Shown: positions 1 through 64,000 of the stretch, in pieces | Layout of the letters: every line of letters begins with the position of its first letter | Numbering within the stretch: position 1 is the first letter of the stretch | Source: Hyphomicrobiales bacterium | GTDB taxonomy: Bacteria; Pseudomonadota; Alphaproteobacteria; Parvibaculales; Parvibaculaceae | Assembly: GCA_016124805.1 (NCBI GenBank) | Contig: WGND01000011.1 | Location: 295,851-359,850, forward strand | Direction: 5' to 3' | DNA: 64,000 nt | The notes under the pieces: model-generated | What the model was told of the DNA's origin: nothing | Databases searched by the model: none | What the model saw: the letters and a program-made list of their open reading frames with translations, nothing else | Position numbers and translations under genes: made by a program

Positions 1-1
1 T

Positions 2-166
2 CTCTATGCCAAGGCACGTACCGGCGAGATCAAGGAATTTACCGGTATCTCGGCACCCTATGAGGCACCGGATTCGCCGCAGCTTGTGGTTGATACGGCG
101 GCATCCTCGGTTGAGGAATGTGTGGACCGGCTTGTTAATTATGTGGAGAGCAAATTCAGGGTATAA
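2..166 (+). CDS. cysC: Adenylylsulfate (APS) kinase, C-terminal fragment
   Basis: This is the last 54 residues of a gene that begins before the window. The reading frame contains [13 protein letters not shown] followed by SAPYEAP and an LVVDT stretch, which is the characteristic C-terminal end of APS kinase, the enzyme that phosphorylates adenylylsulfate to PAPS in sulfate activation. It could equally be the C-terminal kinase domain of a CysN/CysC fusion, since only the tail is visible. It ends 28 bp before galE on the same strand, so read-through transcription into galE is possible. Confidence 0.8.
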
Positions 167-194
167 GCGTTCTTCGAATGAGGAGGCCCCCTGA

Positions 195-1187
195 ATGAGC
201 GTTCTGGTGACTGGTGGTGCCGGTTATATCGGCAGTCACACCGCCATCGACCTGATCAATGCTGGCGAAGAGGTTGTCGTGATCGACAATCTCTCAACCG
301 GTTTTGAGTGGGCCGTCCAGGTTTCCGAGGATTCGCTCTATATCGGCGATATTGCCGATGACGCCCTGGTGTCGCGGATCATTGATGAGCGCAAGGTCGA
401 TGCCGTCGTGCATTTTGCCGGCTCCATCGTGGTGCCGGAGTCGGTTGAAAATCCGCTCAAATATTATCTCAACAATACAGCCCGCACGCGCAGCCTGATT
501 GAATCCTGCGTGAAGGGCGAGGTTAAGAATTTCATCTTTTCTTCTACGGCAGCGGTTTACGGGATGGTCGAAACCATGCCGGTGACGGAAGACGCACCGC
601 TCAATCCGATCTCCCCCTATGGCCGCTCCAAGCTGATGACCGAGTGGATGCTGCGCGATGTGTCGGAGGCCCATGATCTGAACTTTGCCGCCCTTCGCTA
701 TTTCAACGTGGCAGGCAGCGACCCGAAAGGCCGAACCGGGCAGTCCACCGCCAATGCCACCCATCTCATCAAGGTTGCCTGCCAGACGGCGCTGGGGCAG
801 CGCGACCATATTGATGTTTTCGGCACCGATTACGACACGCCGGATGGTACCTGTATTCGCGACTATATCCATGTGAGTGATCTGGCCTCAGCCCATACCG
901 CCGCGCTTGCCTATCTGCGCAAGACCGGCAGCAGCATTATCGCCAATGCCGGCTATGGGCATGGTTTTTCGGTTCGCGAGGTGCTGGCGGCCGTGGAGCG
1001 GGTGGCAGGCCATGGCTTCGACATTCGCGAGGCGCCGCGACGGGCTGGCGATCCGGCGGCCATTGTGTCGGATCCAAGCCGCATCAAGGCCAACTTTGGC
1101 TGGACGCCTGCCTATGATGATCTCGATGTGATCGTGGCCCATGCGATGGCATGGGAACAAAAATTGGCAACGCGTAACCGACTCTGA
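195..1187 (+). CDS. galE: UDP-glucose 4-epimerase
   Basis: A 330-residue extended short-chain dehydrogenase that interconverts UDP-glucose and UDP-galactose in the cytoplasm. The NAD-binding motif GGAGYIGSH is at residues 7-15, and the catalytic set is visible as SST at 116-118 and YGRSK with Tyr142 and Lys146. Length is typical of GalE. The ATG is preceded by an AGGAGG ribosome site (179-184). Its position ahead of glmU and glmS suggests a group supplying sugar nucleotides for envelope and exopolysaccharide; the MBOAT/SGNH pair 5 kb on is a possible consumer of such polymers, which is inference. Confidence 0.95.
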   Translation: MSVLVTGGAGYIGSHTAIDLINAGEEVVVIDNLSTGFEWAVQVSEDSLYIGDIADDALVSRIIDERKVDAVVHFAGSIVVPESVENPLKYYLNNTARTRSLIESCVKGEVKNFIFSSTAAVYGMVETMPVTEDAPLNPISPYGRSKLMTEWMLRDVSEAHDLNFAALRYFNVAGSDPKGRTGQSTANATHLIKVACQTALGQRDHIDVFGTDYDTPDGTCIRDYIHVSDLASAHTAALAYLRKTGSSIIANAGYGHGFSVREVLAAVERVAGHGFDIREAPRRAGDPAAIVSDPSRIKANFGWTPAYDDLDVIVAHAMAWEQKLATRNRL

Positions 1188-1291
1188 ATATATTGCAGCG
1201 CAAGATAGTGAAATAATAATTCATTTCCCTGCAAAATCAGTCCTGTGCGAGCCTCCGCGCGATCAGACAGGAGCTGGATAACCGGAATCGA

Positions 1292-2662
1292 ATGAGCATG
1301 ACCAAAAGCGCCATCACAGCCGTTATTCTGGCGGCCGGTAAGGGGATGCGAATGAAATCGCGTCTGCCCAAAGGCATGCATGCGATTGCCGGGCGCCCCA
1401 TGATTGGCCATGTGCTGGCAACGGTTGCAGAACTCGATGCGGCAGATGCTGTGCTCGTGGTTGGTCCGGACATGGATATCGTGTCGGATTATGCGCGTTC
1501 CGTGACGCCGGATGCAGCCATTGCGATTCAGCATGAGCGGCTGGGCACGGGCGATGCCGTGCGTGCTGCCGAAAGCGCTGTCCGCGAAGATTGCGATGTC
1601 GTGCTGGTGATCTTTGGTGACACGCCGCTTGTCCAGAGCCGGACATTGAAAGCGATGGCGGCGGCCTGTCTGGGCGAGCATCATGTCGCTGTTCTCGGCT
1701 TTGAAGCGGCTGATCCGGCAAAATATGGCCGTCTTGTTCTTGATGACAAAGAGGCGCTGCAAGCCATTGTCGAATTCAAGGATGCCACGCCCGAGCAGGT
1801 CGCCATCACGCTTTGCAATGGTGGCGCGATGGCCGTGCGCCGGGCCGATCTGTTCCGTTTGCTTGGCAAGCTCACCAACAAGAATGCCGCTGAAGAATAT
1901 TATCTGACGGATATTGTGGGTCTTGCCCGCGCTGAAGGTCTTTCCTGCACGGTCATCACGGCCGATGAGGCCGATGTGCAAGGCGTCAACAGCCGTGCCG
2001 ATCTCGCTGTCGTCGAAGCGGAAATGCAGAAGCGGCTTCGCCTTAAAGCGATGGAAGGGGGCGCGACGCTCAGCGATCCCGAGACCGTCCATTTCTGTGC
2101 CGACACGCAGCTCGGGCAGGATGTCACAATCGGGCAGCATGTCGTTTTCGGGCCTGATGTTCAGGTGGCGGATAATGTGACCATCAAACCCTTCTGCCAT
2201 ATTGAGGGAACACGTATTGAAGAGGGTGCGCAGGTCGGGCCCTATGCGCGGCTTCGCCCGGGTTCCGTCATCGGGCGGGATGCCCATATCGGCAATTTCG
2301 TCGAAACGAAGAAAGCCGCGATAGAGCAGGGCGCCAAGGTCAATCACCTGACCTATATTGGCGATGCCCGTGTGGGGGCCGGCAGCAATATCGGCGCGGG
2401 CACGATCACCTGCAATTATGACGGCTTTAACAAATATTTCACTGACATCGGCAAGGGCGCCTTTGTCGGCTCCAACTCGTCGCTGGTGGCGCCTGTCAAG
2501 ATCGGCGATGGCGCCTATATCGGGTCGGGCAGTGTGGTGACAAAGGATGTGGCTGGTGATGCGCTTGCCGTGACACGTCCTCAGCAGACGGAGAAAGCGG
2601 GCTGGGCCGCCCGCTTCCGGGCTGCACAGGAAGCGCGCAAGAAGTCAGGTTCGGGCAAATAG
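1292..2662 (+). CDS. glmU: Bifunctional UDP-N-acetylglucosamine pyrophosphorylase / glucosamine-1-phosphate N-acetyltransferase
   Basis: A 456-residue enzyme performing the last two steps to UDP-GlcNAc for peptidoglycan and LPS. The N-terminal nucleotidyltransferase domain begins with VILAAGKGMRMKS (residues 11-23), and the C-terminal half is a left-handed beta-helix of hexapeptide repeats with RLRPGSVIG, FVETKKA and GAGTITCNYDG. Length is normal for the family. Two start codons lie 6 bp apart (1292 and 1298); either is possible. The stop is 1 bp before the glmS start, so the two genes are almost certainly co-transcribed and translationally coupled. Confidence 0.97.
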   Translation: MSMTKSAITAVILAAGKGMRMKSRLPKGMHAIAGRPMIGHVLATVAELDAADAVLVVGPDMDIVSDYARSVTPDAAIAIQHERLGTGDAVRAAESAVREDCDVVLVIFGDTPLVQSRTLKAMAAACLGEHHVAVLGFEAADPAKYGRLVLDDKEALQAIVEFKDATPEQVAITLCNGGAMAVRRADLFRLLGKLTNKNAAEEYYLTDIVGLARAEGLSCTVITADEADVQGVNSRADLAVVEAEMQKRLRLKAMEGGATLSDPETVHFCADTQLGQDVTIGQHVVFGPDVQVADNVTIKPFCHIEGTRIEEGAQVGPYARLRPGSVIGRDAHIGNFVETKKAAIEQGAKVNHLTYIGDARVGAGSNIGAGTITCNYDGFNKYFTDIGKGAFVGSNSSLVAPVKIGDGAYIGSGSVVTKDVAGDALAVTRPQQTEKAGWAARFRAAQEARKKSGSGK

Positions 2663-2663
2663 C

Positions 2664-4487
2664 ATGTGCGGTATTGTTGGTGTCATCGGAAACAGGGATG
2701 TCGCGCCCATCATCGTGGAAGCGCTGAAGCGGCTTGAATATCGCGGCTATGACAGCGCGGGCGTTGCCACGATTCATGATGGCGATATTGATCGTCGTCG
2801 TGCCCAGGGCAAGCTTTTCCATCTTGAGACATTGCTTGAAAGCCAGCCGCTAACCGGCCTCATCGGCATCGGACATACGCGCTGGGCGACCCATGGTGCG
2901 CCGAGCGAACGCAATGCCCATCCGCATGCGACGGATCGGGTGGCGATTGTGCATAACGGCATCATTGAAAATTATCGCGAGCTGCGTGAGCGGCTGACGG
3001 CGCAGGGCGCGCACTTCGTCACTGAGACGGATACCGAAGTCGTGGCCCATCTCATCACCGGCTATCTGGATGCCGGCAAGTCACCTCAGGATGCTGTTTT
3101 TGCAGCGCTGCAGGAACTGGAAGGCGCCTTTGCTCTCGGGATCATCTTCAAGGGCGAAGACAATCTCATCATTGGGGCGCGCCGTGGCAGCCCGCTTGCC
3201 ATCGGCTATGGCGACGGGTCGATGTATCTGGGATCGGATGCCTTTGCGCTGGCCCCCATGACCAATCGCGTGACCTTTCTGGAGGAAGGCGACTGGGCCG
3301 TGCTGACGCGCGACGGCGCCGTGATCCATGATGCCGAAGGGCGCATTGTAGAACGCAAGATCAAGGTTACGGATGTCTCTGCCGCGCTGGTGGACAAGGG
3401 CAATCATCGCCATTTTATGGCAAAGGAAATTTTCGAGCAGCCCGAGGTCCTCGGCCACACGCTCTCGGAATATCTCAATCCGCTGAACGAGACGATCCGC
3501 CTGCCGGAGCTGCCTGTTGATCTGGCCAGCGTGCCGCGCATTACCATCGTCGCCTGTGGCACTGCCTATCTGGCCGGCATGGTCGCCAAATACTGGTTTG
3601 AGAAATATGCGCGGATTTCCGTCGAGGTCGATATTGCTTCCGAATTCCGTTATCGCAATGCCGCGCTGACGCCGGGCGGTCTGGCGATCTTCATTTCACA
3701 ATCGGGCGAAACTGCCGATACGCTTGCTGCGCTTCGCTATTGCGCGGAGAACGGCCAGAAGACCCTTGCCATCGTCAATGTGGTGGAGAGCTCCATTGCG
3801 CGCGCGGCGGATGGCATTTTGCCGACCTTTGCCGGACCGGAGATCGGTGTTGCCTCCACGAAAGCCTTTACCTGCCAGCTGACAACGCTGGCCGTTCTGG
3901 CGGTGCGTGCCGGGCTCGCGCGGGGGACAGTCGCCAAGGCCGACGAAGCCCGTCTTGTGCGGACCCTGCTGGAGGTGCCGCGGCATGTGGCCGAGGCCCT
4001 GCAGGCTGACCGCGCCATTCAGACAATCAGCGCCGACATGGCCCGCGCGCGTGACGTGCTTTATCTTGCGCGCGGCCATAATTATCCCATTGCCCTTGAA
4101 GGTGCGCTGAAGCTCAAGGAAATTTCATACATCCATGCCGAAGGCTATGCCGCCGGTGAGCTGAAGCATGGTCCGATTGCCCTGATTGACGAAGATGTGC
4201 CGGTGGTCGTGATCGCGCCGCTGGATGAGTTTTTCGACAAGACCATCTCCAATATGCAGGAAGTCATTGCGCGTGGCGGGCGTGTGTTGCTGATTTCGGA
4301 CAAGGCGGGCATTGAGCGAGTCGGCGACAGCGTCTGGGCTCATATCATGGTGCCGACCGTGCATCCGCTGATTGCCCCGATCATCAACACGATCCCTGTG
4401 CAACTGCTGGCCTATCACACGGCCGTCTCGAAGGGCACTGATGTGGATCAGCCCCGAAATCTGGCGAAATCCGTCACCGTTGAATAG
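2664..4487 (+). CDS. glmS: Glutamine--fructose-6-phosphate aminotransferase (isomerizing)
   Basis: A 607-residue enzyme converting fructose-6-phosphate and glutamine to glucosamine-6-phosphate, the entry step of the amino-sugar pathway. The N-terminal class II glutamine amidotransferase domain starts MCGIVGV with the catalytic Cys at position 2. Two SIS domains follow, with SQSGETADT and STKAFTCQL visible, and the protein ends in the conserved KSVTVE tail. It starts 1 bp after glmU. No glmS-type ribozyme leader is present upstream, as expected outside Firmicutes. No clear terminator is seen in the 183 bp that follow. Confidence 0.97.
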   Translation: MCGIVGVIGNRDVAPIIVEALKRLEYRGYDSAGVATIHDGDIDRRRAQGKLFHLETLLESQPLTGLIGIGHTRWATHGAPSERNAHPHATDRVAIVHNGIIENYRELRERLTAQGAHFVTETDTEVVAHLITGYLDAGKSPQDAVFAALQELEGAFALGIIFKGEDNLIIGARRGSPLAIGYGDGSMYLGSDAFALAPMTNRVTFLEEGDWAVLTRDGAVIHDAEGRIVERKIKVTDVSAALVDKGNHRHFMAKEIFEQPEVLGHTLSEYLNPLNETIRLPELPVDLASVPRITIVACGTAYLAGMVAKYWFEKYARISVEVDIASEFRYRNAALTPGGLAIFISQSGETADTLAALRYCAENGQKTLAIVNVVESSIARAADGILPTFAGPEIGVASTKAFTCQLTTLAVLAVRAGLARGTVAKADEARLVRTLLEVPRHVAEALQADRAIQTISADMARARDVLYLARGHNYPIALEGALKLKEISYIHAEGYAAGELKHGPIALIDEDVPVVVIAPLDEFFDKTISNMQEVIARGGRVLLISDKAGIERVGDSVWAHIMVPTVHPLIAPIINTIPVQLLAYHTAVSKGTDVDQPRNLAKSVTVE

Positions 4488-4670
4488 GCCTGATTCGCGG
4501 TTTTGCTCCTCGAACTGCCCTGCTTGAACAATGCATAAACAGACCATCCGCTTGTCGTTTTTCCGCCAATTCGGATGCGGCTCCCGCTCGTGATAGTTTT
4601 GTAACGGCTATCCTGTGTGACGGAACGCGCAGATTCTATGGGCTAAACTCTGCGCCGGGGAGCGCGAGAC

Positions 4671-5846
4671 ATGAGAAATAAAAACACGAAATCATTCTGC
4701 TGGTCCTTGTTTGTCATTATCACGAGCCTTTCGCTGGCGCCCTCAGCGCCAGGCGCGATGGCCGATACGGCAATCCCGTCAAGCGGCGTCAACGAGCTGA
4801 CAGCCGGAGCGACAGCGATTGATGAGTCCCGTTATGAAGATGCGATTGCCGTGTTCTCCCGCGCACTCGACAGCGAGGCGCTTGATGGCGCCGGCAAGGC
4901 GCTGGCCCATCATCATCGCGGCATTGCGGAACAGAAGCTTGGCCAGCAGAAAAATGCGATTGCCGATTACGGCCTTGCCATCAAATCCGGCCTGCTGCCC
5001 AAGCCTGTCATGGCACGTGCGTTCTACAATCGGGCTATCGCCTATGCCGATACTGGCGCGCCGAGTGAAGCGGAAGCCGATTATGATGCCTGTCTGGCGT
5101 TGACGCCTGATTTTGCGGCTGCCTATCACAATCGCGCCAATCTCAGGCGCCATCGCGGGGCCTATGCCGAGGCCATCAGTGATTACAATGAAGCCATGAA
5201 GCGCCTCTCGCCCAAGGATCAGAAACTCTCGCTGTTCGGGCGGGCACTCTCCCGGGAAATGCTGGACGACAAGGCGGGCGCCAAAACCGATTTGCAGGCG
5301 GCACTTGCCATTGACCCCGCCTTCAAAGCGGCTCAGGCCAAGCTGGCGGCACTTTCTGCCCCTGCCACGCCCGTTATGGCCGCTGCCGAACCCAAGGTGC
5401 TGCCTTCGGCACCGCCACCCAAAAAATCCGATGTCATCCGCGTCGCGTCGGCTGGTGGCTGGCAGACGACCGCGATCCGGTTTGAGAATGGGACGCCCAT
5501 CAAATTACCGCCGCCTGCAAGCGAAAAGCCCCTTAATACGGCCAGTCTGGTACCTCGCGAGGCCACGGCGCTTCAGCCCGCGAAAGTGACGAAAGACGGC
5601 GACATCCGAATCCAGCTTGGCGCCTTCCGCAGCGAGGCGATTGCCCTGCAAGCCTGGCGGGATCTCGTGGCCAAAGCCCCGTCTGAACTGGGTAACAGCA
5701 CGCCCCATATCGAGCGGGCCGATCTCGGGGCCAAAGGCATCTATTACCGCCTTCAAACAGGCGATTATGGCTCGGTTGCAGAAGCAAAAAGCCGTTGCAA
5801 TGCGCTGACTGCCCAATCGCTCGCCTGTATCGTCGCCGCCCGCTAG
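4671..5846 (+). CDS. Exported TPR-repeat protein with C-terminal SPOR-like domain
   Basis: A 391-residue protein with a basic N-terminus and hydrophobic stretch (about residues 9-31) ending in PGAMA, read as a Sec signal peptide. Residues about 40-225 form tetratricopeptide repeats (HHRGIAEQKLGQ, FYNRAIAYADTG, YHNRANLRRHRG). An Ala/Pro-rich linker follows, then a C-terminal domain of about 80 residues starting IRIQLGAFRSEAIALQAW, which matches the SPOR fold that binds denuded glycan strands of septal peptidoglycan. The architecture suggests a periplasmic protein at the cell wall or division site. The exact role is not known. Confidence 0.75.
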   Translation: MRNKNTKSFCWSLFVIITSLSLAPSAPGAMADTAIPSSGVNELTAGATAIDESRYEDAIAVFSRALDSEALDGAGKALAHHHRGIAEQKLGQQKNAIADYGLAIKSGLLPKPVMARAFYNRAIAYADTGAPSEAEADYDACLALTPDFAAAYHNRANLRRHRGAYAEAISDYNEAMKRLSPKDQKLSLFGRALSREMLDDKAGAKTDLQAALAIDPAFKAAQAKLAALSAPATPVMAAAEPKVLPSAPPPKKSDVIRVASAGGWQTTAIRFENGTPIKLPPPASEKPLNTASLVPREATALQPAKVTKDGDIRIQLGAFRSEAIALQAWRDLVAKAPSELGNSTPHIERADLGAKGIYYRLQTGDYGSVAEAKSRCNALTAQSLACIVAAR

Positions 5847-5924
5847 GCTGTCCCCTACAAATGGGTGGGTCCGGGGCGATGCTTAAGGCTCAGATTCATC
5901 CCAACAAAAAAAAGGGGGGATGAA

Positions 5925-6395
5925 ATGAGACAGCTGGAATCCGAATTCCTATTTGAGATCGAGGCCACGCTTGAGGCCATGCAGGATGTCGGGCTTACGC
6001 CGACCGGGCATCGGATGATCGCCTATGTCAAAGAGGGCCGCTTTACCGGCCCCAAGATGAAGGGCAAGGTTCTGGCGGGTGGTGGCGACTGGGCGCTTGT
6101 CCGGGGTGACGGGGTGCTGGTCATTGACGTCCGCATTACGATTGAGACCGATGATGGCGTGCGGATCTATGTCAGCTATGGCGGGCGCATTTCCGGGTCG
6201 CCCGAGGTGCTTGGGCAGTTGCTCGATCCGACCAAGGCTGGGGATGTCGATCCGGCGAGCTATTATTTCCGCACAAATCCGCTTTTTGATGCCCCTGTCA
6301 ATTCAGACTATGCGTGGCTGAATGGCATGGCTGCCATCGGGATCGGCCGCTTCACATCCACCGGCGTCAGCTATGATGTTCACCTGATCCGATAG
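5925..6395 (+). CDS. DUF3237 family protein
   Basis: A 156-residue soluble protein recognised by the pattern LTPTGHRMIAYVKEGRFTGPKMKG, here with the segment from Thr-Gly to GPKMKGKVLAGGGDW, which defines the DUF3237 beta-barrel family of unknown function. An upstream in-frame extension to 5865 exists, but the ATG at 5925 is preceded by a strong purine tract (about 5911-5920), so this start is chosen. A competing ATG at 5920 reads into an immediate stop. The members are scattered among catabolic genes in proteobacteria; no function can be assigned here. Confidence 0.8.
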   Translation: MRQLESEFLFEIEATLEAMQDVGLTPTGHRMIAYVKEGRFTGPKMKGKVLAGGGDWALVRGDGVLVIDVRITIETDDGVRIYVSYGGRISGSPEVLGQLLDPTKAGDVDPASYYFRTNPLFDAPVNSDYAWLNGMAAIGIGRFTSTGVSYDVHLIR

Positions 6396-6405
6396 AAAAC
6401 GGGCA

Positions 6406-6424
6406 GGGGCGGAGCCCTATTTTT
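6406..6424 (+). terminator. Possible weak intrinsic terminator after the DUF3237 gene
   Basis: A short hairpin GGGGC-GGA-GCCCT (one G-T pair) ends 2 bases before a run of four T, starting 11 bp after the stop codon. The stem is only 5 bp, so the call is tentative. Confidence 0.35.
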
Positions 6425-6514
6425 CGTTTACACGGACAAGTTGAATTGAGGTAGTTTGGGAGCGTTCTTCCGGGCGATCTTTGCCCTATGGCATGTCATA
6501 TGAGCCCCTGTTAA

Positions 6515-8023
6515 ATGCTCTTCAATTCGCCCGTCTTCATTTTCGGATTCCTTCCGTTAACAGCCCTTTTGTGCTTCAGCATTCGCGCCGTGCTTGGCCG
6601 GGAGTCGAGCCTTGCCTTTCTGGTGCTGGCTTCGCTGTTTTTCTATGGCTGGTGGAACCCGGTCTATCTCCCGCTTCTGATCGGTCTGGCGGTTTTCAAT
6701 TTCCTGCTGGCCCGTCCGATCATGTCGGAGCGAAAGAAGGCCAATGGCGGCTGGTCGAAAGCGCTGATGATTTTTGGTGTCTGCGTCGATCTGGGCGCGC
6801 TTGGCTATTTCAAATATACCGATTTCCTCATCAACACCGTCAACACAATCGGCGGGACGGATTATCACCTGCAGCACATCATTCTGCCACTTGCCATTTC
6901 CTTTTTCACCTTCCAGAAGATCGCCTATCTGGTCGATGCCAGCCGTGGCGAGGTCGAGCCGCATAGTTTTCTGGAATATTGTTTTTTCGTGATGTTCTTC
7001 CCGCAGCTCATTGCCGGTCCGATTGTTCATCACAAGGAAATTTTCTCCCAGACCAAGATGAAGCGCGGCTTTGCCTTTGATCGCATGAATGTCTCGATCG
7101 GCTTGACGATCTTCCTGATCGGCCTCTTCAAAAAGGTTGTGCTGGCCGACAATGTGGCGCCGAGTGCCAACTGGGTTTTCGGGCTGGCCCATCAGGGGCA
7201 GGCAGTTGGCTTTCTTGCCGCATGGGAAGCGATGCTGGCCTATACGTTCCAGCTCTATTTCGATTTTTCGGGCTATTCCGATATGGCGATTGGCGCAGCG
7301 CGTATTTTCGGTATCAAGCTGCCGCTCAATTTCCATTCGCCCTATCAGGCGATCAACATTATTGATTTCTGGCGCCGCTGGCACATGACGCTGTCGCGCT
7401 TTCTGCGGGACTATCTCTATATCTCGCTGGGCGGCAACCGGAAGGGGTTCTTCCGGCGTTATGCCAATCTGTTCATCACCATGGCGCTGGGTGGATTATG
7501 GCACGGGCCGGCATGGACCTTCATGCTGTGGGGTGCGGCGCATGGCAGCTTTCTGATCATCAATCATGCATGGCGCGCCCTGCCGCGCAAACCGATCAAT
7601 GCCTGGTGGTCGCGCGGCATCGCCCGGCTGGTTACGTTTCTGGCAGTGGCGCTTGCATGGGTTCTCTTCCGTGCTGAAAGTCTCGATGCCGCAATGATCA
7701 TTTATCAGGGTCTGGTGAATGTTCCTGATGATCTCAACGTATCTGCGCTGGGTATTGATCTGCTGTGGCTCAGCTTCTGGATGGGTATTCTCTGGTACTG
7801 GCCCAATACCCAGCAGCTCATGGCGCTTGTGAAGCCCGCCTATGACTATGGTCGTCGAGAGCGACATGCCGACCCGCTGCTTTTGCCCATTGAGGGCACG
7901 CGTTATGGATGGCTGGGGGTCTGGCGGCCCGGTATGGCCGCTGCCGTGCTTGTTGGCCTTGCCGCGACCGTTTCCATTCTGAGCCTGCAAAGGGTCAGCG
8001 AATTTCTCTATTTCCAGTTCTAG
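6515..8023 (+). CDS. MBOAT family membrane O-acyltransferase (AlgI-like)
   Basis: A 502-residue polytopic inner-membrane protein of the membrane-bound O-acyltransferase family, which passes acetyl groups across the membrane for O-acetylation of exported polysaccharides such as alginate. Many hydrophobic segments are visible, and the family motifs include FPQLIAGPI, YFDFSGYSDMAIG, FWRRWHMTLSRFLRDYLY and WHGPAW with the invariant His330; a second His is at 343. Length matches AlgI. The downstream gene starts 5 bp after the stop and encodes the expected SGNH-type partner, so the pair is very likely one operon. The polymer acetylated is not identifiable from the window. Confidence 0.9.
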   Translation: MLFNSPVFIFGFLPLTALLCFSIRAVLGRESSLAFLVLASLFFYGWWNPVYLPLLIGLAVFNFLLARPIMSERKKANGGWSKALMIFGVCVDLGALGYFKYTDFLINTVNTIGGTDYHLQHIILPLAISFFTFQKIAYLVDASRGEVEPHSFLEYCFFVMFFPQLIAGPIVHHKEIFSQTKMKRGFAFDRMNVSIGLTIFLIGLFKKVVLADNVAPSANWVFGLAHQGQAVGFLAAWEAMLAYTFQLYFDFSGYSDMAIGAARIFGIKLPLNFHSPYQAINIIDFWRRWHMTLSRFLRDYLYISLGGNRKGFFRRYANLFITMALGGLWHGPAWTFMLWGAAHGSFLIINHAWRALPRKPINAWWSRGIARLVTFLAVALAWVLFRAESLDAAMIIYQGLVNVPDDLNVSALGIDLLWLSFWMGILWYWPNTQQLMALVKPAYDYGRRERHADPLLLPIEGTRYGWLGVWRPGMAAAVLVGLAATVSILSLQRVSEFLYFQF

Positions 8024-8028
8024 GTATC

Positions 8029-9048
8029 ATGAACAAGCTGGCCACACGCTACCTGCTGACCCTGATGGCAACGATGCTTGTTGGCCTCGGGCTCGCCTTT
8101 GCGTTCAATGTGAGCGTGGACCCGCTGTGGTATTTCCAGGGCAATCAATGGGGCAGTGTCAATTATGCCTTCAATGAGCGCGTGACAAAGGTCAATCGCT
8201 TCCTGCCGCGCCAGTCGGAATATGACTGCATCATTTTCGGGGACAGCCGGATCACCCTGTTGCCGGAAGAAAAAATCACCGGACATCATTGTTATAATTT
8301 TGCCTTCTCCGCCGGCAAGGGCGAAGAATTTCTGGCCTATGCCAAATATCTCGACGCCCGCGGTTTCCGTCCTGATCTTGTGATTGTGGGACTGAGCATC
8401 AGTGAATATCGGGCCCATGTGGGTGGTCCCAACATTCCCGGATTCATCAGTGAGCAGACTGATCCGCTGAGCTATATGAGCCAGTATCTGTCACTTGATA
8501 CGCTGGCTTATGCCTATCGGACATTATTTGGAAAATCACCGATTGATCGTGTCTATGACAGCAATTTTCATTGCCATGTTGCCTCGGGCGCGACGCATTA
8601 TGATCCTGCTGTTCCCATACGTGACCTGAAGTCCGGGCCCTTTACCGGCCTTGAGCGTATTGATCTCATGGATCAGATGCGGCTCATTTTTCCCAATGCG
8701 CGCTTTGTCGGCTACACGCCGCCCATTTCAGCCTGGGCCATTCAGGCCTATGACGAGATGGGATGGCTTGACGACTATACCCATGCGCTGCACCGCGCGA
8801 GTTCCGTCTTTGACGCCTATTATGATTTCAGCGTGCCTTCTGACATCACCACCAATCCTGTCAATACCTATGACGGAACGCATTATTCGGAAGAGGCCAA
8901 TGCGCTTATCGCGTCGGCCATTTCAACCGGTGACACGGGACAGGCACTTGATCTGAAGGATCTGAGTGAAGAGGAAATGCGGGCGGCATATCACGCGCGG
9001 CTGACTGCGTATCAGGCGTTGATGCTGCGACCGCTCAAGGGCGACTGA
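8029..9048 (+). CDS. Membrane-anchored SGNH-type protein, MBOAT partner (AlgJ/AlgX-like)
   Basis: A 339-residue protein with an N-terminal membrane anchor or signal (residues about 9-27) and a periplasmic domain. GDSR at 71-74 gives a nucleophile Ser73, and DGTH with Asp282 and His285 supplies the other catalytic residues, the pattern of SGNH esterases and acetyltransferases. Together with the MBOAT protein 5 bp upstream it should transfer acetyl groups onto an extracellular or periplasmic polysaccharide. Sequence divergence from AlgJ/AlgX prevents naming it. Its last 37 bp overlap the 3' end of the convergent PAS gene. Confidence 0.75.
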   Translation: MNKLATRYLLTLMATMLVGLGLAFAFNVSVDPLWYFQGNQWGSVNYAFNERVTKVNRFLPRQSEYDCIIFGDSRITLLPEEKITGHHCYNFAFSAGKGEEFLAYAKYLDARGFRPDLVIVGLSISEYRAHVGGPNIPGFISEQTDPLSYMSQYLSLDTLAYAYRTLFGKSPIDRVYDSNFHCHVASGATHYDPAVPIRDLKSGPFTGLERIDLMDQMRLIFPNARFVGYTPPISAWAIQAYDEMGWLDDYTHALHRASSVFDAYYDFSVPSDITTNPVNTYDGTHYSEEANALIASAISTGDTGQALDLKDLSEEEMRAAYHARLTAYQALMLRPLKGD

Positions 9049-9551
9049 ACACCGACCATTCGTTTTTGATTGGGATTCAGGCGGAGATCATCCGGGGCGA
9101 TGACGACGAATATCTGGTGGCCTGCGCCATCCTTCGTGCTCACCGGGAAAACACCGCGATAGACCTTGATAAAGTTACGCCCGTTAATCGGAAGCTCAGT
9201 CCAGGAATAGATGCAGGATTGGTCCTGAATGACATCGGCAAATTCCTGACGGCGGATTTGGGCGCCTTCTTCTGTCAGATGTTCGCCGAGAAGCTTGTTT
9301 GTATAATCAAAGCAGAATATTTCGCGGCAGCCCGTGCCTGCGAGGCGATAGCGATATTCCATTTTGCTATCGGGCATATCAATCGGCTCCAGCACCAATA
9401 TCCACGGCGCAACGCTCGGCACGCCCGACGGTGACAAGCGTTCGCGCGACGGCATCGACTGACCGTCCAGACATGACTCCCAGTAGGCCTGAAAGACCGC
9501 GACCGGATGCCCCGCCGGCATTTCGTCCAATGTGATTGCCCGATAACCCAC
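9012..9551 (-). CDS. PAS domain protein (PAS_5 type)
   Basis: A 179-residue single-domain protein resembling the alphaproteobacterial PAS_5 group: an N-terminal FQAYWESCLDGQSMPSRE stretch, then LVLEP and YRYRLAGTGCREIF typical of these small PAS proteins. There is no attached output domain, so it may sense a ligand or redox state and act through a partner, or be a PAS-fold structural protein; function is unknown. The start is a GTG at 9551 behind an AAGGGG ribosome site. Its 3' end overlaps the convergent SGNH gene by 37 bp in a different frame. Confidence 0.75.
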   Translation of the reverse strand: MGYRAITLDEMPAGHPVAVFQAYWESCLDGQSMPSRERLSPSGVPSVAPWILVLEPIDMPDSKMEYRYRLAGTGCREIFCFDYTNKLLGEHLTEEGAQIRRQEFADVIQDQSCIYSWTELPINGRNFIKVYRGVFPVSTKDGAGHQIFVVIAPDDLRLNPNQKRMVGVQSPLSGRSINA

Positions 9552-9631
9552 GCATGACCCCTTAAAATTCGGAGTCTCAGGGTCTCATGATTTATTTACC
9601 AAACTATTGATAGCGCTTTTCAAAGGCATAT

Positions 9632-10747
9632 CTATCTGGCGAGAAAGCTGTCAATGCGCGTGCGGAGGTTTTCTCGGATATTGAGGTAAAAAAGGTTGTA
9701 GTCATAGATATGGTAGTCGCCATTGAAGACGCCATATGTGTAGCCCTCTTTTTCCGGTGGAGAGACCACGAGCACATCATTGGAGCAGGCAGCCCCCGTC
9801 AATGCCGGTTCGGCAGCCGGGAAGGGCTGATCCGCCGTTACGAAGGGCAAAGAGCCGAGATTGGCGGATGCCGGTGCGGTATCGTTCCGCTTCCAGGTCA
9901 GTGGATTGATACAGGTCAGCTCCTTTTCGCCGATTTTTGTATAGGCGCCATCGGCCCATGTCTTGCCGTTCACCGTCCAGTTCTCGCGATCAACTGCGTC
10001 CCTGACAGAGTTCCAGTTGATCATGCAGCCCGTTTCACTGGCTGATTCACAGACGGGAATACCGGGAACGTCCGCCTCGACGGGCAGCGAGGAGCCGATC
10101 AGATAGGCGGCCACCATGCGTCGGGCGAGAGGTGTGCCTGCAATCTTTTCGCGCAACAGGCGAATGCCGTGCAGAGAGCCCTGGCTGTGGGCAGCGATAA
10201 TGAAGGGGCGTCCCATATTGCGATGGGCGATGAATTCCTCGAAGGCCGCCGAGACATCCTGATAGGCAAGATCAAGGGCCTTGTCGCCGTCGCCGCTCTT
10301 GTCCATGAAGGAATAAAGCGTTGCCTGACGATAGCGCGGCGCGAAAATCCGGCAGCAGCCGTTATAGGCGCTCGCCTGATAGCGCAGCACGCCGCTTTCC
10401 AGCAGCTCTTTTGTGGTGCCACCTTCATCGAAATGGGCGTTCCAGCCATCCTTGGAATAATAGGTGGTGGGGTGAATGAAAAAGACATCGACCAGCGCCT
10501 CTGCCTGTCCATCCCGTACATCGCTGTCGGCTGGTGTGACATCGGCGAGATCTTTTGTCTGTGGCAGGGCTGCCCAGGCTTCTTCTTTCGTGTAGTCCGG
10601 GGCAGGCGTCGCTGTTGCCAGATCAAAACCCGACCAGGGCTTCAGGAAGACGGCTTCGCGAAGGGATTTATTGGAATAGAGGACTGCCGCCGCGATGCCC
10701 ATCAGGACGATGATTGCCAATACGGCCAGCAACAACTTTTTCAACAT
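9632..10747 (-). CDS. DUF3089 alpha/beta-hydrolase-like protein
   Basis: A 371-residue protein with one N-terminal transmembrane or signal segment (residues about 4-25). The following domain contains VFFIHPTTYY and AHSQGS, the latter a nucleophile-elbow variant of the alpha/beta-hydrolase GxSxG motif, and matches the DUF3089 family. It is probably a membrane-tethered periplasmic esterase-like enzyme with unknown substrate. It begins 14 bp after the DUF6285 gene, with an AGGGAG site before its ATG, making it the third gene of a leftward operon with the phosphotransferase. Confidence 0.75.
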   Translation of the reverse strand: MLKKLLLAVLAIIVLMGIAAAVLYSNKSLREAVFLKPWSGFDLATATPAPDYTKEEAWAALPQTKDLADVTPADSDVRDGQAEALVDVFFIHPTTYYSKDGWNAHFDEGGTTKELLESGVLRYQASAYNGCCRIFAPRYRQATLYSFMDKSGDGDKALDLAYQDVSAAFEEFIAHRNMGRPFIIAAHSQGSLHGIRLLREKIAGTPLARRMVAAYLIGSSLPVEADVPGIPVCESASETGCMINWNSVRDAVDRENWTVNGKTWADGAYTKIGEKELTCINPLTWKRNDTAPASANLGSLPFVTADQPFPAAEPALTGAACSNDVLVVSPPEKEGYTYGVFNGDYHIYDYNLFYLNIRENLRTRIDSFLAR

Positions 10748-10761
10748 ACCCTTACTCCCTG

Positions 10762-11154
10762 TCAGCCTTTATGGCTGGTCTGCCATTCTTCAAGTCCGCG
10801 ACGATAGCCTGAATAGCCGGGCTGATCGATAGCGAGTTTGCTCAGTGTTGTCTGCCAGAGATGATCTGCAAGGCACGGCGTCGTCAGGTCAATCCGTCCG
10901 GCTTCAATCTCGGTGCAAAGAAGACGGTTCAGATCCTCAAGTGAGCCCGTTTTGCCGGTCAGGGCCTGCAAGCGGCTTAGTTCTTCCGCATTGGCAACAG
11001 GCGCAATTTCCAGTTCACGTTTGACAATATCAAGCGCATTGGCCGCAACGCGGGCATGAAACGCCACATGGCCCTTGAGATGAGGCGTCACCTGATCGCG
11101 AATAAAATCAGCGACGGCCTGTACAAGTTCGGCACTGGTTGGCTGGTCCTGCAT
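10762..11154 (-). CDS. DUF6285 protein, partner of the phosphotransferase
   Basis: A 130-residue all-alpha soluble protein resembling DUF6285, with FHARVAANALDIVKRELE and the C-terminal YSGYRRGLEEW segment. Members of this family nearly always sit directly beside an aminoglycoside-phosphotransferase-like gene, as here: the start codon lies 2 bp after that gene's stop. Joint action is likely, but the biochemical role has not been established to my knowledge. Confidence 0.75.
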   Translation of the reverse strand: MQDQPTSAELVQAVADFIRDQVTPHLKGHVAFHARVAANALDIVKRELEIAPVANAEELSRLQALTGKTGSLEDLNRLLCTEIEAGRIDLTTPCLADHLWQTTLSKLAIDQPGYSGYRRGLEEWQTSHKG

Positions 11155-11156
11155 GG

Positions 11157-12167
11157 TCAGTTTCCTCCAAGGGGCGCGAGCAGACGCAAGAGGTCGATTT
11201 CGTTTTCAGAGGAGCGTCGTCCAATGGCTGCGCGTTCGACCGACCGGTCGGCGCCGGACTTGAAGGCTTGCACCATGAGCATGCACATGACACCCCATTT
11301 CATCGTCCCGAGAACTTCCCAATATTTGACGCGCGCCGGATCGACCTTTCGGCCTGACGTGGCTTCATAGCCTTCAAACATGTCTTCACGCTGGCCGAAG
11401 CCACCGACAGGCGCGTCGATATTGCCGAAGCGCCAGGCATTCACGCAAATCCAGCCGAGGTCTTCCATAGGGTCGCCAGTGTGGGCCAGTTCCCAGTCGA
11501 GCACGGCCCGCACACCATTGGCGCCGATCATCAGATTGCCATTGCGGAAATCACCATGCACCAGCGTATTGGCTTCATCCTGTGGCGGCAGATTGTCTTC
11601 AAGCCAGCGAAACGCAATCTCGAAGACAGGGTGGGGATGGTTATGCGCCTTGTAGAGATCGCGATAATGTTTGATCTCATCTGCGGCAGGCGAATGACGC
11701 AGTTCAGGCAGGTTCTCCAGCGGAATTGAGTGCAGCAGGCCGAGTATTTCACCGCATTGGCGGGCAAGCTTCGGCCGGGCTTGCGCATATTCCTCATCCC
11801 GCAGGATTTTACGCGCAATCGTTTCGCCTTCGACGCGGCCCATGATGAAGCCCTCGCCAATGCCGTCGTCAGGCCTGAGCACATGGCGCACGCGAGGCAC
11901 GGGGATCCCTGTCAGGCCTGCGATTTCGATCAGGCTCGCCTCTGTTTCCAGCGGCACAGCGGACGCGCTGCGCTCCGTCATGCCGGGCGGCCGACGGCGC
12001 AGGATGAGCGCCTCGCTGTGTGTGGCGTGGTCGGCCTCGAAGGCCCAGGTTTCCTGACTGGCACCACCTGACAGGCGCTTCAGATCGGAAATGCCATAGG
12101 CCTGGTCCAAATGCGCTTTGGCGACCTGCGTGAGGCCGGCAAGCAACGAAGCCTGATCATCAGACAT
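11157..12167 (-). CDS. Phosphotransferase family protein (APH/ACAD10-like kinase fold)
   Basis: A 336-residue protein of the aminoglycoside phosphotransferase (APH) superfamily. The catalytic-loop motif HGDFRNGNLMI and the metal-binding VLDWELAH are intact, so it should be an active small-molecule kinase. Its closest recognisable relatives are the ACAD10/11-like kinases that act on 4-hydroxy-acyl-CoA compounds, rather than antibiotic resistance enzymes; this is family knowledge, not something the sequence proves. It heads the operon with DUF6285 and DUF3089 and is transcribed divergently from the DUF502 gene. Confidence 0.8.
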   Translation of the reverse strand: MSDDQASLLAGLTQVAKAHLDQAYGISDLKRLSGGASQETWAFEADHATHSEALILRRRPPGMTERSASAVPLETEASLIEIAGLTGIPVPRVRHVLRPDDGIGEGFIMGRVEGETIARKILRDEEYAQARPKLARQCGEILGLLHSIPLENLPELRHSPAADEIKHYRDLYKAHNHPHPVFEIAFRWLEDNLPPQDEANTLVHGDFRNGNLMIGANGVRAVLDWELAHTGDPMEDLGWICVNAWRFGNIDAPVGGFGQREDMFEGYEATSGRKVDPARVKYWEVLGTMKWGVMCMLMVQAFKSGADRSVERAAIGRRSSENEIDLLRLLAPLGGN

Positions 12168-12386
12168 GTAAGGCCTTGCCTGTCTGACGGTTGATGTTCC
12201 GCACGATGATCTCTCCCCCTGGCACGCCTTGCATTCCGGCTTATTTCGCTGTGACAGCGCTTGTTGGGCTTAAACCTGACACAAATGCATGCGAATGGTA
12301 AAATAACGGACAGACCCTGATCAGGCCAGATCGGGCGAGGCAATGAAACGCAGCGTCAATGACCTGCGGGCAGGAGAGGCGGCAAT

Positions 12387-13127
12387 ATGAGCGATGACCA
12401 AGGCGGAACTGATTCCGAAATGGGGGCAGGGCGGGCGACCTCCGAACCCCATTTGATTCTGCCGGGTAAAAAGCCCAGTTTCGCGGGCCGCCTGCGGAAT
12501 TATTTTCTCACTGGCATCGTCGTGGCCGCTCCTGTCGGCCTGACCATCTGGATCACCCGATCCTTTATTGATCTGGTGGATACCTGGTTTACGCCACTCA
12601 TCCCGGAGCAATATCGGCCGGATAATTATCTGCCCTTTGATATTCCGGGCCTCGGCCTGCTGATTGCGCTTGTGCTACTGACATTGCTGGGGGCGCTGAC
12701 AGCCAATATTTTTGGCCGCACCATTATCAGCGCCGCCGAGCGCCTCGTGAACCGGATGCCTGTGGTACGCAGCATCTATAACGCGCTGAAGCAGATTTTC
12801 GAGACGGTGATCTCGCAATCCGGTTCCTCCTTTCGCGAAGTCGGCCTGATTGAATATCCCCGTCCCGGCGTCTATTCGATTGTCTTCATCACGACGCCTT
12901 CCAAGCATGAAATCGCCACGCGCGTGGGCGAGGAAGTCATTGCCGTCTTCCTGCCGACCACGCCAAACCCGACCTCCGGCTTTCTGCTTTTTGTGCCGCG
13001 CAAGGATGTGACCGTGCTCGACATGAGTGTGGAAGAAGGCGCCAAGATGATCATTTCGGCGGGCCTTGTGGAACCCAAGCATCTGGCAAAAAAGGCGGAC
13101 GGGGACGAGCCCCTCAGCCCGACCTGA
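12387..13127 (+). CDS. DUF502 family membrane protein
   Basis: A 246-residue integral membrane protein with two hydrophobic segments (about residues 37-60 and 88-112) and the family pattern IVVAAPVGLTIWI, then RMPVVRSIYNALKQ. DUF502 proteins are widespread and similar to plant CONTINUOUS VASCULAR RING proteins; their function is unknown. The ATG follows an AGGAGAGG site. In many alphaproteobacteria this gene neighbours recG, as here, where the two converge and overlap by 14 bp. The 219 bp upstream, shared with the divergent phosphotransferase gene, should hold both promoters. Confidence 0.85.
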   Translation: MSDDQGGTDSEMGAGRATSEPHLILPGKKPSFAGRLRNYFLTGIVVAAPVGLTIWITRSFIDLVDTWFTPLIPEQYRPDNYLPFDIPGLGLLIALVLLTLLGALTANIFGRTIISAAERLVNRMPVVRSIYNALKQIFETVISQSGSSFREVGLIEYPRPGVYSIVFITTPSKHEIATRVGEEVIAVFLPTTPNPTSGFLLFVPRKDVTVLDMSVEEGAKMIISAGLVEPKHLAKKADGDEPLSPT

Positions 13128-15210
13128 GATAGCGGATGGCTTCATCGCGTTCGAAGAGATAGAGCAGGGTGCGAAGCGCCTGACCGCGCGGTGTTTCCAG
13201 TTCCGGATCGCGCCCGAGGATGAGACGCGCATCATCATAGGCCGCCTTCAGCAGGTTGCCCTGCGTGTCGATCTGGGCCAGACGGAAGGTTGGCAGACCG
13301 CTCTGGCGGATGCCGAGTAATTCGCCAGCGCCACGCAGACGCAGATCTTCCTCCGCAATCAGAAAGCCATCTTCTGTTTCCCGCATGATGCGAATGCGAG
13401 CCTGTGCCGTTTCACCCAATGGAGTCTGATAGAGCAGGAGGCAAGTTGACTTGTCGCCGCCACGTCCGACGCGGCCTCGCAGCTGATGCAGCTGGGCCAG
13501 ACCGAAACGCTCAGCATGTTCAATGACCATGATCGTGGCGCTGGGCACATTCACGCCGACCTCAATGACTGTCGTGGCCACCAGAACGCGGATGTCGCCT
13601 GACTCGAAGGCTGACATGACCCGATCTTTTTCAGTCGGCTTCATGCGGCCGTGAACAAGGCCAACCTGATCGCCAAAAAGCTGTTTCAAATGATTGAAGC
13701 GTTCTTCCGCCGCCGTCACATCAAGTTCGTCTGATTCTTCGACAAGCGGGCAGACCCAGTAAATCTGGGCGCCGGACTTCAAGGCACGCTGCATGGCATC
13801 GACCACTTCATGCAGGCGCTCGACGGGCAGGGCCCGCGTGTCGATGGGTTTGCGCCCCGGCGGCTTTTCATCAAGCTTTGAGACATCCATGTCGCCATAG
13901 GCGGTGAGCGTCAAGGTGCGGGGAATGGGCGTTGCCGTCATAACAAGCACATCGGTGCCGACACCACCCTTGGCCGACAGGGCCAGACGCTGATGCACGC
14001 CGAAGCGATGCTGCTCGTCGACAACCACAAGCGCGAGTTTGTCGAATGCCACATCATCCTGAAACAGGGCATGAGTGCCGACCAGAATATCGATTTTGCC
14101 GGAGGCGACTGCGGTGAGAATCTCTGCCCGCTTGGCGCCTTTGTCGCGGCCTGTGAGGAGCGCGAGGCGGACGCCTGCCGCTTCACACAGAGGCGAGAGG
14201 CTGGCTGCATGCTGACGAGCCAGAATTTCGGTGGGGACCATAAGGCCTGCCTGAAAACCGGCTTCGACCGCATTGAGCATGGCGAGCAGGGCGACAATGG
14301 TTTTGCCGCTGCCGACATCGCCCTGCAGCAGGCGCAGCATGCGCCGGTCCGACATGGCATCGGCATCAATTTCGCGTAGGGCGCGCTGTTGGGCGCCTGT
14401 CAGTTTGTAGGGCAGTTCGGCAAGCACCTTCTGGCGCAGATGACCATCGCCCCTGACGATGCGGCCGGGCAGATGGCGCATGCGCAGACGAACAAGGCCG
14501 AGCGCCAGCTGATTGGCGAGCAATTCATCATAGGCCAGCCGGGCGCGGGCCGGTGCCGTGCCCAGCAGGTCTTCATTGGTTCCCGGATTGTGGGCCTGCG
14601 TCAGCGCCTCATGCCATGTCGGAAAGCGCTGGGATTTTGCCCAGGCGGGATCCTGCCATTCGGTCAGCTTCGGCGCGCGGCTGACAGCGGCCTTGATCGC
14701 CTTCTGCAATGATTTGAGCGGCAGGCCCGCCGTCAGCGGATAGACCGGCTCGATCAATGGCAGTTCATGCACGGCACCGGGTTCCAGCACGTGATCAGGG
14801 TGGGTCATCTGCGGTTCGCCCTGATAGAACTCAATGCGACCGCTGATAAGCCGCGTGCTGCCCTCGGGCAGGATGCGCGTCAGGTAGTCTGCCTTGGCAC
14901 GGAAGAAAACGAGCTGCATCTCGCCTGTCGCATCATGCACATGGATACGATAGGGCAAACGCGATGAACGCGGCACGACATGATGGCCGACAACGACTTC
15001 CATGGTGACAATTTCACCATCCCTGGCCTCGGCGATGGCCGGCCGTTTGCGCCGGTCGATAAGGCCGGAGGGCAGATGCCAGCAGAGATCAATCGCCTTG
15101 GGCTCGGCAGACGTGCCAACCAGCCGGGCGACAAGCTTCTCCAGACGCGGTCCGATGCCGGGCAGGGTTCGGGCCGGGGCAAAGAGGGGAAAGAGGATTT
15201 CAGGCCGCAT
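13114..15210 (-). CDS. recG: ATP-dependent DNA helicase RecG
   Basis: A 698-residue superfamily 2 helicase that remodels stalled replication forks and Holliday junctions. The N-terminal wedge domain carries an OB-fold (MQLVFFRAKADYL). Walker A GDVGSGKT, Walker B VVDEQHRFG, the TATPIPRTL motif and the C-terminal LRGRVGRGG motif are all in place. Length is normal for the family. It is divergent from sdhE and mfd, the order often seen in alphaproteobacteria, and its stop codon overlaps the end of the DUF502 gene. Confidence 0.96.
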   Translation of the reverse strand: MRPEILFPLFAPARTLPGIGPRLEKLVARLVGTSAEPKAIDLCWHLPSGLIDRRKRPAIAEARDGEIVTMEVVVGHHVVPRSSRLPYRIHVHDATGEMQLVFFRAKADYLTRILPEGSTRLISGRIEFYQGEPQMTHPDHVLEPGAVHELPLIEPVYPLTAGLPLKSLQKAIKAAVSRAPKLTEWQDPAWAKSQRFPTWHEALTQAHNPGTNEDLLGTAPARARLAYDELLANQLALGLVRLRMRHLPGRIVRGDGHLRQKVLAELPYKLTGAQQRALREIDADAMSDRRMLRLLQGDVGSGKTIVALLAMLNAVEAGFQAGLMVPTEILARQHAASLSPLCEAAGVRLALLTGRDKGAKRAEILTAVASGKIDILVGTHALFQDDVAFDKLALVVVDEQHRFGVHQRLALSAKGGVGTDVLVMTATPIPRTLTLTAYGDMDVSKLDEKPPGRKPIDTRALPVERLHEVVDAMQRALKSGAQIYWVCPLVEESDELDVTAAEERFNHLKQLFGDQVGLVHGRMKPTEKDRVMSAFESGDIRVLVATTVIEVGVNVPSATIMVIEHAERFGLAQLHQLRGRVGRGGDKSTCLLLYQTPLGETAQARIRIMRETEDGFLIAEEDLRLRGAGELLGIRQSGLPTFRLAQIDTQGNLLKAAYDDARLILGRDPELETPRGQALRTLLYLFERDEAIRYLRSG

Positions 15211-15405
15211 GGGGCGCGAAACGGCGCGAAAGCCGCCTTCCGGAATGAACAGGGCTGTGAATCATGGAGGACATCCTAAGCCTGCCGGGCCGGAACGGAA
15301 ATCATCTTGTCAGTTGAGGCATTTGATCGTCGCGGAAGGGTGGCACTTGGCGCGAGCAAGGGCTATATCCCTCAGAACAAAGCGAAAATGACAGGATTTG
15401 TGACC

Positions 15406-15696
15406 ATGCCAGACCAGTTGACGGACCATGACATTCGCCTCAGACGCCTCAAATTTCGCTCCTGGCATCGCGGTATCAAGGAAATGGACCTGATCCTGGG
15501 CCATTTTGCCGATGAAATTCTTGCCACTCTGCCGCTCGAGCAGATTGAGCAGTATGAATCACTTATCGAGATTGGTGACACGACCCTTTACAACTGGGTG
15601 ACGGGGCGCGAAAAACCTGAGCCCGAGCATGATACGCCCGTCTTTGCGCGCATCTGCGAGTTTCATCATCTGAAAGGAACACTCTGGCAGCGCTAA
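15406..15696 (+). CDS. sdhE: FAD assembly factor SdhE (succinate dehydrogenase assembly factor 2)
   Basis: A 96-residue protein of the SdhE/SDHAF2 family that promotes covalent FAD attachment to the SdhA subunit of succinate dehydrogenase. The invariant RGxxE motif is present as RGIKEMD, followed by the typical TLYNWVTGRE segment. The ATG at 15406 is chosen because AGGA lies 9 bp upstream; an in-frame ATG at 15388 would add six residues but has no ribosome site. It lies between recG (divergent) and mfd (25 bp downstream, same strand). Confidence 0.88.
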   Translation: MPDQLTDHDIRLRRLKFRSWHRGIKEMDLILGHFADEILATLPLEQIEQYESLIEIGDTTLYNWVTGREKPEPEHDTPVFARICEFHHLKGTLWQR

Positions 15697-15721
15697 GCTG
15701 ATCCGGAGCCGAGACACCGCA

Positions 15722-18700
15722 TTGCAGGATCCGAAACGAACCATTGCGACCCTTGCGGGGCGCCCCGGACATTTGACACTGGGCGAAGTGCCGGAGGGCT
15801 ATGACGCGCTGGTGCTGGCCGATCTTGCGCGCGCACGGGCCGAGGCTGGCCATGGTGTCGTGCTGCATGTAGCGCGCGACGATGCCCGGCTTTCGGCTAT
15901 GCGCGAGGCGCTTGCCTTTTTCGCGCCTGATATCCCCGTCGTCATTTTCCCGGCCTGGGATTGCCTGCCTTATGACAGGGTTTCACCCAATCCTGAGATT
16001 ACAAGCCGCCGAATGGCGACCTTGTCGCGTCTGGCAGGTCGCCGGGAAGATGGCAAGCCGCTGATCGTGCTGGCCTCCATCAATGCCGCGCTTCAGCGTG
16101 TACCCGCCCGCGAAGGGGTCAAAGAGGCGGCCTGGTCGGCCCATGTCGGTGACCGGATCGAGCTGGATGCGCTGACAGGCTATCTTGCGGCCAATGGCTA
16201 TTCACGCAGTGGCACCGTTCGCGAGCGCGGCGAATTTGCTGTGCGCGGCGGCATTCTCGATATTTTCCCGCCAGGTTTTGAGGAGCCTGTCCGCCTCGAC
16301 ATGTTTGGCGACACGCTTGATGCCGTGCGCACATTCGATCCGGAAAGCCAGCTGACAACCGGCAAGATGAAAGAGGTTGCGCTGGTGCCTGCCGGCGAAA
16401 TCCATCTTGATTCCGACGTCGTTGCCCGCTTCCGTCGCGGCTATGTCGCCACATTCGGGGCGGTGAATACCAGCGATCCGCTTTATGAGGCTGTGAGCGA
16501 GGGCCGCAAGCATCAGGGCATGGAGCATTGGCTACCGCTTTTCTACGAGAAGCTGGAAACGCTTTTTGACTATGTGCCCGACAGTCTGGTGACGCTTGAT
16601 GCACAGGTGGAAGAAGCCCTGCAGGCGCGCCTTGCCCTCATTAAAGATTATCATCAGGCCCGCGTCGAGGCGCGCGAGATCAAAACACTTGATGTGACGG
16701 CCTATAAGCCGATGAAGCCTGAGACGCTTTATCTGGACGCAGCCGAATGGAAAGAGCTGACAGAACGGGGCCCTGTTCGACTGTTCACGCCGTTTCTGAC
16801 GCCCGACAGTGACCGGGGCTTGAATCTTGGCGCCAGGCAGGGGCGCAGTTTTGCGGCGGAACGCCAGCAGGATGGCGTCAATATTTTCGAGGTGCTGGGC
16901 GCACACATCACCGGCCTTCGCAAGAAGGGCAAGCGCATTGCCATTGCCAGCTGGTCCGAGGGTGCACGGGACCGTCTGGCTCATGTGCTGCGGGATCATC
17001 ATATTTCGGATGTTCTCGCTACGGACCAATGGGCCGATGTCAACACTGTTAACAAAGCGACAGTTTCACTTATTGTTCTCGGTCTGGAGGCCGGTTTCGA
17101 GACCGACGACCTCGCGGTCATCAGTGAGCAGGACGTGCTGGGGGACCGGCTGCTGCGCCAGCGCCGCTCCAAGCGCGCCCAGAATTTCCTCTCGGAAGCC
17201 TCCAGTCTCTCGCCGGGCGATCTGGTCGTCCATGTTGATCACGGCATCGGGCGCTTCGAACGGCTGCAAACCATCGACGTGATGGGCGCCCCGCATGACT
17301 GTCTGCTGCTGACCTATCATGGTGGCGACAAGCTTTATCTGCCGGTCGAGAATATTGAACTTCTTTCGCGCTACGGGTCGGATGATGCGGCAGCGCAGCT
17401 TGACCGTCTGGGCGGAACAGGCTGGCAGGCACGCAAGGCCAAGCTCAAGAAACGTATTCGCGAAATGGCGGGCGAGCTCATCAAGATCGCCGCTGCACGC
17501 GCGCTCAAGACCGCGCCCGTCTTCGAGCCGCAGCCTGGTGCCTATGATGAATTCTGCGCCCGGTTCCCCTTTACAGAAACGGAAGACCAGGAACAGGCCA
17601 TCAATGCCGTTCTCGAAGACCTCGCGCTTGGCCGCCCGATGGACCGTCTGATCTGCGGCGATGTGGGCTTTGGCAAAACGGAAGTGGCCCTGCGCACGGC
17701 CTTTGTTGCTGCCATGTCGGGCCAGCAGGTCGCCGTGGTGGTGCCAACCACATTGCTGGCGCGCCAGCACTACAAGACCTTCATGGAGCGCTTTCACGGG
17801 TTGCCGCTCCAAATTCGCCAGATGTCGCGTCTTGTGGGCACGAAAGATCTGGCGGAGGCCCGCGAAGGGATTGCCAGCGGGCATGTGGATATTGTCATCG
17901 GCACGCATGCGCTGCTCGGCAAGACGATCAAGTTCCACAATCTCGGCCTGATGATCGTTGACGAAGAACAGCATTTCGGCGTGGTCCACAAAGAGCGCCT
18001 GAAGCATATGCGTGCCGAAGTGCATGTGCTGACGCTGACGGCGACGCCCATTCCCCGCACACTGCAGCTGGCGCTCTCGGGGGTGCGTGAACTTTCCATC
18101 ATTGCCACGCCGCCTGTCGACCGGCTGGCTGTGCGCACCTATGTCTCGCCCTTCGATCCGGTGGTGATCCGCGAAGCCCTGCTGCGCGAACATTTCCGCG
18201 GCGGCCAGAGTTTCTATGTCGTGCCGCGCATTGCAGATCTGGCAGATGCCGAAGAATTCCTGCGCGAGCATGTGCCCGAGGTGAAGTTCATTTCCGCGCA
18301 TGGCCAGATGGCGGCGGGCGATATTGAAGACCGCATGAATGCCTTTTACGACGGCAAATATGATGTGCTTCTGGCTACCACCATCATTGAGTCCGGCCTG
18401 GATATCCCGACAGCAAATACGCTGGTCGTGCATCGGGCCGACATGTTCGGTCTGTCGCAGCTTTACCAGATCCGCGGCCGCGTGGGCCGTTCCAAGGCGC
18501 GCGCCTATGCCTATCTGACAACGCCACCCAATCGCACCATGACGGCCGGGGCAGAGAAACGGCTGCGCGTGTTGCAGTCGCTGGATTCGCTGGGCGCCGG
18601 TTTCACCCTTGCCAGTCATGACCTTGATATTCGCGGCGCAGGCAATCTGCTGGGGGATGAACAGTCCGGCCATATCCGTGAAGTCGGTTACGAGCTTTAT

Positions 18701-19234
18701 CAGGACATGCTGGAAGAAGCCGTTGCCTCGATGCGTGGCGGGGGGGTCGATGAGGATGAATCCGGCCACTGGTCCCCGCAGATCAATGTCGGCACGCCCG
18801 TTCTCATCCCTGAAAATTATGTGCCTGACCTCTCGGCCCGCATGGCGCTTTATCGCCGCCTCTCTGATGTGGAGACGCGCGAGCAGGTCGATGCCTACGG
18901 GGCCGAATTGATTGACCGCTTCGGGCCGCTGCCTGACGAGGTCGAGTTCCTGCTCAAGATTGTCGAGATCAAGGGCATGTGCCGCCTTGCCAATGTCGAG
19001 AAGATCGAGGCCGGTCCCAAGGGCGTTGTTCTGTCGTTCCGTGACAACAGTTTTTCCAATCCCGGCGCACTGGTCGAGATCATCAACCGTGAGCGGGGCA
19101 ATGCGAAGCTGCGCCCGGACCACAAACTGGTCTTCAAGCGGGACTGGGCGACGCCGGAAGAGCGCCTGAGCGGCACCTATCGCCTGATGAAGTCGCTGGC
19201 CGAACTGGCAGGGGAGGGTGCTGCAGCGGCCTGA
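15722..19234 (+). CDS. mfd: Transcription-repair coupling factor
   Basis: A 1170-residue DNA translocase that removes stalled RNA polymerase and recruits UvrA. The N-terminal part resembles UvrB (FPAWDCLPYDRVSP), then comes the RNA-polymerase-interaction domain (GDLVVHVDHGIGRF), and the motor domain with Walker A GDVGFGKTEV, the DEEQHFG box, TATPIPRTL and RGRVGRSKARAYAYL. Length is normal. No ATG or GTG fits the conserved N-terminus, so a TTG start at 15722 is used, with GAGA about 7 bp upstream. It ends directly against the convergent DsbA-like gene with no gap. Confidence 0.95.
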   Translation: MQDPKRTIATLAGRPGHLTLGEVPEGYDALVLADLARARAEAGHGVVLHVARDDARLSAMREALAFFAPDIPVVIFPAWDCLPYDRVSPNPEITSRRMATLSRLAGRREDGKPLIVLASINAALQRVPAREGVKEAAWSAHVGDRIELDALTGYLAANGYSRSGTVRERGEFAVRGGILDIFPPGFEEPVRLDMFGDTLDAVRTFDPESQLTTGKMKEVALVPAGEIHLDSDVVARFRRGYVATFGAVNTSDPLYEAVSEGRKHQGMEHWLPLFYEKLETLFDYVPDSLVTLDAQVEEALQARLALIKDYHQARVEAREIKTLDVTAYKPMKPETLYLDAAEWKELTERGPVRLFTPFLTPDSDRGLNLGARQGRSFAAERQQDGVNIFEVLGAHITGLRKKGKRIAIASWSEGARDRLAHVLRDHHISDVLATDQWADVNTVNKATVSLIVLGLEAGFETDDLAVISEQDVLGDRLLRQRRSKRAQNFLSEASSLSPGDLVVHVDHGIGRFERLQTIDVMGAPHDCLLLTYHGGDKLYLPVENIELLSRYGSDDAAAQLDRLGGTGWQARKAKLKKRIREMAGELIKIAAARALKTAPVFEPQPGAYDEFCARFPFTETEDQEQAINAVLEDLALGRPMDRLICGDVGFGKTEVALRTAFVAAMSGQQVAVVVPTTLLARQHYKTFMERFHGLPLQIRQMSRLVGTKDLAEAREGIASGHVDIVIGTHALLGKTIKFHNLGLMIVDEEQHFGVVHKERLKHMRAEVHVLTLTATPIPRTLQLALSGVRELSIIATPPVDRLAVRTYVSPFDPVVIREALLREHFRGGQSFYVVPRIADLADAEEFLREHVPEVKFISAHGQMAAGDIEDRMNAFYDGKYDVLLATTIIESGLDIPTANTLVVHRADMFGLSQLYQIRGRVGRSKARAYAYLTTPPNRTMTAGAEKRLRVLQSLDSLGAGFTLASHDLDIRGAGNLLGDEQSGHIREVGYELYQDMLEEAVASMRGGGVDEDESGHWSPQINVGTPVLIPENYVPDLSARMALYRRLSDVETREQVDAYGAELIDRFGPLPDEVEFLLKIVEIKGMCRLANVEKIEAGPKGVVLSFRDNSFSNPGALVEIINRERGNAKLRPDHKLVFKRDWATPEERLSGTYRLMKSLAELAGEGAAAA

Positions 19235-19891
19235 TTACTGCTGCTGGGCGGCCTCAGCCTGAATCTGGGCTTCCTTCGCCATCATGCGGTCAAGCATGGC
19301 GGAAATGGTTTCCGGCACCTGTGCGCCCACAATCATCCATTTGGAATAGACAACCGTTGTGGGCACGCCGTTGATGCCCATATCACGGGCGGCCTCGATT
19401 TCGCGCAAGACCAGATCGCGGTCGGACCCGTTGGCGAGCAGCTCGGCCACGATTTCGGTGTCCATATTGGCTTCCGCCGCCGCATCGACCAGCACGGCAT
19501 GGTCGCCAATATCTTCGCCATCCACGAAATAGCGGCGAAAGAGAATCTCGGCCATGTCATTCTGGCAGCCTGCCGTGCCGGCCCATCGCAGCAGCCGATG
19601 ACTGTCCAGCGTGTTGGGCGCGCGTTCGATCTTGTCAAAATTCAAGGTGAGCCCGACGGAAGCGGCTTCCTCCCTGATGCGACCGCCAGCGGCTTTGGCA
19701 CGTTCGGGGCCGAATTTACGTTCCAGATATTCGCGGCGATCCATGCCGCCTTCGGGAATTGTCGGATCAAGCTGATAGGGCCGCCAGCGCAGTTCAAACT
19801 TCTGCGGCTTGTCGGCGACCGCCATTTCCAGCCGACGCTTGCCGATATAGCACCAGGGGCAGACTGTATCCGAGACGACATCGAGCAGCAT
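19235..19891 (-). CDS. DsbA family oxidoreductase (FrnE-like)
   Basis: A 218-residue thioredoxin-fold protein with the redox motif CPWC near the N-terminus (DTVCPWCYIGKRR) and the cis-proline loop NGVPTTVV, as in the FrnE/HCCA isomerase-DsbA group. It lacks a signal peptide, so it is expected in the cytoplasm, acting as a disulfide oxidoreductase or 2-hydroxychromene-2-carboxylate-isomerase-like enzyme. The ATG at 19891 follows a GGGAGAG site; an open extension upstream has no family similarity. Its stop codon abuts the mfd stop. Confidence 0.85.
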   Translation of the reverse strand: MLLDVVSDTVCPWCYIGKRRLEMAVADKPQKFELRWRPYQLDPTIPEGGMDRREYLERKFGPERAKAAGGRIREEAASVGLTLNFDKIERAPNTLDSHRLLRWAGTAGCQNDMAEILFRRYFVDGEDIGDHAVLVDAAAEANMDTEIVAELLANGSDRDLVLREIEAARDMGINGVPTTVVYSKWMIVGAQVPETISAMLDRMMAKEAQIQAEAAQQQ

Positions 19892-20025
19892 GATTTCTCT
19901 CCCGCTAATCTTTGCAAACAGTATGCGACAGTCTCGCCCGCAGGTGAACCCCGGCTTGACCCGTTGGGCGCGAAGGCTAGGATGCCCGCGGAATTTCAGG
20001 CATTCAGCGCAAACAGGAACCTCCC

Positions 20026-20802
20026 ATGGGCCAGAGCAGCATTTCACTTCCCTCATTTGATCTGAGCGGAAAAACGGCGATTGTGACGGGCGCAACGAGC
20101 GGGCTCGGCCATCGTTTTGCTTTGCTGCTCGCCAAGGCAGGCGCCAAGGTGATGATTACCGGTCGCCGGGTGGAGCGCCTGCACAAGCTCGAAGAAGAGA
20201 TCATCGGCATTGGCGGCAAGGCGCATGTTTTCGCGCTTGATATTACCGATGTGGAAAATATTGCTGCCTGTGTGGAGGAGACTGAGCGGGTGCTGGGGCC
20301 TGTCGATATTCTCGTCAACAATGCCGGTATCAATGTGCAGATGACGGCGCTCGACATCACGCCGGACGCCTATCAGTCCATCTTTGATACTAATACGCGT
20401 GGGGCGTTCTTCATGGCGCAGGCCGTGGCGCGTAAAATGATTCCGCGCGGGGCAGGCGGCCGGATCATCAATATCGCCTCCATCGGTGCCCACACCGTGT
20501 TGCCGGGCGTTGCGGTTTATTGCATGACCAAGGCCGCGATCGGCATGATGACACAGTCGCTTGCCAAGGAATGGGCGCGCCATCAGGTGAATGTCAACGC
20601 CATCTGTCCGGGCTTCATCGAGACCGAACTGAACAGCGAATGGTTCCAGTCGGAAGGTGGGCAGAAACAGGTGCGCAGCTGGCCTCGCCGCCGCCTTGGC
20701 GAGGAAGCCGATCTCGATGGCACCTTGCTGCTGCTGGCTTCTGACCATGCGCGGTTCATCACAGGTTCTCTCATTACGGTTGACGACGGCCAGTCCCTCT
20801 AA
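20026..20802 (+). CDS. Short-chain dehydrogenase/reductase (SDR) family oxidoreductase
   Basis: A 258-residue classical SDR. It has the cofactor motif TGATSGLG, the NNAG motif within LVNNAGINVQ, and the catalytic YCMTK (Tyr-x3-Lys). A basic residue pair in the second strand region (TGRRVERL) favours NADP(H), which is inference. The C-terminal ITGSLITVDDGQSL is typical. The substrate cannot be named. It precedes the iron-sulfur/SCP2 gene by under 90 bp on the same strand, but a palindrome in that gap suggests separate control. Confidence 0.88.
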   Translation: MGQSSISLPSFDLSGKTAIVTGATSGLGHRFALLLAKAGAKVMITGRRVERLHKLEEEIIGIGGKAHVFALDITDVENIAACVEETERVLGPVDILVNNAGINVQMTALDITPDAYQSIFDTNTRGAFFMAQAVARKMIPRGAGGRIINIASIGAHTVLPGVAVYCMTKAAIGMMTQSLAKEWARHQVNVNAICPGFIETELNSEWFQSEGGQKQVRSWPRRRLGEEADLDGTLLLLASDHARFITGSLITVDDGQSL

Positions 20803-20841
20803 AAACCAGTCGATGGCCCTTGAATAATCTGTTGAGCCTCT

Positions 20842-20861
20842 ATAAGTGTATATGCACTTAT
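20842..20861 (+). promoter_or_regulatory. Palindromic operator candidate before the iron-sulfur/SCP2 gene
   Basis: A perfect 7-bp inverted repeat, ATAAGTG and CACTTAT, is separated by the 6-bp spacer TATATG. It lies 28 bp upstream of the preferred start at 20890 and after the SDR stop. Symmetry and size fit a dimeric repressor such as an ArsR-, MarR- or TetR-type protein. No matching regulator gene is nearby. Confidence 0.5.
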
Positions 20862-20889
20862 TAAGATGGCGAAAGCGATAGAGGGCCCC

Positions 20890-22248
20890 ATGACTCTGGA
20901 AGAACATCCTGCGGTTCGCCGCCACAAGGAAAAACAGGCACAAGCGGCAAGTGACGAGGGCCCGATTGATGCGGCCTGGCTGCGCGACCTCTGTCTGGCA
21001 TGCGGGGCGGATGATGTCGGCTTTGTCGGTATCAACCGGCCGGAGATCGCGTCACAGGCCTTTGACATTGCCTCCGTTTTCCCCAAGACAAAAGCGCTCA
21101 TCAGCATTGTCTGCCGCATGAATCGTGAGCCCGTGCGGTCACCGCAACGATCAGTTGCCAATCAGGAGTTCCACGAGACCTATGATCACGTGAACAATGT
21201 CGCGCGGAAAATTACCCGCATGCTTGAAGATCGCGGTATCCGCGCCCTCAATCTGGTCTCGGCCTTTCCCATGGAAGTGGGCCGAACGGGCAAGGGTTGG
21301 ATTGTAGGGCACAAGCCCATCGCCGAAGCTGCCGGCATGGGAAAGATGGGGCTGCATCGCAGCGTGATCCATCCCAAATTCGGCAGCTTCATTCTCCTCG
21401 ATACGGTGCTGGTGGGACGCGAAATAAGCGAGGAAAGCAAGCCCCTCGATTATGCGCCATGTCTGGACTGCAAATTATGCGTGGCAGCCTGTCCCGTCGA
21501 GGCAATCGGCCAGAATGGCAGCTTCAATTTTTCGGCCTGTTACACGCATAATTATCGCGATTTTCTGGGCAACTTTGTTGACTGGACCGGGCATCTGGCC
21601 GATTCAAAAAACCGGCAGGAGTTTCGCGAACGGGTGAGCGACGGTGAAAATATCACTATGTGGCAAAGCCTCTCTTTCAAGCCGGGCTACAAGGCGGCCT
21701 ATTGCATGTCTGTTTGCCCTGCCGGGGAGGATGTGATCGGGCCCTATCTGGATGACCGGATTGCCTTCACCAGGGAATTTCTCCAGCCGCTGCAAGCCAA
21801 AGAAGAAATCATCTATGTGTTGCCGCGTTCGGACGCCGAGACTCTTGTGCCCAAACGCTATCCGCACAAGGAGGTGAAGCTGGCGCCCTGGGCCGTGAAT
21901 ACCAGTTCTGACCCCTACAGCTTTTTCTTCGGCCTGACGCTCACATTCCAGAAGCGTCGCTCAAAAGGACTGGAGGCACGCTTTGATTTCAATCTCACAG
22001 GTGACACACCGGTAAAAGCGAGCATGAAGGTGTCGGACCAGACCTTGTCCGTTGAATTTGTCCAAAATGGACCAGCCGATGTGACACTGAATATGCCGGT
22101 CGACTGCCTGCTGCATATGATGGATCGGGACTTTGACCTTGGGCGCGCCATCGCTTCAGGTCAGGTCAATATTGAGGGCGACGCCGAACTTGTCGAAAAG
22201 CTGATCGACTGTTTTCCTGAATATGGTGACATCGAATATGCCTCATAG
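20890..22248 (+). CDS. Iron-sulfur (QueG/reductive-dehalogenase-like) protein fused to an SCP2 domain
   Basis: A 452-residue protein in two parts. The first about 330 residues resemble the 4Fe-4S proteins related to epoxyqueuosine reductase and reductive dehalogenase cores: a ferredoxin motif C-x2-C-x2-C-x3-CP at about 191-202 (CLDCKLCVAACP) and a second partial set CMSVCPAGED. The last about 100 residues (from about 345, FGLTLTFQKRR, to the end) match the SCP2 sterol/lipid-binding fold. The combination suggests reduction of a hydrophobic or acyl-type substrate held by the SCP2 domain, which is inference. An ATG at 20866 would add eight residues, but it lies 5 bp from the palindrome; the ATG at 20890 has a GAGGG site. 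Confidence 0.75.
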   Translation: MTLEEHPAVRRHKEKQAQAASDEGPIDAAWLRDLCLACGADDVGFVGINRPEIASQAFDIASVFPKTKALISIVCRMNREPVRSPQRSVANQEFHETYDHVNNVARKITRMLEDRGIRALNLVSAFPMEVGRTGKGWIVGHKPIAEAAGMGKMGLHRSVIHPKFGSFILLDTVLVGREISEESKPLDYAPCLDCKLCVAACPVEAIGQNGSFNFSACYTHNYRDFLGNFVDWTGHLADSKNRQEFRERVSDGENITMWQSLSFKPGYKAAYCMSVCPAGEDVIGPYLDDRIAFTREFLQPLQAKEEIIYVLPRSDAETLVPKRYPHKEVKLAPWAVNTSSDPYSFFFGLTLTFQKRRSKGLEARFDFNLTGDTPVKASMKVSDQTLSVEFVQNGPADVTLNMPVDCLLHMMDRDFDLGRAIASGQVNIEGDAELVEKLIDCFPEYGDIEYAS

Positions 22249-22301
22249 CCGCTGCCCTAACATCCGTTCTGGCCGCTTCCAGCGTCATTAAAACGCCTGA
22301 A

Positions 22302-22330
22302 TTCCCGATCATTCTGAGACGATCGGGGAG
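22302..22330 (+). promoter_or_regulatory. Hairpin covering the ribosome site of the short membrane peptide gene
   Basis: CCCGATC (22304-22310) pairs with GATCGGG (22321-22327) around a 10-base loop, and the helix can extend by a G-T and an A-T pair. The right arm contains the GGGGAG ribosome site of the short ORF at 22338, so the hairpin could hold translation off. It could instead act as a weak attenuator; there is no T-run. Confidence 0.4.
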
Positions 22331-22337
22331 ATCAAAA

Positions 22338-22445
22338 ATGAAATTCGGGATTGGGTTGATCTTAGGCTTCATGCTTTGCGCCTATGCGCTTGATGTGCCG
22401 CCGCTTGAAGCCCTGGATGCTGTCTGGCAGCTGGTGGCCGGCTAG
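22338..22445 (+). CDS. Short hydrophobic peptide (35 residues)
   Basis: The ORF encodes 35 residues beginning MKFGIGLILGFMLCAYAL, giving a single hydrophobic segment (about residues 4-18) followed by an acidic amphipathic tail ending in WQLVAG. The ATG has a good GGGGAG site 8 bp upstream, inside a hairpin. It fills the gap between the iron-sulfur/SCP2 gene and the convergent acyl-CoA synthetase, ending 3 bp before the latter's stop. No family is recognised. A small membrane peptide is plausible but unproven. Confidence 0.45.
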   Translation: MKFGIGLILGFMLCAYALDVPPLEALDAVWQLVAG

Positions 22446-22448
22446 GTC

Positions 22449-23960
22449 TCAATCAAGGGGCAGGGCGCGGCGCATCACCTTGCCATTGGCGGTGCGCGGC
22501 AACTGCTCAATGAAAATGATCTCGCGCGGGCATTTATAGGCGGCAAGCGCCTGCCGCACGAAATCCAGCAATGTCTCAGCGTTTTTCTCGCAGCCTTCCT
22601 TGACGACCACATAGGCGGCGATAATCGAGACATCCTCGCGCACGGGCTTTTCGCGTACCGCCACTTCCGCCACATCGGGATGCGCGAGAAAAGCGGCCTC
22701 GACTTCCTGCGGTGAGACGCGGTAGCCCATTGCATTCATCAGATCGTCGGCACGGCCCTGATACCAGAGATAGCCATCCTCATCGAAAGAGGCGAGGTCG
22801 CCGCCAATAAACCATTCCCCGCGATAGACATCAGCCTCTTCCTCCGGGCGTCCCCAATAGCCAAGCATCAAACCCGGATCGGAGCGATGCACAGCGAGAA
22901 GACCCGTCTGGCCGGCGGGCAGGGGATCAATCCCTTCCTCAACCGGCAGCACGGCCACACAGCGCCCCGGCTGCGGCTTGCCGGGGCTTCCGGGGCGTAT
23001 GACCATGCTGGGCGAGGTGGAAATATAGGTTGAGCATTCGCTCATGCCGAGGGCTTCGTAGAGATTCTTGCCCGTGACCTCCTGCCAATGGGCCAGCAGC
23101 GCGGGCGACAGAGCTTCGCCGGCCGTCAGCCCATGGCGAAGTGCGCTGAGGTCAAAGGTCGTGAGATCGGTATATTTCAGGATCTGCCGGTAAAGCGTGG
23201 GGACGGCGGCAAAGAGCGTTGCCCTGGTGCGCTCCATGAGCTGCGGCCAGATATGCACATCCTTGGGACCGTTATAAAGGATTGTCGTTGCGCCATTGGC
23301 CCAAGGGTCGGTCAGCCCGACGCCCAGCGTATAGGTCCAGTTGAACGCGCCGGCATGGAGAATGCGGTCTGCGGCGCTGATGCCATACCAGCCCTGATAC
23401 ATGGGGCGGCGCCCCCAGGCGGAACGATGGGCATGGAGTACGCCTTTCGGACGGCCGCTGGTGCCGGAGGTGTAAACGAGAAAGGCGGGGTCATCGGCCA
23501 ATGTGTTGGCGTAGTTCGATTGCGGCAGGTTATGGCTGAGTGTTTTTGCAAATTTTTCGTCGACGACCAGTGCCGCGCGAGAATCCTTTTCCAGAAAAGC
23601 GGCTTCATGGTCGGTCAACTGGTTTGAACTCGGCAAGGGCACAAGCCCGGCGGCCATGGCGCCGAAAAAAGCGATGGCATAGAGGCTCGTATTCGGCATA
23701 CGGATCAATATGCGGTCACCCGGTTTCAAGCCATGGGCGAGATAGCCTGCCGCAGCCGCCCGGACCGCATGGTCAAGCTCACCATAGGTCCAGCATTCCG
23801 CCTGCTCGAGGGGCTGGCTTGCATCCGTCACCACCATCAGCGCGAGCTTGTCGGGTTGCCGGAGGGCATTATCGGCCAGGCAATAGCGCGCGAGGTTGAA
23901 CGCCTTTGGGGGCAGTTCGCCTTGATAACCGCGGGCAATGGAGGGCGCCAATCTGACCAT
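22449..23960 (-). CDS. AMP-dependent acyl-CoA synthetase (benzoate-CoA-ligase-like)
   Basis: A member of the ANL adenylating superfamily, about 503 residues from this start, that activates a carboxylic acid to its CoA thioester. The P-loop LVYTSGTSGRPKGVL, the hinge region YLWYQGRADDLMNAMGYRVS and the C-terminal catalytic lysine in PRTANGKVMRR are present. Overall pattern is closest to the aryl/benzoate-CoA ligase group, but the substrate is not certain. The ATG at 23960 is used; a TTG at 24026 would add 22 residues. It is divergent from the CoA-transferase gene, so the two may serve one CoA-dependent pathway. Confidence 0.85.
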   Translation of the reverse strand: MVRLAPSIARGYQGELPPKAFNLARYCLADNALRQPDKLALMVVTDASQPLEQAECWTYGELDHAVRAAAAGYLAHGLKPGDRILIRMPNTSLYAIAFFGAMAAGLVPLPSSNQLTDHEAAFLEKDSRAALVVDEKFAKTLSHNLPQSNYANTLADDPAFLVYTSGTSGRPKGVLHAHRSAWGRRPMYQGWYGISAADRILHAGAFNWTYTLGVGLTDPWANGATTILYNGPKDVHIWPQLMERTRATLFAAVPTLYRQILKYTDLTTFDLSALRHGLTAGEALSPALLAHWQEVTGKNLYEALGMSECSTYISTSPSMVIRPGSPGKPQPGRCVAVLPVEEGIDPLPAGQTGLLAVHRSDPGLMLGYWGRPEEEADVYRGEWFIGGDLASFDEDGYLWYQGRADDLMNAMGYRVSPQEVEAAFLAHPDVAEVAVREKPVREDVSIIAAYVVVKEGCEKNAETLLDFVRQALAAYKCPREIIFIEQLPRTANGKVMRRALPLD

Positions 23961-24113
23961 AGGGCGTTTGTAAGCGGGGCCAGCGCTGTTCGCAAGTTGC
24001 TTCAGCCCTTGCTGCCCTTGGGTCAACGGGCAATCACGAAACGTCGGCGTTTACCTTGACTGGCGCAACGGCTAATACTTGCCTCAAACTTATAAATGAG
24101 AGGGAGTTCTCCG

Positions 24114-25250
24114 ATGGGTAGCGGTCCGCTGAGTGGTATCAAGGTAATCGAGTTTGCTGGCATCGGGCCGGGTCCTTTCACATCCATGCTGCTTTCCGAC
24201 ATGGGTGCTGATGTGGTGCGCATCGACCGCAAGGGTGCGCGTGGCGGCTCCAAATTTGACGTGACAAGCCGTGGCCGCCGCTCGGTGGCGCTGGACCTCA
24301 AGAACCCTGCGGCCGTCGAAACCTGCCTCAAGCTGCTCGAGAAAGCGGACGTTCTGGTGGAAGGCTTCCGCCCCGGCGTGATGGAGCGTCTGGGCCTTGG
24401 GCCGGATGTGGTGATGAAGCGCAACAAGAATCTCGTCTATGGCCGCATGACCGGTTGGGGCCAGTACGGGATGATGGCGAATGCCGCCGGCCATGACATC
24501 AACTACATTTCGCTGACAGGGCCGCTGCATGCCATTGGCCGCCGTGGTGAAAAACCCGTTCCACCGCTCAATCTGGTGGGTGACTTTGGCGGTGGTGCGC
24601 TTTATCTCGCGCTTGGCATTTGTGCCGCACTTGTCGAAGCAGGCCGTTCGGGCGAAGGGCAGGTGATCGACGCGGCCATGACGGATGGCTCGGCCTCGCT
24701 GATGGCCATGATGTATGGCTTCCATGCGGCCGGCATCATGTCTACCAATCGCGGCACCAACATGCTCGACAGCGGCGCGCATTTCTATGACGTCTATGAA
24801 ACAAGCGACAAACAATATGTGTCGATCGGCTCCATTGAGCCCCAATTCTACGCGATCCTTCGCGAGAAGCTGGGCCTGACCGATGATCCCGAATGGGATA
24901 ATCACATGAGCAATCAGGCGGGCTGGCCGGTGCTCAAAGAGAAACTCATCACCATCTTCAAGACCAAGACGCGCGATGAATGGTGCCAGATCATGGAAGG
25001 CACGGATATCTGCTTTGCGCCGGTTCTTTCCATGGCGGAGGCAAAGGATCATCCACATAACAAGGAACGCGAAACAATCGTCGAGATTGACGGCGTGGCG
25101 CAGCCCAATGTGGCGCCGCGTTTCTCGCGCACACCCTCCAAAATACAGGGGTCAGCGCCTGTTATCGGTGCACATACGGAAAGTGCTTTAAAGGATTGGG
25201 GCTTTTCGGATGGTGACATTGCCAAGCTGAAGGAAGCCGAAGCGATTTGA
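24114..25250 (+). CDS. CaiB/BaiF family CoA transferase (alpha-methylacyl-CoA racemase-like)
   Basis: A 378-residue class III CoA-transferase family protein. The start [20 protein letters not shown] and the following [13 protein letters not shown] are close to alpha-methylacyl-CoA racemase, which epimerises 2-methyl-branched acyl-CoAs. The VIDAAMTDG segment is the expected active-site region. The ATG at 24114 sits 8 bp after GAGGGAG; an in-frame ATG at 24096 precedes that ribosome site and is rejected. Racemase versus CoA transferase cannot be settled by eye. A strong terminator follows. Confidence 0.88.
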
Positions 25251-25272
25251 ATTTTTACCAACTGAAACGACA

Positions 25273-25298
25273 AGGGCAGCCATTCGGCTGCCCTTTTT
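25273..25298 (+). terminator. Intrinsic terminator after the CaiB/BaiF gene
   Basis: A 9-bp perfect stem AGGGCAGCC / GGCTGCCCT closes the loop ATTC and runs directly into five T. It lies 22 bp after the stop codon, between two convergent genes. Confidence 0.9.
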
Positions 25299-25307
25299 GC
25301 ATGGCTT

Positions 25308-27140
25308 CTATTTGCCGGGATCGATCCACCAGGCCGTGCTGCGATAGCCGTAGAGCGAGGTTGTGTCCGGAGTCTTGACGCGGTTCCACAGTGCCACCCA
25401 TTGTGTAGGCTGGTGAAAAAGCGGGATCACATAATCCTGTGACATCAAGACGCGGTCGAGCGCGCGGACAGCTGATTCAAATGCCGCTCTGTCGCGCGCG
25501 GCCAGCAGGGCTTCGATCATCGCATCAATCGCCGGGCTCTTTGCGCCCATATAGTTGCGCGTGCCGGGCACGTCAGCGGCTTCCGATCCCCAATAGAAAC
25601 TTTGTTCGTTGCCTGGGGAGAGGGAGGCAAACCAGTCGTTGAAGATCATGTCATATTGATAATTGTCGCGACGTTTCTGATACTGGCTCGGATCCACATT
25701 TCGCACTTTAATGTCGACACCAATGCGGCGCACCATGCTGGCATAGACAAGCGCCAGACGTTCATCGTCGGGCGTCGCAACCAATATCTCGAACGTCAGC
25801 GGCACATTGGACTTGGCCGAAACCATCTTTCCGTCACGAAGTTCATAGCCTGCAATCTTGAGCAGGGCGATGGCGCGCGATCTGTTGGCGCGGTTCTGGC
25901 CCTTCGGGTCGCCCACAGGGGCCTCATAGCCATGCGCCATGATGTCGGGCGACACCGCATCGGGAAAGGGTTTCAGCAGCCGGCGTTCTTCGGCATCAGC
26001 GGTCACCCCATGGGAAGAGAGCGCCGAATTGTCAAAAAAGCTCTGTGTGCGAACATATACGCCGTGATAGAGCGTCTTGTTGACCCATTCAAAATCAAAA
26101 AGAAGCGTCAACGCCTTGCGGATAGATTGATCTGCCAGAGGTCCGTGCCGGGTGTTAAAGACAAGGGCATGCATGCCGGAGGGCATGCCGCTTTTGAACT
26201 CCGACTGCCTGATCCGGCCATCGCGAACAGCGGGAATGTCATAGCCTGTCGTCCAGCGGCCCGGATCATCTTCCGGGCGCGCATCATATAATCCAGCCTT
26301 GAAAGCTTCGAAGGAGGCATTGGAGTCGCGATAATAATCATAGATCACGAGATCAAAATTATTCTGCCCCCGATTAACAGGAAGATCGGCGCCCCAATAA
26401 TCCTTGTTGCGGCGATAGGTAATGCGACTGCCGGAATCCACCTTGTCGACAACATAGGGCCCGCTGCCAACAGCCGTTTCATAGCTTGATTTATCGAAGT
26501 TGCGTTTTTCATAGATATGTTTGGGAAGGATCGGCATCAGCCCTATGATCAAGGGGATTTCGCGATCCCCATCCGGGCCGAAGATCAATTTGACGCTGCC
26601 AGGTGAGGGACGCTCCATTGCCACCACTTTCGAATAGTAGGTTTTGTAAAGTGGCCGCCCCTTGTCCCTGAGCGTTTCGAGGGAATAAATCACGTCATCG
26701 ACTGTCACCGGCACACCGTCGGAAAAACGGGCTTTGGGATTGATATGAAAGGTCACCCAATCGCGGTCAGGGGAAAGCTCGACTGAATCGGCCAGCAAAC
26801 CATAAAGCGTAAAGGCCTCGTCATAGCCGCGTGCCATCAGGCTTTCAAAAACATGCTCGCGCAGGCCGATGACGGATGTGCCGCTGACGATAAAGGGATT
26901 AAGGCTGTCAAATGACCCCGTCGCGCCATATCGAATGGTGCCGCCTTTGGGAGCTTGCGGATTGACATAGTTGAAATGGTCAAAATCAGCCGGATAAAGC
27001 GGCTTCCCATGCATGGCAATGGCGTGGTCTGCCAGCGCGGACGGAGCAAAAACCCATGTCAGCAAAACAAAGAGGATGGTTAAGAGCTGATGACGTCGCA
27101 AAGGGAAACCTGCTTTTGTCGATTCATTACGTTTTTGCAA
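25308..27140 (-). CDS. ABC transporter extracellular solute-binding protein (YejA-like, family 5)
   Basis: A large (610-residue) peptide/microcin-C-type periplasmic binding protein. A signal peptide is visible, basic RRHQ then LLTILFVLLTWVFAPSALA, without a lipobox. The mature protein contains PQAPKGGTIRYGATGSFDSL, typical of the YejA group of SBP_bac_5 proteins, and FSDGVPVTVDDVIYSLE. The first usable start is TTG at 27140; a TTG at 27101, with AGG upstream and placing the signal peptide right at the N-terminus, may be the true start. No permease or ATPase gene is adjacent, so it is an orphan binding protein here. Confidence 0.85.
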   Translation of the reverse strand: MQKRNESTKAGFPLRRHQLLTILFVLLTWVFAPSALADHAIAMHGKPLYPADFDHFNYVNPQAPKGGTIRYGATGSFDSLNPFIVSGTSVIGLREHVFESLMARGYDEAFTLYGLLADSVELSPDRDWVTFHINPKARFSDGVPVTVDDVIYSLETLRDKGRPLYKTYYSKVVAMERPSPGSVKLIFGPDGDREIPLIIGLMPILPKHIYEKRNFDKSSYETAVGSGPYVVDKVDSGSRITYRRNKDYWGADLPVNRGQNNFDLVIYDYYRDSNASFEAFKAGLYDARPEDDPGRWTTGYDIPAVRDGRIRQSEFKSGMPSGMHALVFNTRHGPLADQSIRKALTLLFDFEWVNKTLYHGVYVRTQSFFDNSALSSHGVTADAEERRLLKPFPDAVSPDIMAHGYEAPVGDPKGQNRANRSRAIALLKIAGYELRDGKMVSAKSNVPLTFEILVATPDDERLALVYASMVRRIGVDIKVRNVDPSQYQKRRDNYQYDMIFNDWFASLSPGNEQSFYWGSEAADVPGTRNYMGAKSPAIDAMIEALLAARDRAAFESAVRALDRVLMSQDYVIPLFHQPTQWVALWNRVKTPDTTSLYGYRSTAWWIDPGK

Positions 27141-27309
27141 TTTTCGGGATCGAACTTGACCGGATCGTATCTACCGGCTCAAGTCTGCTATGCTACGCAA
27201 CAGGTGATGTTTTCGCTAGGCTTGTCACGCGCCGTTGCGGAACAGCTCCGATCTTATCATTTTATCCGGGCCACTGATGCAGGATGCTCTCAGGGTCAGG
27301 GGAAGGAAC

Positions 27310-27861
27310 ATGACTATGACGACTTGGCGTAATGTTGCACGCGGCTTCATCGCCTTTACCTGTGCTGTCGGCTTTTCCGTTTCGGCATTTGCTGCCGACC
27401 CGGCAAAGCCCGATGCGCCCAAACCGGAAGTAACCAAATTCGGTTCCTGGTATACAAGCTGCACAAAAGACGAAAAGGGTGAAAAGGCCTGCTACGTCTT
27501 CGTTGATGTGCGCGCCGGTGAAAAGAAGGCACAGGTTGCCTATATCGGCATCGGTCACGCCATCTCCGAAAAAGAGAAGGGTAAATTCGGCATGTTTGCC
27601 ATCACGCCGCTTGGCACCCTTCTGGCCCCTGGTTTCAAGGTCAATGTGGACGGCAAGAATATCGTGTCCAACCCCTTCCTTTTCTGTGTTGAAGGCGGAT
27701 GTCGCACCGACACATTGCTGAGCGATGATGACATCAAGGCGCTCAAGGGAGGCAAGGAAATGGAAGTTGTTTTCTCGATCCTGCGCAGCGGCGAGGTCAA
27801 GATTCCGCTCAAGCTGGATGGCATGACGGCGGCGATCAATTCGCTGCCCAAAGCGAAATAG
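27310..27861 (+). CDS. Invasion-associated locus B (IalB) family protein
   Basis: A 183-residue exported protein with a signal peptide ending SVSAFAA. The mature domain begins near KFGSWYTSC and contains the paired cysteines in ACYVF and FLFCVEGGC, with MFAITPLGTLLAPG, the pattern of the IalB family. Named after Bartonella, these periplasmic proteins are common in harmless alphaproteobacteria, so no virulence is implied. The ATG at 27310 has a GGAAGGAA site. Its 3' end faces the convergent acetyltransferase gene 8 bp away. Confidence 0.85.
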   Translation: MTMTTWRNVARGFIAFTCAVGFSVSAFAADPAKPDAPKPEVTKFGSWYTSCTKDEKGEKACYVFVDVRAGEKKAQVAYIGIGHAISEKEKGKFGMFAITPLGTLLAPGFKVNVDGKNIVSNPFLFCVEGGCRTDTLLSDDDIKALKGGKEMEVVFSILRSGEVKIPLKLDGMTAAINSLPKAK

Positions 27862-27869
27862 GACCGCGC

Positions 27870-28592
27870 CTAATCTTCCCGCGTTGGTGCCAGCACCGTT
27901 CTCAGCCATCTGAGGACGGTGTTGTCTTTTGCCAGATAGCGTTTGAGATTTTCCATGTCCCGCGAAAGCTTCTCGGGATTTGCAAATAATTCCTGGCGAC
28001 GCCGGAAGGGTTTCTCCGGGTCCAGCTTGCGCACCACGACGGCCGGGTTACCAGCCGCAATGCAGTTGGCCGGCAGGCTTCGCGTCACGACCGCGCCGGC
28101 ACCGATGATAGTGTTATCGCCGATGGTCACGCCCTTGCCGATGATGACCTTCACACCCAGCCAGACATTTTCCCCGATGATGATCGGCGCGTGCTTGTCC
28201 AGCTCGGCTGTCCGGTCATAGGTGTCATGCCAGTCGCTATCCGAAATATAGCAGTTGCTGGCGATCATCGTGTTGGACCCAATTGTAATTGAATCGGACG
28301 AGACGATATGCGTCCCGGGTGAAATCAGAACATAGTCACCAATGGTGATGCGTCCCTCGCGCTCGCCCGTGAACCACGTCGCCAGCCGAACCATATTGGC
28401 GCGGGCGGCATGAATATGGAGATGGCTGCCAGCACGGATGCCGCCACCCCAGACTTCGATATTGCGCGGATTGGTGACATCAATACCCGGCCCGATGGCG
28501 TCGAAAGCCGGGAGCAGGAAATGGCGCGTGTAGAGCCCCACATAGCCATCAATCAGCCTGCGAATGGAATAAGGTTTTCTGTCGCGCCGCAC
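27870..28592 (-). CDS. Hexapeptide-repeat O-acetyltransferase (WbbJ/maltose-transacetylase-like)
   Basis: A 240-residue left-handed beta-helix acyltransferase. Hexapeptide repeats run from about residue 60 to 190 (ITIGDYVLISPGTHIVSSDS, IIIGENVWLGVKVIIGKGV, IIGAGAVVTRSLPANCIAAG), and the active-site loop has DSDWHDTYD, where His is expected to be catalytic. It probably acetylates a sugar of a surface polysaccharide or LPS. The start is a GTG at 28592 with GGGGAG upstream; an ATG nearby is out of frame. It stands alone between convergent and same-strand neighbours. Confidence 0.82.
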   Translation of the reverse strand: MRRDRKPYSIRRLIDGYVGLYTRHFLLPAFDAIGPGIDVTNPRNIEVWGGGIRAGSHLHIHAARANMVRLATWFTGEREGRITIGDYVLISPGTHIVSSDSITIGSNTMIASNCYISDSDWHDTYDRTAELDKHAPIIIGENVWLGVKVIIGKGVTIGDNTIIGAGAVVTRSLPANCIAAGNPAVVVRKLDPEKPFRRRQELFANPEKLSRDMENLKRYLAKDNTVLRWLRTVLAPTRED

Positions 28593-28690
28593 GTCATCGT
28601 CTCCCCGTCATCTTCCCCTCAAGGTAGCAAGGGAAAGAGGCTAGGGCATAGCACAAGGCAATAGCCCAGCGTTAGCGGGATGTCGCGGGC

Positions 28691-29017
28691 CTAATGAGCG
28701 TTTCCGGGGCGCAGGGCATAGGTCCCGTTTTTCAGCGGGCCGAAGATTTCCTCGACCTGCGGGTGGCGGACGGGCTCGCCGGTTTCGTCAAGAATCAGGT
28801 TTTGTTCGGAGACATAGGCGACATATTCAGTGTCGGTATTCTCGGCCAGCAGATGATAATAGGGCTGGTCCTTGATCGGGCGCACCTCTTCGGGGATCGA
28901 CTGCCACCACTCCTCGGTATTGTTGAACGTGGGATCAACGTCATAAATCACACCCCGAAAGGCATAGAACCGGTGCCTGACGATCTGGCCGATTCTGAAT
29001 TTTGCCTCACGACGCAT
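28691..29017 (-). CDS. hspQ: Heat shock protein HspQ
   Basis: A 108-residue protein of the HspQ/YccV family, which binds hemimethylated DNA in vitro and in enterobacteria acts as a specificity factor for Lon protease. The family pattern FRIGQIVRHRFYAFRGVIYD, then QPYYHLLAEN and AYVSEQNL, is clear. The ATG at 29017 has GGAG 6 bp upstream; an alternative TTG four codons earlier is less likely. Monocistronic by position. Confidence 0.9.
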   Translation of the reverse strand: MRREAKFRIGQIVRHRFYAFRGVIYDVDPTFNNTEEWWQSIPEEVRPIKDQPYYHLLAENTDTEYVAYVSEQNLILDETGEPVRHPQVEEIFGPLKNGTYALRPGNAH

Positions 29018-29235
29018 AAACAACTCCAAGCCTTTAGCTGAACCAAATTGATCTAGAGGTATAGCAGGACTGCACCGGAAGATAAAAGTCCCGCAGATAC
29101 AGGCTGATAGCGCCGCCTTCGCTCCCTCAAACTGAAGAAAACAGGGGCGTCAATGCCTTAATCATTGTCTTTCAGCGCCAACCACCCAATATGCCGACTA
29201 TCAAAACTCACTTAATCAAAAATAGCGGAGCTTCC

Positions 29236-30339
29236 ATGAGCCGATCTGTTGAAACCCTCTTCCGGCCCTTCACATTTAACGGGCTGACCCTGCCAAATCG
29301 CATCGTGATGGCGCCTATGACCCGGTCGCAGTCGCCCAACGGCATTCCGGGCCCCAATGTGGCGGAATATTACCGCCGCCGCGCGGAGAATGAATGTGGC
29401 CTCATCATCACCGAGGGCACCACGATCAACACGCCTGTGGCCACGGGCGATGCAAATGTACCCCAGTTCTGGGGGGAAGAATCGCTCAAGGGCTGGAAGC
29501 ATGTGGTCGATACGGTCCATGCCGCCGGTGGCAAAATCATGCCCCAGATCTGGCATGTCGGCATGACCCGCGTGGCGGGCAAGGCGACGAACCACGATCT
29601 GCCAAGCCATGGCCCCTCCGGTCTGGTGAAGCCCGGCTCCAAGAAATCCGAGCCGATGACCACCAAGGAAATCAAGGACACGATCAAGGCTTTTGGTGAA
29701 GCGGCACGCGATGCCCGCGAAATCGGCATGGATGGCGTTGAGCTGCATGGCGCCCATGGCTATCTGATCGACCAGTTTTTCTGGGCCGGCACCAATGAGC
29801 GCACGGATGAATATGGCGGCGACATGGTGGGGCGTACGCGCTTTGCCGTTGAAGTGATTGAAGAAGTCCGCAAGCAGGCGGGTGACGATTTCCCGCTCAT
29901 CCTGCGTTTCTCGCAGTGGAAGCAGCAGGACTATACGGCCAAGCTTGCCAACACGCCGGAAGAACTCGGCGCCTTCCTGAAGCCGCTGTCAGATGCCGGT
30001 GTGGACATGTTCCATTGCTCGCAGCGCCGTTTCTGGGAACCGGAATTTGAAGGCTCCGACCTCAATCTGGCCGGCTGGACAAAGAAGTTGACCGGCAAGC
30101 CGACGACCACGGTTGGCAGCGTCAGCCTGTCGGGTGAGTTCATCGGCTCCTTCATGGGAGAAGCCTCCGAAGCCACGGGCATTGATAATCTTCTCGTGCG
30201 TATGGAAGCCGATGAATTCGACATGGTCGCTGTCGGTCGCGCACTGCTGGTTGATCCGGCCTGGTCGCGCAAAGTGCATGAGGGCAATTTCAGCGAGCTG
30301 ATGCCCTTCAAGCCCGAGGCACTGGCCACGCTTTCCTGA
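29236..30339 (+). CDS. Alkene reductase, Old Yellow Enzyme family (NemA-like)
   Basis: A 367-residue FMN-dependent flavoprotein of the NADH:flavin oxidoreductase/OYE family, reducing activated C=C bonds or nitro groups. PNRIVMAPMTRSQS near the N-terminus, the FMN-loop HGAHGYLIDQFF and NERTDEYGGD are diagnostic. The ATG at 29236 follows GGAG by 5 bp; an earlier in-frame ATG at 29191 lacks a ribosome site. The physiological substrate is not evident. A strong terminator follows the gene. Confidence 0.9.
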   Translation: MSRSVETLFRPFTFNGLTLPNRIVMAPMTRSQSPNGIPGPNVAEYYRRRAENECGLIITEGTTINTPVATGDANVPQFWGEESLKGWKHVVDTVHAAGGKIMPQIWHVGMTRVAGKATNHDLPSHGPSGLVKPGSKKSEPMTTKEIKDTIKAFGEAARDAREIGMDGVELHGAHGYLIDQFFWAGTNERTDEYGGDMVGRTRFAVEVIEEVRKQAGDDFPLILRFSQWKQQDYTAKLANTPEELGAFLKPLSDAGVDMFHCSQRRFWEPEFEGSDLNLAGWTKKLTGKPTTTVGSVSLSGEFIGSFMGEASEATGIDNLLVRMEADEFDMVAVGRALLVDPAWSRKVHEGNFSELMPFKPEALATLS

Positions 30340-30355
30340 ACCACCTCAAACATCA

Positions 30356-30385
30356 AAGCCCCCGCTGCAAAGCGGGGGCTTTTTT
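30356..30385 (+). terminator. Intrinsic terminator after the Old Yellow Enzyme gene
   Basis: An 11-bp GC-rich stem AAGCCCCCGCT / AGCGGGGGCTT with the tetraloop GCAA, then T residues. It separates two convergent genes. Confidence 0.92.
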
Positions 30386-30406
30386 GTGTTTGAGATGCAG
30401 CGCAGA

Positions 30407-31450
30407 CTAGAAGCCGTAGGCTGTGGCAAGTTCCGGATCACGCTCAGCCACTTTTTTGGCGAGGTCGTAAATCACCTTGGCCTGCTTCCAGGTGGCATCG
30501 TCCTGCATCTTGCCGTCAATCATCGCCACGCCGGTGCCGTCGGGCATGGCTTCGAGAATTTTGCCCGCAAAGATCACCTCATCGGGATCGGGGCTGAAAA
30601 CACGCTTGGCAATGGCGATCTGATTGGGATGAAGTGTCCAGGCGCCGACGCAGCCCATCAGATAGGCATTGCGGAACTGCTGCTCGCAGGCATCGCTATC
30701 AGCGATATCGCCAAAGGGGCCATAGAAGGGGCGGATGTCATTGGCGACGCAGGCATCGACCATTTTGGCAAAGGTATAGTGCCAGAGATCCTGCTGGGCA
30801 GAGATACGCGGGCTGCCATCTTCCTTGGGATCTTCGAGCACGCGATAGAAGGGGTGACCGCCACCGACTCGGGTGGTCTTCATGCGGCGCGAGGCAGCCA
30901 GATCGGCCGGTCCAAGACTCATGCCATGCATGCGCGGGCTGGCCGCGGCGATCTCCTCGACATTCTTGACGCCTTGGGCTGTTTCGAGAATGGCGTGGAT
31001 CAGGATCGGCTTTTCGATCTTGTAGCGTGACTCAAGCTGCGCAAGCAGCTGGTCGAGATAATGGATATCCCAGTCGCCCTCGACCTTGGGCAGCATGATG
31101 ACATCGACCTTGTTGCCGACCTCGGCCACGATCTCCATCACGTCATCCAGCATCCAGGGACTGTTGAGCGGGTTGATGCGCACCCAGAGTCCGGTATTGC
31201 CGAAGTCATGTTCCTTGGCCGTCGCGATGAAGCCTGCGCGCGCGGCTTCCTTGGCGTCGGCCGGAATGGCGTCTTCCAGATTGCCCAGCAGCACATCGAC
31301 CTTCGGGATCATCTCACCAATGCGGGCGCGGACCTTCTCGTTGTGACCCGGAAAGAAATGGATCATGCGCTCAAGCGCAACGGGCAATTCACGAAAGGGA
31401 GCAGGGGCGCCGATGGAAAGCGGCTTGTAGAAATTCACAGGAAGTTTCAT
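30407..31450 (-). CDS. HpcH/HpaI aldolase / citrate lyase family protein (malyl-CoA lyase-like)
   Basis: A 347-residue enzyme of the CitE/malyl-CoA lyase family, which cleaves or forms 3-hydroxy-acyl-CoA thioesters with Mg2+. [20 protein letters not shown], with the metal-binding acidic residues, [10 protein letters not shown] and [13 protein letters not shown] match L-malyl-CoA / beta-methylmalyl-CoA lyase. That enzyme acts in the ethylmalonyl-CoA or 3-hydroxypropionate routes; no other genes of those routes are in the window, so the precise reaction is open. It is followed on the same strand by nothing, and preceded by the MFS gene 77 bp upstream. Confidence 0.85.
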
Positions 31451-31527
31451 TGGTGATCCGAAAGCAAGAGGAACCGGGAAGCGGCCAGTCTAGCGAGCCA
31501 GCGCGCAGGAATCCATGCGAGATGCGA

Positions 31528-32823
31528 TCAGAGCTGCACTTCGCGGTCGGCCTGTTTGAGAAGGGCCGCCGGGTCGCCCGCCATGAACAGAAGCGTGAGA
31601 CCGATGACCGATGCGCCCGTGATGACCAGATAGGCCACGTGATAACCGCCCCCATATTGATACAGAAAGCCGAGCAGGGCGGGGCCTGCCGCCATGGCGC
31701 AGGTGATGATCATCTGGGAAAGCGACAGGATGCGCGCATAGGCTTTGAGGCCAAAGGCCTCAGCCACCATCAGGGGCATCATCATCTGAATATTGCCCAC
31801 TGTGGCACCAAACATCGCCGATATGACGAACAGGGCGACATGATGTTGCGCGAAGGCAAAGCCGGTAAAGGAGATGCCCTGCAGCACGAAAATGCCGATG
31901 AGATATGACTTCGACTCGATGCGGGAGAGAATGAAGCCACCAAACAGACGACCGCATATGCTGGCAGCCGCCATAATGGAAATGGCAAGCGCTGCGGTGT
32001 GGTCATCACCGGTGCGGGTGGCCACAAGACGGAACTGATGGGCCAGCGAGCCGACCTGCGCCATCATGGAAAAGACATAGGCGGCGGTGAAGAGGATGAA
32101 GAAGCGGCTGCGGATCGCCTCGCCATAGGCAATGCCATCTGGCGGCGCGATGGAACCATCAGCACTGCGCCGGGGCGGATCGCCGTCCGGCGCCAAACCC
32201 ATGGATGCAGGGCTCGGGCGCAGCATGATCCAGGCGATCGGCAGCGTTCCCAGGATCAGCATGAGGGCAAGCCATTGGCTGGCCTGACCAAGCCCCAGCC
32301 ATTCAATCAGATAGACCGAAATGGGCGTGAAGATGATGCCGCCCAGCGAGAGGCCCGTTGATGAAAAGGCAATGGCGCGCGAACGCTGACGGCTGAACCA
32401 GCGCGCCACGAGCGTGGTGCCGGGGACAACAGCGATGGCGGCATTGCCGATACCAAAGAGGATGTAGAAGCCATAAAGCTGCCAGAGGCTGTCGACATAG
32501 CCTGCCGCGACAAGGGCCAGCGCGGACAACAGGCCGCCGCCCGTCATCACATAACGGGGATCATAACGGTCGATCAGCCATCCCACCGTCAATCCGGCCA
32601 TGCCGCCGGAGAGAAAGAAACACGCCGTGGCGGTCGAGGCCGCCGTTACCGAGAAACCGTTCTGACTGACAAAGGCTTTGAGGAAGATCGAGAGATTGTA
32701 AAAAATCAGACCGCAGGAAAATGTCTGAATGACAAAAACAGCCGCCACGATGTACCAGCCGTAAAAAATACGTCCGCCGGGCGTCGTCGTCTGCGGTGTT
32801 TTTGTGGACCCCTCATAGGGCAT
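31528..32823 (-). CDS. MFS transporter (oxalate/formate antiporter-like)
   Basis: A 431-residue, 12-helix major facilitator. It opens FYGWYIVAAVFVIQTF, typical of the monocarboxylate/OFA branch, and carries DRYDPRYVMTGGG in the loop between helices 2 and 3. The ATG at 32823 follows GGGAG by 6 bp; a longer open frame upstream has no family similarity. Located ahead of the malyl-CoA lyase-like gene on the same strand, it may import an organic acid used by that enzyme; this is inference. It is divergent from the sulfide:quinone oxidoreductase gene. Confidence 0.85.
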   Translation of the reverse strand: MPYEGSTKTPQTTTPGGRIFYGWYIVAAVFVIQTFSCGLIFYNLSIFLKAFVSQNGFSVTAASTATACFFLSGGMAGLTVGWLIDRYDPRYVMTGGGLLSALALVAAGYVDSLWQLYGFYILFGIGNAAIAVVPGTTLVARWFSRQRSRAIAFSSTGLSLGGIIFTPISVYLIEWLGLGQASQWLALMLILGTLPIAWIMLRPSPASMGLAPDGDPPRRSADGSIAPPDGIAYGEAIRSRFFILFTAAYVFSMMAQVGSLAHQFRLVATRTGDDHTAALAISIMAAASICGRLFGGFILSRIESKSYLIGIFVLQGISFTGFAFAQHHVALFVISAMFGATVGNIQMMMPLMVAEAFGLKAYARILSLSQMIITCAMAAGPALLGFLYQYGGGYHVAYLVITGASVIGLTLLFMAGDPAALLKQADREVQL

Positions 32824-32946
32824 GACTGTCTCCCGACCGACAGCATGAGGCTGCAGCCAAGGCCTACATAATATTCGGGGGCGACAAACCCAAGGCAAAA
32901 ATGACGTGTTCGTCAATTTTGGTCAGTTGGACCAGAAATAGCTGCC

Positions 32947-33002
32947 TTGACTTTATTTAAGTGTTTCCTAATATATAAATACATAAAAAATGTGGGAAAC
33001 AC
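32947..33002 (+). promoter_or_regulatory. Promoter and long inverted repeat before the sulfide:quinone oxidoreductase gene
   Basis: TTGACT (32947-32952) with TAATAT (32969-32974) at 16-bp spacing makes a good sigma-70-type promoter in an unusually AT-rich stretch. A perfect 8-bp inverted repeat, GTGTTTCC (32961-32968) and GGAAACAC (32995-33002), brackets the -10 region with 26 bp between arms. The right arm ends just before the ribosome site. This could be an operator for a sulfide-responsive ArsR-type repressor such as SqrR/BigR, or an RNA stem; neither regulator is encoded nearby. Confidence 0.5.
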
Positions 33003-33015
33003 GCAGGAAGTCGCC

Positions 33016-34308
33016 ATGAAAAAATCAGTCGTCGTTCTGGGTGCCGGTATTGGTGGCACGTCCGCAGCCTTTGAGATCAAGGAACAGCTTGGCGACCGAG
33101 CTAATATTACTGTGGTTTCCGACAGTGAGTGGTTCCATTTTGTGCCCTCCAACCCATGGGTCGCCCTGAAATGGCGAGAGGCAAAGGACATCAAAGTCCA
33201 TCTGCCCGAGATATTCGCCAATCTCAAAATCGGCTTCAACGCCTCAGGCGCCAAACGGGTACTGCCGGACCAGAATACCCTCCTGCTGAATGATGGCACG
33301 CGCCTGACCTATGATTATCTGGTGATCGCGACCGGTCCGGCGCTGGCTTTTGATGAAATTGAGGGTTTTGGTCCCGGGAAAAACAGCAACTCCATCTGCC
33401 ATGTCGATCACGCTTCGGCACTTGCCACAAAATGGGACCAGTTCTGCGCTGATCCTGGCCCCATTGTTGTGGGCGCGGTGCAGGGCGCTTCCTGTTTTGG
33501 TCCGGCCTATGAATTCGCATTGCTCGCCAATACCGACCTGCGCAGGCGCAAGATCCGTCATCGTGTGCCCATCACCTTCGTGACATCGGAGCCCTATATC
33601 GGCCATCTGGGACTTGGCGGTGTCGGCGACACAAAAGGCCTGCTGGAATCGGTTCTGCGTAACCGGGACATCAAATGGATCACCAATGCCCGGGTCGATC
33701 ATTTTGATGACGACAAGGTCGTTGTTAGCGAAATGAATGAGGATGGCAGCGTCAAGAAGGTCCATGAACTGCCCTCACGCCTCAACATGATGATCCCCGG
33801 CTTCAAGGGTGTTTCCTGCTTCTTTGATGAGGAGGGCAAACCGATTGAAGGTCTGGTGAACCCGCGCGGCTTTGTTCTCATCGACAAGTTCCAGGCCAAT
33901 CCGACCTATCCCAATGTTTATGGCGTGGGTGTCTGTGTTGCCATCCCGCCTGTCGAGAAAACGCCTGTGCCGGTGGGGGTTCCCAAAACAGGTTACATGA
34001 TTGAATCCATGGTGAGCGCGGTGGCCGCCAATCTGTCGAAGGCATTGGCTGGCCACAAGCCCGAAACGGAAGCGACCTGGAATGCCGTTTGCCTTGCCGA
34101 TTTCGGCGATGATGGGGTGGCCTTCGTCGCGCTGCCGCAAATACCGCCACGAAATGTAAATTGGGCCGGGCAGGGCTATTGGGTGCATCTGGCGAAGGTC
34201 GCCTTTGAAAAATATTTCATGCACAAGGTTCGGACCGGGGCAGGCGAACCGGGCTATGAGCGGGTGGTGATGAAAATGCTGGGTGTTGAGCGAACCCGCC
34301 GCGATTGA
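33016..34308 (+). CDS. sqr: Sulfide:quinone oxidoreductase-like FAD-dependent enzyme
   Basis: A 430-residue flavoprotein with the FAD dinucleotide fold at the very N-terminus (VVVLGAGIGGTSAAFE). The redox Cys motif QGASCFGPAYEFA and a second Cys in VYGVGVCVAIPP match the sulfide:quinone oxidoreductase family, which oxidises sulfide to sulfur and feeds electrons to quinone at the inner membrane. Conserved YMIESMVSAVAAN follows. The ATG at 33016 has GCAGGAAG upstream. It stands alone, followed by a GST gene, which could handle sulfane sulfur with glutathione; that link is inference. Confidence 0.85.
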   Translation: MKKSVVVLGAGIGGTSAAFEIKEQLGDRANITVVSDSEWFHFVPSNPWVALKWREAKDIKVHLPEIFANLKIGFNASGAKRVLPDQNTLLLNDGTRLTYDYLVIATGPALAFDEIEGFGPGKNSNSICHVDHASALATKWDQFCADPGPIVVGAVQGASCFGPAYEFALLANTDLRRRKIRHRVPITFVTSEPYIGHLGLGGVGDTKGLLESVLRNRDIKWITNARVDHFDDDKVVVSEMNEDGSVKKVHELPSRLNMMIPGFKGVSCFFDEEGKPIEGLVNPRGFVLIDKFQANPTYPNVYGVGVCVAIPPVEKTPVPVGVPKTGYMIESMVSAVAANLSKALAGHKPETEATWNAVCLADFGDDGVAFVALPQIPPRNVNWAGQGYWVHLAKVAFEKYFMHKVRTGAGEPGYERVVMKMLGVERTRRD

Positions 34309-34406
34309 ACATAAATACGCGTCTTATGAACAATAGAAGACCAATTTCTTTCTCTGCATTCTGCCCATTTATGCGTATTGTCTGCGGCAGACATCGCAAA
34401 AGCAGA

Positions 34407-34422
34407 TCATGGTCAACCATGA
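34407..34422 (+). promoter_or_regulatory. Palindromic operator candidate before the GST gene
   Basis: TCATGGT and ACCATGA form a perfect 7-bp inverted repeat with a 2-bp centre (CA). It ends 6 bp before the purine-rich ribosome site of the GST gene. The compact symmetry suggests a dimeric repressor site; no candidate regulator is encoded beside it. Confidence 0.45.
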
Positions 34423-34438
34423 CGACAGGGAGAGAAGC

Positions 34439-35056
34439 ATGAAGTTCTATAATTCAATTGGGCCGAACCCGCGTATCGTGAAGATGTTCATGGCGGAGAA
34501 GGGCATTACCCTGCCTTTCGTGGAAGTTGACCTGATGAAGGGCGACAACCGCCGCGAACCCTATCTCTCCAAGAACGCGGCCGGTCAAATGCCCTGCCTT
34601 GAACTCGACAATGGCGACGTTATTGCCGAAGTCACGGCGATCTGTGAATATCTCGATGAGAAATTTCCCGACAATTCGCTGATTGGCACGACCCCGGAAG
34701 AGCGCGCTGAAACCCGCATGTGGACGCGCCGCATCGACCTGAATGTGGCAGAGCCACTGGCCAATGGCTTCCGCTTCGCAGAGGGTCTGCCGCTCTTCAA
34801 AGATCGCTTCCGGTGCCTTCCCGAAGCTGCCGATGGCCTCAAAGCCATTGCGCAGGACAAGCTGACCTGGCTGGATGGGCTGATGGCAGGCAAAGAATTT
34901 GTTGCCGGAAAGCGCATGACCCTTGCTGATATTCTGCTGTTCTGCGTTCTTGATTTCGGAGCGGCGGTCGGCCAGCCGCTCAATGCCGACAACAAGAATA
35001 TCGCAGCCTGGTTTGAGCGCATGAAGGCGCGTCCGAGCGCAACGGCGACAGCCTGA
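34439..35056 (+). CDS. Glutathione S-transferase family protein
   Basis: A 205-residue GST with an N-terminal thioredoxin-like domain (MKFYNSIGPNPRIVKMFMAE, then NAAGQMPCLELDNG with the cis-Pro) and an all-alpha C-terminal domain containing KRMTLADILLFCVL. The Ser/Asn-Pro near the N-terminus takes the place of the usual catalytic residue. Glutathione conjugation or peroxidase activity is expected. The ATG follows AGGGAGAGA. It ends 15 bp before a terminator hairpin. Confidence 0.88.
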   Translation: MKFYNSIGPNPRIVKMFMAEKGITLPFVEVDLMKGDNRREPYLSKNAAGQMPCLELDNGDVIAEVTAICEYLDEKFPDNSLIGTTPEERAETRMWTRRIDLNVAEPLANGFRFAEGLPLFKDRFRCLPEAADGLKAIAQDKLTWLDGLMAGKEFVAGKRMTLADILLFCVLDFGAAVGQPLNADNKNIAAWFERMKARPSATATA

Positions 35057-35071
35057 ACTTGATCGCTGAAT

Positions 35072-35105
35072 GCTGCGGGATGCCTGTGTATCCCGCAGCC
35101 TTTTT
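35072..35105 (+). terminator. Intrinsic terminator after the GST gene
   Basis: A 10-bp stem GCTGCGGGAT / ATCCCGCAGC with an 8-base loop, then C and five T. It lies 15 bp after the GST stop codon. Confidence 0.85.
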
Positions 35106-35123
35106 CAAACAGAGGAGGGCGAC

Positions 35124-35513
35124 ATGAAACTGTTCCGTGTGTTTTTGATGGCTTTACTGGCTTTGCCCGTTTCGGTTGCCTATGCGGCAGCGCCTGTCGA
35201 TGGTGATCGCGCCAGCAATCCATGGGCTTGCCTTGCGCCATCTTCTGCCGAAGAACTCGCCAATGCCAAGTCGTGGTGGGATCGACGCTCTGCCGAAGAG
35301 CAGGCGATCATGCTGTCGCTGCCCTGCGAGGAACGCTTCATGCCGGCGGTGTGCATTTTCCTGTTCGAACCGGACCTGAAAGCGTGCACGGCAAAACGAG
35401 TTGCCGAATATCGGGCCAATCGCGTCTGTGATGCCAAGGGTCTCGAGATTTTGACGCAGGAGTTTGTTGACTGCACGGAAGACTATAAGCGCAAAACTGC
35501 CCCCATCATGTGA
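35124..35513 (+). CDS. Secreted cysteine-rich protein of unknown function
   Basis: A 129-residue protein with a signal peptide (MKLFRVFLMALLALPVSVAYA). The mature part has six cysteines in the contexts WAC, LPC, AVC, KAC, RVC and VDC, consistent with three disulfides in the periplasm. No family is recognised. The ATG has a strong AGAGGAGGG site. The stop codon overlaps the GTG start of the thioesterase gene (ATGTGA), implying translational coupling. Confidence 0.75.
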   Translation: MKLFRVFLMALLALPVSVAYAAAPVDGDRASNPWACLAPSSAEELANAKSWWDRRSAEEQAIMLSLPCEERFMPAVCIFLFEPDLKACTAKRVAEYRANRVCDAKGLEILTQEFVDCTEDYKRKTAPIM

Positions 35514-35944
35514 GATCAGTCGTGAGTCAAGACCCCCATCCAGGCGATGATGTCCTGTCGCAGGAAGAAGAATCCGCCGCCGCACGCACCCTCGGCAAGA
35601 AAGTTCTCGAACTCGACGCCGAGCGCGGCTATGTGCGCGCATCCTTCTATGCCGGTGAAAATTTCATCAATCGCGGCGGCCGCATCTATGGTGGTTTTCT
35701 TGCGGCGATGCTGGACGGGCTGTGTGGCCATGCCACGCGTCTCACGCATCGCGAGCCCGGCATTCCGCAGGTCACGCTGGAACTCAAGACCAGTTTCATT
35801 GGTCGGGCAGATGTCGGTACGCTGATTGGTGAAGGCTGGGTGAAACATCGCGGGCGTTCCATCGTCTTTGCCGAGGCTGAATTGTGCAATGAGGCCGGCA
35901 TGCCCGTCGCCAAAGCCAGCGCCACTTTCAAAATCGGCAAATAG
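35510..35944 (+). CDS. PaaI-family hotdog-fold thioesterase
   Basis: A 144-residue hotdog thioesterase. FINRGGRIYGGFLAAMLDGLC is the family core, with the Gly-Gly loop and acidic residue used in acyl-CoA hydrolysis, and LELKTSFIGRA follows. A GTG at 35510 overlapping the previous stop is taken as the start; another GTG at 35522 is possible, and neither has a strong ribosome site. Substrate is probably an aryl- or short acyl-CoA, by family analogy only. Confidence 0.8.
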   Translation: MRSVVSQDPHPGDDVLSQEEESAAARTLGKKVLELDAERGYVRASFYAGENFINRGGRIYGGFLAAMLDGLCGHATRLTHREPGIPQVTLELKTSFIGRADVGTLIGEGWVKHRGRSIVFAEAELCNEAGMPVAKASATFKIGK

Positions 35945-36122
35945 GCCAAACAAGCCCATTTTCCTGCCGTTATGGCCCTGATTGTCCTCCAGACTTGCCT
36001 CAATGCCTCAATATGTCATAAGGCGCGTGAGCTGTGCGTCTGCGAGGAGGCACCTGGCATCCCCATTTGCCTTCATTCTGCTGACGAAGCCGCGCTGATA
36101 CGCGGCGCGGAGACCTGAATAC

Positions 36123-37604
36123 ATGTTGCCTTCCAAAATTCGCGAAGACTGGTTCAGCAATATTCGCGGCGACCTGCTCGCTGGCCTTGTTGTGGCGCTG
36201 GCGCTTATTCCCGAAGCGATTGCCTTTTCCATCATTGCAGGCGTCGATCCCAAAATCGGTCTTTATGCCTCCTTCTCGATTGCCGTGATGATTTCCTTCA
36301 CTGGCGGGCGACCCGGCATGATTTCGGCCGCCACTGCTGCCACGGCGGTTTTGATGGTCACGCTGGTCAAGGATTATGGTCTGCAATATCTACTCGTGAC
36401 GACGGTTCTTGCCGGCATGATGCAGGTTGTCGCCGGCTATTTCCGTCTCGGCAATCTGATGAATTTCGTTTCCAAATCCGTGATCACCGGTTTTGTAAAC
36501 GCACTGGCCATTTTGATTTTTCTGGCGCAGCTTCCCGAGCTCATCGGCGTGCCCTATCTGACCTATGTGATGGTCGCGGGCGGCCTTGCCATCATCTATC
36601 TCTTTCCGCGCCTAACCAAGGCTGTTCCATCACCGCTGGTCTGCATTCTGGTGCTGACATCTGTGTCGCTCTATTTCCATCTTGATCTGCGCACGGTCGG
36701 CGACATGGGCGAGCTCCCCTCGACGCTACCGTTTTTCCTGCTGCCTGACGTGCCGTTTACATTCGAAACACTGACAATTGTGGCGCCATACGCGCTGGCC
36801 ATTGCGCTGGTTGGCCTTCTGGAATCGCTGATGACGGCATCCATCATTGATGAACTGACCGACACGCCAAGCGACCGCAATCGCGAATGCATGGGGCAGG
36901 GTGCGGCCAATATCGTGACCGGCTTTCTGGGTGGCATGGCGGGCTGCGCAATGATTGGCCAGTCCGTCATCAATATCAAATCCGGTGGCCGGGGGCGCCT
37001 TTCCACATTTGCGGCCGGCGTCTTCCTTCTCTTCCTGATTGTTGTGCTGGGCGACTGGGTTCGCATCATCCCGATGGCAGCCCTTGTCGCCATCATGATC
37101 ATGGTTTCGATTGGCACCTTTTCCTGGGGCTCCATTCTCAATCTTCGGGAACATCCGCGCCGTTCCAGCACGGTGATGCTTGCCACGGTCGTGACCGTGG
37201 TGGTGACCCATAATCTGGCGTTGGGTGTGCTGATTGGCGTCATGCTGTCGGGCATGTTCTTTGCCTGGAAGGTTGCCCAGATCTTCCGGGTGAGCTCCAG
37301 CCTGTCTGCCGACCAGATGGAGAGGTCCTATCTCGTCGAGGGCCAGGTCTTCTTTGCATCGAGCGAAAACTTCATCCAATCCTTTGATTTCAAGGAGGCT
37401 GTGGAGCGGGTCCGCATCGATGTGACCCATGCCCATATCTGGGATTTGACCGGCGTGGCCGCACTCGACAAAGTAGTGTTGAAATTCCGCCGGGAGGGGA
37501 CGGAAGTCGAGTTGATCGGCATGAATGAGGCGAGCGCAACGATTGTTGACAAGCTGGCCATACACGACAAACCGGGCGCCTTTGAGCGCCTTATGGGGCA
37601 CTAG
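36123..37604 (+). CDS. SulP family inorganic anion transporter
   Basis: A 493-residue member of the SulP/SLC26 family with about 10-12 membrane spans and a C-terminal STAS domain (about residues 400-490, containing [16 protein letters not shown]). The N-terminal [20 protein letters not shown] is the family signature. Transported ion may be sulfate, bicarbonate or another oxyanion. The universal stress protein gene starts 12 bp after its stop, so the two form an operon; such SulP/Usp pairs are recurrent and suggest regulation of transport. Confidence 0.9.
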
Positions 37605-37616
37605 GGGGAAGAATTC

Positions 37617-38468
37617 ATGTCAGGCATTTTTGCCTTTATCGATGGCTCGGCCTATGCCCAGTCAGTCTGCGAACTGACGGCCTGGGCTGCGGAGCGCATG
37701 GAACGCAGTGTCGAGATTGCCCATGTGCTGGGTCGGCGGCAGGTGATCAACAGGCTCGATCTGAGCGGCAATCTGGAATTCAACGCCAGTTCGGAACTGC
37801 TGAAGGAACTGGCGGACCTTGATGCGCAGAGCAACAAACTGGCTCAGCAAAAAGGCCGAACCATTCTTGAATATGCCAAGAGTGTCGTCCAGTCCGCCGG
37901 CGTTTCGGATGTCACCGTCCGCCTTCGCAATGGCGATCTTCTGGAGGCCTTAAGCGATTTTGAGAAAGACGCCGCCCTCATCGTGATCGGCAAGCGCGGG
38001 GAAGCCTCTGAATTTGCCAAGCTTCATCTCGGCTCCAATCTGGAGCGCGTCGTGCGCAGCTCCAAGAAGCCCGTGCTGGTAGCCGCGCGGGCCCACAAGC
38101 CCATTAACAGTTTTCTGATCGCCTATGATGGCGGCAAGAGCGCCATGCGAGCCATCGAATTTCTGGTCAACAGTCCGCTGCTCAAGAATCTGAGCTGTCA
38201 TCTTCTCAGTGTGGGAGACGACACAGCGACGATGCGCGCCAATCTGGATGTAGCGCGGGGCAAACTTGAATCCGTCGGCTATGTTGTCAATGCGCGGGTG
38301 TTGCCTGGCGATCCGGAAGCCGTGATTGTTCAGCAGATTGAAGCCGACCATATTGATCTTCTGGTGATGGGTGCCTATGGCCATTCACGGATCAGGAATC
38401 TTGTGATCGGCAGCACGACGACCGCCATGGTCAACCGCTGCAAGGTTCCCGTTTTGATGGTGCATTGA
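37617..38468 (+). CDS. Universal stress protein with two UspA domains
   Basis: A 283-residue tandem UspA protein. The first domain ends with a degenerate loop (IGKRGEASEFAKLHLGSN). The second has the full ATP-binding motif in GAYGHSRIRNLVIGST, followed by VPVLMVH. One site therefore probably binds ATP and the other is altered. It is co-transcribed with the SulP transporter 12 bp upstream and may modulate it. Confidence 0.9.
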   Translation: MSGIFAFIDGSAYAQSVCELTAWAAERMERSVEIAHVLGRRQVINRLDLSGNLEFNASSELLKELADLDAQSNKLAQQKGRTILEYAKSVVQSAGVSDVTVRLRNGDLLEALSDFEKDAALIVIGKRGEASEFAKLHLGSNLERVVRSSKKPVLVAARAHKPINSFLIAYDGGKSAMRAIEFLVNSPLLKNLSCHLLSVGDDTATMRANLDVARGKLESVGYVVNARVLPGDPEAVIVQQIEADHIDLLVMGAYGHSRIRNLVIGSTTTAMVNRCKVPVLMVH

Positions 38469-38535
38469 AAATCCGGTCGGCGAACAAGCCCGCATTCAAG
38501 ACTTAACCGACATCCGAGAACAGAAATCCACAAGA

Positions 38536-40569
38536 ATGGCGAGTCGCTTTATCCTCTATCGCATCATCGGCAATGCACTGCCGTTGCGCCACGGCGCCTC
38601 CGACACGCTGGACCACCTTGCCTATATTCTCAAGGAAGAACCGGACCTGCCGGGATGCGAGAAGCGCTGGATACTGAATCATTTTGTGGATGATGATTAT
38701 CAGGCGCAATGCATCGAACTGATAGAGGCTGCCGGTTACAGCTATCACATCATTCCGTTTGACCGGACAGCCTTCGGACAGGTCTTTCTGGATCCGACCG
38801 GTTTGCCGCCGGATATCCATCCCTATGAATGGACACAATCTTTCATCGGCACGCCCAAGCAGTTGCGCGCGCTTGAATGGATCACGCGCCACAAATCACA
38901 GCTTCTGATACATCCCAACAAGGCCCGAAACCTGGCACTCGACATCGGCCTCAAGGAAGCCGAATGGGTGCTGCCGCTTGATGGCTCCTGCTTTTTCACC
39001 GCGCCAACATGGCAGGCATTCGTCGATGCCATTGATGAGCATCCTGATGCGCTCTACGCCATTCTGCCCTTGATCCGCCTGAGTGATGCGGTCGACAGCA
39101 CGGGGGATATTTCCAGCTACCGCACAGAAGAACCCCAGGTTGCGTTTCATCGCGATGCGCCTGACCGTTTTGACATGCGCCTGCGCTATGGGAATCGCAA
39201 CAAGGCTGAGTTTCTTGTCCGTCTCGACGTACCCGGTGACTGGCTTGAATGGCAGCCCGCGCTTTGGGATAATGTCCCTCCACTCGAGATCAAGGCGCCA
39301 GGGCGTTATGTGATGGCGGCGCCTGTCTTTCGCCTGAAACCAGGGGCTGACCCCGAAACGGAATCCAATTCAGAGCATCGATATACGTCGCGCTTTTTCG
39401 GCCTGCGCCAACAGATCGCACAGATCGAAGCGCAGCTTCTCAAGTCACATCTCAGCTCTCAAGATCGGGGGCCCTCTCTGCATATCAGCGAAGAAACAAA
39501 GGCATGGCTTGAGGCTGAAAGCACAGACATTCTGAAAAAACCGATACCCCTCATCACCGACAAGACGATGATCCCACCGAGCGGGAACCGGCAGGACTAT
39601 TTCAGCCATATGCGCTATTTGCACAAGATTGGTGATCTCTATCTCAAAAAAGATGGTGTCACCAATCCCGCTGCGGTTATCGGCACACCGGAAAGTCGCG
39701 CCTATGATCGCACCGCATTTTATGAGTGTCTGCATCATGCCATGGGATTGGCGCTGAGCGGCAAAGCATTGAAGCGGGCTGATCACTTACAGGCGGCAGC
39801 CGATATTCTTGACAAGTGGTTCGTTGCAGCGGACACCCGCATGAACCCGCATGGGCGATATGCCCAGCTCAATTTTCAGATGTCGCGCAAGCTCGACTAT
39901 CCCGGTCTGATTGATTTCCGTGATCTCTGGATTCTGCCGCTGATCTGCGAAATTCTGGAGTCTGAAAACGCCCTGAGCGAAGGTCAGCAAGCAGCGATCC
40001 GTGACTGGATGCGGCACTTTCATCAATATTTGATTCAATCAGATCAGGGCAAAGCCGGTATTACCGCCAAGAACAATATTTCGACATGGCTTCACCTGCT
40101 GCGCATGTCCTTTGCCCTTTACGCTGGCGAAGTGGATATGGCCAGCTTGCTGATACGCGAGTCGAGCCTGCGCTTTGGTCAGCAATGCGGCAAGCTTGGC
40201 TGGCAGAACGAAGAGATGCTGCGGCCCTTGGCGCTACATTATTCACTCTTCAATGCAACCGCCTGGGTTCTGATCGCGGGCCTGATGCGGCGGACAAAGA
40301 ACGACTTCTGGCAATTTGAAGGCGTCCATGGCGAGTCTGTCTGCCAGCTTCTGTTTTTTATCCAGAACAATTTGCAGGGCTTTCCGGATTATGCCGCGCG
40401 CAAGGACTTCCATGATTACTGGCTCAGCAATCTGATCAGTCTCGTCCCAGACGACGCCATCGGACAGGCCCGCCTTGTGAGGGCGGAGAGGGACGGGCCC
40501 CGGCTCGCCAATGACCCCAATACGGGCCTGCCGCCTTTCTGGTTCTGCTATTTGCCCTTGGATGCCTGA
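38536..40569 (+). CDS. Two-domain protein: glycosyltransferase-like N-terminus, alginate-lyase-like C-terminus
   Basis: A 677-residue cytoplasmic-looking protein (no signal peptide). Residues 1-280 resemble a GT-A-type glycosyltransferase: FILYRIIGNALPLRH, EPDLPGCEKRWILN, and NKARNLALDIGLKEAEWVLP followed by LDG, placing an acidic pocket at 148-150. Residues about 340-610 resemble the alpha/alpha-barrel of the alginate lyase family (PL5-like): DYPGLIDFRDLWILPLICE, KNNISTWLHLL at about 512-522, and RPLALHYSLFN at 563-573, the places where the lyase Asn and His/Tyr residues lie. The family assignments are by eye. It sits alone between the Usp gene and a VOC gene; the role may be synthesis or editing of a uronate-containing glycan. 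Confidence 0.6.
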   Translation: MASRFILYRIIGNALPLRHGASDTLDHLAYILKEEPDLPGCEKRWILNHFVDDDYQAQCIELIEAAGYSYHIIPFDRTAFGQVFLDPTGLPPDIHPYEWTQSFIGTPKQLRALEWITRHKSQLLIHPNKARNLALDIGLKEAEWVLPLDGSCFFTAPTWQAFVDAIDEHPDALYAILPLIRLSDAVDSTGDISSYRTEEPQVAFHRDAPDRFDMRLRYGNRNKAEFLVRLDVPGDWLEWQPALWDNVPPLEIKAPGRYVMAAPVFRLKPGADPETESNSEHRYTSRFFGLRQQIAQIEAQLLKSHLSSQDRGPSLHISEETKAWLEAESTDILKKPIPLITDKTMIPPSGNRQDYFSHMRYLHKIGDLYLKKDGVTNPAAVIGTPESRAYDRTAFYECLHHAMGLALSGKALKRADHLQAAADILDKWFVAADTRMNPHGRYAQLNFQMSRKLDYPGLIDFRDLWILPLICEILESENALSEGQQAAIRDWMRHFHQYLIQSDQGKAGITAKNNISTWLHLLRMSFALYAGEVDMASLLIRESSLRFGQQCGKLGWQNEEMLRPLALHYSLFNATAWVLIAGLMRRTKNDFWQFEGVHGESVCQLLFFIQNNLQGFPDYAARKDFHDYWLSNLISLVPDDAIGQARLVRAERDGPRLANDPNTGLPPFWFCYLPLDA

Positions 40570-40700
40570 TCCAGCCCCGGCTTTTGAAACCAGTGCCATA
40601 ATTTCCAGTAATTCGGCGTCTGGCTGCAAGATGGATGGCGGAGGTCGACTGATACTTTGACCAATTATCGCGTTCCCATGGCCAGACAGGAATATCGCCC

Positions 40701-41192
40701 GTGTCCTATCCCAATACCCTTATTTTTGTTGATCTTTCCGCAGAGGATCCCGCCGCCGCCGGCGACTTCTATGCCGCGGTTTTCGGATGGGAAAATGATC
40801 CCCGACCTTATGGCGTCTATCACCGCATGGTGCCGGGCGGGAACGCCCTCAACCCTGACGGGACACCAAGTCAGATCGGCAATTTCCATATCGGTATTCA
40901 CAAGTCCGGCAATGCCCGTCCGCATCCTGAACCGGACGGTGTGGGGCCACGTGAGACGACAACCGACTTCCGCAAGCCCCGCATCTGGGTTCTGATCAGT
41001 GCTGATGACACGCCGGAGCGCATCCTGAGTGCGGCTGAAGAACGTGGCGCGACCATTCTCTGGCGCAACCATTACTGGAAAGAGTTCAACGGCTTCAATC
41101 ATGCCTTTCAGGACCCCTGGGGAAATGAGATTGTGCTCTGGGGCAAGGCAGGCCCCGACCCGGTGATCCCGAACAATTACACGCGGGAATAG
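40701..41192 (+). CDS. VOC (glyoxalase/bleomycin resistance) family protein
   Basis: A 163-residue vicinal oxygen chelate protein. The pattern FVDLSAEDPAAAGDFYAAVF followed by FGW and the C-terminal FQDPWGNEIVLWG match the fold's beta-alpha-beta modules. It may be a metal-dependent lyase, isomerase or dioxygenase, or a ligand-binding protein. The start is a GTG at 40701 with AGGAA upstream. It is followed 32 bp later by the PfkB kinase gene on the same strand. Confidence 0.8.
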   Translation: MSYPNTLIFVDLSAEDPAAAGDFYAAVFGWENDPRPYGVYHRMVPGGNALNPDGTPSQIGNFHIGIHKSGNARPHPEPDGVGPRETTTDFRKPRIWVLISADDTPERILSAAEERGATILWRNHYWKEFNGFNHAFQDPWGNEIVLWGKAGPDPVIPNNYTRE

Positions 41193-41224
41193 GGTCTCGA
41201 TGAATTCCATTGTCGGGGGCATGG

Positions 41225-42160
41225 GTGAGGGATATTTCACTGTCGGAAAAAACGGTTCTCTGTGTCGGGATCAATAATCTCGATATTGTCATTCGTCTTG
41301 ATTTGCAGGAGATCGCGCCCGACAGGAAGCTGCTTCTTCCAGCCCCCCGTCAGTTGATTGGTGGGCAATGCGTCAATGCCGCCACGACCATGGCGCGGCT
41401 CGGCCTTCGCATCAGCTATGTCGGCATGACGGGTGACGATGCGAATGCTGGTCTGGTTCGCGCTCATCTCAAATCCGAGGGCATTGACGACACCGCCTGT
41501 CAGACGGCCACAGGCATGCCCAACACAAGTGCCTTCATTCTGGTCGACCAGACGACGGGTGAACGCTGCATCCTTGTCACTGTCCCGGAGAATTATCCTG
41601 CACATAGCGGCGAGGTCGCAGAAAGCGTCTGGCAGGACTGCAGCTATGCCTATTTTGACGGAAATGAAATTGATGCCGCGCTGGTGATTGCAGGCGAAGC
41701 AAGGCGGCGCGAGATTGCGAGCCTGGCCGATGTCGAGGTCCTCAACGCCAAGAGCCTGCAATTGCTCAAGACGGTTGATACGGCGATTGTTCCGCGTGCT
41801 ATGGGAGAGGAACTCGCCGGCACATCAAAACACACCGATATGCTCGACGGTCTGCGTAAGCTCGGCTTGCGGCGCGGTGCCATCACACTGGGCCCGACAG
41901 GTGTCATCGGTTTTGATCAAAACCAGAACGAGCATTTCATTCCGGCTGAAAAAATCACGGCCGTCGATACCACCGGCGCGGGCGATGCCTTTCATGCGGG
42001 CTTTCTCTTTGCCGATATGAAGGGTGCCTCGTTCGAAGAGGCGCTGCGTTTCGCCTCAAAGACAGCCGCGCAGAAATGCCTCGTCCCGGGTCCAAGCCTC
42101 GGTCGCGACGTGCTTCAGGCGATGGCGACAGGCTTCAATGCATCACTTGAGGAACATTGA
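41225..42160 (+). CDS. PfkB family carbohydrate/nucleoside kinase
   Basis: A 311-residue ribokinase-type kinase. GGQCVNAATTMARLGLRISYVG is the first signature region, and the C-terminal signature DTTGAGDAFHAGFLFAD carries the catalytic Asp. Typical substrates are sugars or nucleosides; the exact one is not visible. GTG at 41225, preceded by GGGGG, is preferred over a TTG at 41210. Its last 18 bp overlap the 3' end of the convergent AraC-acetamidase fusion gene. Confidence 0.85.
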   Translation: MRDISLSEKTVLCVGINNLDIVIRLDLQEIAPDRKLLLPAPRQLIGGQCVNAATTMARLGLRISYVGMTGDDANAGLVRAHLKSEGIDDTACQTATGMPNTSAFILVDQTTGERCILVTVPENYPAHSGEVAESVWQDCSYAYFDGNEIDAALVIAGEARRREIASLADVEVLNAKSLQLLKTVDTAIVPRAMGEELAGTSKHTDMLDGLRKLGLRRGAITLGPTGVIGFDQNQNEHFIPAEKITAVDTTGAGDAFHAGFLFADMKGASFEEALRFASKTAAQKCLVPGPSLGRDVLQAMATGFNASLEEH

Positions 42161-44548
42161 TTTACGTATGACGGCGTGAACGCCCCAGTTGCCGTCGACA
42201 ACCTGTGTGATGCCGAAATCAATGGCCACCGACATGAGTGAGATTGCTTCATCTTCGGTGAGATGTCGCGTCGCCATCAGAAAGCGTCTTGTTTTCCGGA
42301 AGGCATCGCGCATCGCCATATCGATGGAAGACTGTTTGTAGACATCCGTCTGCGCGTTCTTGCCAAATTCCTTCAGATAGTTGGGATGGCTGAATCCAAG
42401 GATGACCCATTCATCTTCCGTTTCGATGAGCGGATAGTCGAGGTCATAGACCTGACCATCGAGGTCTTCCTTCTTGTGCAGAATGATTTCAAAGACACCT
42501 GTGAGCGAGCATTCGATGGCTGTGCCGCAAAGCTCGGAATCACCTTGCGAGGCATGGGGGTCACCAATGGACAGCAGGCCACCGGGCACCGCCACCGGCA
42601 GATAGATGCGCGAGCCTGCGCCCAGACGCCAGTTGTCGAGATTGCCGCCGAAATAGGCCGGCGGCACGGAATCCACAATGCCCCAATGATCCGGTGCCAG
42701 ACCGATGACGCCGAAATGGGGTCGCAGCGGAATTTCGATGTCCTTCAGCACATCGTAGTTTTTTTCGATCGTCGAATGGTCAACCGGCACACCAGGATAG
42801 TCGATCACCGGATGCACGACGCCATAAGGGTCGGTCTGTGGGGTCCAGCGGAAATTGTAAACTGCATGGGCGCAATGTTTGCCGTGCTGGGATTCAACTT
42901 CGTAGATTGTCACCACTTCACGCGGGGCAGGCGGGGTCAGCAATTCGCTATAGTGGAACCCCCACCATGTGGCGGCATTGCTGCCGAATGTACGGCCGGC
43001 ATATTCCCGACTGGCGGCAGGGCGGGGTGTGATGTCAAGGATGCGTAATTCCACCACATCGCCGGGCATGGCGCCCTCAATGGCAATCGGACCGGTGCAG
43101 ATATGCACACCAAAGCCTTCACCGGCACCGCGGCCATAGGTGGAGGCATCGAGCGGGCCCGCGCCACGGCGATCCACGTTCTTCTGATCCTTGGTCCAGT
43201 GAAAGACGCTTTCCGCACCTGGATCATCCTTGATCATGCGCTCATAATCGTCATAGGCGTGCTGGGTGAGGGTTTCGACGGTAACGAAGTCACCCGACTT
43301 CACCTCCAGCACAGGCGGCAGGAAACGGCTGAAATAGCCCCAATGCACGGTGCGCTGCGTGACGGGCAGAAAATGATGGGTCTTGCCTTCTTCCGACATG
43401 ACAAAGCTTTGCTGCTCATCCTGACCTGCCAGCGCATCAATTTTCTGGATCTCGGCCTCAAGCAGTTCGCCATCAGCGGTATTCATGCCGCGTGGCGAGG
43501 CACCGTCCATGTCACCGGGCCAGCTTGTCTCGCTTTCACGCGAGGCATTGGGATCGGTCGGCCGCCCGCGATTGATGAGCCATGGCCCTTCCTGCTCGGC
43601 ACTGATATTGGGCGACTTGCGGTATTCGCGCGGTGACACACCAAAATGCTCGCGAAAGGCGCGGCTGAAATAGGCCGCATCATTGAAGCCCCAGCGAAAG
43701 CAGATATCGGAAATGGAAAGCTGACCATGGACCGGGCTTTCCAGATCATAGCGACAGCGCTCCAAACGACGGAAGCGAATATAGCGGCCAAAGCTCTGGC
43801 CCACCGATTCAAAAAGCTTCTGCACATAGCGTGGCGAGATACCGTGCTCGTCGGCAACTTTCATGAGAGAGAGATCGGGATCGCTGAGCTGCAGCTCTAT
43901 CGACTGGCAGATGCGATGGAGCAGGGCGGCCCGCACACCGGCTGCGCCGCCGAGCGCGCGCGTATCGGCCTGACGGAAAAGCCCCGTGATGAGGAATTCA
44001 GGCAGGGCCATTTCAATCGGGCGGACCTGATCCACGCTCAGATCTTCCAGCGCTTCGGAGACCGAATTGAGAAAGCCACCCAGCACATGGCCGACGCCAG
44101 TGCGCCCTGAAAGATGAATGACATTTGTGGGCAGCGGGGTCAGCAGGCGCGGATTGAATGCCGAGCGCGGGATCTGGACGATGATCGCGCGGAAATTGCT
44201 GCGCATGATGAGGCGTGTGTCAACGCCCATGGCGCCATAGACAATATCACCGGCCTGAGCATCGAAATCACGCGCGCCATCGCGCACGGTCATCGCTCCC
44301 TCCAAGAGACAGGCAACCCAGACGCCGTCTGTCTTCTTGTTCTGAAGCGCTCCGATTTCCTGCGGGCCGGAGGTCAGGCGGGCAAAGGTGATACCAAGTG
44401 GGGATTCAATGCAGGAGACAATGCCGTAAAGGTCATCGGTCGGCTTGAGCGTGGGCGAGGCCAGCGACATGCGGCTGAGATATTCCCGCCATGCCGGCAC
44501 ACGCTGAACCTTGGGATAGGATTCGGTGGTGAAACGCCAAGCCTTCAT
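42143..44548 (-). CDS. AraC-family regulator fused to an acetamidase/formamidase
   Basis: A single 801-residue frame. Residues about 30-200 form an AraC-type ligand-binding domain. Residues 207-311 are a double helix-turn-helix (VADEHGISPRYVQKLFES; ISDICFRWGFNDAAYFSRAF; FGVSPREYRKS). A polar linker follows at about 312-385, then a complete FmdA/AmdA-type domain (388-801) with WGYFSRFLPPVLEVKSGD and the active-site motif GDPHASQGDSELCGTAIE at 662-679. Such amidases release ammonia from formamide or short amides. The regulator may sense the enzyme's substrate or product. An internal ATG at residue 355 or 384 has no convincing ribosome site, so one polypeptide is expected. It is last in a leftward catabolic gene set and is the only DNA-binding regulator recognised in the window. 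Confidence 0.85.
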   Translation of the reverse strand: MKAWRFTTESYPKVQRVPAWREYLSRMSLASPTLKPTDDLYGIVSCIESPLGITFARLTSGPQEIGALQNKKTDGVWVACLLEGAMTVRDGARDFDAQAGDIVYGAMGVDTRLIMRSNFRAIIVQIPRSAFNPRLLTPLPTNVIHLSGRTGVGHVLGGFLNSVSEALEDLSVDQVRPIEMALPEFLITGLFRQADTRALGGAAGVRAALLHRICQSIELQLSDPDLSLMKVADEHGISPRYVQKLFESVGQSFGRYIRFRRLERCRYDLESPVHGQLSISDICFRWGFNDAAYFSRAFREHFGVSPREYRKSPNISAEQEGPWLINRGRPTDPNASRESETSWPGDMDGASPRGMNTADGELLEAEIQKIDALAGQDEQQSFVMSEEGKTHHFLPVTQRTVHWGYFSRFLPPVLEVKSGDFVTVETLTQHAYDDYERMIKDDPGAESVFHWTKDQKNVDRRGAGPLDASTYGRGAGEGFGVHICTGPIAIEGAMPGDVVELRILDITPRPAASREYAGRTFGSNAATWWGFHYSELLTPPAPREVVTIYEVESQHGKHCAHAVYNFRWTPQTDPYGVVHPVIDYPGVPVDHSTIEKNYDVLKDIEIPLRPHFGVIGLAPDHWGIVDSVPPAYFGGNLDNWRLGAGSRIYLPVAVPGGLLSIGDPHASQGDSELCGTAIECSLTGVFEIILHKKEDLDGQVYDLDYPLIETEDEWVILGFSHPNYLKEFGKNAQTDVYKQSSIDMAMRDAFRKTRRFLMATRHLTEDEAISLMSVAIDFGITQVVDGNWGVHAVIRKSMFLK

Positions 44549-44817
44549 GAGCGGTCACATGGCTTGAAAGTCTTCGACGGCGTTGCCCCCATGTTCATCA
44601 GGGCATTTTGATTAAATAACAGGCAATCGCTCACACCATGAGCAAAATCATGGAGTCCACAGATCAGCGATTTTCCATTCAACAATTGAGGTAGCCTCAT
44701 AATTCAACAACGCACACTAAATGGAACACAGGCCTCACCCCTCCGTTATGGTGCGGTGCAAAAGATGTGCCGAAATACCCTTCAACTAAAAGCTGAAGAG
44801 ATGGGTGCAAAGTGAGG

Positions 44818-45894
44818 CTAGTCGAGCGGAAAAATGGTCCGGGGGATCTTCACATGAACGCCCTGACGGCCATCGACAACCTGCGTCACCGTGAAGTCCG
44901 CCGAAACACTCATGAGCGAATAGGCATCGTCTCGGGAGATGTTGCGGGACTCAGTCAGGAGTTTCAGCATGTCGAGCGAGGCGTTTTTCATGGCCACATT
45001 CAGGTCTTCGTCAAAGCCATGCACAATCCAGTAACCCGGCGACTCGAGCAATGGTGAGGGGAAGGTGAAATCCTTGCGCAGCACGATCTGGAAGAGAACA
45101 TCCAGCGACGCCTCAATGGCCGTGCCGCTGATTTCGCCATCGCCCTGCGACACATGCGGATCGCCGATGGAGAACAGTCCGCCGTCAACAGCCACGGGGT
45201 AATACATGGTCGAGCCGGCCCCGATGCGCCAATTGTCGATATTGCCGCCATGGGCGCCGGGCGGAATGGTGCTGACGCGGCCCTTTACGTCGGGGGCCAC
45301 GCCAGCCGTGCCCAGATGCGGGCGTACGGGCACACGTACGCCGTTCAGCGCCTTGTGGCGGTCGCATTCGGGACAGTTGGTGATTTTGCCCGGCGTCTCA
45401 TATCGACCGGGATAGTCATAGGCATAGACGGCTTCTGCCTGGTTGGAAGTCGCATCAATGCGGTAAATCGTGACGCGCTCCTTCTCGCCAAACTCCTTAT
45501 AGAGATGGCCCCAATTGGCCGCGAGATTGGACCCATAGGCAAAACGTGGGCTCATGCGCAGATAGCGAACCTCGAGCATGTCGCCGGGCTTGGCATCTTC
45601 GACATAGATCGGTCCGGTCATCAGATGCACGCCGGGATTACGGTCGGACTCAGGGATGGCGGCATAAAGGGCCTTCATCTCGTCATCCATCATCAGATCC
45701 GGTGCATCGCCCGCATGATGTGTCAGCGCTTCGGCCTGGATAAGATCGCCGCTTTTCACACGCAGCTTGGGCGCAAGTGCGGCATCGAAATATCCCCAAT
45801 GGCAGGTCTCCGGCGTCGCCTTGAGCACATGCAGGTTTTTCGGGGTGGAGGTTCGGTCAATCGAACTCAGCGTCAAAGTCTGTTTGTCTGTCAT
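44818..45894 (-). CDS. Acetamidase/formamidase family protein
   Basis: A 358-residue stand-alone enzyme of the FmdA/AmdA family, hydrolysing formamide or short amides to ammonia and acid. CHWGYFDAALAPKLRVKSGD and the signature GDPHVSQGDGEISGTAIE (244-261) are intact. It carries an insert CPECDRH at 174-180 with a CxxC that the fused paralogue lacks. The ATG at 45894 follows AAAGGGG; a GTG eight codons earlier is possible. It lies between the TRZ/ATZ-type amidohydrolase gene and the fused paralogue, 269 bp upstream of the latter. Confidence 0.9.
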   Translation of the reverse strand: MTDKQTLTLSSIDRTSTPKNLHVLKATPETCHWGYFDAALAPKLRVKSGDLIQAEALTHHAGDAPDLMMDDEMKALYAAIPESDRNPGVHLMTGPIYVEDAKPGDMLEVRYLRMSPRFAYGSNLAANWGHLYKEFGEKERVTIYRIDATSNQAEAVYAYDYPGRYETPGKITNCPECDRHKALNGVRVPVRPHLGTAGVAPDVKGRVSTIPPGAHGGNIDNWRIGAGSTMYYPVAVDGGLFSIGDPHVSQGDGEISGTAIEASLDVLFQIVLRKDFTFPSPLLESPGYWIVHGFDEDLNVAMKNASLDMLKLLTESRNISRDDAYSLMSVSADFTVTQVVDGRQGVHVKIPRTIFPLD

Positions 45895-46057
45895 CTGGAG
45901 CACCCCTTTGCAAATCACTCAATTAGAAACTCATCAGCGCGCCAAATGTCTTGCGGTCCGAAGGCTGCGGTAGGCTGAAGCTTAGGATCAAGCCTGTCCC
46001 GGCGTCTTGTCTTCTGGCGTACTAGATATTACGAATAATGAATCGTCCTTTTACGGA

Positions 46058-47455
46058 TCAGACAATAGGCCAGGCGCTGACGGCAGGCAGGCCCGAGCGC
46101 TTGACGATGGCCTCACCGGCGACTTGCGCGTCGGCATAAAGCTTTTCCTCGTCAATCATAGTGCTGTGATAATTATCTATCACCCGAACGCCGTTCACCC
46201 AGACGCTGTGCACACCGCGGCCATCGGCCGACCAGACCAGTTGATTGGCAACATTGTGAAGCGGGCGCCATTCAGGGCGGTCCGTGTCATGAAGGACAAA
46301 ATCAGCCTTCTTGCCGAGCTCGATGGACCCGATTTCCTGCTGTAGGCCCATAGCGCGGGCACCACCCAATGTCGCCATTTCCAGTGCCTGATAGGCGGAG
46401 AAGACATCCGGCCTGCCGCGGGCATCCTTAAAGAGACCCGCAACGAGATAGATCGTGCGCATCATTTCTGATGCATTGCCATTATTGTTGCCATCGGTGC
46501 CCAGCGTGATGTTCACGCCAGCCTCTGCCATTTCCGGGAACAGACCAACCGCCGTCGCACCATAGCCGCCTTTGAGGGCGGAGAGGGGGCAGTGGCAGAT
46601 ATTGGCGCCTGTTTCGGCAAGGAGTTTCACCTCGTTCATGTCAAGATGAACAGCATGGGTAAGTGAGACATTGTTCCCGAGGACGCCAAGCTCCGCCAGA
46701 TATTCTATCGGGCGCTTGCCCGTATTCTCCATGAACCAGTCCACATCGACCTGGGCCGGGCTCATATGGGCGGAGATGGCGCCACCATTGCTGTCTGCCA
46801 GCGCCTTGGCGGCAAGCCAGACCTCATCCGTCGCCGTCGAGTGGCCCACCAGAAGCGGCCAAGCGCGGATCAGAGGATCGTTGCCGTAATTGACCGCCAT
46901 CTCATCCTGAAGCTTCCGGATGGCAAGATCGGTTTTCTTCTTCTGATCTTCTGCCGGATCAAAAGCGCGGTCTTCAATCCAGGCGCCTATGCGACCGCGT
47001 ATGCCGAGCGTGTTCAGTCCCTCAGCCGTTGCCTGCATGTCGAGAATGGTGCCGGCTTCAAGAAAGCAGGTTGCACCGGAGCGCAACATTTCAAGTGCGG
47101 CGAGCCGGGCGGAGAGATATTCATCTTCAGGCGTCTGCGTCTGGTAGAGCGGAATAAGCCAGCGCCAGACATTTTCTTCAAAGCCCGTGTCATCGGGAAT
47201 ATAGCCGCGCGTCAGTGGTTCGCCGGTCACATGGATATGGCCATTGACAAAGCCCGGCGTCAGCACAAAGCGGCGACCGTCAATGACCTGTTTGGCCGTG
47301 GTGCCCTTTGGTAAGTCTGCGCTTTTGCCGACAAAGGAAATTCTGTCACTGGTCACGGCGACCGCTCCATCGGTAATGATGCGGCGCGTTTCATCCATGG
47401 AGACAATCAGAACATTCTTGATAAGCGTATCAACTTGCAGGGCGGGGCTGGTCAC
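46058..47455 (-). CDS. Amidohydrolase family protein (TRZ/ATZ-type deaminase/chlorohydrolase)
   Basis: A 465-residue metal-dependent amidohydrolase. The first metal motif is HIH in TPGFVNGHIHVTGEPLTRG; further ligands are seen as His in AHMSPAQVD and LTHAVHLD and Asp in LGTDGNNNG. This is the pattern of the ATZ/TRZ/cytosine-deaminase branch, which removes amino, alkylamino or halogen groups from N-heterocycles. It begins with GTG at 47455, 22 bp after the RutB-like gene. Position and family fit deamination of a ring intermediate; the substrate is unknown. Confidence 0.88.
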   Translation of the reverse strand: MTSPALQVDTLIKNVLIVSMDETRRIITDGAVAVTSDRISFVGKSADLPKGTTAKQVIDGRRFVLTPGFVNGHIHVTGEPLTRGYIPDDTGFEENVWRWLIPLYQTQTPEDEYLSARLAALEMLRSGATCFLEAGTILDMQATAEGLNTLGIRGRIGAWIEDRAFDPAEDQKKKTDLAIRKLQDEMAVNYGNDPLIRAWPLLVGHSTATDEVWLAAKALADSNGGAISAHMSPAQVDVDWFMENTGKRPIEYLAELGVLGNNVSLTHAVHLDMNEVKLLAETGANICHCPLSALKGGYGATAVGLFPEMAEAGVNITLGTDGNNNGNASEMMRTIYLVAGLFKDARGRPDVFSAYQALEMATLGGARAMGLQQEIGSIELGKKADFVLHDTDRPEWRPLHNVANQLVWSADGRGVHSVWVNGVRVIDNYHSTMIDEEKLYADAQVAGEAIVKRSGLPAVSAWPIV

Positions 47456-47477
47456 ACATTACTCCATGAAACAAAAA

Positions 47478-48149
47478 CTAGACGGGCTGCCAGCCTGCCA
47501 TGACGGATTGGGTATCGGTGAGCAGGGCGACATTTTTTGCCAGCCCGTTAAGCGCGCCCAGATGCAGGGCAGGCGTATAGGCGGCGCAGGAATCTGTCGC
47601 GATGAAGACATTGTAATTCCGGTGAAAGGCTTCGCGTGCCGTGCAGTCGACACAGCAATCCGTCGTGAAGCCGGTCATGATCAGCGTCTCAATGCCACGT
47701 GCCTTCAGGCGGTCATCAAGCTCCGTCCCGTGAAAACTCGAAAACAGGGTCTTCTCAATTTCCACGTCGCCGGGCTCAGGTCGCAGACCATAATAATCCG
47801 CACCCTTGCTATCCCTCCGGCAGGTCGCAATGGAGCCCTCGCCACGTCCCTTGCGCTGAGCCAGCGTCTTCAGCGCCGCCATGTCGGTTTCAGGCGAGGT
47901 GATGACCCGCGGCCAGACCAGCAGAACGCCCGCTTTGCGCGCGGCGGTCGCGAGCCTTTTGATATTTTCAAGCGCGGCATTGATCGGTGTGAAATCCATC
48001 CCGAACTGGCCCATGCGACCTTCAGGTGAAATGAAGTCCACCTGAAGGTCCACAAGCACGAGTGCTGTCGTTTCAGGCCTGATCATCGCCGGCAGCGAAG
48101 CCACCGGCACCAACGGATCAAGCGTGAAGGCGACATGCTGTTCAGGCAT
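47478..48149 (-). CDS. Isochorismatase-family cysteine hydrolase, RutB-like (ureidoacrylate amidohydrolase-like)
   Basis: A 223-residue cysteine hydrolase. The catalytic set is visible: Asp34 in VLVDLQVDF, Lys133 in EKTLFSSF, and Cys166 in TDCCVDCT. RutB uses the same triad to hydrolyse ureidoacrylate after RutA opens the uracil ring. Its start overlaps the stop of the RutA-like gene by 8 bp, giving a coupled RutA-RutB-like pair. RutC, RutD, RutE and RutG are absent, so the true substrate may differ from ureidoacrylate. A paralogue lies at 60398. Confidence 0.82.
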   Translation of the reverse strand: MPEQHVAFTLDPLVPVASLPAMIRPETTALVLVDLQVDFISPEGRMGQFGMDFTPINAALENIKRLATAARKAGVLLVWPRVITSPETDMAALKTLAQRKGRGEGSIATCRRDSKGADYYGLRPEPGDVEIEKTLFSSFHGTELDDRLKARGIETLIMTGFTTDCCVDCTAREAFHRNYNVFIATDSCAAYTPALHLGALNGLAKNVALLTDTQSVMAGWQPV

Positions 48150-49275
48150 TCTCGGCCACAACCGATTTTGACGGGAAGGCCGATTTGATTTTGGGCATGA
48201 TCTTGTCTGCAAAGACGGGAATGCCCGCATGATAGTCCGGGAAGATCAGCATCAGGCCATCAAGGTCACAATTGTCGATCAGGCTGATGCATTGATCCGC
48301 AAGGCTGTCGGGCGAACCCACGCGATGCGCCGACATGAAGGAGGAACGCGCCTTGCGTGTGAAATCATTTTCCTTGCCGATTTCACTGTCGAGGAAACCA
48401 TAAGCCCGCATCATGCCGTGCAGTGCTTCTTCGTCGAAACCACTGGCATAATATTCCGCCGTCTTCTGGGCTTCTTCATCGGTGTCGCCAATAACCAGAT
48501 TGAGCATGGTGTAGGTCTTGATGGTGCGACCTGCATCACGCGCCATCTGCTTGGCCATGTTGCTGTTTTCCTTTAGCTCGTTCTCATCGCCGCCGGAGAG
48601 GAAGATGGCGTCCATCTGCTCAACCGTGAACTGCATGCCTTTCTTGGATGTGCCTGCGCAGACCAGGAAAGGATGGGGATCGGCCACCGGCTTGTGATCT
48701 GACTGGCAATCATCCATCTGGAAATATTTGCCGTCATAAGTGACGGAGGGTTCGGACCAGAGACGCTTGATGATATCGACCCATTCCGTGGCGAGGTCAT
48801 AGCGCTGGTCATGATTGACGTCGGCGCGCCAGGCGCCCATCTGCTCGAACTCACCCTTGTAGGAACCGGTGACGACATTGAGACCCGCGCGGCCATTGCT
48901 GATCTGGTCGATGGTGGAGATCATCTTGGCGGTCACGGCCGGGTTCTGAAGCAGGGTGTGGACGGTGGCCCAGACCTGAACATTTTCTGTTGCCTCTGCA
49001 AGCGCGGCAATCAGGATCTGGGAATCAACCGAGTGCTGCCAATGTTCGCGGGGGCCACCAAAGCCACGCCATTTTGCCATGGCCATAATGAAATCGAGCC
49101 CATGCTGGTCCGCGAGCATGGCCGCTTTCTTGTTATAGGCGTATGAACCGTCAATTTCCGGCGCCTTGTCGGAGAGGATCCAGCCGCCATTGGCGATCGG
49201 CAGGAAAATGCCGAGATCTTTGCCACCAGTGTCGGAAGGAAGAACGCGTTTAACTTTGTTCAATGGGTTTACCAT
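48142..49275 (-). CDS. Flavin-dependent monooxygenase of the bacterial luciferase family, RutA-like
   Basis: A 377-residue LLM-class monooxygenase. GIFLPIANGGWILSDKAP, MAKWRGFGGPREHW and NVVTGSYKGEFEQMGAW align with the equivalent stretches of pyrimidine monooxygenase RutA, which cleaves the uracil N3-C4 amide bond with a flavin peroxide. The overlap with the downstream RutB-like gene strengthens this reading. A flavin reductase able to supply reduced FMN is encoded at 62469. Sulfone monooxygenases share the fold, so an organosulfur substrate cannot be ruled out. The start MVNPLNKV lies 92 bp after the extradiol dioxygenase gene. Confidence 0.82.
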   Translation of the reverse strand: MVNPLNKVKRVLPSDTGGKDLGIFLPIANGGWILSDKAPEIDGSYAYNKKAAMLADQHGLDFIMAMAKWRGFGGPREHWQHSVDSQILIAALAEATENVQVWATVHTLLQNPAVTAKMISTIDQISNGRAGLNVVTGSYKGEFEQMGAWRADVNHDQRYDLATEWVDIIKRLWSEPSVTYDGKYFQMDDCQSDHKPVADPHPFLVCAGTSKKGMQFTVEQMDAIFLSGGDENELKENSNMAKQMARDAGRTIKTYTMLNLVIGDTDEEAQKTAEYYASGFDEEALHGMMRAYGFLDSEIGKENDFTRKARSSFMSAHRVGSPDSLADQCISLIDNCDLDGLMLIFPDYHAGIPVFADKIMPKIKSAFPSKSVVAENA

Positions 49276-49367
49276 GGAAACATCCTCAGGATACGGATCG
49301 AGCGGCTTGGTCTAAGCATCATCCTGGTCAATGAGACGCAATCACTGCCGTCTCAAATTCTCATATG

Positions 49368-50159
49368 TCAGGCGGCATCCAGAATGACGGTTGTCATGTC
49401 CAGAGAGCCAAATTCAATCGTGCTTGTTTCAAATCGTGCGGTGTCGCCCGGCAGGCGCGCGCCCAGCACATAAAGAAGGGGCAGAAAATGATCAGGTGAA
49501 GGCACTGCAAGCTGTGCATCCTCGCCCGGCGACAGATAGCCGATCACATTTTCCGGCTTGTCCGTTTCAATGGCGTTGCGGATATATCCGGCATAGCGCT
49601 GCGCCCAGTCATAGCCGCCGGGCGGCAGGCGCCAATCCATAATGCCAAGATTGTGCACAATATTGCCGCTGCCAATGATCAGCACGCCTTCGTCACGGAA
49701 GGCGGCCAGCTTCTGGCCGACTTCATAGTGAAATTTGGGCGGCTGGGTGGCGTCCATGCTGATCTGGATGACCGGCACGTCGGCATCGGGATAGGCGACC
49801 TTCAGGATTGCCCAGGTGCCGTGATCCAGACCCCATGAATCATCAAGCGTCACCTCAAGCGGCGCCAACTTTTCCTGCACCTCGCGGGCAAGCTTTGCAT
49901 CGCCGGGTGCCGGATAGCGCATCTCATACATCGCCTGAGGAAAACCATTAAAGTCATGGATGGTCTTCGGGTGATCCATGGCGGTAACGCGGATGCCGCG
50001 TGTATACCAATGCGCCGAGATGCAGATGATGGCGCGCGGCTTGCCGATCTCGCGGCCCATCTCCGCCCAGCGGCGCGTATATTGATTATCTTCCATCACA
50101 TTGCCGGGGCTGCCATGGCCCCAGAAGATGACAGGCATGCGGGTGGGCTTATCGGGCAT
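49368..50159 (-). CDS. LigB-superfamily extradiol dioxygenase (DODA/YgiD-type)
   Basis: A 263-residue class III extradiol dioxygenase-like enzyme. Candidate iron ligands are His15 (FWGHGSP) and His50 (ISAHWYT), with His113 in GLDHGTWAIL as the usual acid-base residue and a further His near 169. Relatives open the ring of catechol-type compounds such as DOPA. The ATG at 50159 is used; a GTG directly before it is an alternative. It follows the Rieske oxygenase gene by 30 bp, so ring hydroxylation followed by ring opening is a reasonable inference. Confidence 0.85.
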   Translation of the reverse strand: MPDKPTRMPVIFWGHGSPGNVMEDNQYTRRWAEMGREIGKPRAIICISAHWYTRGIRVTAMDHPKTIHDFNGFPQAMYEMRYPAPGDAKLAREVQEKLAPLEVTLDDSWGLDHGTWAILKVAYPDADVPVIQISMDATQPPKFHYEVGQKLAAFRDEGVLIIGSGNIVHNLGIMDWRLPPGGYDWAQRYAGYIRNAIETDKPENVIGYLSPGEDAQLAVPSPDHFLPLLYVLGARLPGDTARFETSTIEFGSLDMTTVILDAA

Positions 50160-50189
50160 CACGAAAGCCCATGTCAGACAGTTGCAACA

Positions 50190-51410
50190 TCACTCCACCA
50201 TACGCAATGGCGGATGACCTGACTTTGATGTCGGGCCTTTCATGTTTTCCCATGCCTTCTGATAGCGCGCCACCAGCCAGTTGTTCAAATCGGTCTGGGC
50301 GCGCTCCTGCCACGAATAGCGCCCGCGAATGGCAAAGCGCGAATTGAGGCCGACCTGTACCAGTTCATCGACATGCAGATCCTGTTCGGTGATTTCCATG
50401 GCTGCGGTCATGTTCATGTCAAGACGCTCCTGGAAGAGCGGCTCTTTCATGGCACCCGGCGCCACCAGAATGCCGATAGTCATGGAATGCCGACCGGCGC
50501 TTTCGGCATGGAGGATCAGATAGATCACCATGTCGCTTGTGAGCACGAGAGAAAGCGTCGGAGGGATATTGGCAAAGGCAGCGCGATTGCGGTCTTCATC
50601 CGTCAATTTCGGGAAGACCGGCAATACCGCTTTCTGCAGCGCGTTGAAGGCGGCGTCCTTGTGCAAGGTTCCGTTGAAGCGCAGATAGCCGGCGCTGTTT
50701 TCGGGCACATCTGGAAAGCTTGCCAACTCGCTTGGAATAAAGTCATGCAAGGGACCCTTGTGCAGGCGCGTCGCATGATAGCCGTCATTGTTGTTTTCCA
50801 TCATCACTTTCCAGTTCCATGGATAGCTTGATGGGGCGTCGGGCAATGGCCCTTCCGCATTGCCAAGATCGTAATTGGCAAGGGCTGTGGAGACGGATTC
50901 CAGACGCGGCGCAAGCGGGGCAGCCTCGGCGTCAAAATTGATGAAGATGAAACCCAGCCAGACTTCGGTCTTGATTTCAGGCAGACGGATGTCGTCGCGG
51001 CTGAATTCGCAGGTATCCCCCATGGCCGGGGCGCCGATCAGGCGACCGTCCAGCGCATAGGTCCAGTGGTGATAAGGGCAAACGAAAGATTTTGCCGTGC
51101 CTCGACCTTCCGCCACCAGCATGGCGCGATGCTGGCAGACGGCCGACATGGCTTTCAGCTCATTCGTCTTTGTCCGGGCAATGATGAGCGGCTCACCAAT
51201 ATGGGTCACTGTGAAATAGTCGCCGGGCTCCTTCACCCAGTCTTCGCGACCCACGCAGAGCCATTCATGATTGAAGAGAGCTTCCTTTTCAAACTCGAAG
51301 AATTCTTCGTTGGTGTAGCAGGCGGGCGGCAGCGTTTCAGCCTTGGCGGTCTCCAGTGTGGAGGTGCTCAGGCTCTTAAAAAATTCATCGTTGAAGGTAA
51401 AGTTTTTCAT
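50190..51410 (-). CDS. Rieske-type aromatic ring-hydroxylating oxygenase, alpha subunit
   Basis: A 406-residue oxygenase alpha subunit. The Rieske cluster ligands are Cys92, His94, Cys111 and His114 (VCQHRAM; VCPYHHW). The mononuclear iron site has NNNDGYHATRLH, with the bridging Asp209 and ligands His212 and His217. It adds oxygen to an aromatic or N-methylated substrate, or removes N-methyl groups. No beta subunit, ferredoxin or reductase gene is in the window, so it probably is an alpha-only enzyme using electron carriers encoded elsewhere. Confidence 0.9.
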   Translation of the reverse strand: MKNFTFNDEFFKSLSTSTLETAKAETLPPACYTNEEFFEFEKEALFNHEWLCVGREDWVKEPGDYFTVTHIGEPLIIARTKTNELKAMSAVCQHRAMLVAEGRGTAKSFVCPYHHWTYALDGRLIGAPAMGDTCEFSRDDIRLPEIKTEVWLGFIFINFDAEAAPLAPRLESVSTALANYDLGNAEGPLPDAPSSYPWNWKVMMENNNDGYHATRLHKGPLHDFIPSELASFPDVPENSAGYLRFNGTLHKDAAFNALQKAVLPVFPKLTDEDRNRAAFANIPPTLSLVLTSDMVIYLILHAESAGRHSMTIGILVAPGAMKEPLFQERLDMNMTAAMEITEQDLHVDELVQVGLNSRFAIRGRYSWQERAQTDLNNWLVARYQKAWENMKGPTSKSGHPPLRMVE

Positions 51411-51616
51411 CTCATTCTTTCCGGGGCATCACTTCAGGCTTGGACGCAATAGAACTGACGTTTTAGGCAACCACTCTTCTGCATGAAACAAGCCTAGGAC
51501 GCCTCACTCATAAAATCTTGCCGCTCCGCGCCGGAATAGTTGCCGATAGATGCCCCCTGAAAGCGGGCTGCTCAAAAAATGAGCGTATGAACGATGCAAA
51601 TGCCAGCAGTTCCCGT

Positions 51617-52912
51617 TCATGTCGCGTTGATCTCGGTCGCCACGCCATCTCGCAGACCGTTATAGGGCGGCAGTGTCCAGAGGAGAATCGCCCCGATCAT
51701 GAGGGCAATACCAATGGCAATCACGGCCAGGTCATAGCTCCCGGTTACATCGAAAACGGTATCCATGAGAAAGGGTGTGAAGCCGAGTGTCAGGACGATT
51801 GTGCCGTATATGGTGCCCAGAATCACCCCATAGGCCTTGAGCCCGAAATAGCGGGAGGTGAAGTAGGGCAGCACGCCATATTCGGTGCCGAGGCCAATGC
51901 CCATGAGGCCGCCAGCCAGAAGCAGCAAGGGAAATGACTCCGTGCTGACAAAGAGGATGAGGCCCGCCAGAGCGGCCAGAAAGAAGGGCACGGCGAGGCG
52001 CGGTGTCTGCACTCGGTCCAGCAGGAAACCGATCACAATCTGCCAGACCACGGTGACAAGGGCAAAGATGACAAGAACCTGTGTGGCGGCTCCCGGCGTG
52101 TAGCCACGGTCGATCAACATGGACACGACGTGGGTGAAAAGGGCGGTCATGCAACCGGCGCCCAGCGCAATGGCAAGAAGTATTTTCCAGAAGGTCGCCG
52201 TTTTGCGCGCTTCGGAAAATGAATGGCTGACGTCTTCCGCGCTGATGCCACCGGCCATGTCACCATCCGGCGTTACCGGATCGCGCAGCAGTGCATACAT
52301 CAGCGGAAAGCCAATGATGAGCGTGACAAGCCCGAGACCGGCATAGGCGCCGCGCCAGCCATATTCGAGGATCATGGCCTGCGCCACAGCCGGCATGACG
52401 GTCGCGCCCATGCCATTGCCGAGCCCCGCCGAGAGACCAAGAGCGGCGCCGCGCGATGTCACAAACCAGCCCGCGACGATCTTGTTGAACAGCACCGTGC
52501 TTGGAATGGCTGCGGTCAGGCCGACAAGCGCAAAGAGGGCATAGAAAAGGATGAGGCTGCCATTGTTGAAATAGAGCAGGGCAAGAGCCGCCGCGAAGAG
52601 CACGTTACCCATCAGGACAATCTTGCGAGGACCATAGAGATCTGCCAGCCGCCCGATCAGCGGATAAAACAGAAAGCCGACAATGGCCACGATGCCCAGC
52701 ACCGCCGAGACACTTGAACGCGGCCAGTTGAATTCCTCGGATATGGGCAGCAGGAAAACGCCAAAGGCGGAATTCACCATGGGTGTGGCGCTGACGAAGT
52801 TGCCAATGGCACAGCCAATCACAACGCCGGTCGCGGGTTTCATCAGGCGCTTCAGCATCACTTCTACCCCCAGTTGCCACCAGAAGAGGCTAGGCGGGAA
52901 CGCGCGGGGCAT
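51617..52912 (-). CDS. MFS transporter of the catabolic cluster
   Basis: A 431-residue, 12-helix major facilitator. GRLADLYGPRKIVLMGN is the signature loop between helices 2 and 3. It resembles the monocarboxylate/OFA-type branch and the two other MFS proteins in the window. The ATG at 52912 has AGGG 7 bp upstream; an in-frame ATG at 52858 gives the shorter start MLKRLMKP and is a real alternative. It is the first gene of the leftward catabolic set and divergent from a TauD-type gene, so substrate or intermediate uptake is likely. Confidence 0.85.
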   Translation of the reverse strand: MPRAFPPSLFWWQLGVEVMLKRLMKPATGVVIGCAIGNFVSATPMVNSAFGVFLLPISEEFNWPRSSVSAVLGIVAIVGFLFYPLIGRLADLYGPRKIVLMGNVLFAAALALLYFNNGSLILFYALFALVGLTAAIPSTVLFNKIVAGWFVTSRGAALGLSAGLGNGMGATVMPAVAQAMILEYGWRGAYAGLGLVTLIIGFPLMYALLRDPVTPDGDMAGGISAEDVSHSFSEARKTATFWKILLAIALGAGCMTALFTHVVSMLIDRGYTPGAATQVLVIFALVTVVWQIVIGFLLDRVQTPRLAVPFFLAALAGLILFVSTESFPLLLLAGGLMGIGLGTEYGVLPYFTSRYFGLKAYGVILGTIYGTIVLTLGFTPFLMDTVFDVTGSYDLAVIAIGIALMIGAILLWTLPPYNGLRDGVATEINAT

Positions 52913-52972
52913 CTTGGACCCTATTTCCCAGAAACTTGGCAGAAGGCCCGTTTATTGCAGTTAATTGGTCAG

Positions 52973-53024
52973 GTGCATTGCTACAGGTAAAATTGCACTT
53001 ATTTTTGTACGTGTTGGTGCAACA
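52973..53024. promoter_or_regulatory. Repeated GTGCA half-sites between divergent MFS and TauD genes
   Basis: GTGCA at 52973-52977, its inverse TGCAC at 52994-52998 and GTGCA again at 53017-53021 lie 21 and 23 bp apart, about two helical turns each. The last lies within the symmetric TGTTG-GTG-CAACA (53012-53024). The spacing on one face of the helix suggests binding sites for a cluster regulator such as the AraC fusion. No site for that protein is known, so this is a candidate only. Confidence 0.35.
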
Positions 53025-53107
53025 GCTTTTCGCGCGCCATCGCTACTGTACAAGGCGTAATTCTGTCCTGCCGGATTCGTGATCGGCATCCAGTGAGGTT
53101 TCATCCC

Positions 53108-53920
53108 ATGACGACTGATATGCTCGAAGTAAAACCGATGACCCTGCGCATTGGCGCCGAGATATTTGGCGTGGATCTGTCGAAACCTCTGAGCAACCAG
53201 CAGTTTGAACAGATACATGATGCGCTGATGAAGCATCAGGTCATCTTTTTCCGGGACCAGAAGATGGACCATGAGAGCCACAAGGCGCTGGGTCGTGCCT
53301 TCGGCGATCTTGTGATTCATACGGGGGTGAAGGGTCTGGACGATCATCCGGAAGTTGTTGCCATTCACGCCGATGAGAATTCAAAATTTGTTGCCGGGGA
53401 TAATTGGCATTCTGATCTGACCTGCAATGAAATCCCGCCCATGGGGAGCATTCTCTATCTGCCGATCGTGCCGGAAGTTGGCGGCGACACACTCTTTGCC
53501 AGCATGTATGCCGCCTATGACGCGCTCTCGGACAAGATGAAGGATTATCTGGATGGCCTGACGGCTGTTCATGATGGCGAGCATGTCTATCGCCCCATCA
53601 CCAATGATCCCGACAAGCGGTTCCCATGCTCAACACATCCTGTGATCCGCACCCATCCGGTGACCGGCAAGAAGGGGATTTTCGTCAATTCATCCTACAC
53701 CACGAAGATCGTCGGACTGGGCAAGGATGAGAGCGACGCCATTCTGCAGTTTCTCTACAAGCACTGCATGAATTCCAATTTCCATGTGCGTTTCCGCTGG
53801 CAGCCCGGCTCGATTGCCTTCTGGGATAATCGCTGCACGCAGCATCAGGCAATCTGGGACTATTTCCCGCAGGTCCGTTCCGGCTTCCGCGTGACGGTGG
53901 CCGGCGAGAAGCCGCAATAA
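53108..53920 (+). CDS. TauD/TfdA-family alpha-ketoglutarate-dependent dioxygenase (first)
   Basis: A 270-residue Fe(II)/2-oxoglutarate oxygenase. The metal triad is seen as HxD in NWHSDLTCNE and the distal His after WDNRCTQHQA; the 2-oxoglutarate-binding Arg is in RSGFRVTV. Family members hydroxylate taurine, 2,4-D, purines and others, often releasing a leaving group. ATG at 53108 has GAGG 8 bp upstream; the GTG at 53093 is rejected. It is single, ended by a strong terminator, and resembles the second TauD gene at 54852. Confidence 0.9.
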   Translation: MTTDMLEVKPMTLRIGAEIFGVDLSKPLSNQQFEQIHDALMKHQVIFFRDQKMDHESHKALGRAFGDLVIHTGVKGLDDHPEVVAIHADENSKFVAGDNWHSDLTCNEIPPMGSILYLPIVPEVGGDTLFASMYAAYDALSDKMKDYLDGLTAVHDGEHVYRPITNDPDKRFPCSTHPVIRTHPVTGKKGIFVNSSYTTKIVGLGKDESDAILQFLYKHCMNSNFHVRFRWQPGSIAFWDNRCTQHQAIWDYFPQVRSGFRVTVAGEKPQ

Positions 53921-53942
53921 GCCACCCTCTCAAGATTGATAC

Positions 53943-53973
53943 AAAAAGGCCTGAACAATGTTCAGGCCTTTTT
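53943..53973. terminator. Bidirectional intrinsic terminator
   Basis: A 14-bp perfect inverted repeat, AAAAAGGCCTGAAC / GTTCAGGCCTTTTT, with the loop AAT. It provides a T-run on both strands between the convergent TauD (+) and SDR (-) genes. Confidence 0.95.
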
Positions 53974-53989
53974 CATGTCTGGTATCTGT

Positions 53990-54829
53990 TCAGCTAAAAT
54001 CGGTGCTGAGGGTGAGGGGTTTCCATTTTTCGATTTCGGCGATCAGAGCTTCATTTTTCCTGTTGAAGTAATAGAGGGCATCCTTGCCCAGCATGAGATG
54101 CAGGGGCGGTTCTTCAGCGGCGACAATGGCGAGGATTGCCTGCGCGGCTTTTCTGGGATCGCCTGCTTCCTCGTGATCTTCGGCAGACATCATTTTCACG
54201 GCTACATGGGCGGTGGCGTCATAGTCTTCGATCTGTTCCTTGGCGAGCGAAATGGAACGACCGGAAAAATCCGTCTTGAAGGCGCCGGGCTCAACATTCG
54301 TGACCTTGATACCGAGTGGATTAACTTCCTCGGCAAGAGTTTCGCCGATCGCCTCAAGCGCAAACTTACTGGCGCTATAGATGCCCATGCCATGCCAGGT
54401 CGCAAGCCCGGAAATGGATGTGATATTGATGATGTGACCGCTCTTGCGCTTGCGCATATCCGGCAGCACCGCCTGAATCATATTGATGGGACCCATCAGA
54501 TTGACGCCCATCTGCTGGCGCACCTCATCCATGCTGACTTCCTCAATGGCCCCCATCAGGCCATAGCCGGCATTATTGACCAGCACGTCAATGCCTTCAT
54601 CATCGCCCTGCGCCATCTTCACCGCATTGCTGACGCCGACGACATCGCGGACATCCATCATGCAGCCAATGGCGCGGTCAGGGGCGAGTTCCTCAAAGGC
54701 GACCTTGTCCTCCGATTTGCGAACCGTCCCAAAAACCATATCGCCTTCAGCCAGGGCCGCTTCGGCGATGGCGCGGCCAAAACCGGAGCTCACGCCCGTG
54801 ATGAGCCAACGGCGCGGTGTCTTCGTCAT
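53990..54829 (-). CDS. SDR family oxidoreductase of the catabolic cluster
   Basis: A 279-residue classical SDR. The cofactor motif is TGVSSGFG, followed by NNAGYGLMG and the catalytic YSASK (Tyr-x3-Lys). TVRKSEDK after the second strand supports NADP(H), as inference. The ATG at 54829 has GGGAAA upstream. It starts 22 bp after the TauD-type gene upstream and is probably co-transcribed with it. The substrate may be an alcohol or aldehyde produced by that oxygenase. Confidence 0.87.
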   Translation of the reverse strand: MTKTPRRWLITGVSSGFGRAIAEAALAEGDMVFGTVRKSEDKVAFEELAPDRAIGCMMDVRDVVGVSNAVKMAQGDDEGIDVLVNNAGYGLMGAIEEVSMDEVRQQMGVNLMGPINMIQAVLPDMRKRKSGHIINITSISGLATWHGMGIYSASKFALEAIGETLAEEVNPLGIKVTNVEPGAFKTDFSGRSISLAKEQIEDYDATAHVAVKMMSAEDHEEAGDPRKAAQAILAIVAAEEPPLHLMLGKDALYYFNRKNEALIAEIEKWKPLTLSTDFS

Positions 54830-54851
54830 ATCGATTTCCCGTTTCAAAAAT

Positions 54852-55706
54852 TCAGAAAGGCTTGTCGCCCTTGACCCACAGACGGTGCATGACACGGTCA
54901 TACTTCGTGTCGTCATAAAGCGTCCCGGTATGCAGGGTGCAGCGATTGTCCCACATCAATATATCGCCTACCTGCCACTTGTGGCGGAAGACGAACTGAT
55001 CCTGGGTGAGATATTCCACAAGCTGGTCGACAAGCTCGAGACCTTCCGGATTGGGCATGCCGACAACTTCCTTGACCGTGCCGGTGCTGACCCAAAGGGC
55101 CTTGCGTCCGTCTGCCGGATGCGTGCGGATCAGCGGATGAAAGACATCCGGGTTTGCGGCCTTGAGTTCGTCGCTCAGTTCCATGCGACCGAAGTCGCGT
55201 GTCGACATCAAATGCTGATAGCTGTGATGGAGAACGAGTTTGTCGAGCTTCGCCTTGGTGTCATCGGGCAGGGCATCATAGGCCGCGCACATGTCGGCGA
55301 GCAGCGTGTCGCTGCCCTCATCAGGCACTTCCACGGCATAAAGCATCGTGCTCATCACCGGCTTCTCCTTATAGGAGTAATCGGTATGCCAGCCGACGCC
55401 ATCATTATGTGCACCGATAGGCTTGCCGTCGACGATCTTGTTGGAGAGAACAAACACCTTGGGATAGTCGGGAAGGGTGAACTGCTTCTGCGTGTGATCC
55501 TCGGCTTCACCGAAGAGCGAAATGAAAGACATCAGATCAGCCGGCATCATCGACTGATTGCGCAGCAGCAGCGCGCCGTGGCGATGAAAGGCCGCCACGA
55601 CTTCTGCCAGCGTGTCGTCATCTGCCGTGGTCAAATCCGTGCCGAGAACTTCGACACCAAAGCCAGGTTTCAGCTCGCGGGTTTCAAGCGCCAATTTCGT
55701 TGTCAT
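54852..55706 (-). CDS. TauD/TfdA-family alpha-ketoglutarate-dependent dioxygenase (second)
   Basis: A 284-residue paralogue of the gene at 53108. It has HxD in GWHTDYSYKE and the distal His in WDNRCTLHTG, plus DRVMHRLWV carrying the 2-oxoglutarate-binding Arg. It begins MTTKLALETRELKPGFG; a short open extension upstream to 55721 is possible. It is first of a two-gene leftward unit with the SDR, behind the large intergenic region at 55707-56301. Confidence 0.9.
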   Translation of the reverse strand: MTTKLALETRELKPGFGVEVLGTDLTTADDDTLAEVVAAFHRHGALLLRNQSMMPADLMSFISLFGEAEDHTQKQFTLPDYPKVFVLSNKIVDGKPIGAHNDGVGWHTDYSYKEKPVMSTMLYAVEVPDEGSDTLLADMCAAYDALPDDTKAKLDKLVLHHSYQHLMSTRDFGRMELSDELKAANPDVFHPLIRTHPADGRKALWVSTGTVKEVVGMPNPEGLELVDQLVEYLTQDQFVFRHKWQVGDILMWDNRCTLHTGTLYDDTKYDRVMHRLWVKGDKPF

Positions 55707-56301
55707 GATCACATGCCACATTACTGATTGATGGTGAAGCTGATCCTAGATGCAATAGCTTCCGGCTTCTTGGACCACTGCGCCAGTTCATTTGCCCGTC
55801 TAATATACGAACGCAAATGCATCTGCGTATGTTTGAAGCGCATCGCCAAACATTGTTGCAGAGGGTTGCCTCTTATTTCACCTCTTCGGCCTGGTGAGGC
55901 AGGCGCATCCTGTTTGCCTGACCAACGGCTTCAACTCAAACTTGTCGGGAGACGCATAGGCTTTTGGATTTGACAGCCAGATCGTGTCTTTCGAGATGCT
56001 GTTTCAAAAAAATATATATTTTGGTTTGCTGGAGAAAATGGGAGCCGTTGCAGACACGCACACATTCTTGACTATTTCCCCCGGTGGCCCTTTTGCGATG
56101 TTCATTGGCTATGCATTTCCCCCGCAAGCGTGACAAAACGTCATTATTCGACACCTAAAAATTGCACATCGCATTGCGTCAATGCCCATTCATGCAGTGA
56201 TAACAATGTGTTAACCCTCTGGCATAGCTCTTGCTGCTGCAGTGCACAGTACGTGCCGACATAGCCGTTCACCTGGGCGCTATGTAAAAAGGGGGTTACC
56301 A
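55707..56301. other. Divergent intergenic region, 595 bp
   Basis: No convincing gene lies here. The region is AT-richer than its surroundings. It holds a perfect 14-bp palindrome AAAATATATATTTT at 56009-56022, an inverted repeat GCATTG-CGT-CAATGC at 56171-56185, and a sigma-54-type promoter at 56220-56235. It should carry the promoters for the leftward TauD-SDR unit and the rightward TonB-receptor gene set. The palindromes are possible sites for an activator or for DNA bending; no consensus was matched. Confidence 0.6.
56220..56235 (+). promoter_or_regulatory. Sigma-54 (-24/-12) promoter of the TonB-receptor gene
   Basis: TGGCAT-AGCTC-TTGCT, preceded by C, matches the RpoN consensus TGGCAC-N5-TTGCW, with GG and GC at exactly the required 12-bp offset. 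Transcription would start near 56246 and give a leader of about 55 bases before the ATG at 56302. Sigma-54 promoters need an enhancer-binding activator; in the rut system that is NtrC under nitrogen limitation. No activator gene is in the window. Confidence 0.72.
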
Positions 56302-58791
56302 ATGCATAAACTAGTGAGGTTGCCTTTTGTTGCAGCGATCCTTTTCTGCCCGCTCTCCATGAATGGAGTGCTGGCTGAGGAGGCAGTGAAGCCGATTGTT
56401 GTGGCAGACGCCACGGAGCCGGTCGCGACAGAAGGATCAGACGGAGCGACGGAGCCGACAGCCGTCGAATATGCCGATGAAGTCGTCGTGACATCCGACC
56501 GGGCCGGGTTGCTTGAAAAAGAACCGACCGATCTTCTCTTCGGCATCAACAAGCCGCTGCTCGAAACACCGCGCGCCGCGACTTTCATGAACGAAGAAAC
56601 AATCCAGCAATATGGCATCGAGACAGTGGATGATCTCAAGGCCGTGTCGCCCGGCACATCGACCGCAAGTTTCTATGGCGTCTCCGGTGCCGTGAATATC
56701 CGCGGTACGCTGGCTGAAACCTATTTCCGCGGCTTCAAGCGCATTGAGAATCGCGGCACCTATGAGACACCGCTCGGCGCTGCCTCGCGTGTCGACATTG
56801 TACGTGGCCCGCCCACAACCAATTTCGGCGCCGGCAAGGTCGGTGGCTTCCTGAACTTCCAGCCCAAATCCGCCAAGCTGGATGACGGCACGTTCATCGG
56901 TCAGGTTACCGGCGAGGTCAATGGCACCGTCGGGTCCTATGGCAAGAAGAACGGCTCCGGCGAGATCGGTGTGCCGATCACCATCGGTAGCGCCGTTGGT
57001 GGTGTCTATCTTTATGGCGAGCTGGAAGACTCAGACAGCTTCTATCGCGGCATTCACCCCGAACACCAGATGCTGCAGGCGTCCACTGCTTTCGACTTTG
57101 ACAGCGGTTGGTCACTTGAGTTCGGCGGCATGTATTACCATTCCGACGGCTATGTTCAGACGCCGGGCTGGAACCGCGTGACGCAGGACCTGATTGATAA
57201 CGGGACCTACATTACCGGCCAGGATACAACCATCGTCGATACAGACGGCAATGGCCGCCTGACGCAGGACGAACTCGGGGGTGCCTTCGCACCCATCACG
57301 GCCTATCTGGTGGCTCCCGGCTTCACCATCTATGGTCCTGATGCGCGCTGGACACTTGATACAGGTGTCGGCACGGCTCATCTTGATCGCCGGACGGTCT
57401 ATATCAGCGATGCTGATTTCTCCGAGACCTATACGGGCACGGGCTATGCCAGCATGTCCAAAGAACTGAATGACGGCTCCAAAATCAAGCTCGAAGCCTT
57501 CTATGACATGCTCAATAATGACCGCTTCGTGAGCTATGGTTATCCGGCCACCTATAATTCCTGGGTGACGGAAGGTCGTGCGACCTATGACTTCGATTTC
57601 GAAGCCAAGTTCGCGCCGATCAAATTTGCCAACAGCGTCGGCCTTTCCAGCCGTTACTATGATGCCAGCTCCAAGGAAAGCTTCAACTCCGGCTTCATTG
57701 CTCTTGATCGTCGTGACCTGACGGTTGGCGCGACGGCAACCGACATCATCGACAGTCCGTTTTCGATCGACGACGTTGGCGGCTTCCTTTGGGAAAATGA
57801 TGTCACCACAAAATGGAGTGACTCCGGCATCTTCGGTGTCAGCGACATGATCTTCTTCGATCTGGTCGACGTCACGCTCGGTGCCCGTTACGACTACTAC
57901 ACTGTCGATACGGTTGATCGTGGCAGCTACTGCTTCTGCGCAACCAATGTGAAGTCCAAAGCAACGGACGGTAAGTTCACCTATAACGCCAGCATCATGC
58001 TGCTGACGCCTTGGGGCATTCGTCCTTACTATACCTATGCCGAAACATCTGCTGTGGAAGTCGGCCAGGCGGGTGAAGTTTCTCCCAGCCTCGTATCAAG
58101 CGACAACTGGATCTCTGATGGCAGCCTCAATGAAGCTGGTATCAAGTTCGAACTGCTGAAGGGCACGCTGACGGGTTCGCTCTCCGCTTACGAACAGGCT
58201 CGTACGCGTCTCGACCCTGTCACGAACTCAATATCGGCCACACTTGGTCGTGGTATCGAGCTGGAAATGCGTTATCTGGCGACTGACAATCTGAGCTTTA
58301 CCTTTGCCGGCAACTCTCAGCGCACAATGATCAAGGGACCCGATACGTCCTACTACATCATCCGTGCATCAGATGTCGGTCTCAATCCTGCGGATTATTA
58401 TGGTGGTGCGTTTGCTGTCTTCGGCGTCAGCTCCGTTTCCACACTTAACCGTGGAGCAGACTACAAGGATGGCACCATTCCGGAATCCGTGTTGAGCCTC
58501 TATGGCAACTACATCACGGATGAGCATGTCTGGGGTCAGGCTGGCTTCACGGCTGGTGTTGTCTACACAACCGAGACATCCGGCAAGCTCTACAACACGG
58601 TAAAATATCCGGCCTATACACTCGTCAATGCATCGACCTTCTACACCAAGGGTGACATCACCATTGGCCTGAATGTCGACAACATCTTTGACGAAACCTA
58701 CTTCACGCCGCTGGCAGATCTCTATTCCGACGCGGGCGTGCTGCCCGGCAAGGGTCGCGAATGGCGTCTGACGGCCAAGTTCAAGTTCTAA
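56302..58791 (+). CDS. TonB-dependent outer-membrane receptor
   Basis: An 829-residue receptor with a signal peptide (LVRLPFVAAILFCPLSMNGVLA), a TonB-box-like stretch DEVVVTS, a plug domain with VNIRGTLAETYFRGF and RVDIVRGPPTT, and a beta-barrel ending in the expected C-terminal Phe (LTAKFKF). The barrel part contains an EF-hand-type loop DTDGNGRLTQDE at residues 313-324, probably in an extracellular loop. It takes up a large or scarce ligand; siderophore-receptor-like features do not prove iron uptake. ATG 56302 has GGGGG upstream. Sigma-54 promoter in front; MFS, amidohydrolase and TonB/ExbB genes follow on the same strand. Confidence 0.9.
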   Translation: MHKLVRLPFVAAILFCPLSMNGVLAEEAVKPIVVADATEPVATEGSDGATEPTAVEYADEVVVTSDRAGLLEKEPTDLLFGINKPLLETPRAATFMNEETIQQYGIETVDDLKAVSPGTSTASFYGVSGAVNIRGTLAETYFRGFKRIENRGTYETPLGAASRVDIVRGPPTTNFGAGKVGGFLNFQPKSAKLDDGTFIGQVTGEVNGTVGSYGKKNGSGEIGVPITIGSAVGGVYLYGELEDSDSFYRGIHPEHQMLQASTAFDFDSGWSLEFGGMYYHSDGYVQTPGWNRVTQDLIDNGTYITGQDTTIVDTDGNGRLTQDELGGAFAPITAYLVAPGFTIYGPDARWTLDTGVGTAHLDRRTVYISDADFSETYTGTGYASMSKELNDGSKIKLEAFYDMLNNDRFVSYGYPATYNSWVTEGRATYDFDFEAKFAPIKFANSVGLSSRYYDASSKESFNSGFIALDRRDLTVGATATDIIDSPFSIDDVGGFLWENDVTTKWSDSGIFGVSDMIFFDLVDVTLGARYDYYTVDTVDRGSYCFCATNVKSKATDGKFTYNASIMLLTPWGIRPYYTYAETSAVEVGQAGEVSPSLVSSDNWISDGSLNEAGIKFELLKGTLTGSLSAYEQARTRLDPVTNSISATLGRGIELEMRYLATDNLSFTFAGNSQRTMIKGPDTSYYIIRASDVGLNPADYYGGAFAVFGVSSVSTLNRGADYKDGTIPESVLSLYGNYITDEHVWGQAGFTAGVVYTTETSGKLYNTVKYPAYTLVNASTFYTKGDITIGLNVDNIFDETYFTPLADLYSDAGVLPGKGREWRLTAKFKF

Positions 58792-58800
58792 CAACAACAC

Positions 58801-58833
58801 AGGCGGGCCCTGGCGGGCCCGCCTGCTTCTTTT
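58801..58833 (+). terminator. Terminator or attenuator hairpin after the TonB-receptor gene
   Basis: AGGCGGGCCC / GGGCCCGCCT form a 10-bp GC-rich stem with the loop TGGC, followed by GCTTCTTTT. The T-run is interrupted, so partial read-through into the MFS gene 50 bp later is likely. Confidence 0.75.
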
Positions 58834-58851
58834 GTCCAGGAGAGTGCGGCA

Positions 58852-60189
58852 GTGACAACGACAAGCAAAATCTATCCCTGGCTGATGCTGGGCGTTTTCA
58901 GTCTGATGTTCTTTGTCATAACGGCCGCGACATTCACATCTCTCGGGGTGGTTCTGCCGAGCATGGTGACGGAGCTTGGCTGGGACTGGACCACAGCCGG
59001 TCTCGGCTTCACGCTTCTTGGCATATCCTGCGGCATTTTCAGCTTCCTGCCCGCCATCACCATCCGACGCTTCGGTTTGCGCGCCACGATTTTTCTGGGC
59101 ACGGTCATCTGCGTTGTCGGCTTTCTTGCCCTTTATGAAACCAATTCCGTTTTTCTCTATCTGCTCGGTACTACGCTGGTTGGCACGGGTTTCTCCTTCG
59201 TCGCCACGGTCCCCGGCACCTATGTGCTCGCACGCGTCTTTGAGCGGCAGTCCATGGCCTTCGGCATCTATTTCACCATCGGGGGACTTGGCGGCATTGT
59301 CGGCCCGTTGATCTATTTTCTGGCCATGGATGTGTGGAACGAATGGCGCATGCACTGGATGATGGTGGCGGTGGCAACAGCCGTGGCAGGTCTGCTCATC
59401 ATGCTGGCGTCGCGCGAAGACACGCGCGATCATTCCAACCCGCAAGCAGAGGCTGAAGCCGATGAAGAGGCCGCTGAGGAGGCGCTGCCCCTGCCACCTG
59501 AAGTCGTGCGCAAGGTCTATGTGACTGACGAAATCTGGACGGTTGCCGAAGCACTGCGGACACCGCAATTCTATGTGATCTCCATGGGCTATGTGTCGTT
59601 TCTTCTGTGCGGCATCACGGTCAATTCCCTTTCCGTGGGTCACCTCACCCAAAACGGTGTGGCCGCCGGCATTGCTGCAGCGATGCTGAGCGTGGAAAGC
59701 CTGATCAATTCCGGCGCCAGAGCAGGGAGTGGCATCATCGGCGAATTCTTTGAGCCCAAATCGCTGCTTGTCATTTCGCTGCTGTCGCTTGTTATCGGGA
59801 TGGTGACACTGAGCTATGCCACAACGCTGCCCTTCCTCATCATCTATGCGCTGGGCATTGGGATCGGTTATGGCATGACCTTTCTGGCAACCAGTGTGCT
59901 GATCCTCAATTACTATGGGCGCGGTCCTTATCTGGAACTTTTCTCGCTCATGAATGTCGCTGCGACACTTGCTTCAATCGGCCCCTTTGGCGGTGGCTAT
60001 ATGCGTGACCTTTTCGGCAGCTTCGTTCCCGGCTTTCTGATTTTTGCCGCCGTGCCTTTCTGCGTCATGATCGCCGTGCTGCTTATGCGGCCGCCACGCC
60101 GTCGTGCCGGGGCCGCCGCGCCTGAAGGCAAGACGGGCAGGGACAAAATCGAGTCCAGCCTCGCGGTTGCCGAAGCCGGGCAGTCCTAG
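58852..60189 (+). CDS. MFS transporter (rightward catabolic set)
   Basis: A 445-residue, 12-helix major facilitator with a charged Glu-rich loop between helices 6 and 7 (EADEEAAEEALPLPPE, about residues 202-217). It resembles the other two MFS proteins here. The start is GTG at 58852, behind CAGGAGAG. Downstream of the TonB receptor, it is the natural candidate for moving the same substrate across the inner membrane. Confidence 0.87.
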   Translation: MTTTSKIYPWLMLGVFSLMFFVITAATFTSLGVVLPSMVTELGWDWTTAGLGFTLLGISCGIFSFLPAITIRRFGLRATIFLGTVICVVGFLALYETNSVFLYLLGTTLVGTGFSFVATVPGTYVLARVFERQSMAFGIYFTIGGLGGIVGPLIYFLAMDVWNEWRMHWMMVAVATAVAGLLIMLASREDTRDHSNPQAEAEADEEAAEEALPLPPEVVRKVYVTDEIWTVAEALRTPQFYVISMGYVSFLLCGITVNSLSVGHLTQNGVAAGIAAAMLSVESLINSGARAGSGIIGEFFEPKSLLVISLLSLVIGMVTLSYATTLPFLIIYALGIGIGYGMTFLATSVLILNYYGRGPYLELFSLMNVAATLASIGPFGGGYMRDLFGSFVPGFLIFAAVPFCVMIAVLLMRPPRRRAGAAAPEGKTGRDKIESSLAVAEAGQS

Positions 60190-60206
60190 GTTTCCGGCGA
60201 GATCGG

Positions 60207-60401
60207 GTGACTGTCATGCTTGAAATTTTGACCACTTCTGCAATTTGGGTTGTGCCATCCCGTTCTTGTGCGTGGCAGACCAAGACAGCACGAGAAGAAT
60301 GTGGTCTTGATAGGGGCATGATGTTGTTTCCGGATGATGAAATGTCTTCCTTGTTTTTCAGTGAGACGGATCTTCCCCAGCTGTACGAGGTGAATGCGTG
60401 A
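60207..60401 (+). CDS. Possible small ORF (64 residues) upstream of the second RutB-like gene
   Basis: A GTG-initiated frame of 64 residues lies between the MFS and RutB-like genes, and its stop overlaps the next start as GTGA. No family is recognised, and composition does not stand out. The overlap could give coupling, or the frame may be a chance reading of a leader. Low confidence. Confidence 0.25.
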   Translation: MTVMLEILTTSAIWVVPSRSCAWQTKTAREECGLDRGMMLFPDDEMSSLFFSETDLPQLYEVNA

Positions 60402-61084
60402 TTCAGGCTTTGTCAGCGTTAATGCCTGCGAGCATTCAGCCCGATTGGGTGTCTTCTCCTCGCACCGCCCTATGCATTATCGATGTGCAGTATGATTTTG
60501 CTGCAGCTGGGGGCCTCATGGATCAATATGGCTGTGACCTGAGCCCGGTTGAACCGATGATCGCCCAGATCAAGAAGCTTGAGATTGCTGCCCGCGGCAA
60601 CAACATTCCGGTTATTTTTGTCGGCCTCTTTACATCGCCGGAAACGGATTCACCTGTCTGGACCGAACGCATGCGTCGCGCCAATGGCGACCCGGAGGCA
60701 GAAAGTGCCGTCTGTCGCATCGGCACGCCCGGCGCGGACTTCTATGCGCTTCAGCCAAGCGATGGCGACATGATCATCAAGAAGCCGCGCTACAGTTCCT
60801 TCTACATGACGGACTTTGAAGAGCAATTGCGGGCTAAAGGCATAGATACATTGATTGCCTGTGGCCTGACCACGGAATGCTGTGTCGACTCAACGGTCCG
60901 GGACGGCTTTCACCGCGACTTCAATTTCATTCTGCCAGCTGATGCCTGTGCGGCCTATGAAGCGGATATTCATATTGCCAGTCTCAAGACATTGGCCTTG
61001 AACTGCGCCGTGCTGACGACAACAGACAAAATTCTCGCGGCCTGGCATCCCGCAGGTGACACGACAGCGACATCGGAGAGCTAG
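60398..61084 (+). CDS. Isochorismatase-family cysteine hydrolase, RutB-like (second)
   Basis: A 228-residue cysteine hydrolase paralogous to the one at 47478. The triad is seen at Asp29 (CIIDVQYDF), Lys129 (IKKPRYSSF) and Cys162 (TECCVDST). Shared features include GADFYAL, FHRDFNF and the DACAAYEAD region. GTG at 60398 has GAGGTGA upstream. It begins a run of hydrolase and flavin reductase genes with 4-9 bp gaps. It likely cleaves a ureido or amide bond. Confidence 0.85.
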   Translation: MIQALSALMPASIQPDWVSSPRTALCIIDVQYDFAAAGGLMDQYGCDLSPVEPMIAQIKKLEIAARGNNIPVIFVGLFTSPETDSPVWTERMRRANGDPEAESAVCRIGTPGADFYALQPSDGDMIIKKPRYSSFYMTDFEEQLRAKGIDTLIACGLTTECCVDSTVRDGFHRDFNFILPADACAAYEADIHIASLKTLALNCAVLTTTDKILAAWHPAGDTTATSES

Positions 61085-61088
61085 GCAC

Positions 61089-62459
61089 ATGTCAGACGAA
61101 TTCACGATCAGTGCGCCTGCGCCCTATGCTGTCACCGAAGCAGAGCGTGAGGCCATCCGGGCTGCCATCGACCTCGACGAAATCACCAGTCTGGCGCTTG
61201 AGCTTGGCAACATTCCCAGCCCGTCACGCAGCGAAGCGGCGGCAAGCCAGTTTGTTTTCGACTGGATGGAGAAAGAGGGCTTCAATCCACGCAGTGTCGG
61301 CGCGACGCCGGAACGTCTGAATGTGATCGGGGAATATGGCGGGCATGCGGAGGGTAAAAATCTTCTCTTCACCGCCCATCTCGACACGGAAAGCCCGACC
61401 TGGGATCCCGATCTCGACCCGATGAAATATCGCGCCGCCACGCTTGCAAACAAGGAATGGCTGAACTGCTGGCTGGAGGATGGTGTCCTCTACGGCTACC
61501 CGATCACAAATGACCGGGGGCCCATGACCTGCTTCATGATGGCCGCCAAAGCCTTGCGCAAGGCTGGTATCGAACTTGCCGGCAAGCTCTATCTCACCGC
61601 CTGTCCCGGTGAGATTGGGCCTGAGCCGATGGAGGAGCGCAGTGGCGTTCAATATATGGGCAAGGATATTGGCGCCCATTATCTCTTTCACCATGGCGGC
61701 GTGTCGCCCGATTTTGCCATTGCCGCTGAAGGCACCGATTTTGGCCTGACATGGCAGGGGTGCGGCTATGTGGTGTTCCGCATCCGGATTTTGGGGCAGG
61801 GGGTTTTCACGCCCATCCTTGATGTGCCCGAAGAGATCCGCAACCATCCCAATCCCATCTACCGCCTTGGTGCCGTTCTGGAAGCGCTTCACCATTGGGG
61901 GCGCAGCTATGAAACGCGCCACCGTTATGAAGCAGAAGGGGGCATCTCCATTCCGAAGGTGCAGATCGACTCCATTCGCGGCGGCATTCCCTTTTCCTTT
62001 GGCGCGGGCACCGAAGTCTGCGCGCTTTATCTGGAAGCCGGTCTGACGCCGAAACAGAAGGCCGCCGATGTGCAGCATGAATTGACGGCGCTGCTGCGGA
62101 CCCTCGACATTGAAGACTTTGAAATTGAACCGCTTGTCGTGCGTCACGGCTTTGAAGCCAATGCCAGCGATGTGCAGCCGCTTGTGGCCGCTGTGGCAGA
62201 TGCAACGAAGCTGACCACAGGGGAAACATTGCAGCGCGCCAATCCGGTTTATTCCAGCATGTGGCGTGACCAGAACGTCTTCAACATGCAGCGCATTCCC
62301 GCCGTTACAACCGGCATGCGCCGCTGGCGTCCGGCACCGGCCGACCTGAAAACAAGCGCTGAAATTTATGCGCTGACAGCGCTGGCCATTTGTGGGCGCG
62401 CGCCCGAGAATATCGTCAAGAAACCCAATACTGCCGTTTACGGCGACGACCCTTTTTGA
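61089..62459 (+). CDS. M20-family metallo-amidohydrolase/peptidase
   Basis: A 456-residue zinc-dependent hydrolase of the M20 group (ArgE, DapE, N-carbamoyl amidases). The first metal motif is LFTAHLDTESP, and the catalytic Glu is in ACPGEIGPEP; DIGAHYLFHHGG and AIAAEGTDFGL supply other expected ligands. The family cleaves amide bonds in N-acyl or N-carbamoyl amino compounds. Start ATG 61089 is 4 bp after the RutB-like stop. In this context it may release nitrogen from a ring-opened product. Confidence 0.85.
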   Translation: MSDEFTISAPAPYAVTEAEREAIRAAIDLDEITSLALELGNIPSPSRSEAAASQFVFDWMEKEGFNPRSVGATPERLNVIGEYGGHAEGKNLLFTAHLDTESPTWDPDLDPMKYRAATLANKEWLNCWLEDGVLYGYPITNDRGPMTCFMMAAKALRKAGIELAGKLYLTACPGEIGPEPMEERSGVQYMGKDIGAHYLFHHGGVSPDFAIAAEGTDFGLTWQGCGYVVFRIRILGQGVFTPILDVPEEIRNHPNPIYRLGAVLEALHHWGRSYETRHRYEAEGGISIPKVQIDSIRGGIPFSFGAGTEVCALYLEAGLTPKQKAADVQHELTALLRTLDIEDFEIEPLVVRHGFEANASDVQPLVAAVADATKLTTGETLQRANPVYSSMWRDQNVFNMQRIPAVTTGMRRWRPAPADLKTSAEIYALTALAICGRAPENIVKKPNTAVYGDDPF

Positions 62460-62468
62460 GGCAGCTTT

Positions 62469-62975
62469 ATGTTCTGGGAAAATCGCGAACAGATACCGAC
62501 CGACATTGATCCCAAGGCTTTACGCGAAGCCATGGGCGAATTTGCCAGTGGTGTCACGATCATCACGGCACTGAATGGTGACCAGCCGGTCGGCACCACG
62601 GTCAGCGCGTTCTGTTCGCTGTCGCTCGACCCACCGCTCCTGCTGGTTTCGCTGGCACGCGCGAGCCGGACACTTGCCCATATCGAAGAGACGGAATGTT
62701 TTGGTGTAAACATTCTCTCCTCCACACAGCATGAGCTTGCCACCCTTGCTGCCAAACCCGGGGCAGGGGATCGCTTCGGTCAGGCGGCTTTTTCAACCGG
62801 CATTACAGGTGCGCCTTTGCTGGATGATGCCTGCGTTGTTGTGGAGTGCGCGCTGGAGAATGTTTTTCCGGGCGGTGATCATAGAATTCTGATCGGTCGT
62901 GCCCTTACAATCGACAAACGATCTGCACGGACGCCACTTATCTATCATCGCGGCGCCTTCACGCAGTTGATTTAA
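62469..62975 (+). CDS. Flavin reductase (RutF/HpaC-like)
   Basis: A 168-residue FMN reductase-like protein. FASGVTIITALNGDQPVGTT, then SLDPPLLLVSLARASRT and FGVNILSS, match the flavin reductase domain of RutF/HpaC. It would supply reduced FMN to a two-component monooxygenase, most plausibly the RutA-like enzyme at 48142, which has no reductase beside it. It starts 9 bp after the M20 gene. Confidence 0.88.
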   Translation: MFWENREQIPTDIDPKALREAMGEFASGVTIITALNGDQPVGTTVSAFCSLSLDPPLLLVSLARASRTLAHIEETECFGVNILSSTQHELATLAAKPGAGDRFGQAAFSTGITGAPLLDDACVVVECALENVFPGGDHRILIGRALTIDKRSARTPLIYHRGAFTQLI

Positions 62976-63017
62976 GATCATGTATGACGTGCTTAAAATC
63001 TCAGGAGTTTGCTTTCA

Positions 63018-63650
63018 ATGAGCGCCTATGTTGATGAACAACCCGGAACGAAGCGCGGCCTTGGTCTGGGCGCCGTTATTCTTCTGCACGGGTTGCTGAT
63101 CTGGGCGCTGGCAAGCGGTCTGGGAACGAAGGCACTTGAGGTGATCAAGGAGCCGCTCAAGGTGGCCCTGATCCAAGACAGCACGCCAAAACTTGCCGAG
63201 CCGCCGCCACCTCCGCCTGCCATTCCGCCACCCCCCAAGGCCTTCGTGCCGCCGCCCGAAATCAAGCTGACGCCGGTCAAGACGCCGCCGCCCAAGGCGA
63301 TCACGAATGTGCAGCAGCAGGTCAAGGAAGTGCCTGATACGCCGCCGGCCCCGCCGAAGAAAGCCGCACCGGTTTCCGATCTCAGCCGGGGCAATACCAA
63401 GCCGCCTTATCCCTCAGCCTCCATTCGCCGCGGCGAAGAAGGCACAGTGATGTTGAAGCTGCTGGTCGAAGCGGATGGTGATGTCTCCGATGGCGAGATT
63501 GAAACCTCCAGCGGCTCCAAACGTCTAGACCGGGCGGCGCTTCTGCATGCGGTCAAGAACTGGAAATTTGCACCCACCATCAAGGATGGCGTGGCCGTGG
63601 CTTCCTATCGCCTCGTGCCGGTGACCTTTCGCCTTTCTGATATTCGATAA
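63018..63650 (+). CDS. tonB: TonB family energy transducer
   Basis: A 210-residue TonB protein. One N-terminal membrane span (about residues 16-36, GAVILLHGLLIWALASG) is followed by a Pro-rich spacer (about 60-115) and a C-terminal TonB domain (PPYPSASIRRGEEGTVMLKL, then AVKNWKFAPT). It couples the proton motive force to outer-membrane receptors through ExbB/ExbD. The ATG at 63018 has CAGGAG. It lies directly before exbB and seven kilobases from the TonB receptor, supporting a dedicated uptake system. Confidence 0.9.
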   Translation: MSAYVDEQPGTKRGLGLGAVILLHGLLIWALASGLGTKALEVIKEPLKVALIQDSTPKLAEPPPPPPAIPPPPKAFVPPPEIKLTPVKTPPPKAITNVQQQVKEVPDTPPAPPKKAAPVSDLSRGNTKPPYPSASIRRGEEGTVMLKLLVEADGDVSDGEIETSSGSKRLDRAALLHAVKNWKFAPTIKDGVAVASYRLVPVTFRLSDIR

Positions 63651-63717
63651 ATCTGTGCTCGCCGTTGAGCGGATAATTCCTTTGGCCCTCGCGCCTGACA
63701 TGAGTTGAGGATGAGTT

Positions 63718-64000
63718 ATGAATAAGTTGTGTTTCTCCACCCGCATTGAACAGATCATGCTGGTCTTCGCCGTGATGCTGTTTCTGTCCCTGCCATTGAG
63801 CAAAGCCTATGCGGAAGACCCGGCACCTGCCGACGGCACTGAGATGGCAACGGATCCGACCACCGCGACTGACGGTTCAGAGATGGGTGGTGATGCGGCG
63901 ATGATGGGCGAGGGCGAAGAGGCCCCCATGACGGATGGTGTCGTGGAAGAGCCTGCCGCCAATCCCTACGGTCTCTCGGCCTTGTGGAACGAGGGCGACA
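63718..64000 (+). CDS. exbB: ExbB/TolQ-type proton channel subunit, N-terminal part
   Basis: The frame runs off the window after 94 codons. It has a signal-like segment (IMLVFAVMLFLSLPLSKAYA), an acidic, Met- and Ala-rich stretch, and then NPYGLSALWNEGD, the sequence that precedes the first membrane helix of ExbB in proteins with an N-terminal extension. With tonB 67 bp upstream this is read as exbB; exbD probably follows outside the window. Confidence 0.75.
   Translation, partial: MNKLCFSTRIEQIMLVFAVMLFLSLPLSKAYAEDPAPADGTEMATDPTTATDGSEMGGDAAMMGEGEEAPMTDGVVEEPAANPYGLSALWNEGD

What the first reader, a model, noticed from the sequence alone, without database searches (positions are those of the whole stretch)
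42143..44548. Transcription factor fused to a metabolic enzyme: AraC regulator plus acetamidase/formamidase
One 801-residue frame joins a full AraC-type ligand-binding and double-HTH module to an apparently complete FmdA/AmdA amidase domain, with motifs on both sides and a 75-residue linker. AraC proteins normally stand alone. A regulator carrying its own substrate-degrading amidase could measure or reset its inducer directly, either as an enzyme that gates transcription or as one that destroys its signal. A stand-alone amidase paralogue lies next door, so the fused copy may have shifted to sensing.
Basis: partly seen in the sequence, partly recalled or inferred. Interest (0 to 1): 0.78.

Follow-up and report, generated by a model that had tools for sequence, protein, structure and literature searches.

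The report
Gene switch fused to amidase enzyme
One bacterial gene encodes a DNA-binding switch protein joined to a complete-looking amidase-type enzyme domain, a pairing found in dozens of species, mostly near a second amidase gene; it likely turns on genes for getting nitrogen from amides, with the enzyme half predicted to act as its sensor.

Summary
Window 42143-44548(-) is one 801-residue frame: AraC-type sensor fold, double HTH, about 75-residue linker, complete-looking FmdA/AmdA-type amidase domain. It is no frameshift: all 120 listed protein hits share the architecture, and it recurs in a single-contig genome and complete plasmids. The fused amidase domains form one group (SH-aLRT 98); their closest solved relative is 3b9t (62% identical), not the neighbour enzyme (37%).

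New here. (1) In 65 of 73 fusion loci the fetched stretch also holds a free amidase, of two unlike types (24 class A, 41 class B, never both), with at least 5 type switches. (2) A sigma-54-type motif precedes 37 of 72 fusion genes (shuffles: mean 0.9) but none of 70 free-amidase genes. (3) A dyad, GCACAA-N4-TTGTGC, mostly precedes amidase, transporter and related genes (48 of 53 sites). (4) The amidase half is the most conserved part and keeps the acidic and histidine residues of the free enzymes.

Best reading: a nitrogen-starvation AraC activator whose amidase domain likely reads the substrate. The wiring is inferred from sequence; gating by the amidase is untested. New variant of a known kind.

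The parts
42143..44548 (-). fusion gene: AraC-type regulator (residues 1-314) + linker (about 315-389) + FmdA/AmdA-type amidase domain (about 390-801)
43607..43936 (-). double helix-turn-helix DNA-binding module (about residues 205-314)
43382..43606 (-). linker, low-confidence in the model, with RGxP at residues 327-330 (R, G and P in 72 of 72 aligned fusions)
42146..43381 (-). amidase domain, 62% identical to solved structure 3b9t; keeps the acidic and His residues invariant in the free enzymes
44757..44772 (-). sigma-54-type -24/-12 element CGGCACATCTTTTGCA, 10 of 11 consensus positions, starting 224 bp before the fusion's ATG
   Evidence: aligned block in six other Parvibaculum loci, which score 8 to 10 of 11
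44818..45918 (-). free class A amidase (FmdA_AmdA), immediately upstream of the fusion
46000..46033 (-). non-coding block upstream of the free amidase, partly conserved among Parvibaculum loci; candidate operator region, not a clear copy of the GCACAA-N4-TTGTGC dyad
   Evidence: alignment; dyad scans
46058..47455 (-). amidohydrolase (deaminase-like)
47478..48230 (-). isochorismatase-type hydrolase; nearest models BiuH and RutB, far below their cut-offs
48142..49275 (-). flavin-dependent LLM monooxygenase; nearest model RutA (264 bits, cut-off 498)
49368..50162 (-). LigB-type extradiol dioxygenase (over the cut-off of the 4,5-DOPA-extradiol-dioxygenase model)
50190..51410 (-). Rieske ring-hydroxylating oxygenase alpha subunit
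51617..52912 (-). MFS transporter
56220..56235 (+). second sigma-54-type element TGGCATAGCTCTTGCT (10 of 11), in front of the TonB receptor gene; a strict element also precedes the receptor's homologue in 7 Parvibaculum loci, but not in five other genomes' receptors (scores 7 or less, or no candidate)
56242..58791 (+). TonB-dependent receptor of the same cluster

Best explanation
This gene encodes one 801-residue protein in which an AraC-type DNA-binding regulator is joined to a complete-looking FmdA/AmdA-type amidase domain, and it likely works as a nitrogen-starvation activator: it is predicted to be made from a sigma-54 promoter, predicted to bind an operator before partner amidase, transporter or ring-cleavage genes, and would be switched on when its own amidase domain meets its amide substrate. 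SHOWN by sequence: the fusion, the grouping of all fused amidase domains together, the retained residues, the nearby free amidase in most loci, the sigma-54-type motif, and a shared dyad GCACAA-N4-TTGTGC in 38 of 80 loci. INFERRED: that the motif is a working promoter, that an NtrC-type protein drives it, that the AraC half binds the dyad, that the window uses a diverged form of it, and that the amidase is active. LEAST CERTAIN: that substrate engagement or turnover in the amidase domain, rather than in the AraC cupin alone, sets the regulatory output (a 'trigger enzyme').
For: (a) Fusion real and conserved. (b) It goes with amidases: 65 of 73 fusion loci hold a free amidase in the fetched stretch, 24 class A and 41 class B, never both, although A is only about 37% identical to the fused domain; at least 5 partner switches on the fusion tree. 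In the genus, 10 of 27 genomes have the fusion and all 10 have class A just upstream; none of the other 17 shows a class A hit in the listing. (c) Amidase half intact and constrained: 81 columns at least 95% invariant and alike in 72 fused, 29 A and 42 B, including H430, D433, D638, D663, H665, D670, E672, E679; mean pairwise identity amidase 75%, HTH 61%, N-terminal sensor 39% (600 random pairs); in the same loci fused and free amidases are nearly equally conserved (76.5 against 79.0% with B, 75.2 against 75.4% with A). (d) Sigma-54: at least 10 of 11 matches upstream of 37 of 72 fusions (20 shuffles: mean 0.9, max 4), 0 of 28 class A and 0 of 42 class B genes; the block stands out in alignments; one rpoN and four strong sigma-54 activators in the own genome; same motif before the TonB receptor in the window and 7 Parvibaculum loci. 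NtrC-like dyad with at most 1 mismatch in 20 of 72 fusion upstreams (30 shuffles: mean 1.5, max 4). (e) Operator: 53 sites in 38 of 80 loci, 48 of them before a cluster gene, against 3 in one shuffle; a related dyad lies 125 bp before the Rieske gene in both Asticcacaulis loci, one with stand-alone AraC and one with the fusion.
Against: No experiment. Loci are related, so shuffles overstate significance. Class B genes lie inside transporter operons and their upstream is largely coding, so they are a weak control for the promoter motif. Half the fusions (35 of 72) miss the 10-of-11 mark, and scores are only 5-7 before five rhizobial, Hyphomicrobiales or Novosphingobium plasmid fusions (L114-L118), so that wiring is not universal. 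The NtrC-like dyad is not enriched at 3 mismatches (57 of 72 against mean 50.8) and none was found before the window or six Parvibaculum fusions. The window has no clear copy of the operator dyad: near the free amidase the best has 4 mismatches, while a 2-mismatch match at 38853 lies inside another gene; 42 of 80 loci have no site at 2 mismatches or fewer. Eight of 73 fusion loci show no full free amidase, some cut by contig ends. The N-terminal sensor keeps its fold and could be the only ligand site. Nothing shows communication between the halves (pTM 0.55); the substrate is unknown.
Confidence: 0.45

Rival explanations
1. Inducer-destroying regulator: the AraC cupin senses the amide, and the tethered active amidase would hydrolyse it at the regulator, setting a threshold and shutting the system off when the amide runs out.
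Against: A free amidase nearby (65 of 73 loci) could already deplete the inducer, so the tether looks redundant for bulk removal; the sensor is the least conserved folded part.
Confidence: 0.22
2. Bifunctional protein without cross-talk: an ordinary amidase and an ordinary AraC activator share one chain so that both appear together under nitrogen starvation.
For: Long, variable linker (48-87 residues in 72 fusions), low-confidence in the model, suits independent domains.
Against: A free amidase is there already in most loci; R, G and P of a linker RGxP are kept in 72 of 72; fused-specific D626 in 72 of 72 against S or T in 71 of 71 free enzymes.
Confidence: 0.22
3. Dead-enzyme sensor, as in regulators that borrowed an enzyme fold: the amidase domain binds but does not cut.
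For: Position 429 is H in 71 of 71 free enzymes but Q in 64 of 72 fused ones; fused-specific D626.
Against: Acidic and His residues shared by the free enzymes are kept; 429 is A in 2f4l, the only distant solved member whose alignment reaches it, and Q/H changes at least 5 times among fusions; conservation is close to that of the free enzymes.
Confidence: 0.09
4. Assembly or frameshift artefact, or a product made as two polypeptides.
For: None beyond internal Met codons in the window's linker.
Against: Same frame in 72 of 73 fusion ORFs (L068 is broken), in a single-contig genome and plasmid records; at most 2 of 72 share a Met in any linker column.
Confidence: 0.02

Closest known systems
3b9t, predicted acetamidase/formamidase of Methylobacillus flagellatus (solved structure)
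   Different: Free and, by its name 'Twin-arginine translocation pathway signal protein', exported; no DNA-binding half.
Stand-alone AraC relatives (L073, L081, L082, L083, L120)
   Same: 38-46% identical to the AraC half, in similar clusters: class A amidase beside L082's, LLM + isochorismatase + MFS beside L120's.
   Different: No amidase domain and no RGxP tail; they form one group (SH-aLRT 89) whose place as ancestor or as one loss is unresolved.
MocR/GabR regulators (GntR HTH + aminotransferase-like sensory domain; PMC5320631, start of abstract seen)
   Same: Works alike in principle: HTH regulator fused to an enzyme fold.
   Different: Other HTH and enzyme families; the enzyme-like half is described there as sensory.
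PutA, proline dehydrogenase with DNA-binding domain (recalled)
   Same: Enzyme that regulates its own pathway.
   Different: Repressor with RHH domain; here AraC type and likely activator.
Ada and DJ-1/PfpI-type AraC regulators (recalled)
   Same: AraC HTH fused to an enzyme or enzyme-like domain, so the general kind is known.
   Different: Other enzyme families and functions.
NAC, sigma-54-made LysR regulator of nitrogen genes (recalled)
   Same: Predicted wiring: a sigma-54 promoter makes a regulator of other operons under nitrogen limitation.
   Different: LysR type without enzyme domain.

Membership tests
AraC/XylS regulators | C-terminal-type double HTH | tested here: met
   HTH_18 81.9 bits over 33.6; HTH_AraC 57.9 over 26.6
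AraC/XylS regulators | N-terminal cupin-type ligand domain | tested here: met
FeaR equivalog | NCBIfam NF007243 cut-off 199 | tested here: not met
   107.3 bits
FmdA_AmdA family | Pfam PF03069 over cut-off, residues conserved in free members present | tested here: met
   99 bits over 27; residues
FmdA_AmdA family | amide hydrolysis | not testable with these tools
   needs an assay
Formamidase FmdA equivalog | NCBIfam NF045496 cut-off 500 | tested here: not met
   60.1 bits for the fusion, 67.2 for the free enzyme: substrate need not be formamide
Trigger enzymes (PutA-like) | catalysis or substrate binding alters DNA-linked regulation | not testable with these tools
   no biochemical data
MocR/GabR | GntR HTH plus aminotransferase domain | tested here: not met
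   Pfam lists four families for the protein, neither of these among them
sigma-54-dependent gene (NAC-like wiring) | -24/-12 promoter element before the gene | tested here: met
   10 of 11 in the window; 37 of 72 loci at 10 or more; promoter function itself untested
sigma-54-dependent gene (NAC-like wiring) | NtrC-type enhancer | tested here: inconclusive
   20 of 72 loci at 1 mismatch or fewer, none in the window or six Parvibaculum loci

The most novel reading that the evidence does not exclude
A widespread, undescribed class of catalytic transcription activators: under nitrogen starvation, sigma-54 makes an AraC protein whose working amidase domain reads the amide by turning it over and, through the linker with its RGxP motif, licenses the AraC half to open transporter and amidase operons, with interchangeable partner amidases.
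Probability: 0.3. Interest if true: 0.78.

Novelty: new variant of a known kind. Interest (0 to 1): 0.6.

Why it matters
If the amidase half gates the AraC half, this is a natural single-protein link between catalysis and transcription, found in Parvibaculum, Burkholderiales and gammaproteobacteria (loci), with predicted promoter, operator and point mutants that make the question directly testable. It also suggests a nitrogen-scavenging role for genes that the records name only 'acetamidase/formamidase family protein' or 'AraC family transcriptional regulator', labels that each hide one half.

Tried and rejected
Frameshift artefact: rejected. Recent duplication of the neighbour amidase: rejected by identity and tree. 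Dead amidase: not supported by residue conservation, though H429Q and D626 were noted. AT-hook in the linker: the window's RGRP looked like one, but across 72 fusions position 329 is L 34, R 19, W 15 and others, so only RGxP is kept; dropped. Internal start for a separate amidase: at most 2 of 72 share a Met in any linker column (GTG and TTG starts were not tested). NtrC-like dyad: enriched at 1 mismatch, none in Parvibaculum. A TGCACAWATTT block upstream of Parvibaculum fusions: at 1 mismatch or fewer before the fusion in L005-L008, L014 and L031, not in L009 or L059, and in the window only a 2-mismatch match that overlaps the sigma-54-type element; role unknown. Sigma-54 before TonB receptors outside Parvibaculum: not found in five. 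Ancestry of the stand-alone AraC genes: unresolved. A first linker script had too narrow a pattern (12 of 73 measured) and was replaced. Literature: searches found no paper; some searches gave listings (15, 3, 3, 2, 2, and 8 of 6,493) in which I saw no title or abstract start on an AraC-amidase fusion; terms were few, and most subscription journals are not held. PMC10781810 and PMC13296017 were seen as passages only; neither describes the fusion. Catalytic residues of the family were not found in a paper; they are named from conservation.

Rows dropped: L068 (broken frame) left out of fusion alignments and trees (72 kept of 73); genes with 200 or fewer upstream bases left out of the promoter count (72 of 73 fusions, 28 of 29 class A, 42 of 42 class B, 4 of 4 AraC kept); of 9 'other' amidase rows the 7 over 250 aa went into the amidase tree.
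Full report

THE FUSION IS A FAMILY. All 120 listed protein hits, the window's own included, are fusions (of 2351 hits; only 7998 candidates were scored). A scan of genome contigs gave 119 relatives, of which the best 80 were fetched: Parvibaculum, Alteromonadaceae, Paraburkholderia, Caballeronia, Variovorax, Oxalobacteraceae, Halopseudomonas and others. Of the 80 loci, 71 hold an intact fusion ORF and L068 a broken one; three matches run off a contig end (L014, L055, L059), L079 is cut, and four loci (L073, L081, L082, L083) have a stand-alone AraC gene. Sixteen plasmid records hold a place covering at least 80% of the query. In the own genus, 10 of 27 genomes (own included) have the fusion, two of them cut or split at contig ends. 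The 72 fused amidase domains lie together on one side of a branch (SH-aLRT 98) next to the class B free enzymes, which are not themselves one group; class A is far off. Five stand-alone AraC relatives form one group (89), root unresolved.

PARTNERS. With the window, 73 sources have a fusion ORF; in 65 the fetched stretch also holds a free amidase, 24 of class A (the window's type) and 41 of class B (about 60% identical to the fused domain), never both; 8 hold none, one of these with a truncated class A piece at the contig end. The partner type changes at least 5 times on the fusion tree. The own genome has no FmdA_AmdA match outside these two genes. Class A occurs in two settings: in Parvibaculum, Alteromonadaceae and Asticcacaulis loci with some of Rieske oxygenase, LigB dioxygenase, LLM monooxygenase, isochorismatase, TauD, MFS and TonB genes; in Paraburkholderia and Caballeronia with a deacetylase-like gene and an amino-acid-type ABC transporter. 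Class B clusters carry the family-3 solute-binding protein and permease-ATPase; a RidA-type gene occurs in 22 loci. The stand-alone AraC gene on P. graminis plasmid pPHS1_P lies beside LLM, isochorismatase, flavin reductase and MFS genes. These gene kinds fit nitrogen recovery from amide or ureide compounds (inference); the substrate is not known, and NCBIfam cut-offs for RutA, RutB, BiuH and formamidase are not met.

AMIDASE HALF. Eighty-one columns are at least 95% invariant and alike in 72 fused, 29 class A and 42 class B enzymes, including H430, D433, D638, D663, H665, D670, E672 and E679. Mean pairwise identity among fusions is 75% in the amidase, 61% in the HTH and 39% in the sensor. Within the same loci fused and free amidases are nearly equally conserved; the fused one is the more conserved in 334 of 820 pairs with B and 125 of 253 with A. 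Differences: 429 is Q in 64 and H in 8 of 72 fusions against H in 71 of 71 free enzymes; 626 is D in 72 of 72 against S or T in 71 of 71. The linker is 48-87 residues long and keeps R, G and P of RGxP in 72 of 72.

SIGMA-54. An alignment of Parvibaculum upstream regions showed a GGCAC-N5-TTGC-like block. A scan for TGGCAC-N5-TTGCW (recalled consensus) found at least 10 of 11 matches before 37 of 72 fusions (20 dinucleotide shuffles: mean 0.9, max 4), 0 of 28 class A genes, 0 of 42 class B genes and 1 of 4 stand-alone AraC genes. Class B genes sit in operons with largely coding upstream, so their zero is a weak control. The block stands out from diverged surroundings in Burkholderiales groups. 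In the window it is CGGCACATCTTTTGCA at 44757-44772(-); six other Parvibaculum loci score 8 to 10 at the like place. With at most 1 mismatch the whole window has three such sites: this one, one inside a gene (46777) and one at 56220-56235(+) before the TonB receptor; strict elements precede the receptor's homologues in 7 Parvibaculum loci, not in five other genomes. The genome has one rpoN and four strong sigma-54 activators. An NtrC-like dyad (recalled consensus) with at most 1 mismatch occurs before 20 of 72 fusions (shuffles mean 1.5, max 4), 2 of 28 class A and 2 of 42 class B genes; at 3 mismatches there is no excess (57 against mean 50.8), and none was seen in Parvibaculum. Against: five plasmid fusions (L114-L118) score 5-7 of 11 only.

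OPERATOR. Upstream of class A genes in Paraburkholderia and Caballeronia a block around GCACAAGCTTTTGTACGC is conserved in 8 of 8 aligned. A pattern made from it, RCACAAG-N3-TTGTGCGC, has 53 sites at 2 mismatches or fewer in 38 of 80 loci; 48 lie before a cluster gene: solute-binding protein 20, deacetylase-like 11, free A 10, TauD 2, free B 2, one each of permease-ATPase, fusion and Rieske. One shuffle gave 3; 30 permuted patterns on every fourth locus gave a mean of 1.3 and a maximum of 6 against 11. The pattern was derived from some of these sites, and loci are related, so the count is not a probability. A related dyad lies 125 bp before the Rieske gene in both Asticcacaulis loci, one with the AraC alone and one with the fusion, which points to the AraC half as its reader. 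The window itself has no clear copy in a fitting place.

MECHANISM. Taken together: sigma-54, likely with NtrC in some lineages, makes the fusion when nitrogen is short; the AraC half likely activates the partner operons at the dyad; the amidase half, intact-looking and the most conserved part although a free amidase is mostly at hand, likely serves recognition of the amide rather than bulk hydrolysis. Whether it reports substrate (trigger enzyme) or removes inducer cannot be told from sequence. I put trigger enzyme first because the AraC sensor is the fastest-changing folded part while the amidase is the slowest, and because fused-specific residues exist.

VERDICT. A real, widespread fusion that the searches did not find described; ordinary in its parts, new in its combination and wiring; new variant of a known kind.

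Noticed in passing
window 56220-56235 and 56242-58791: TonB receptor with its own sigma-54-type element; the same in 7 Parvibaculum loci, so part of the cluster may be one sigma-54 regulon.
   Followed up: partly
window 46000-46033: Partly conserved non-coding block before the free amidase in Parvibaculum, unlike the Burkholderiales dyad; possibly a diverged operator.
   Followed up: partly
window 45939-45956(-): Weak dyad-like sequence (4 mismatches) just upstream of the free amidase.
   Followed up: no
window 44818-45918: The first start codon is GTG, but the ATG at residue 9 may be the true start of the free amidase.
   Followed up: no
L068:9157-11531: Fusion gene broken into two ORFs in a draft genome; not mended.
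   Followed up: no
L005-L008, L014, L031 upstream of the fusion: TGCACAWATTT-like block between the sigma-54-type element and the start codon; role unknown.
   Followed up: partly
L120:6001-12746: Plasmid cluster with stand-alone AraC, LLM monooxygenase, cysteine hydrolase, flavin reductase and MFS: a Rut-like set with the unfused regulator.
   Followed up: partly
PDB 2wkn: Called FORMAMIDASE in one listing and gamma lactamase from Delftia acidovorans in another: family members may cut cyclic amides.
   Followed up: no
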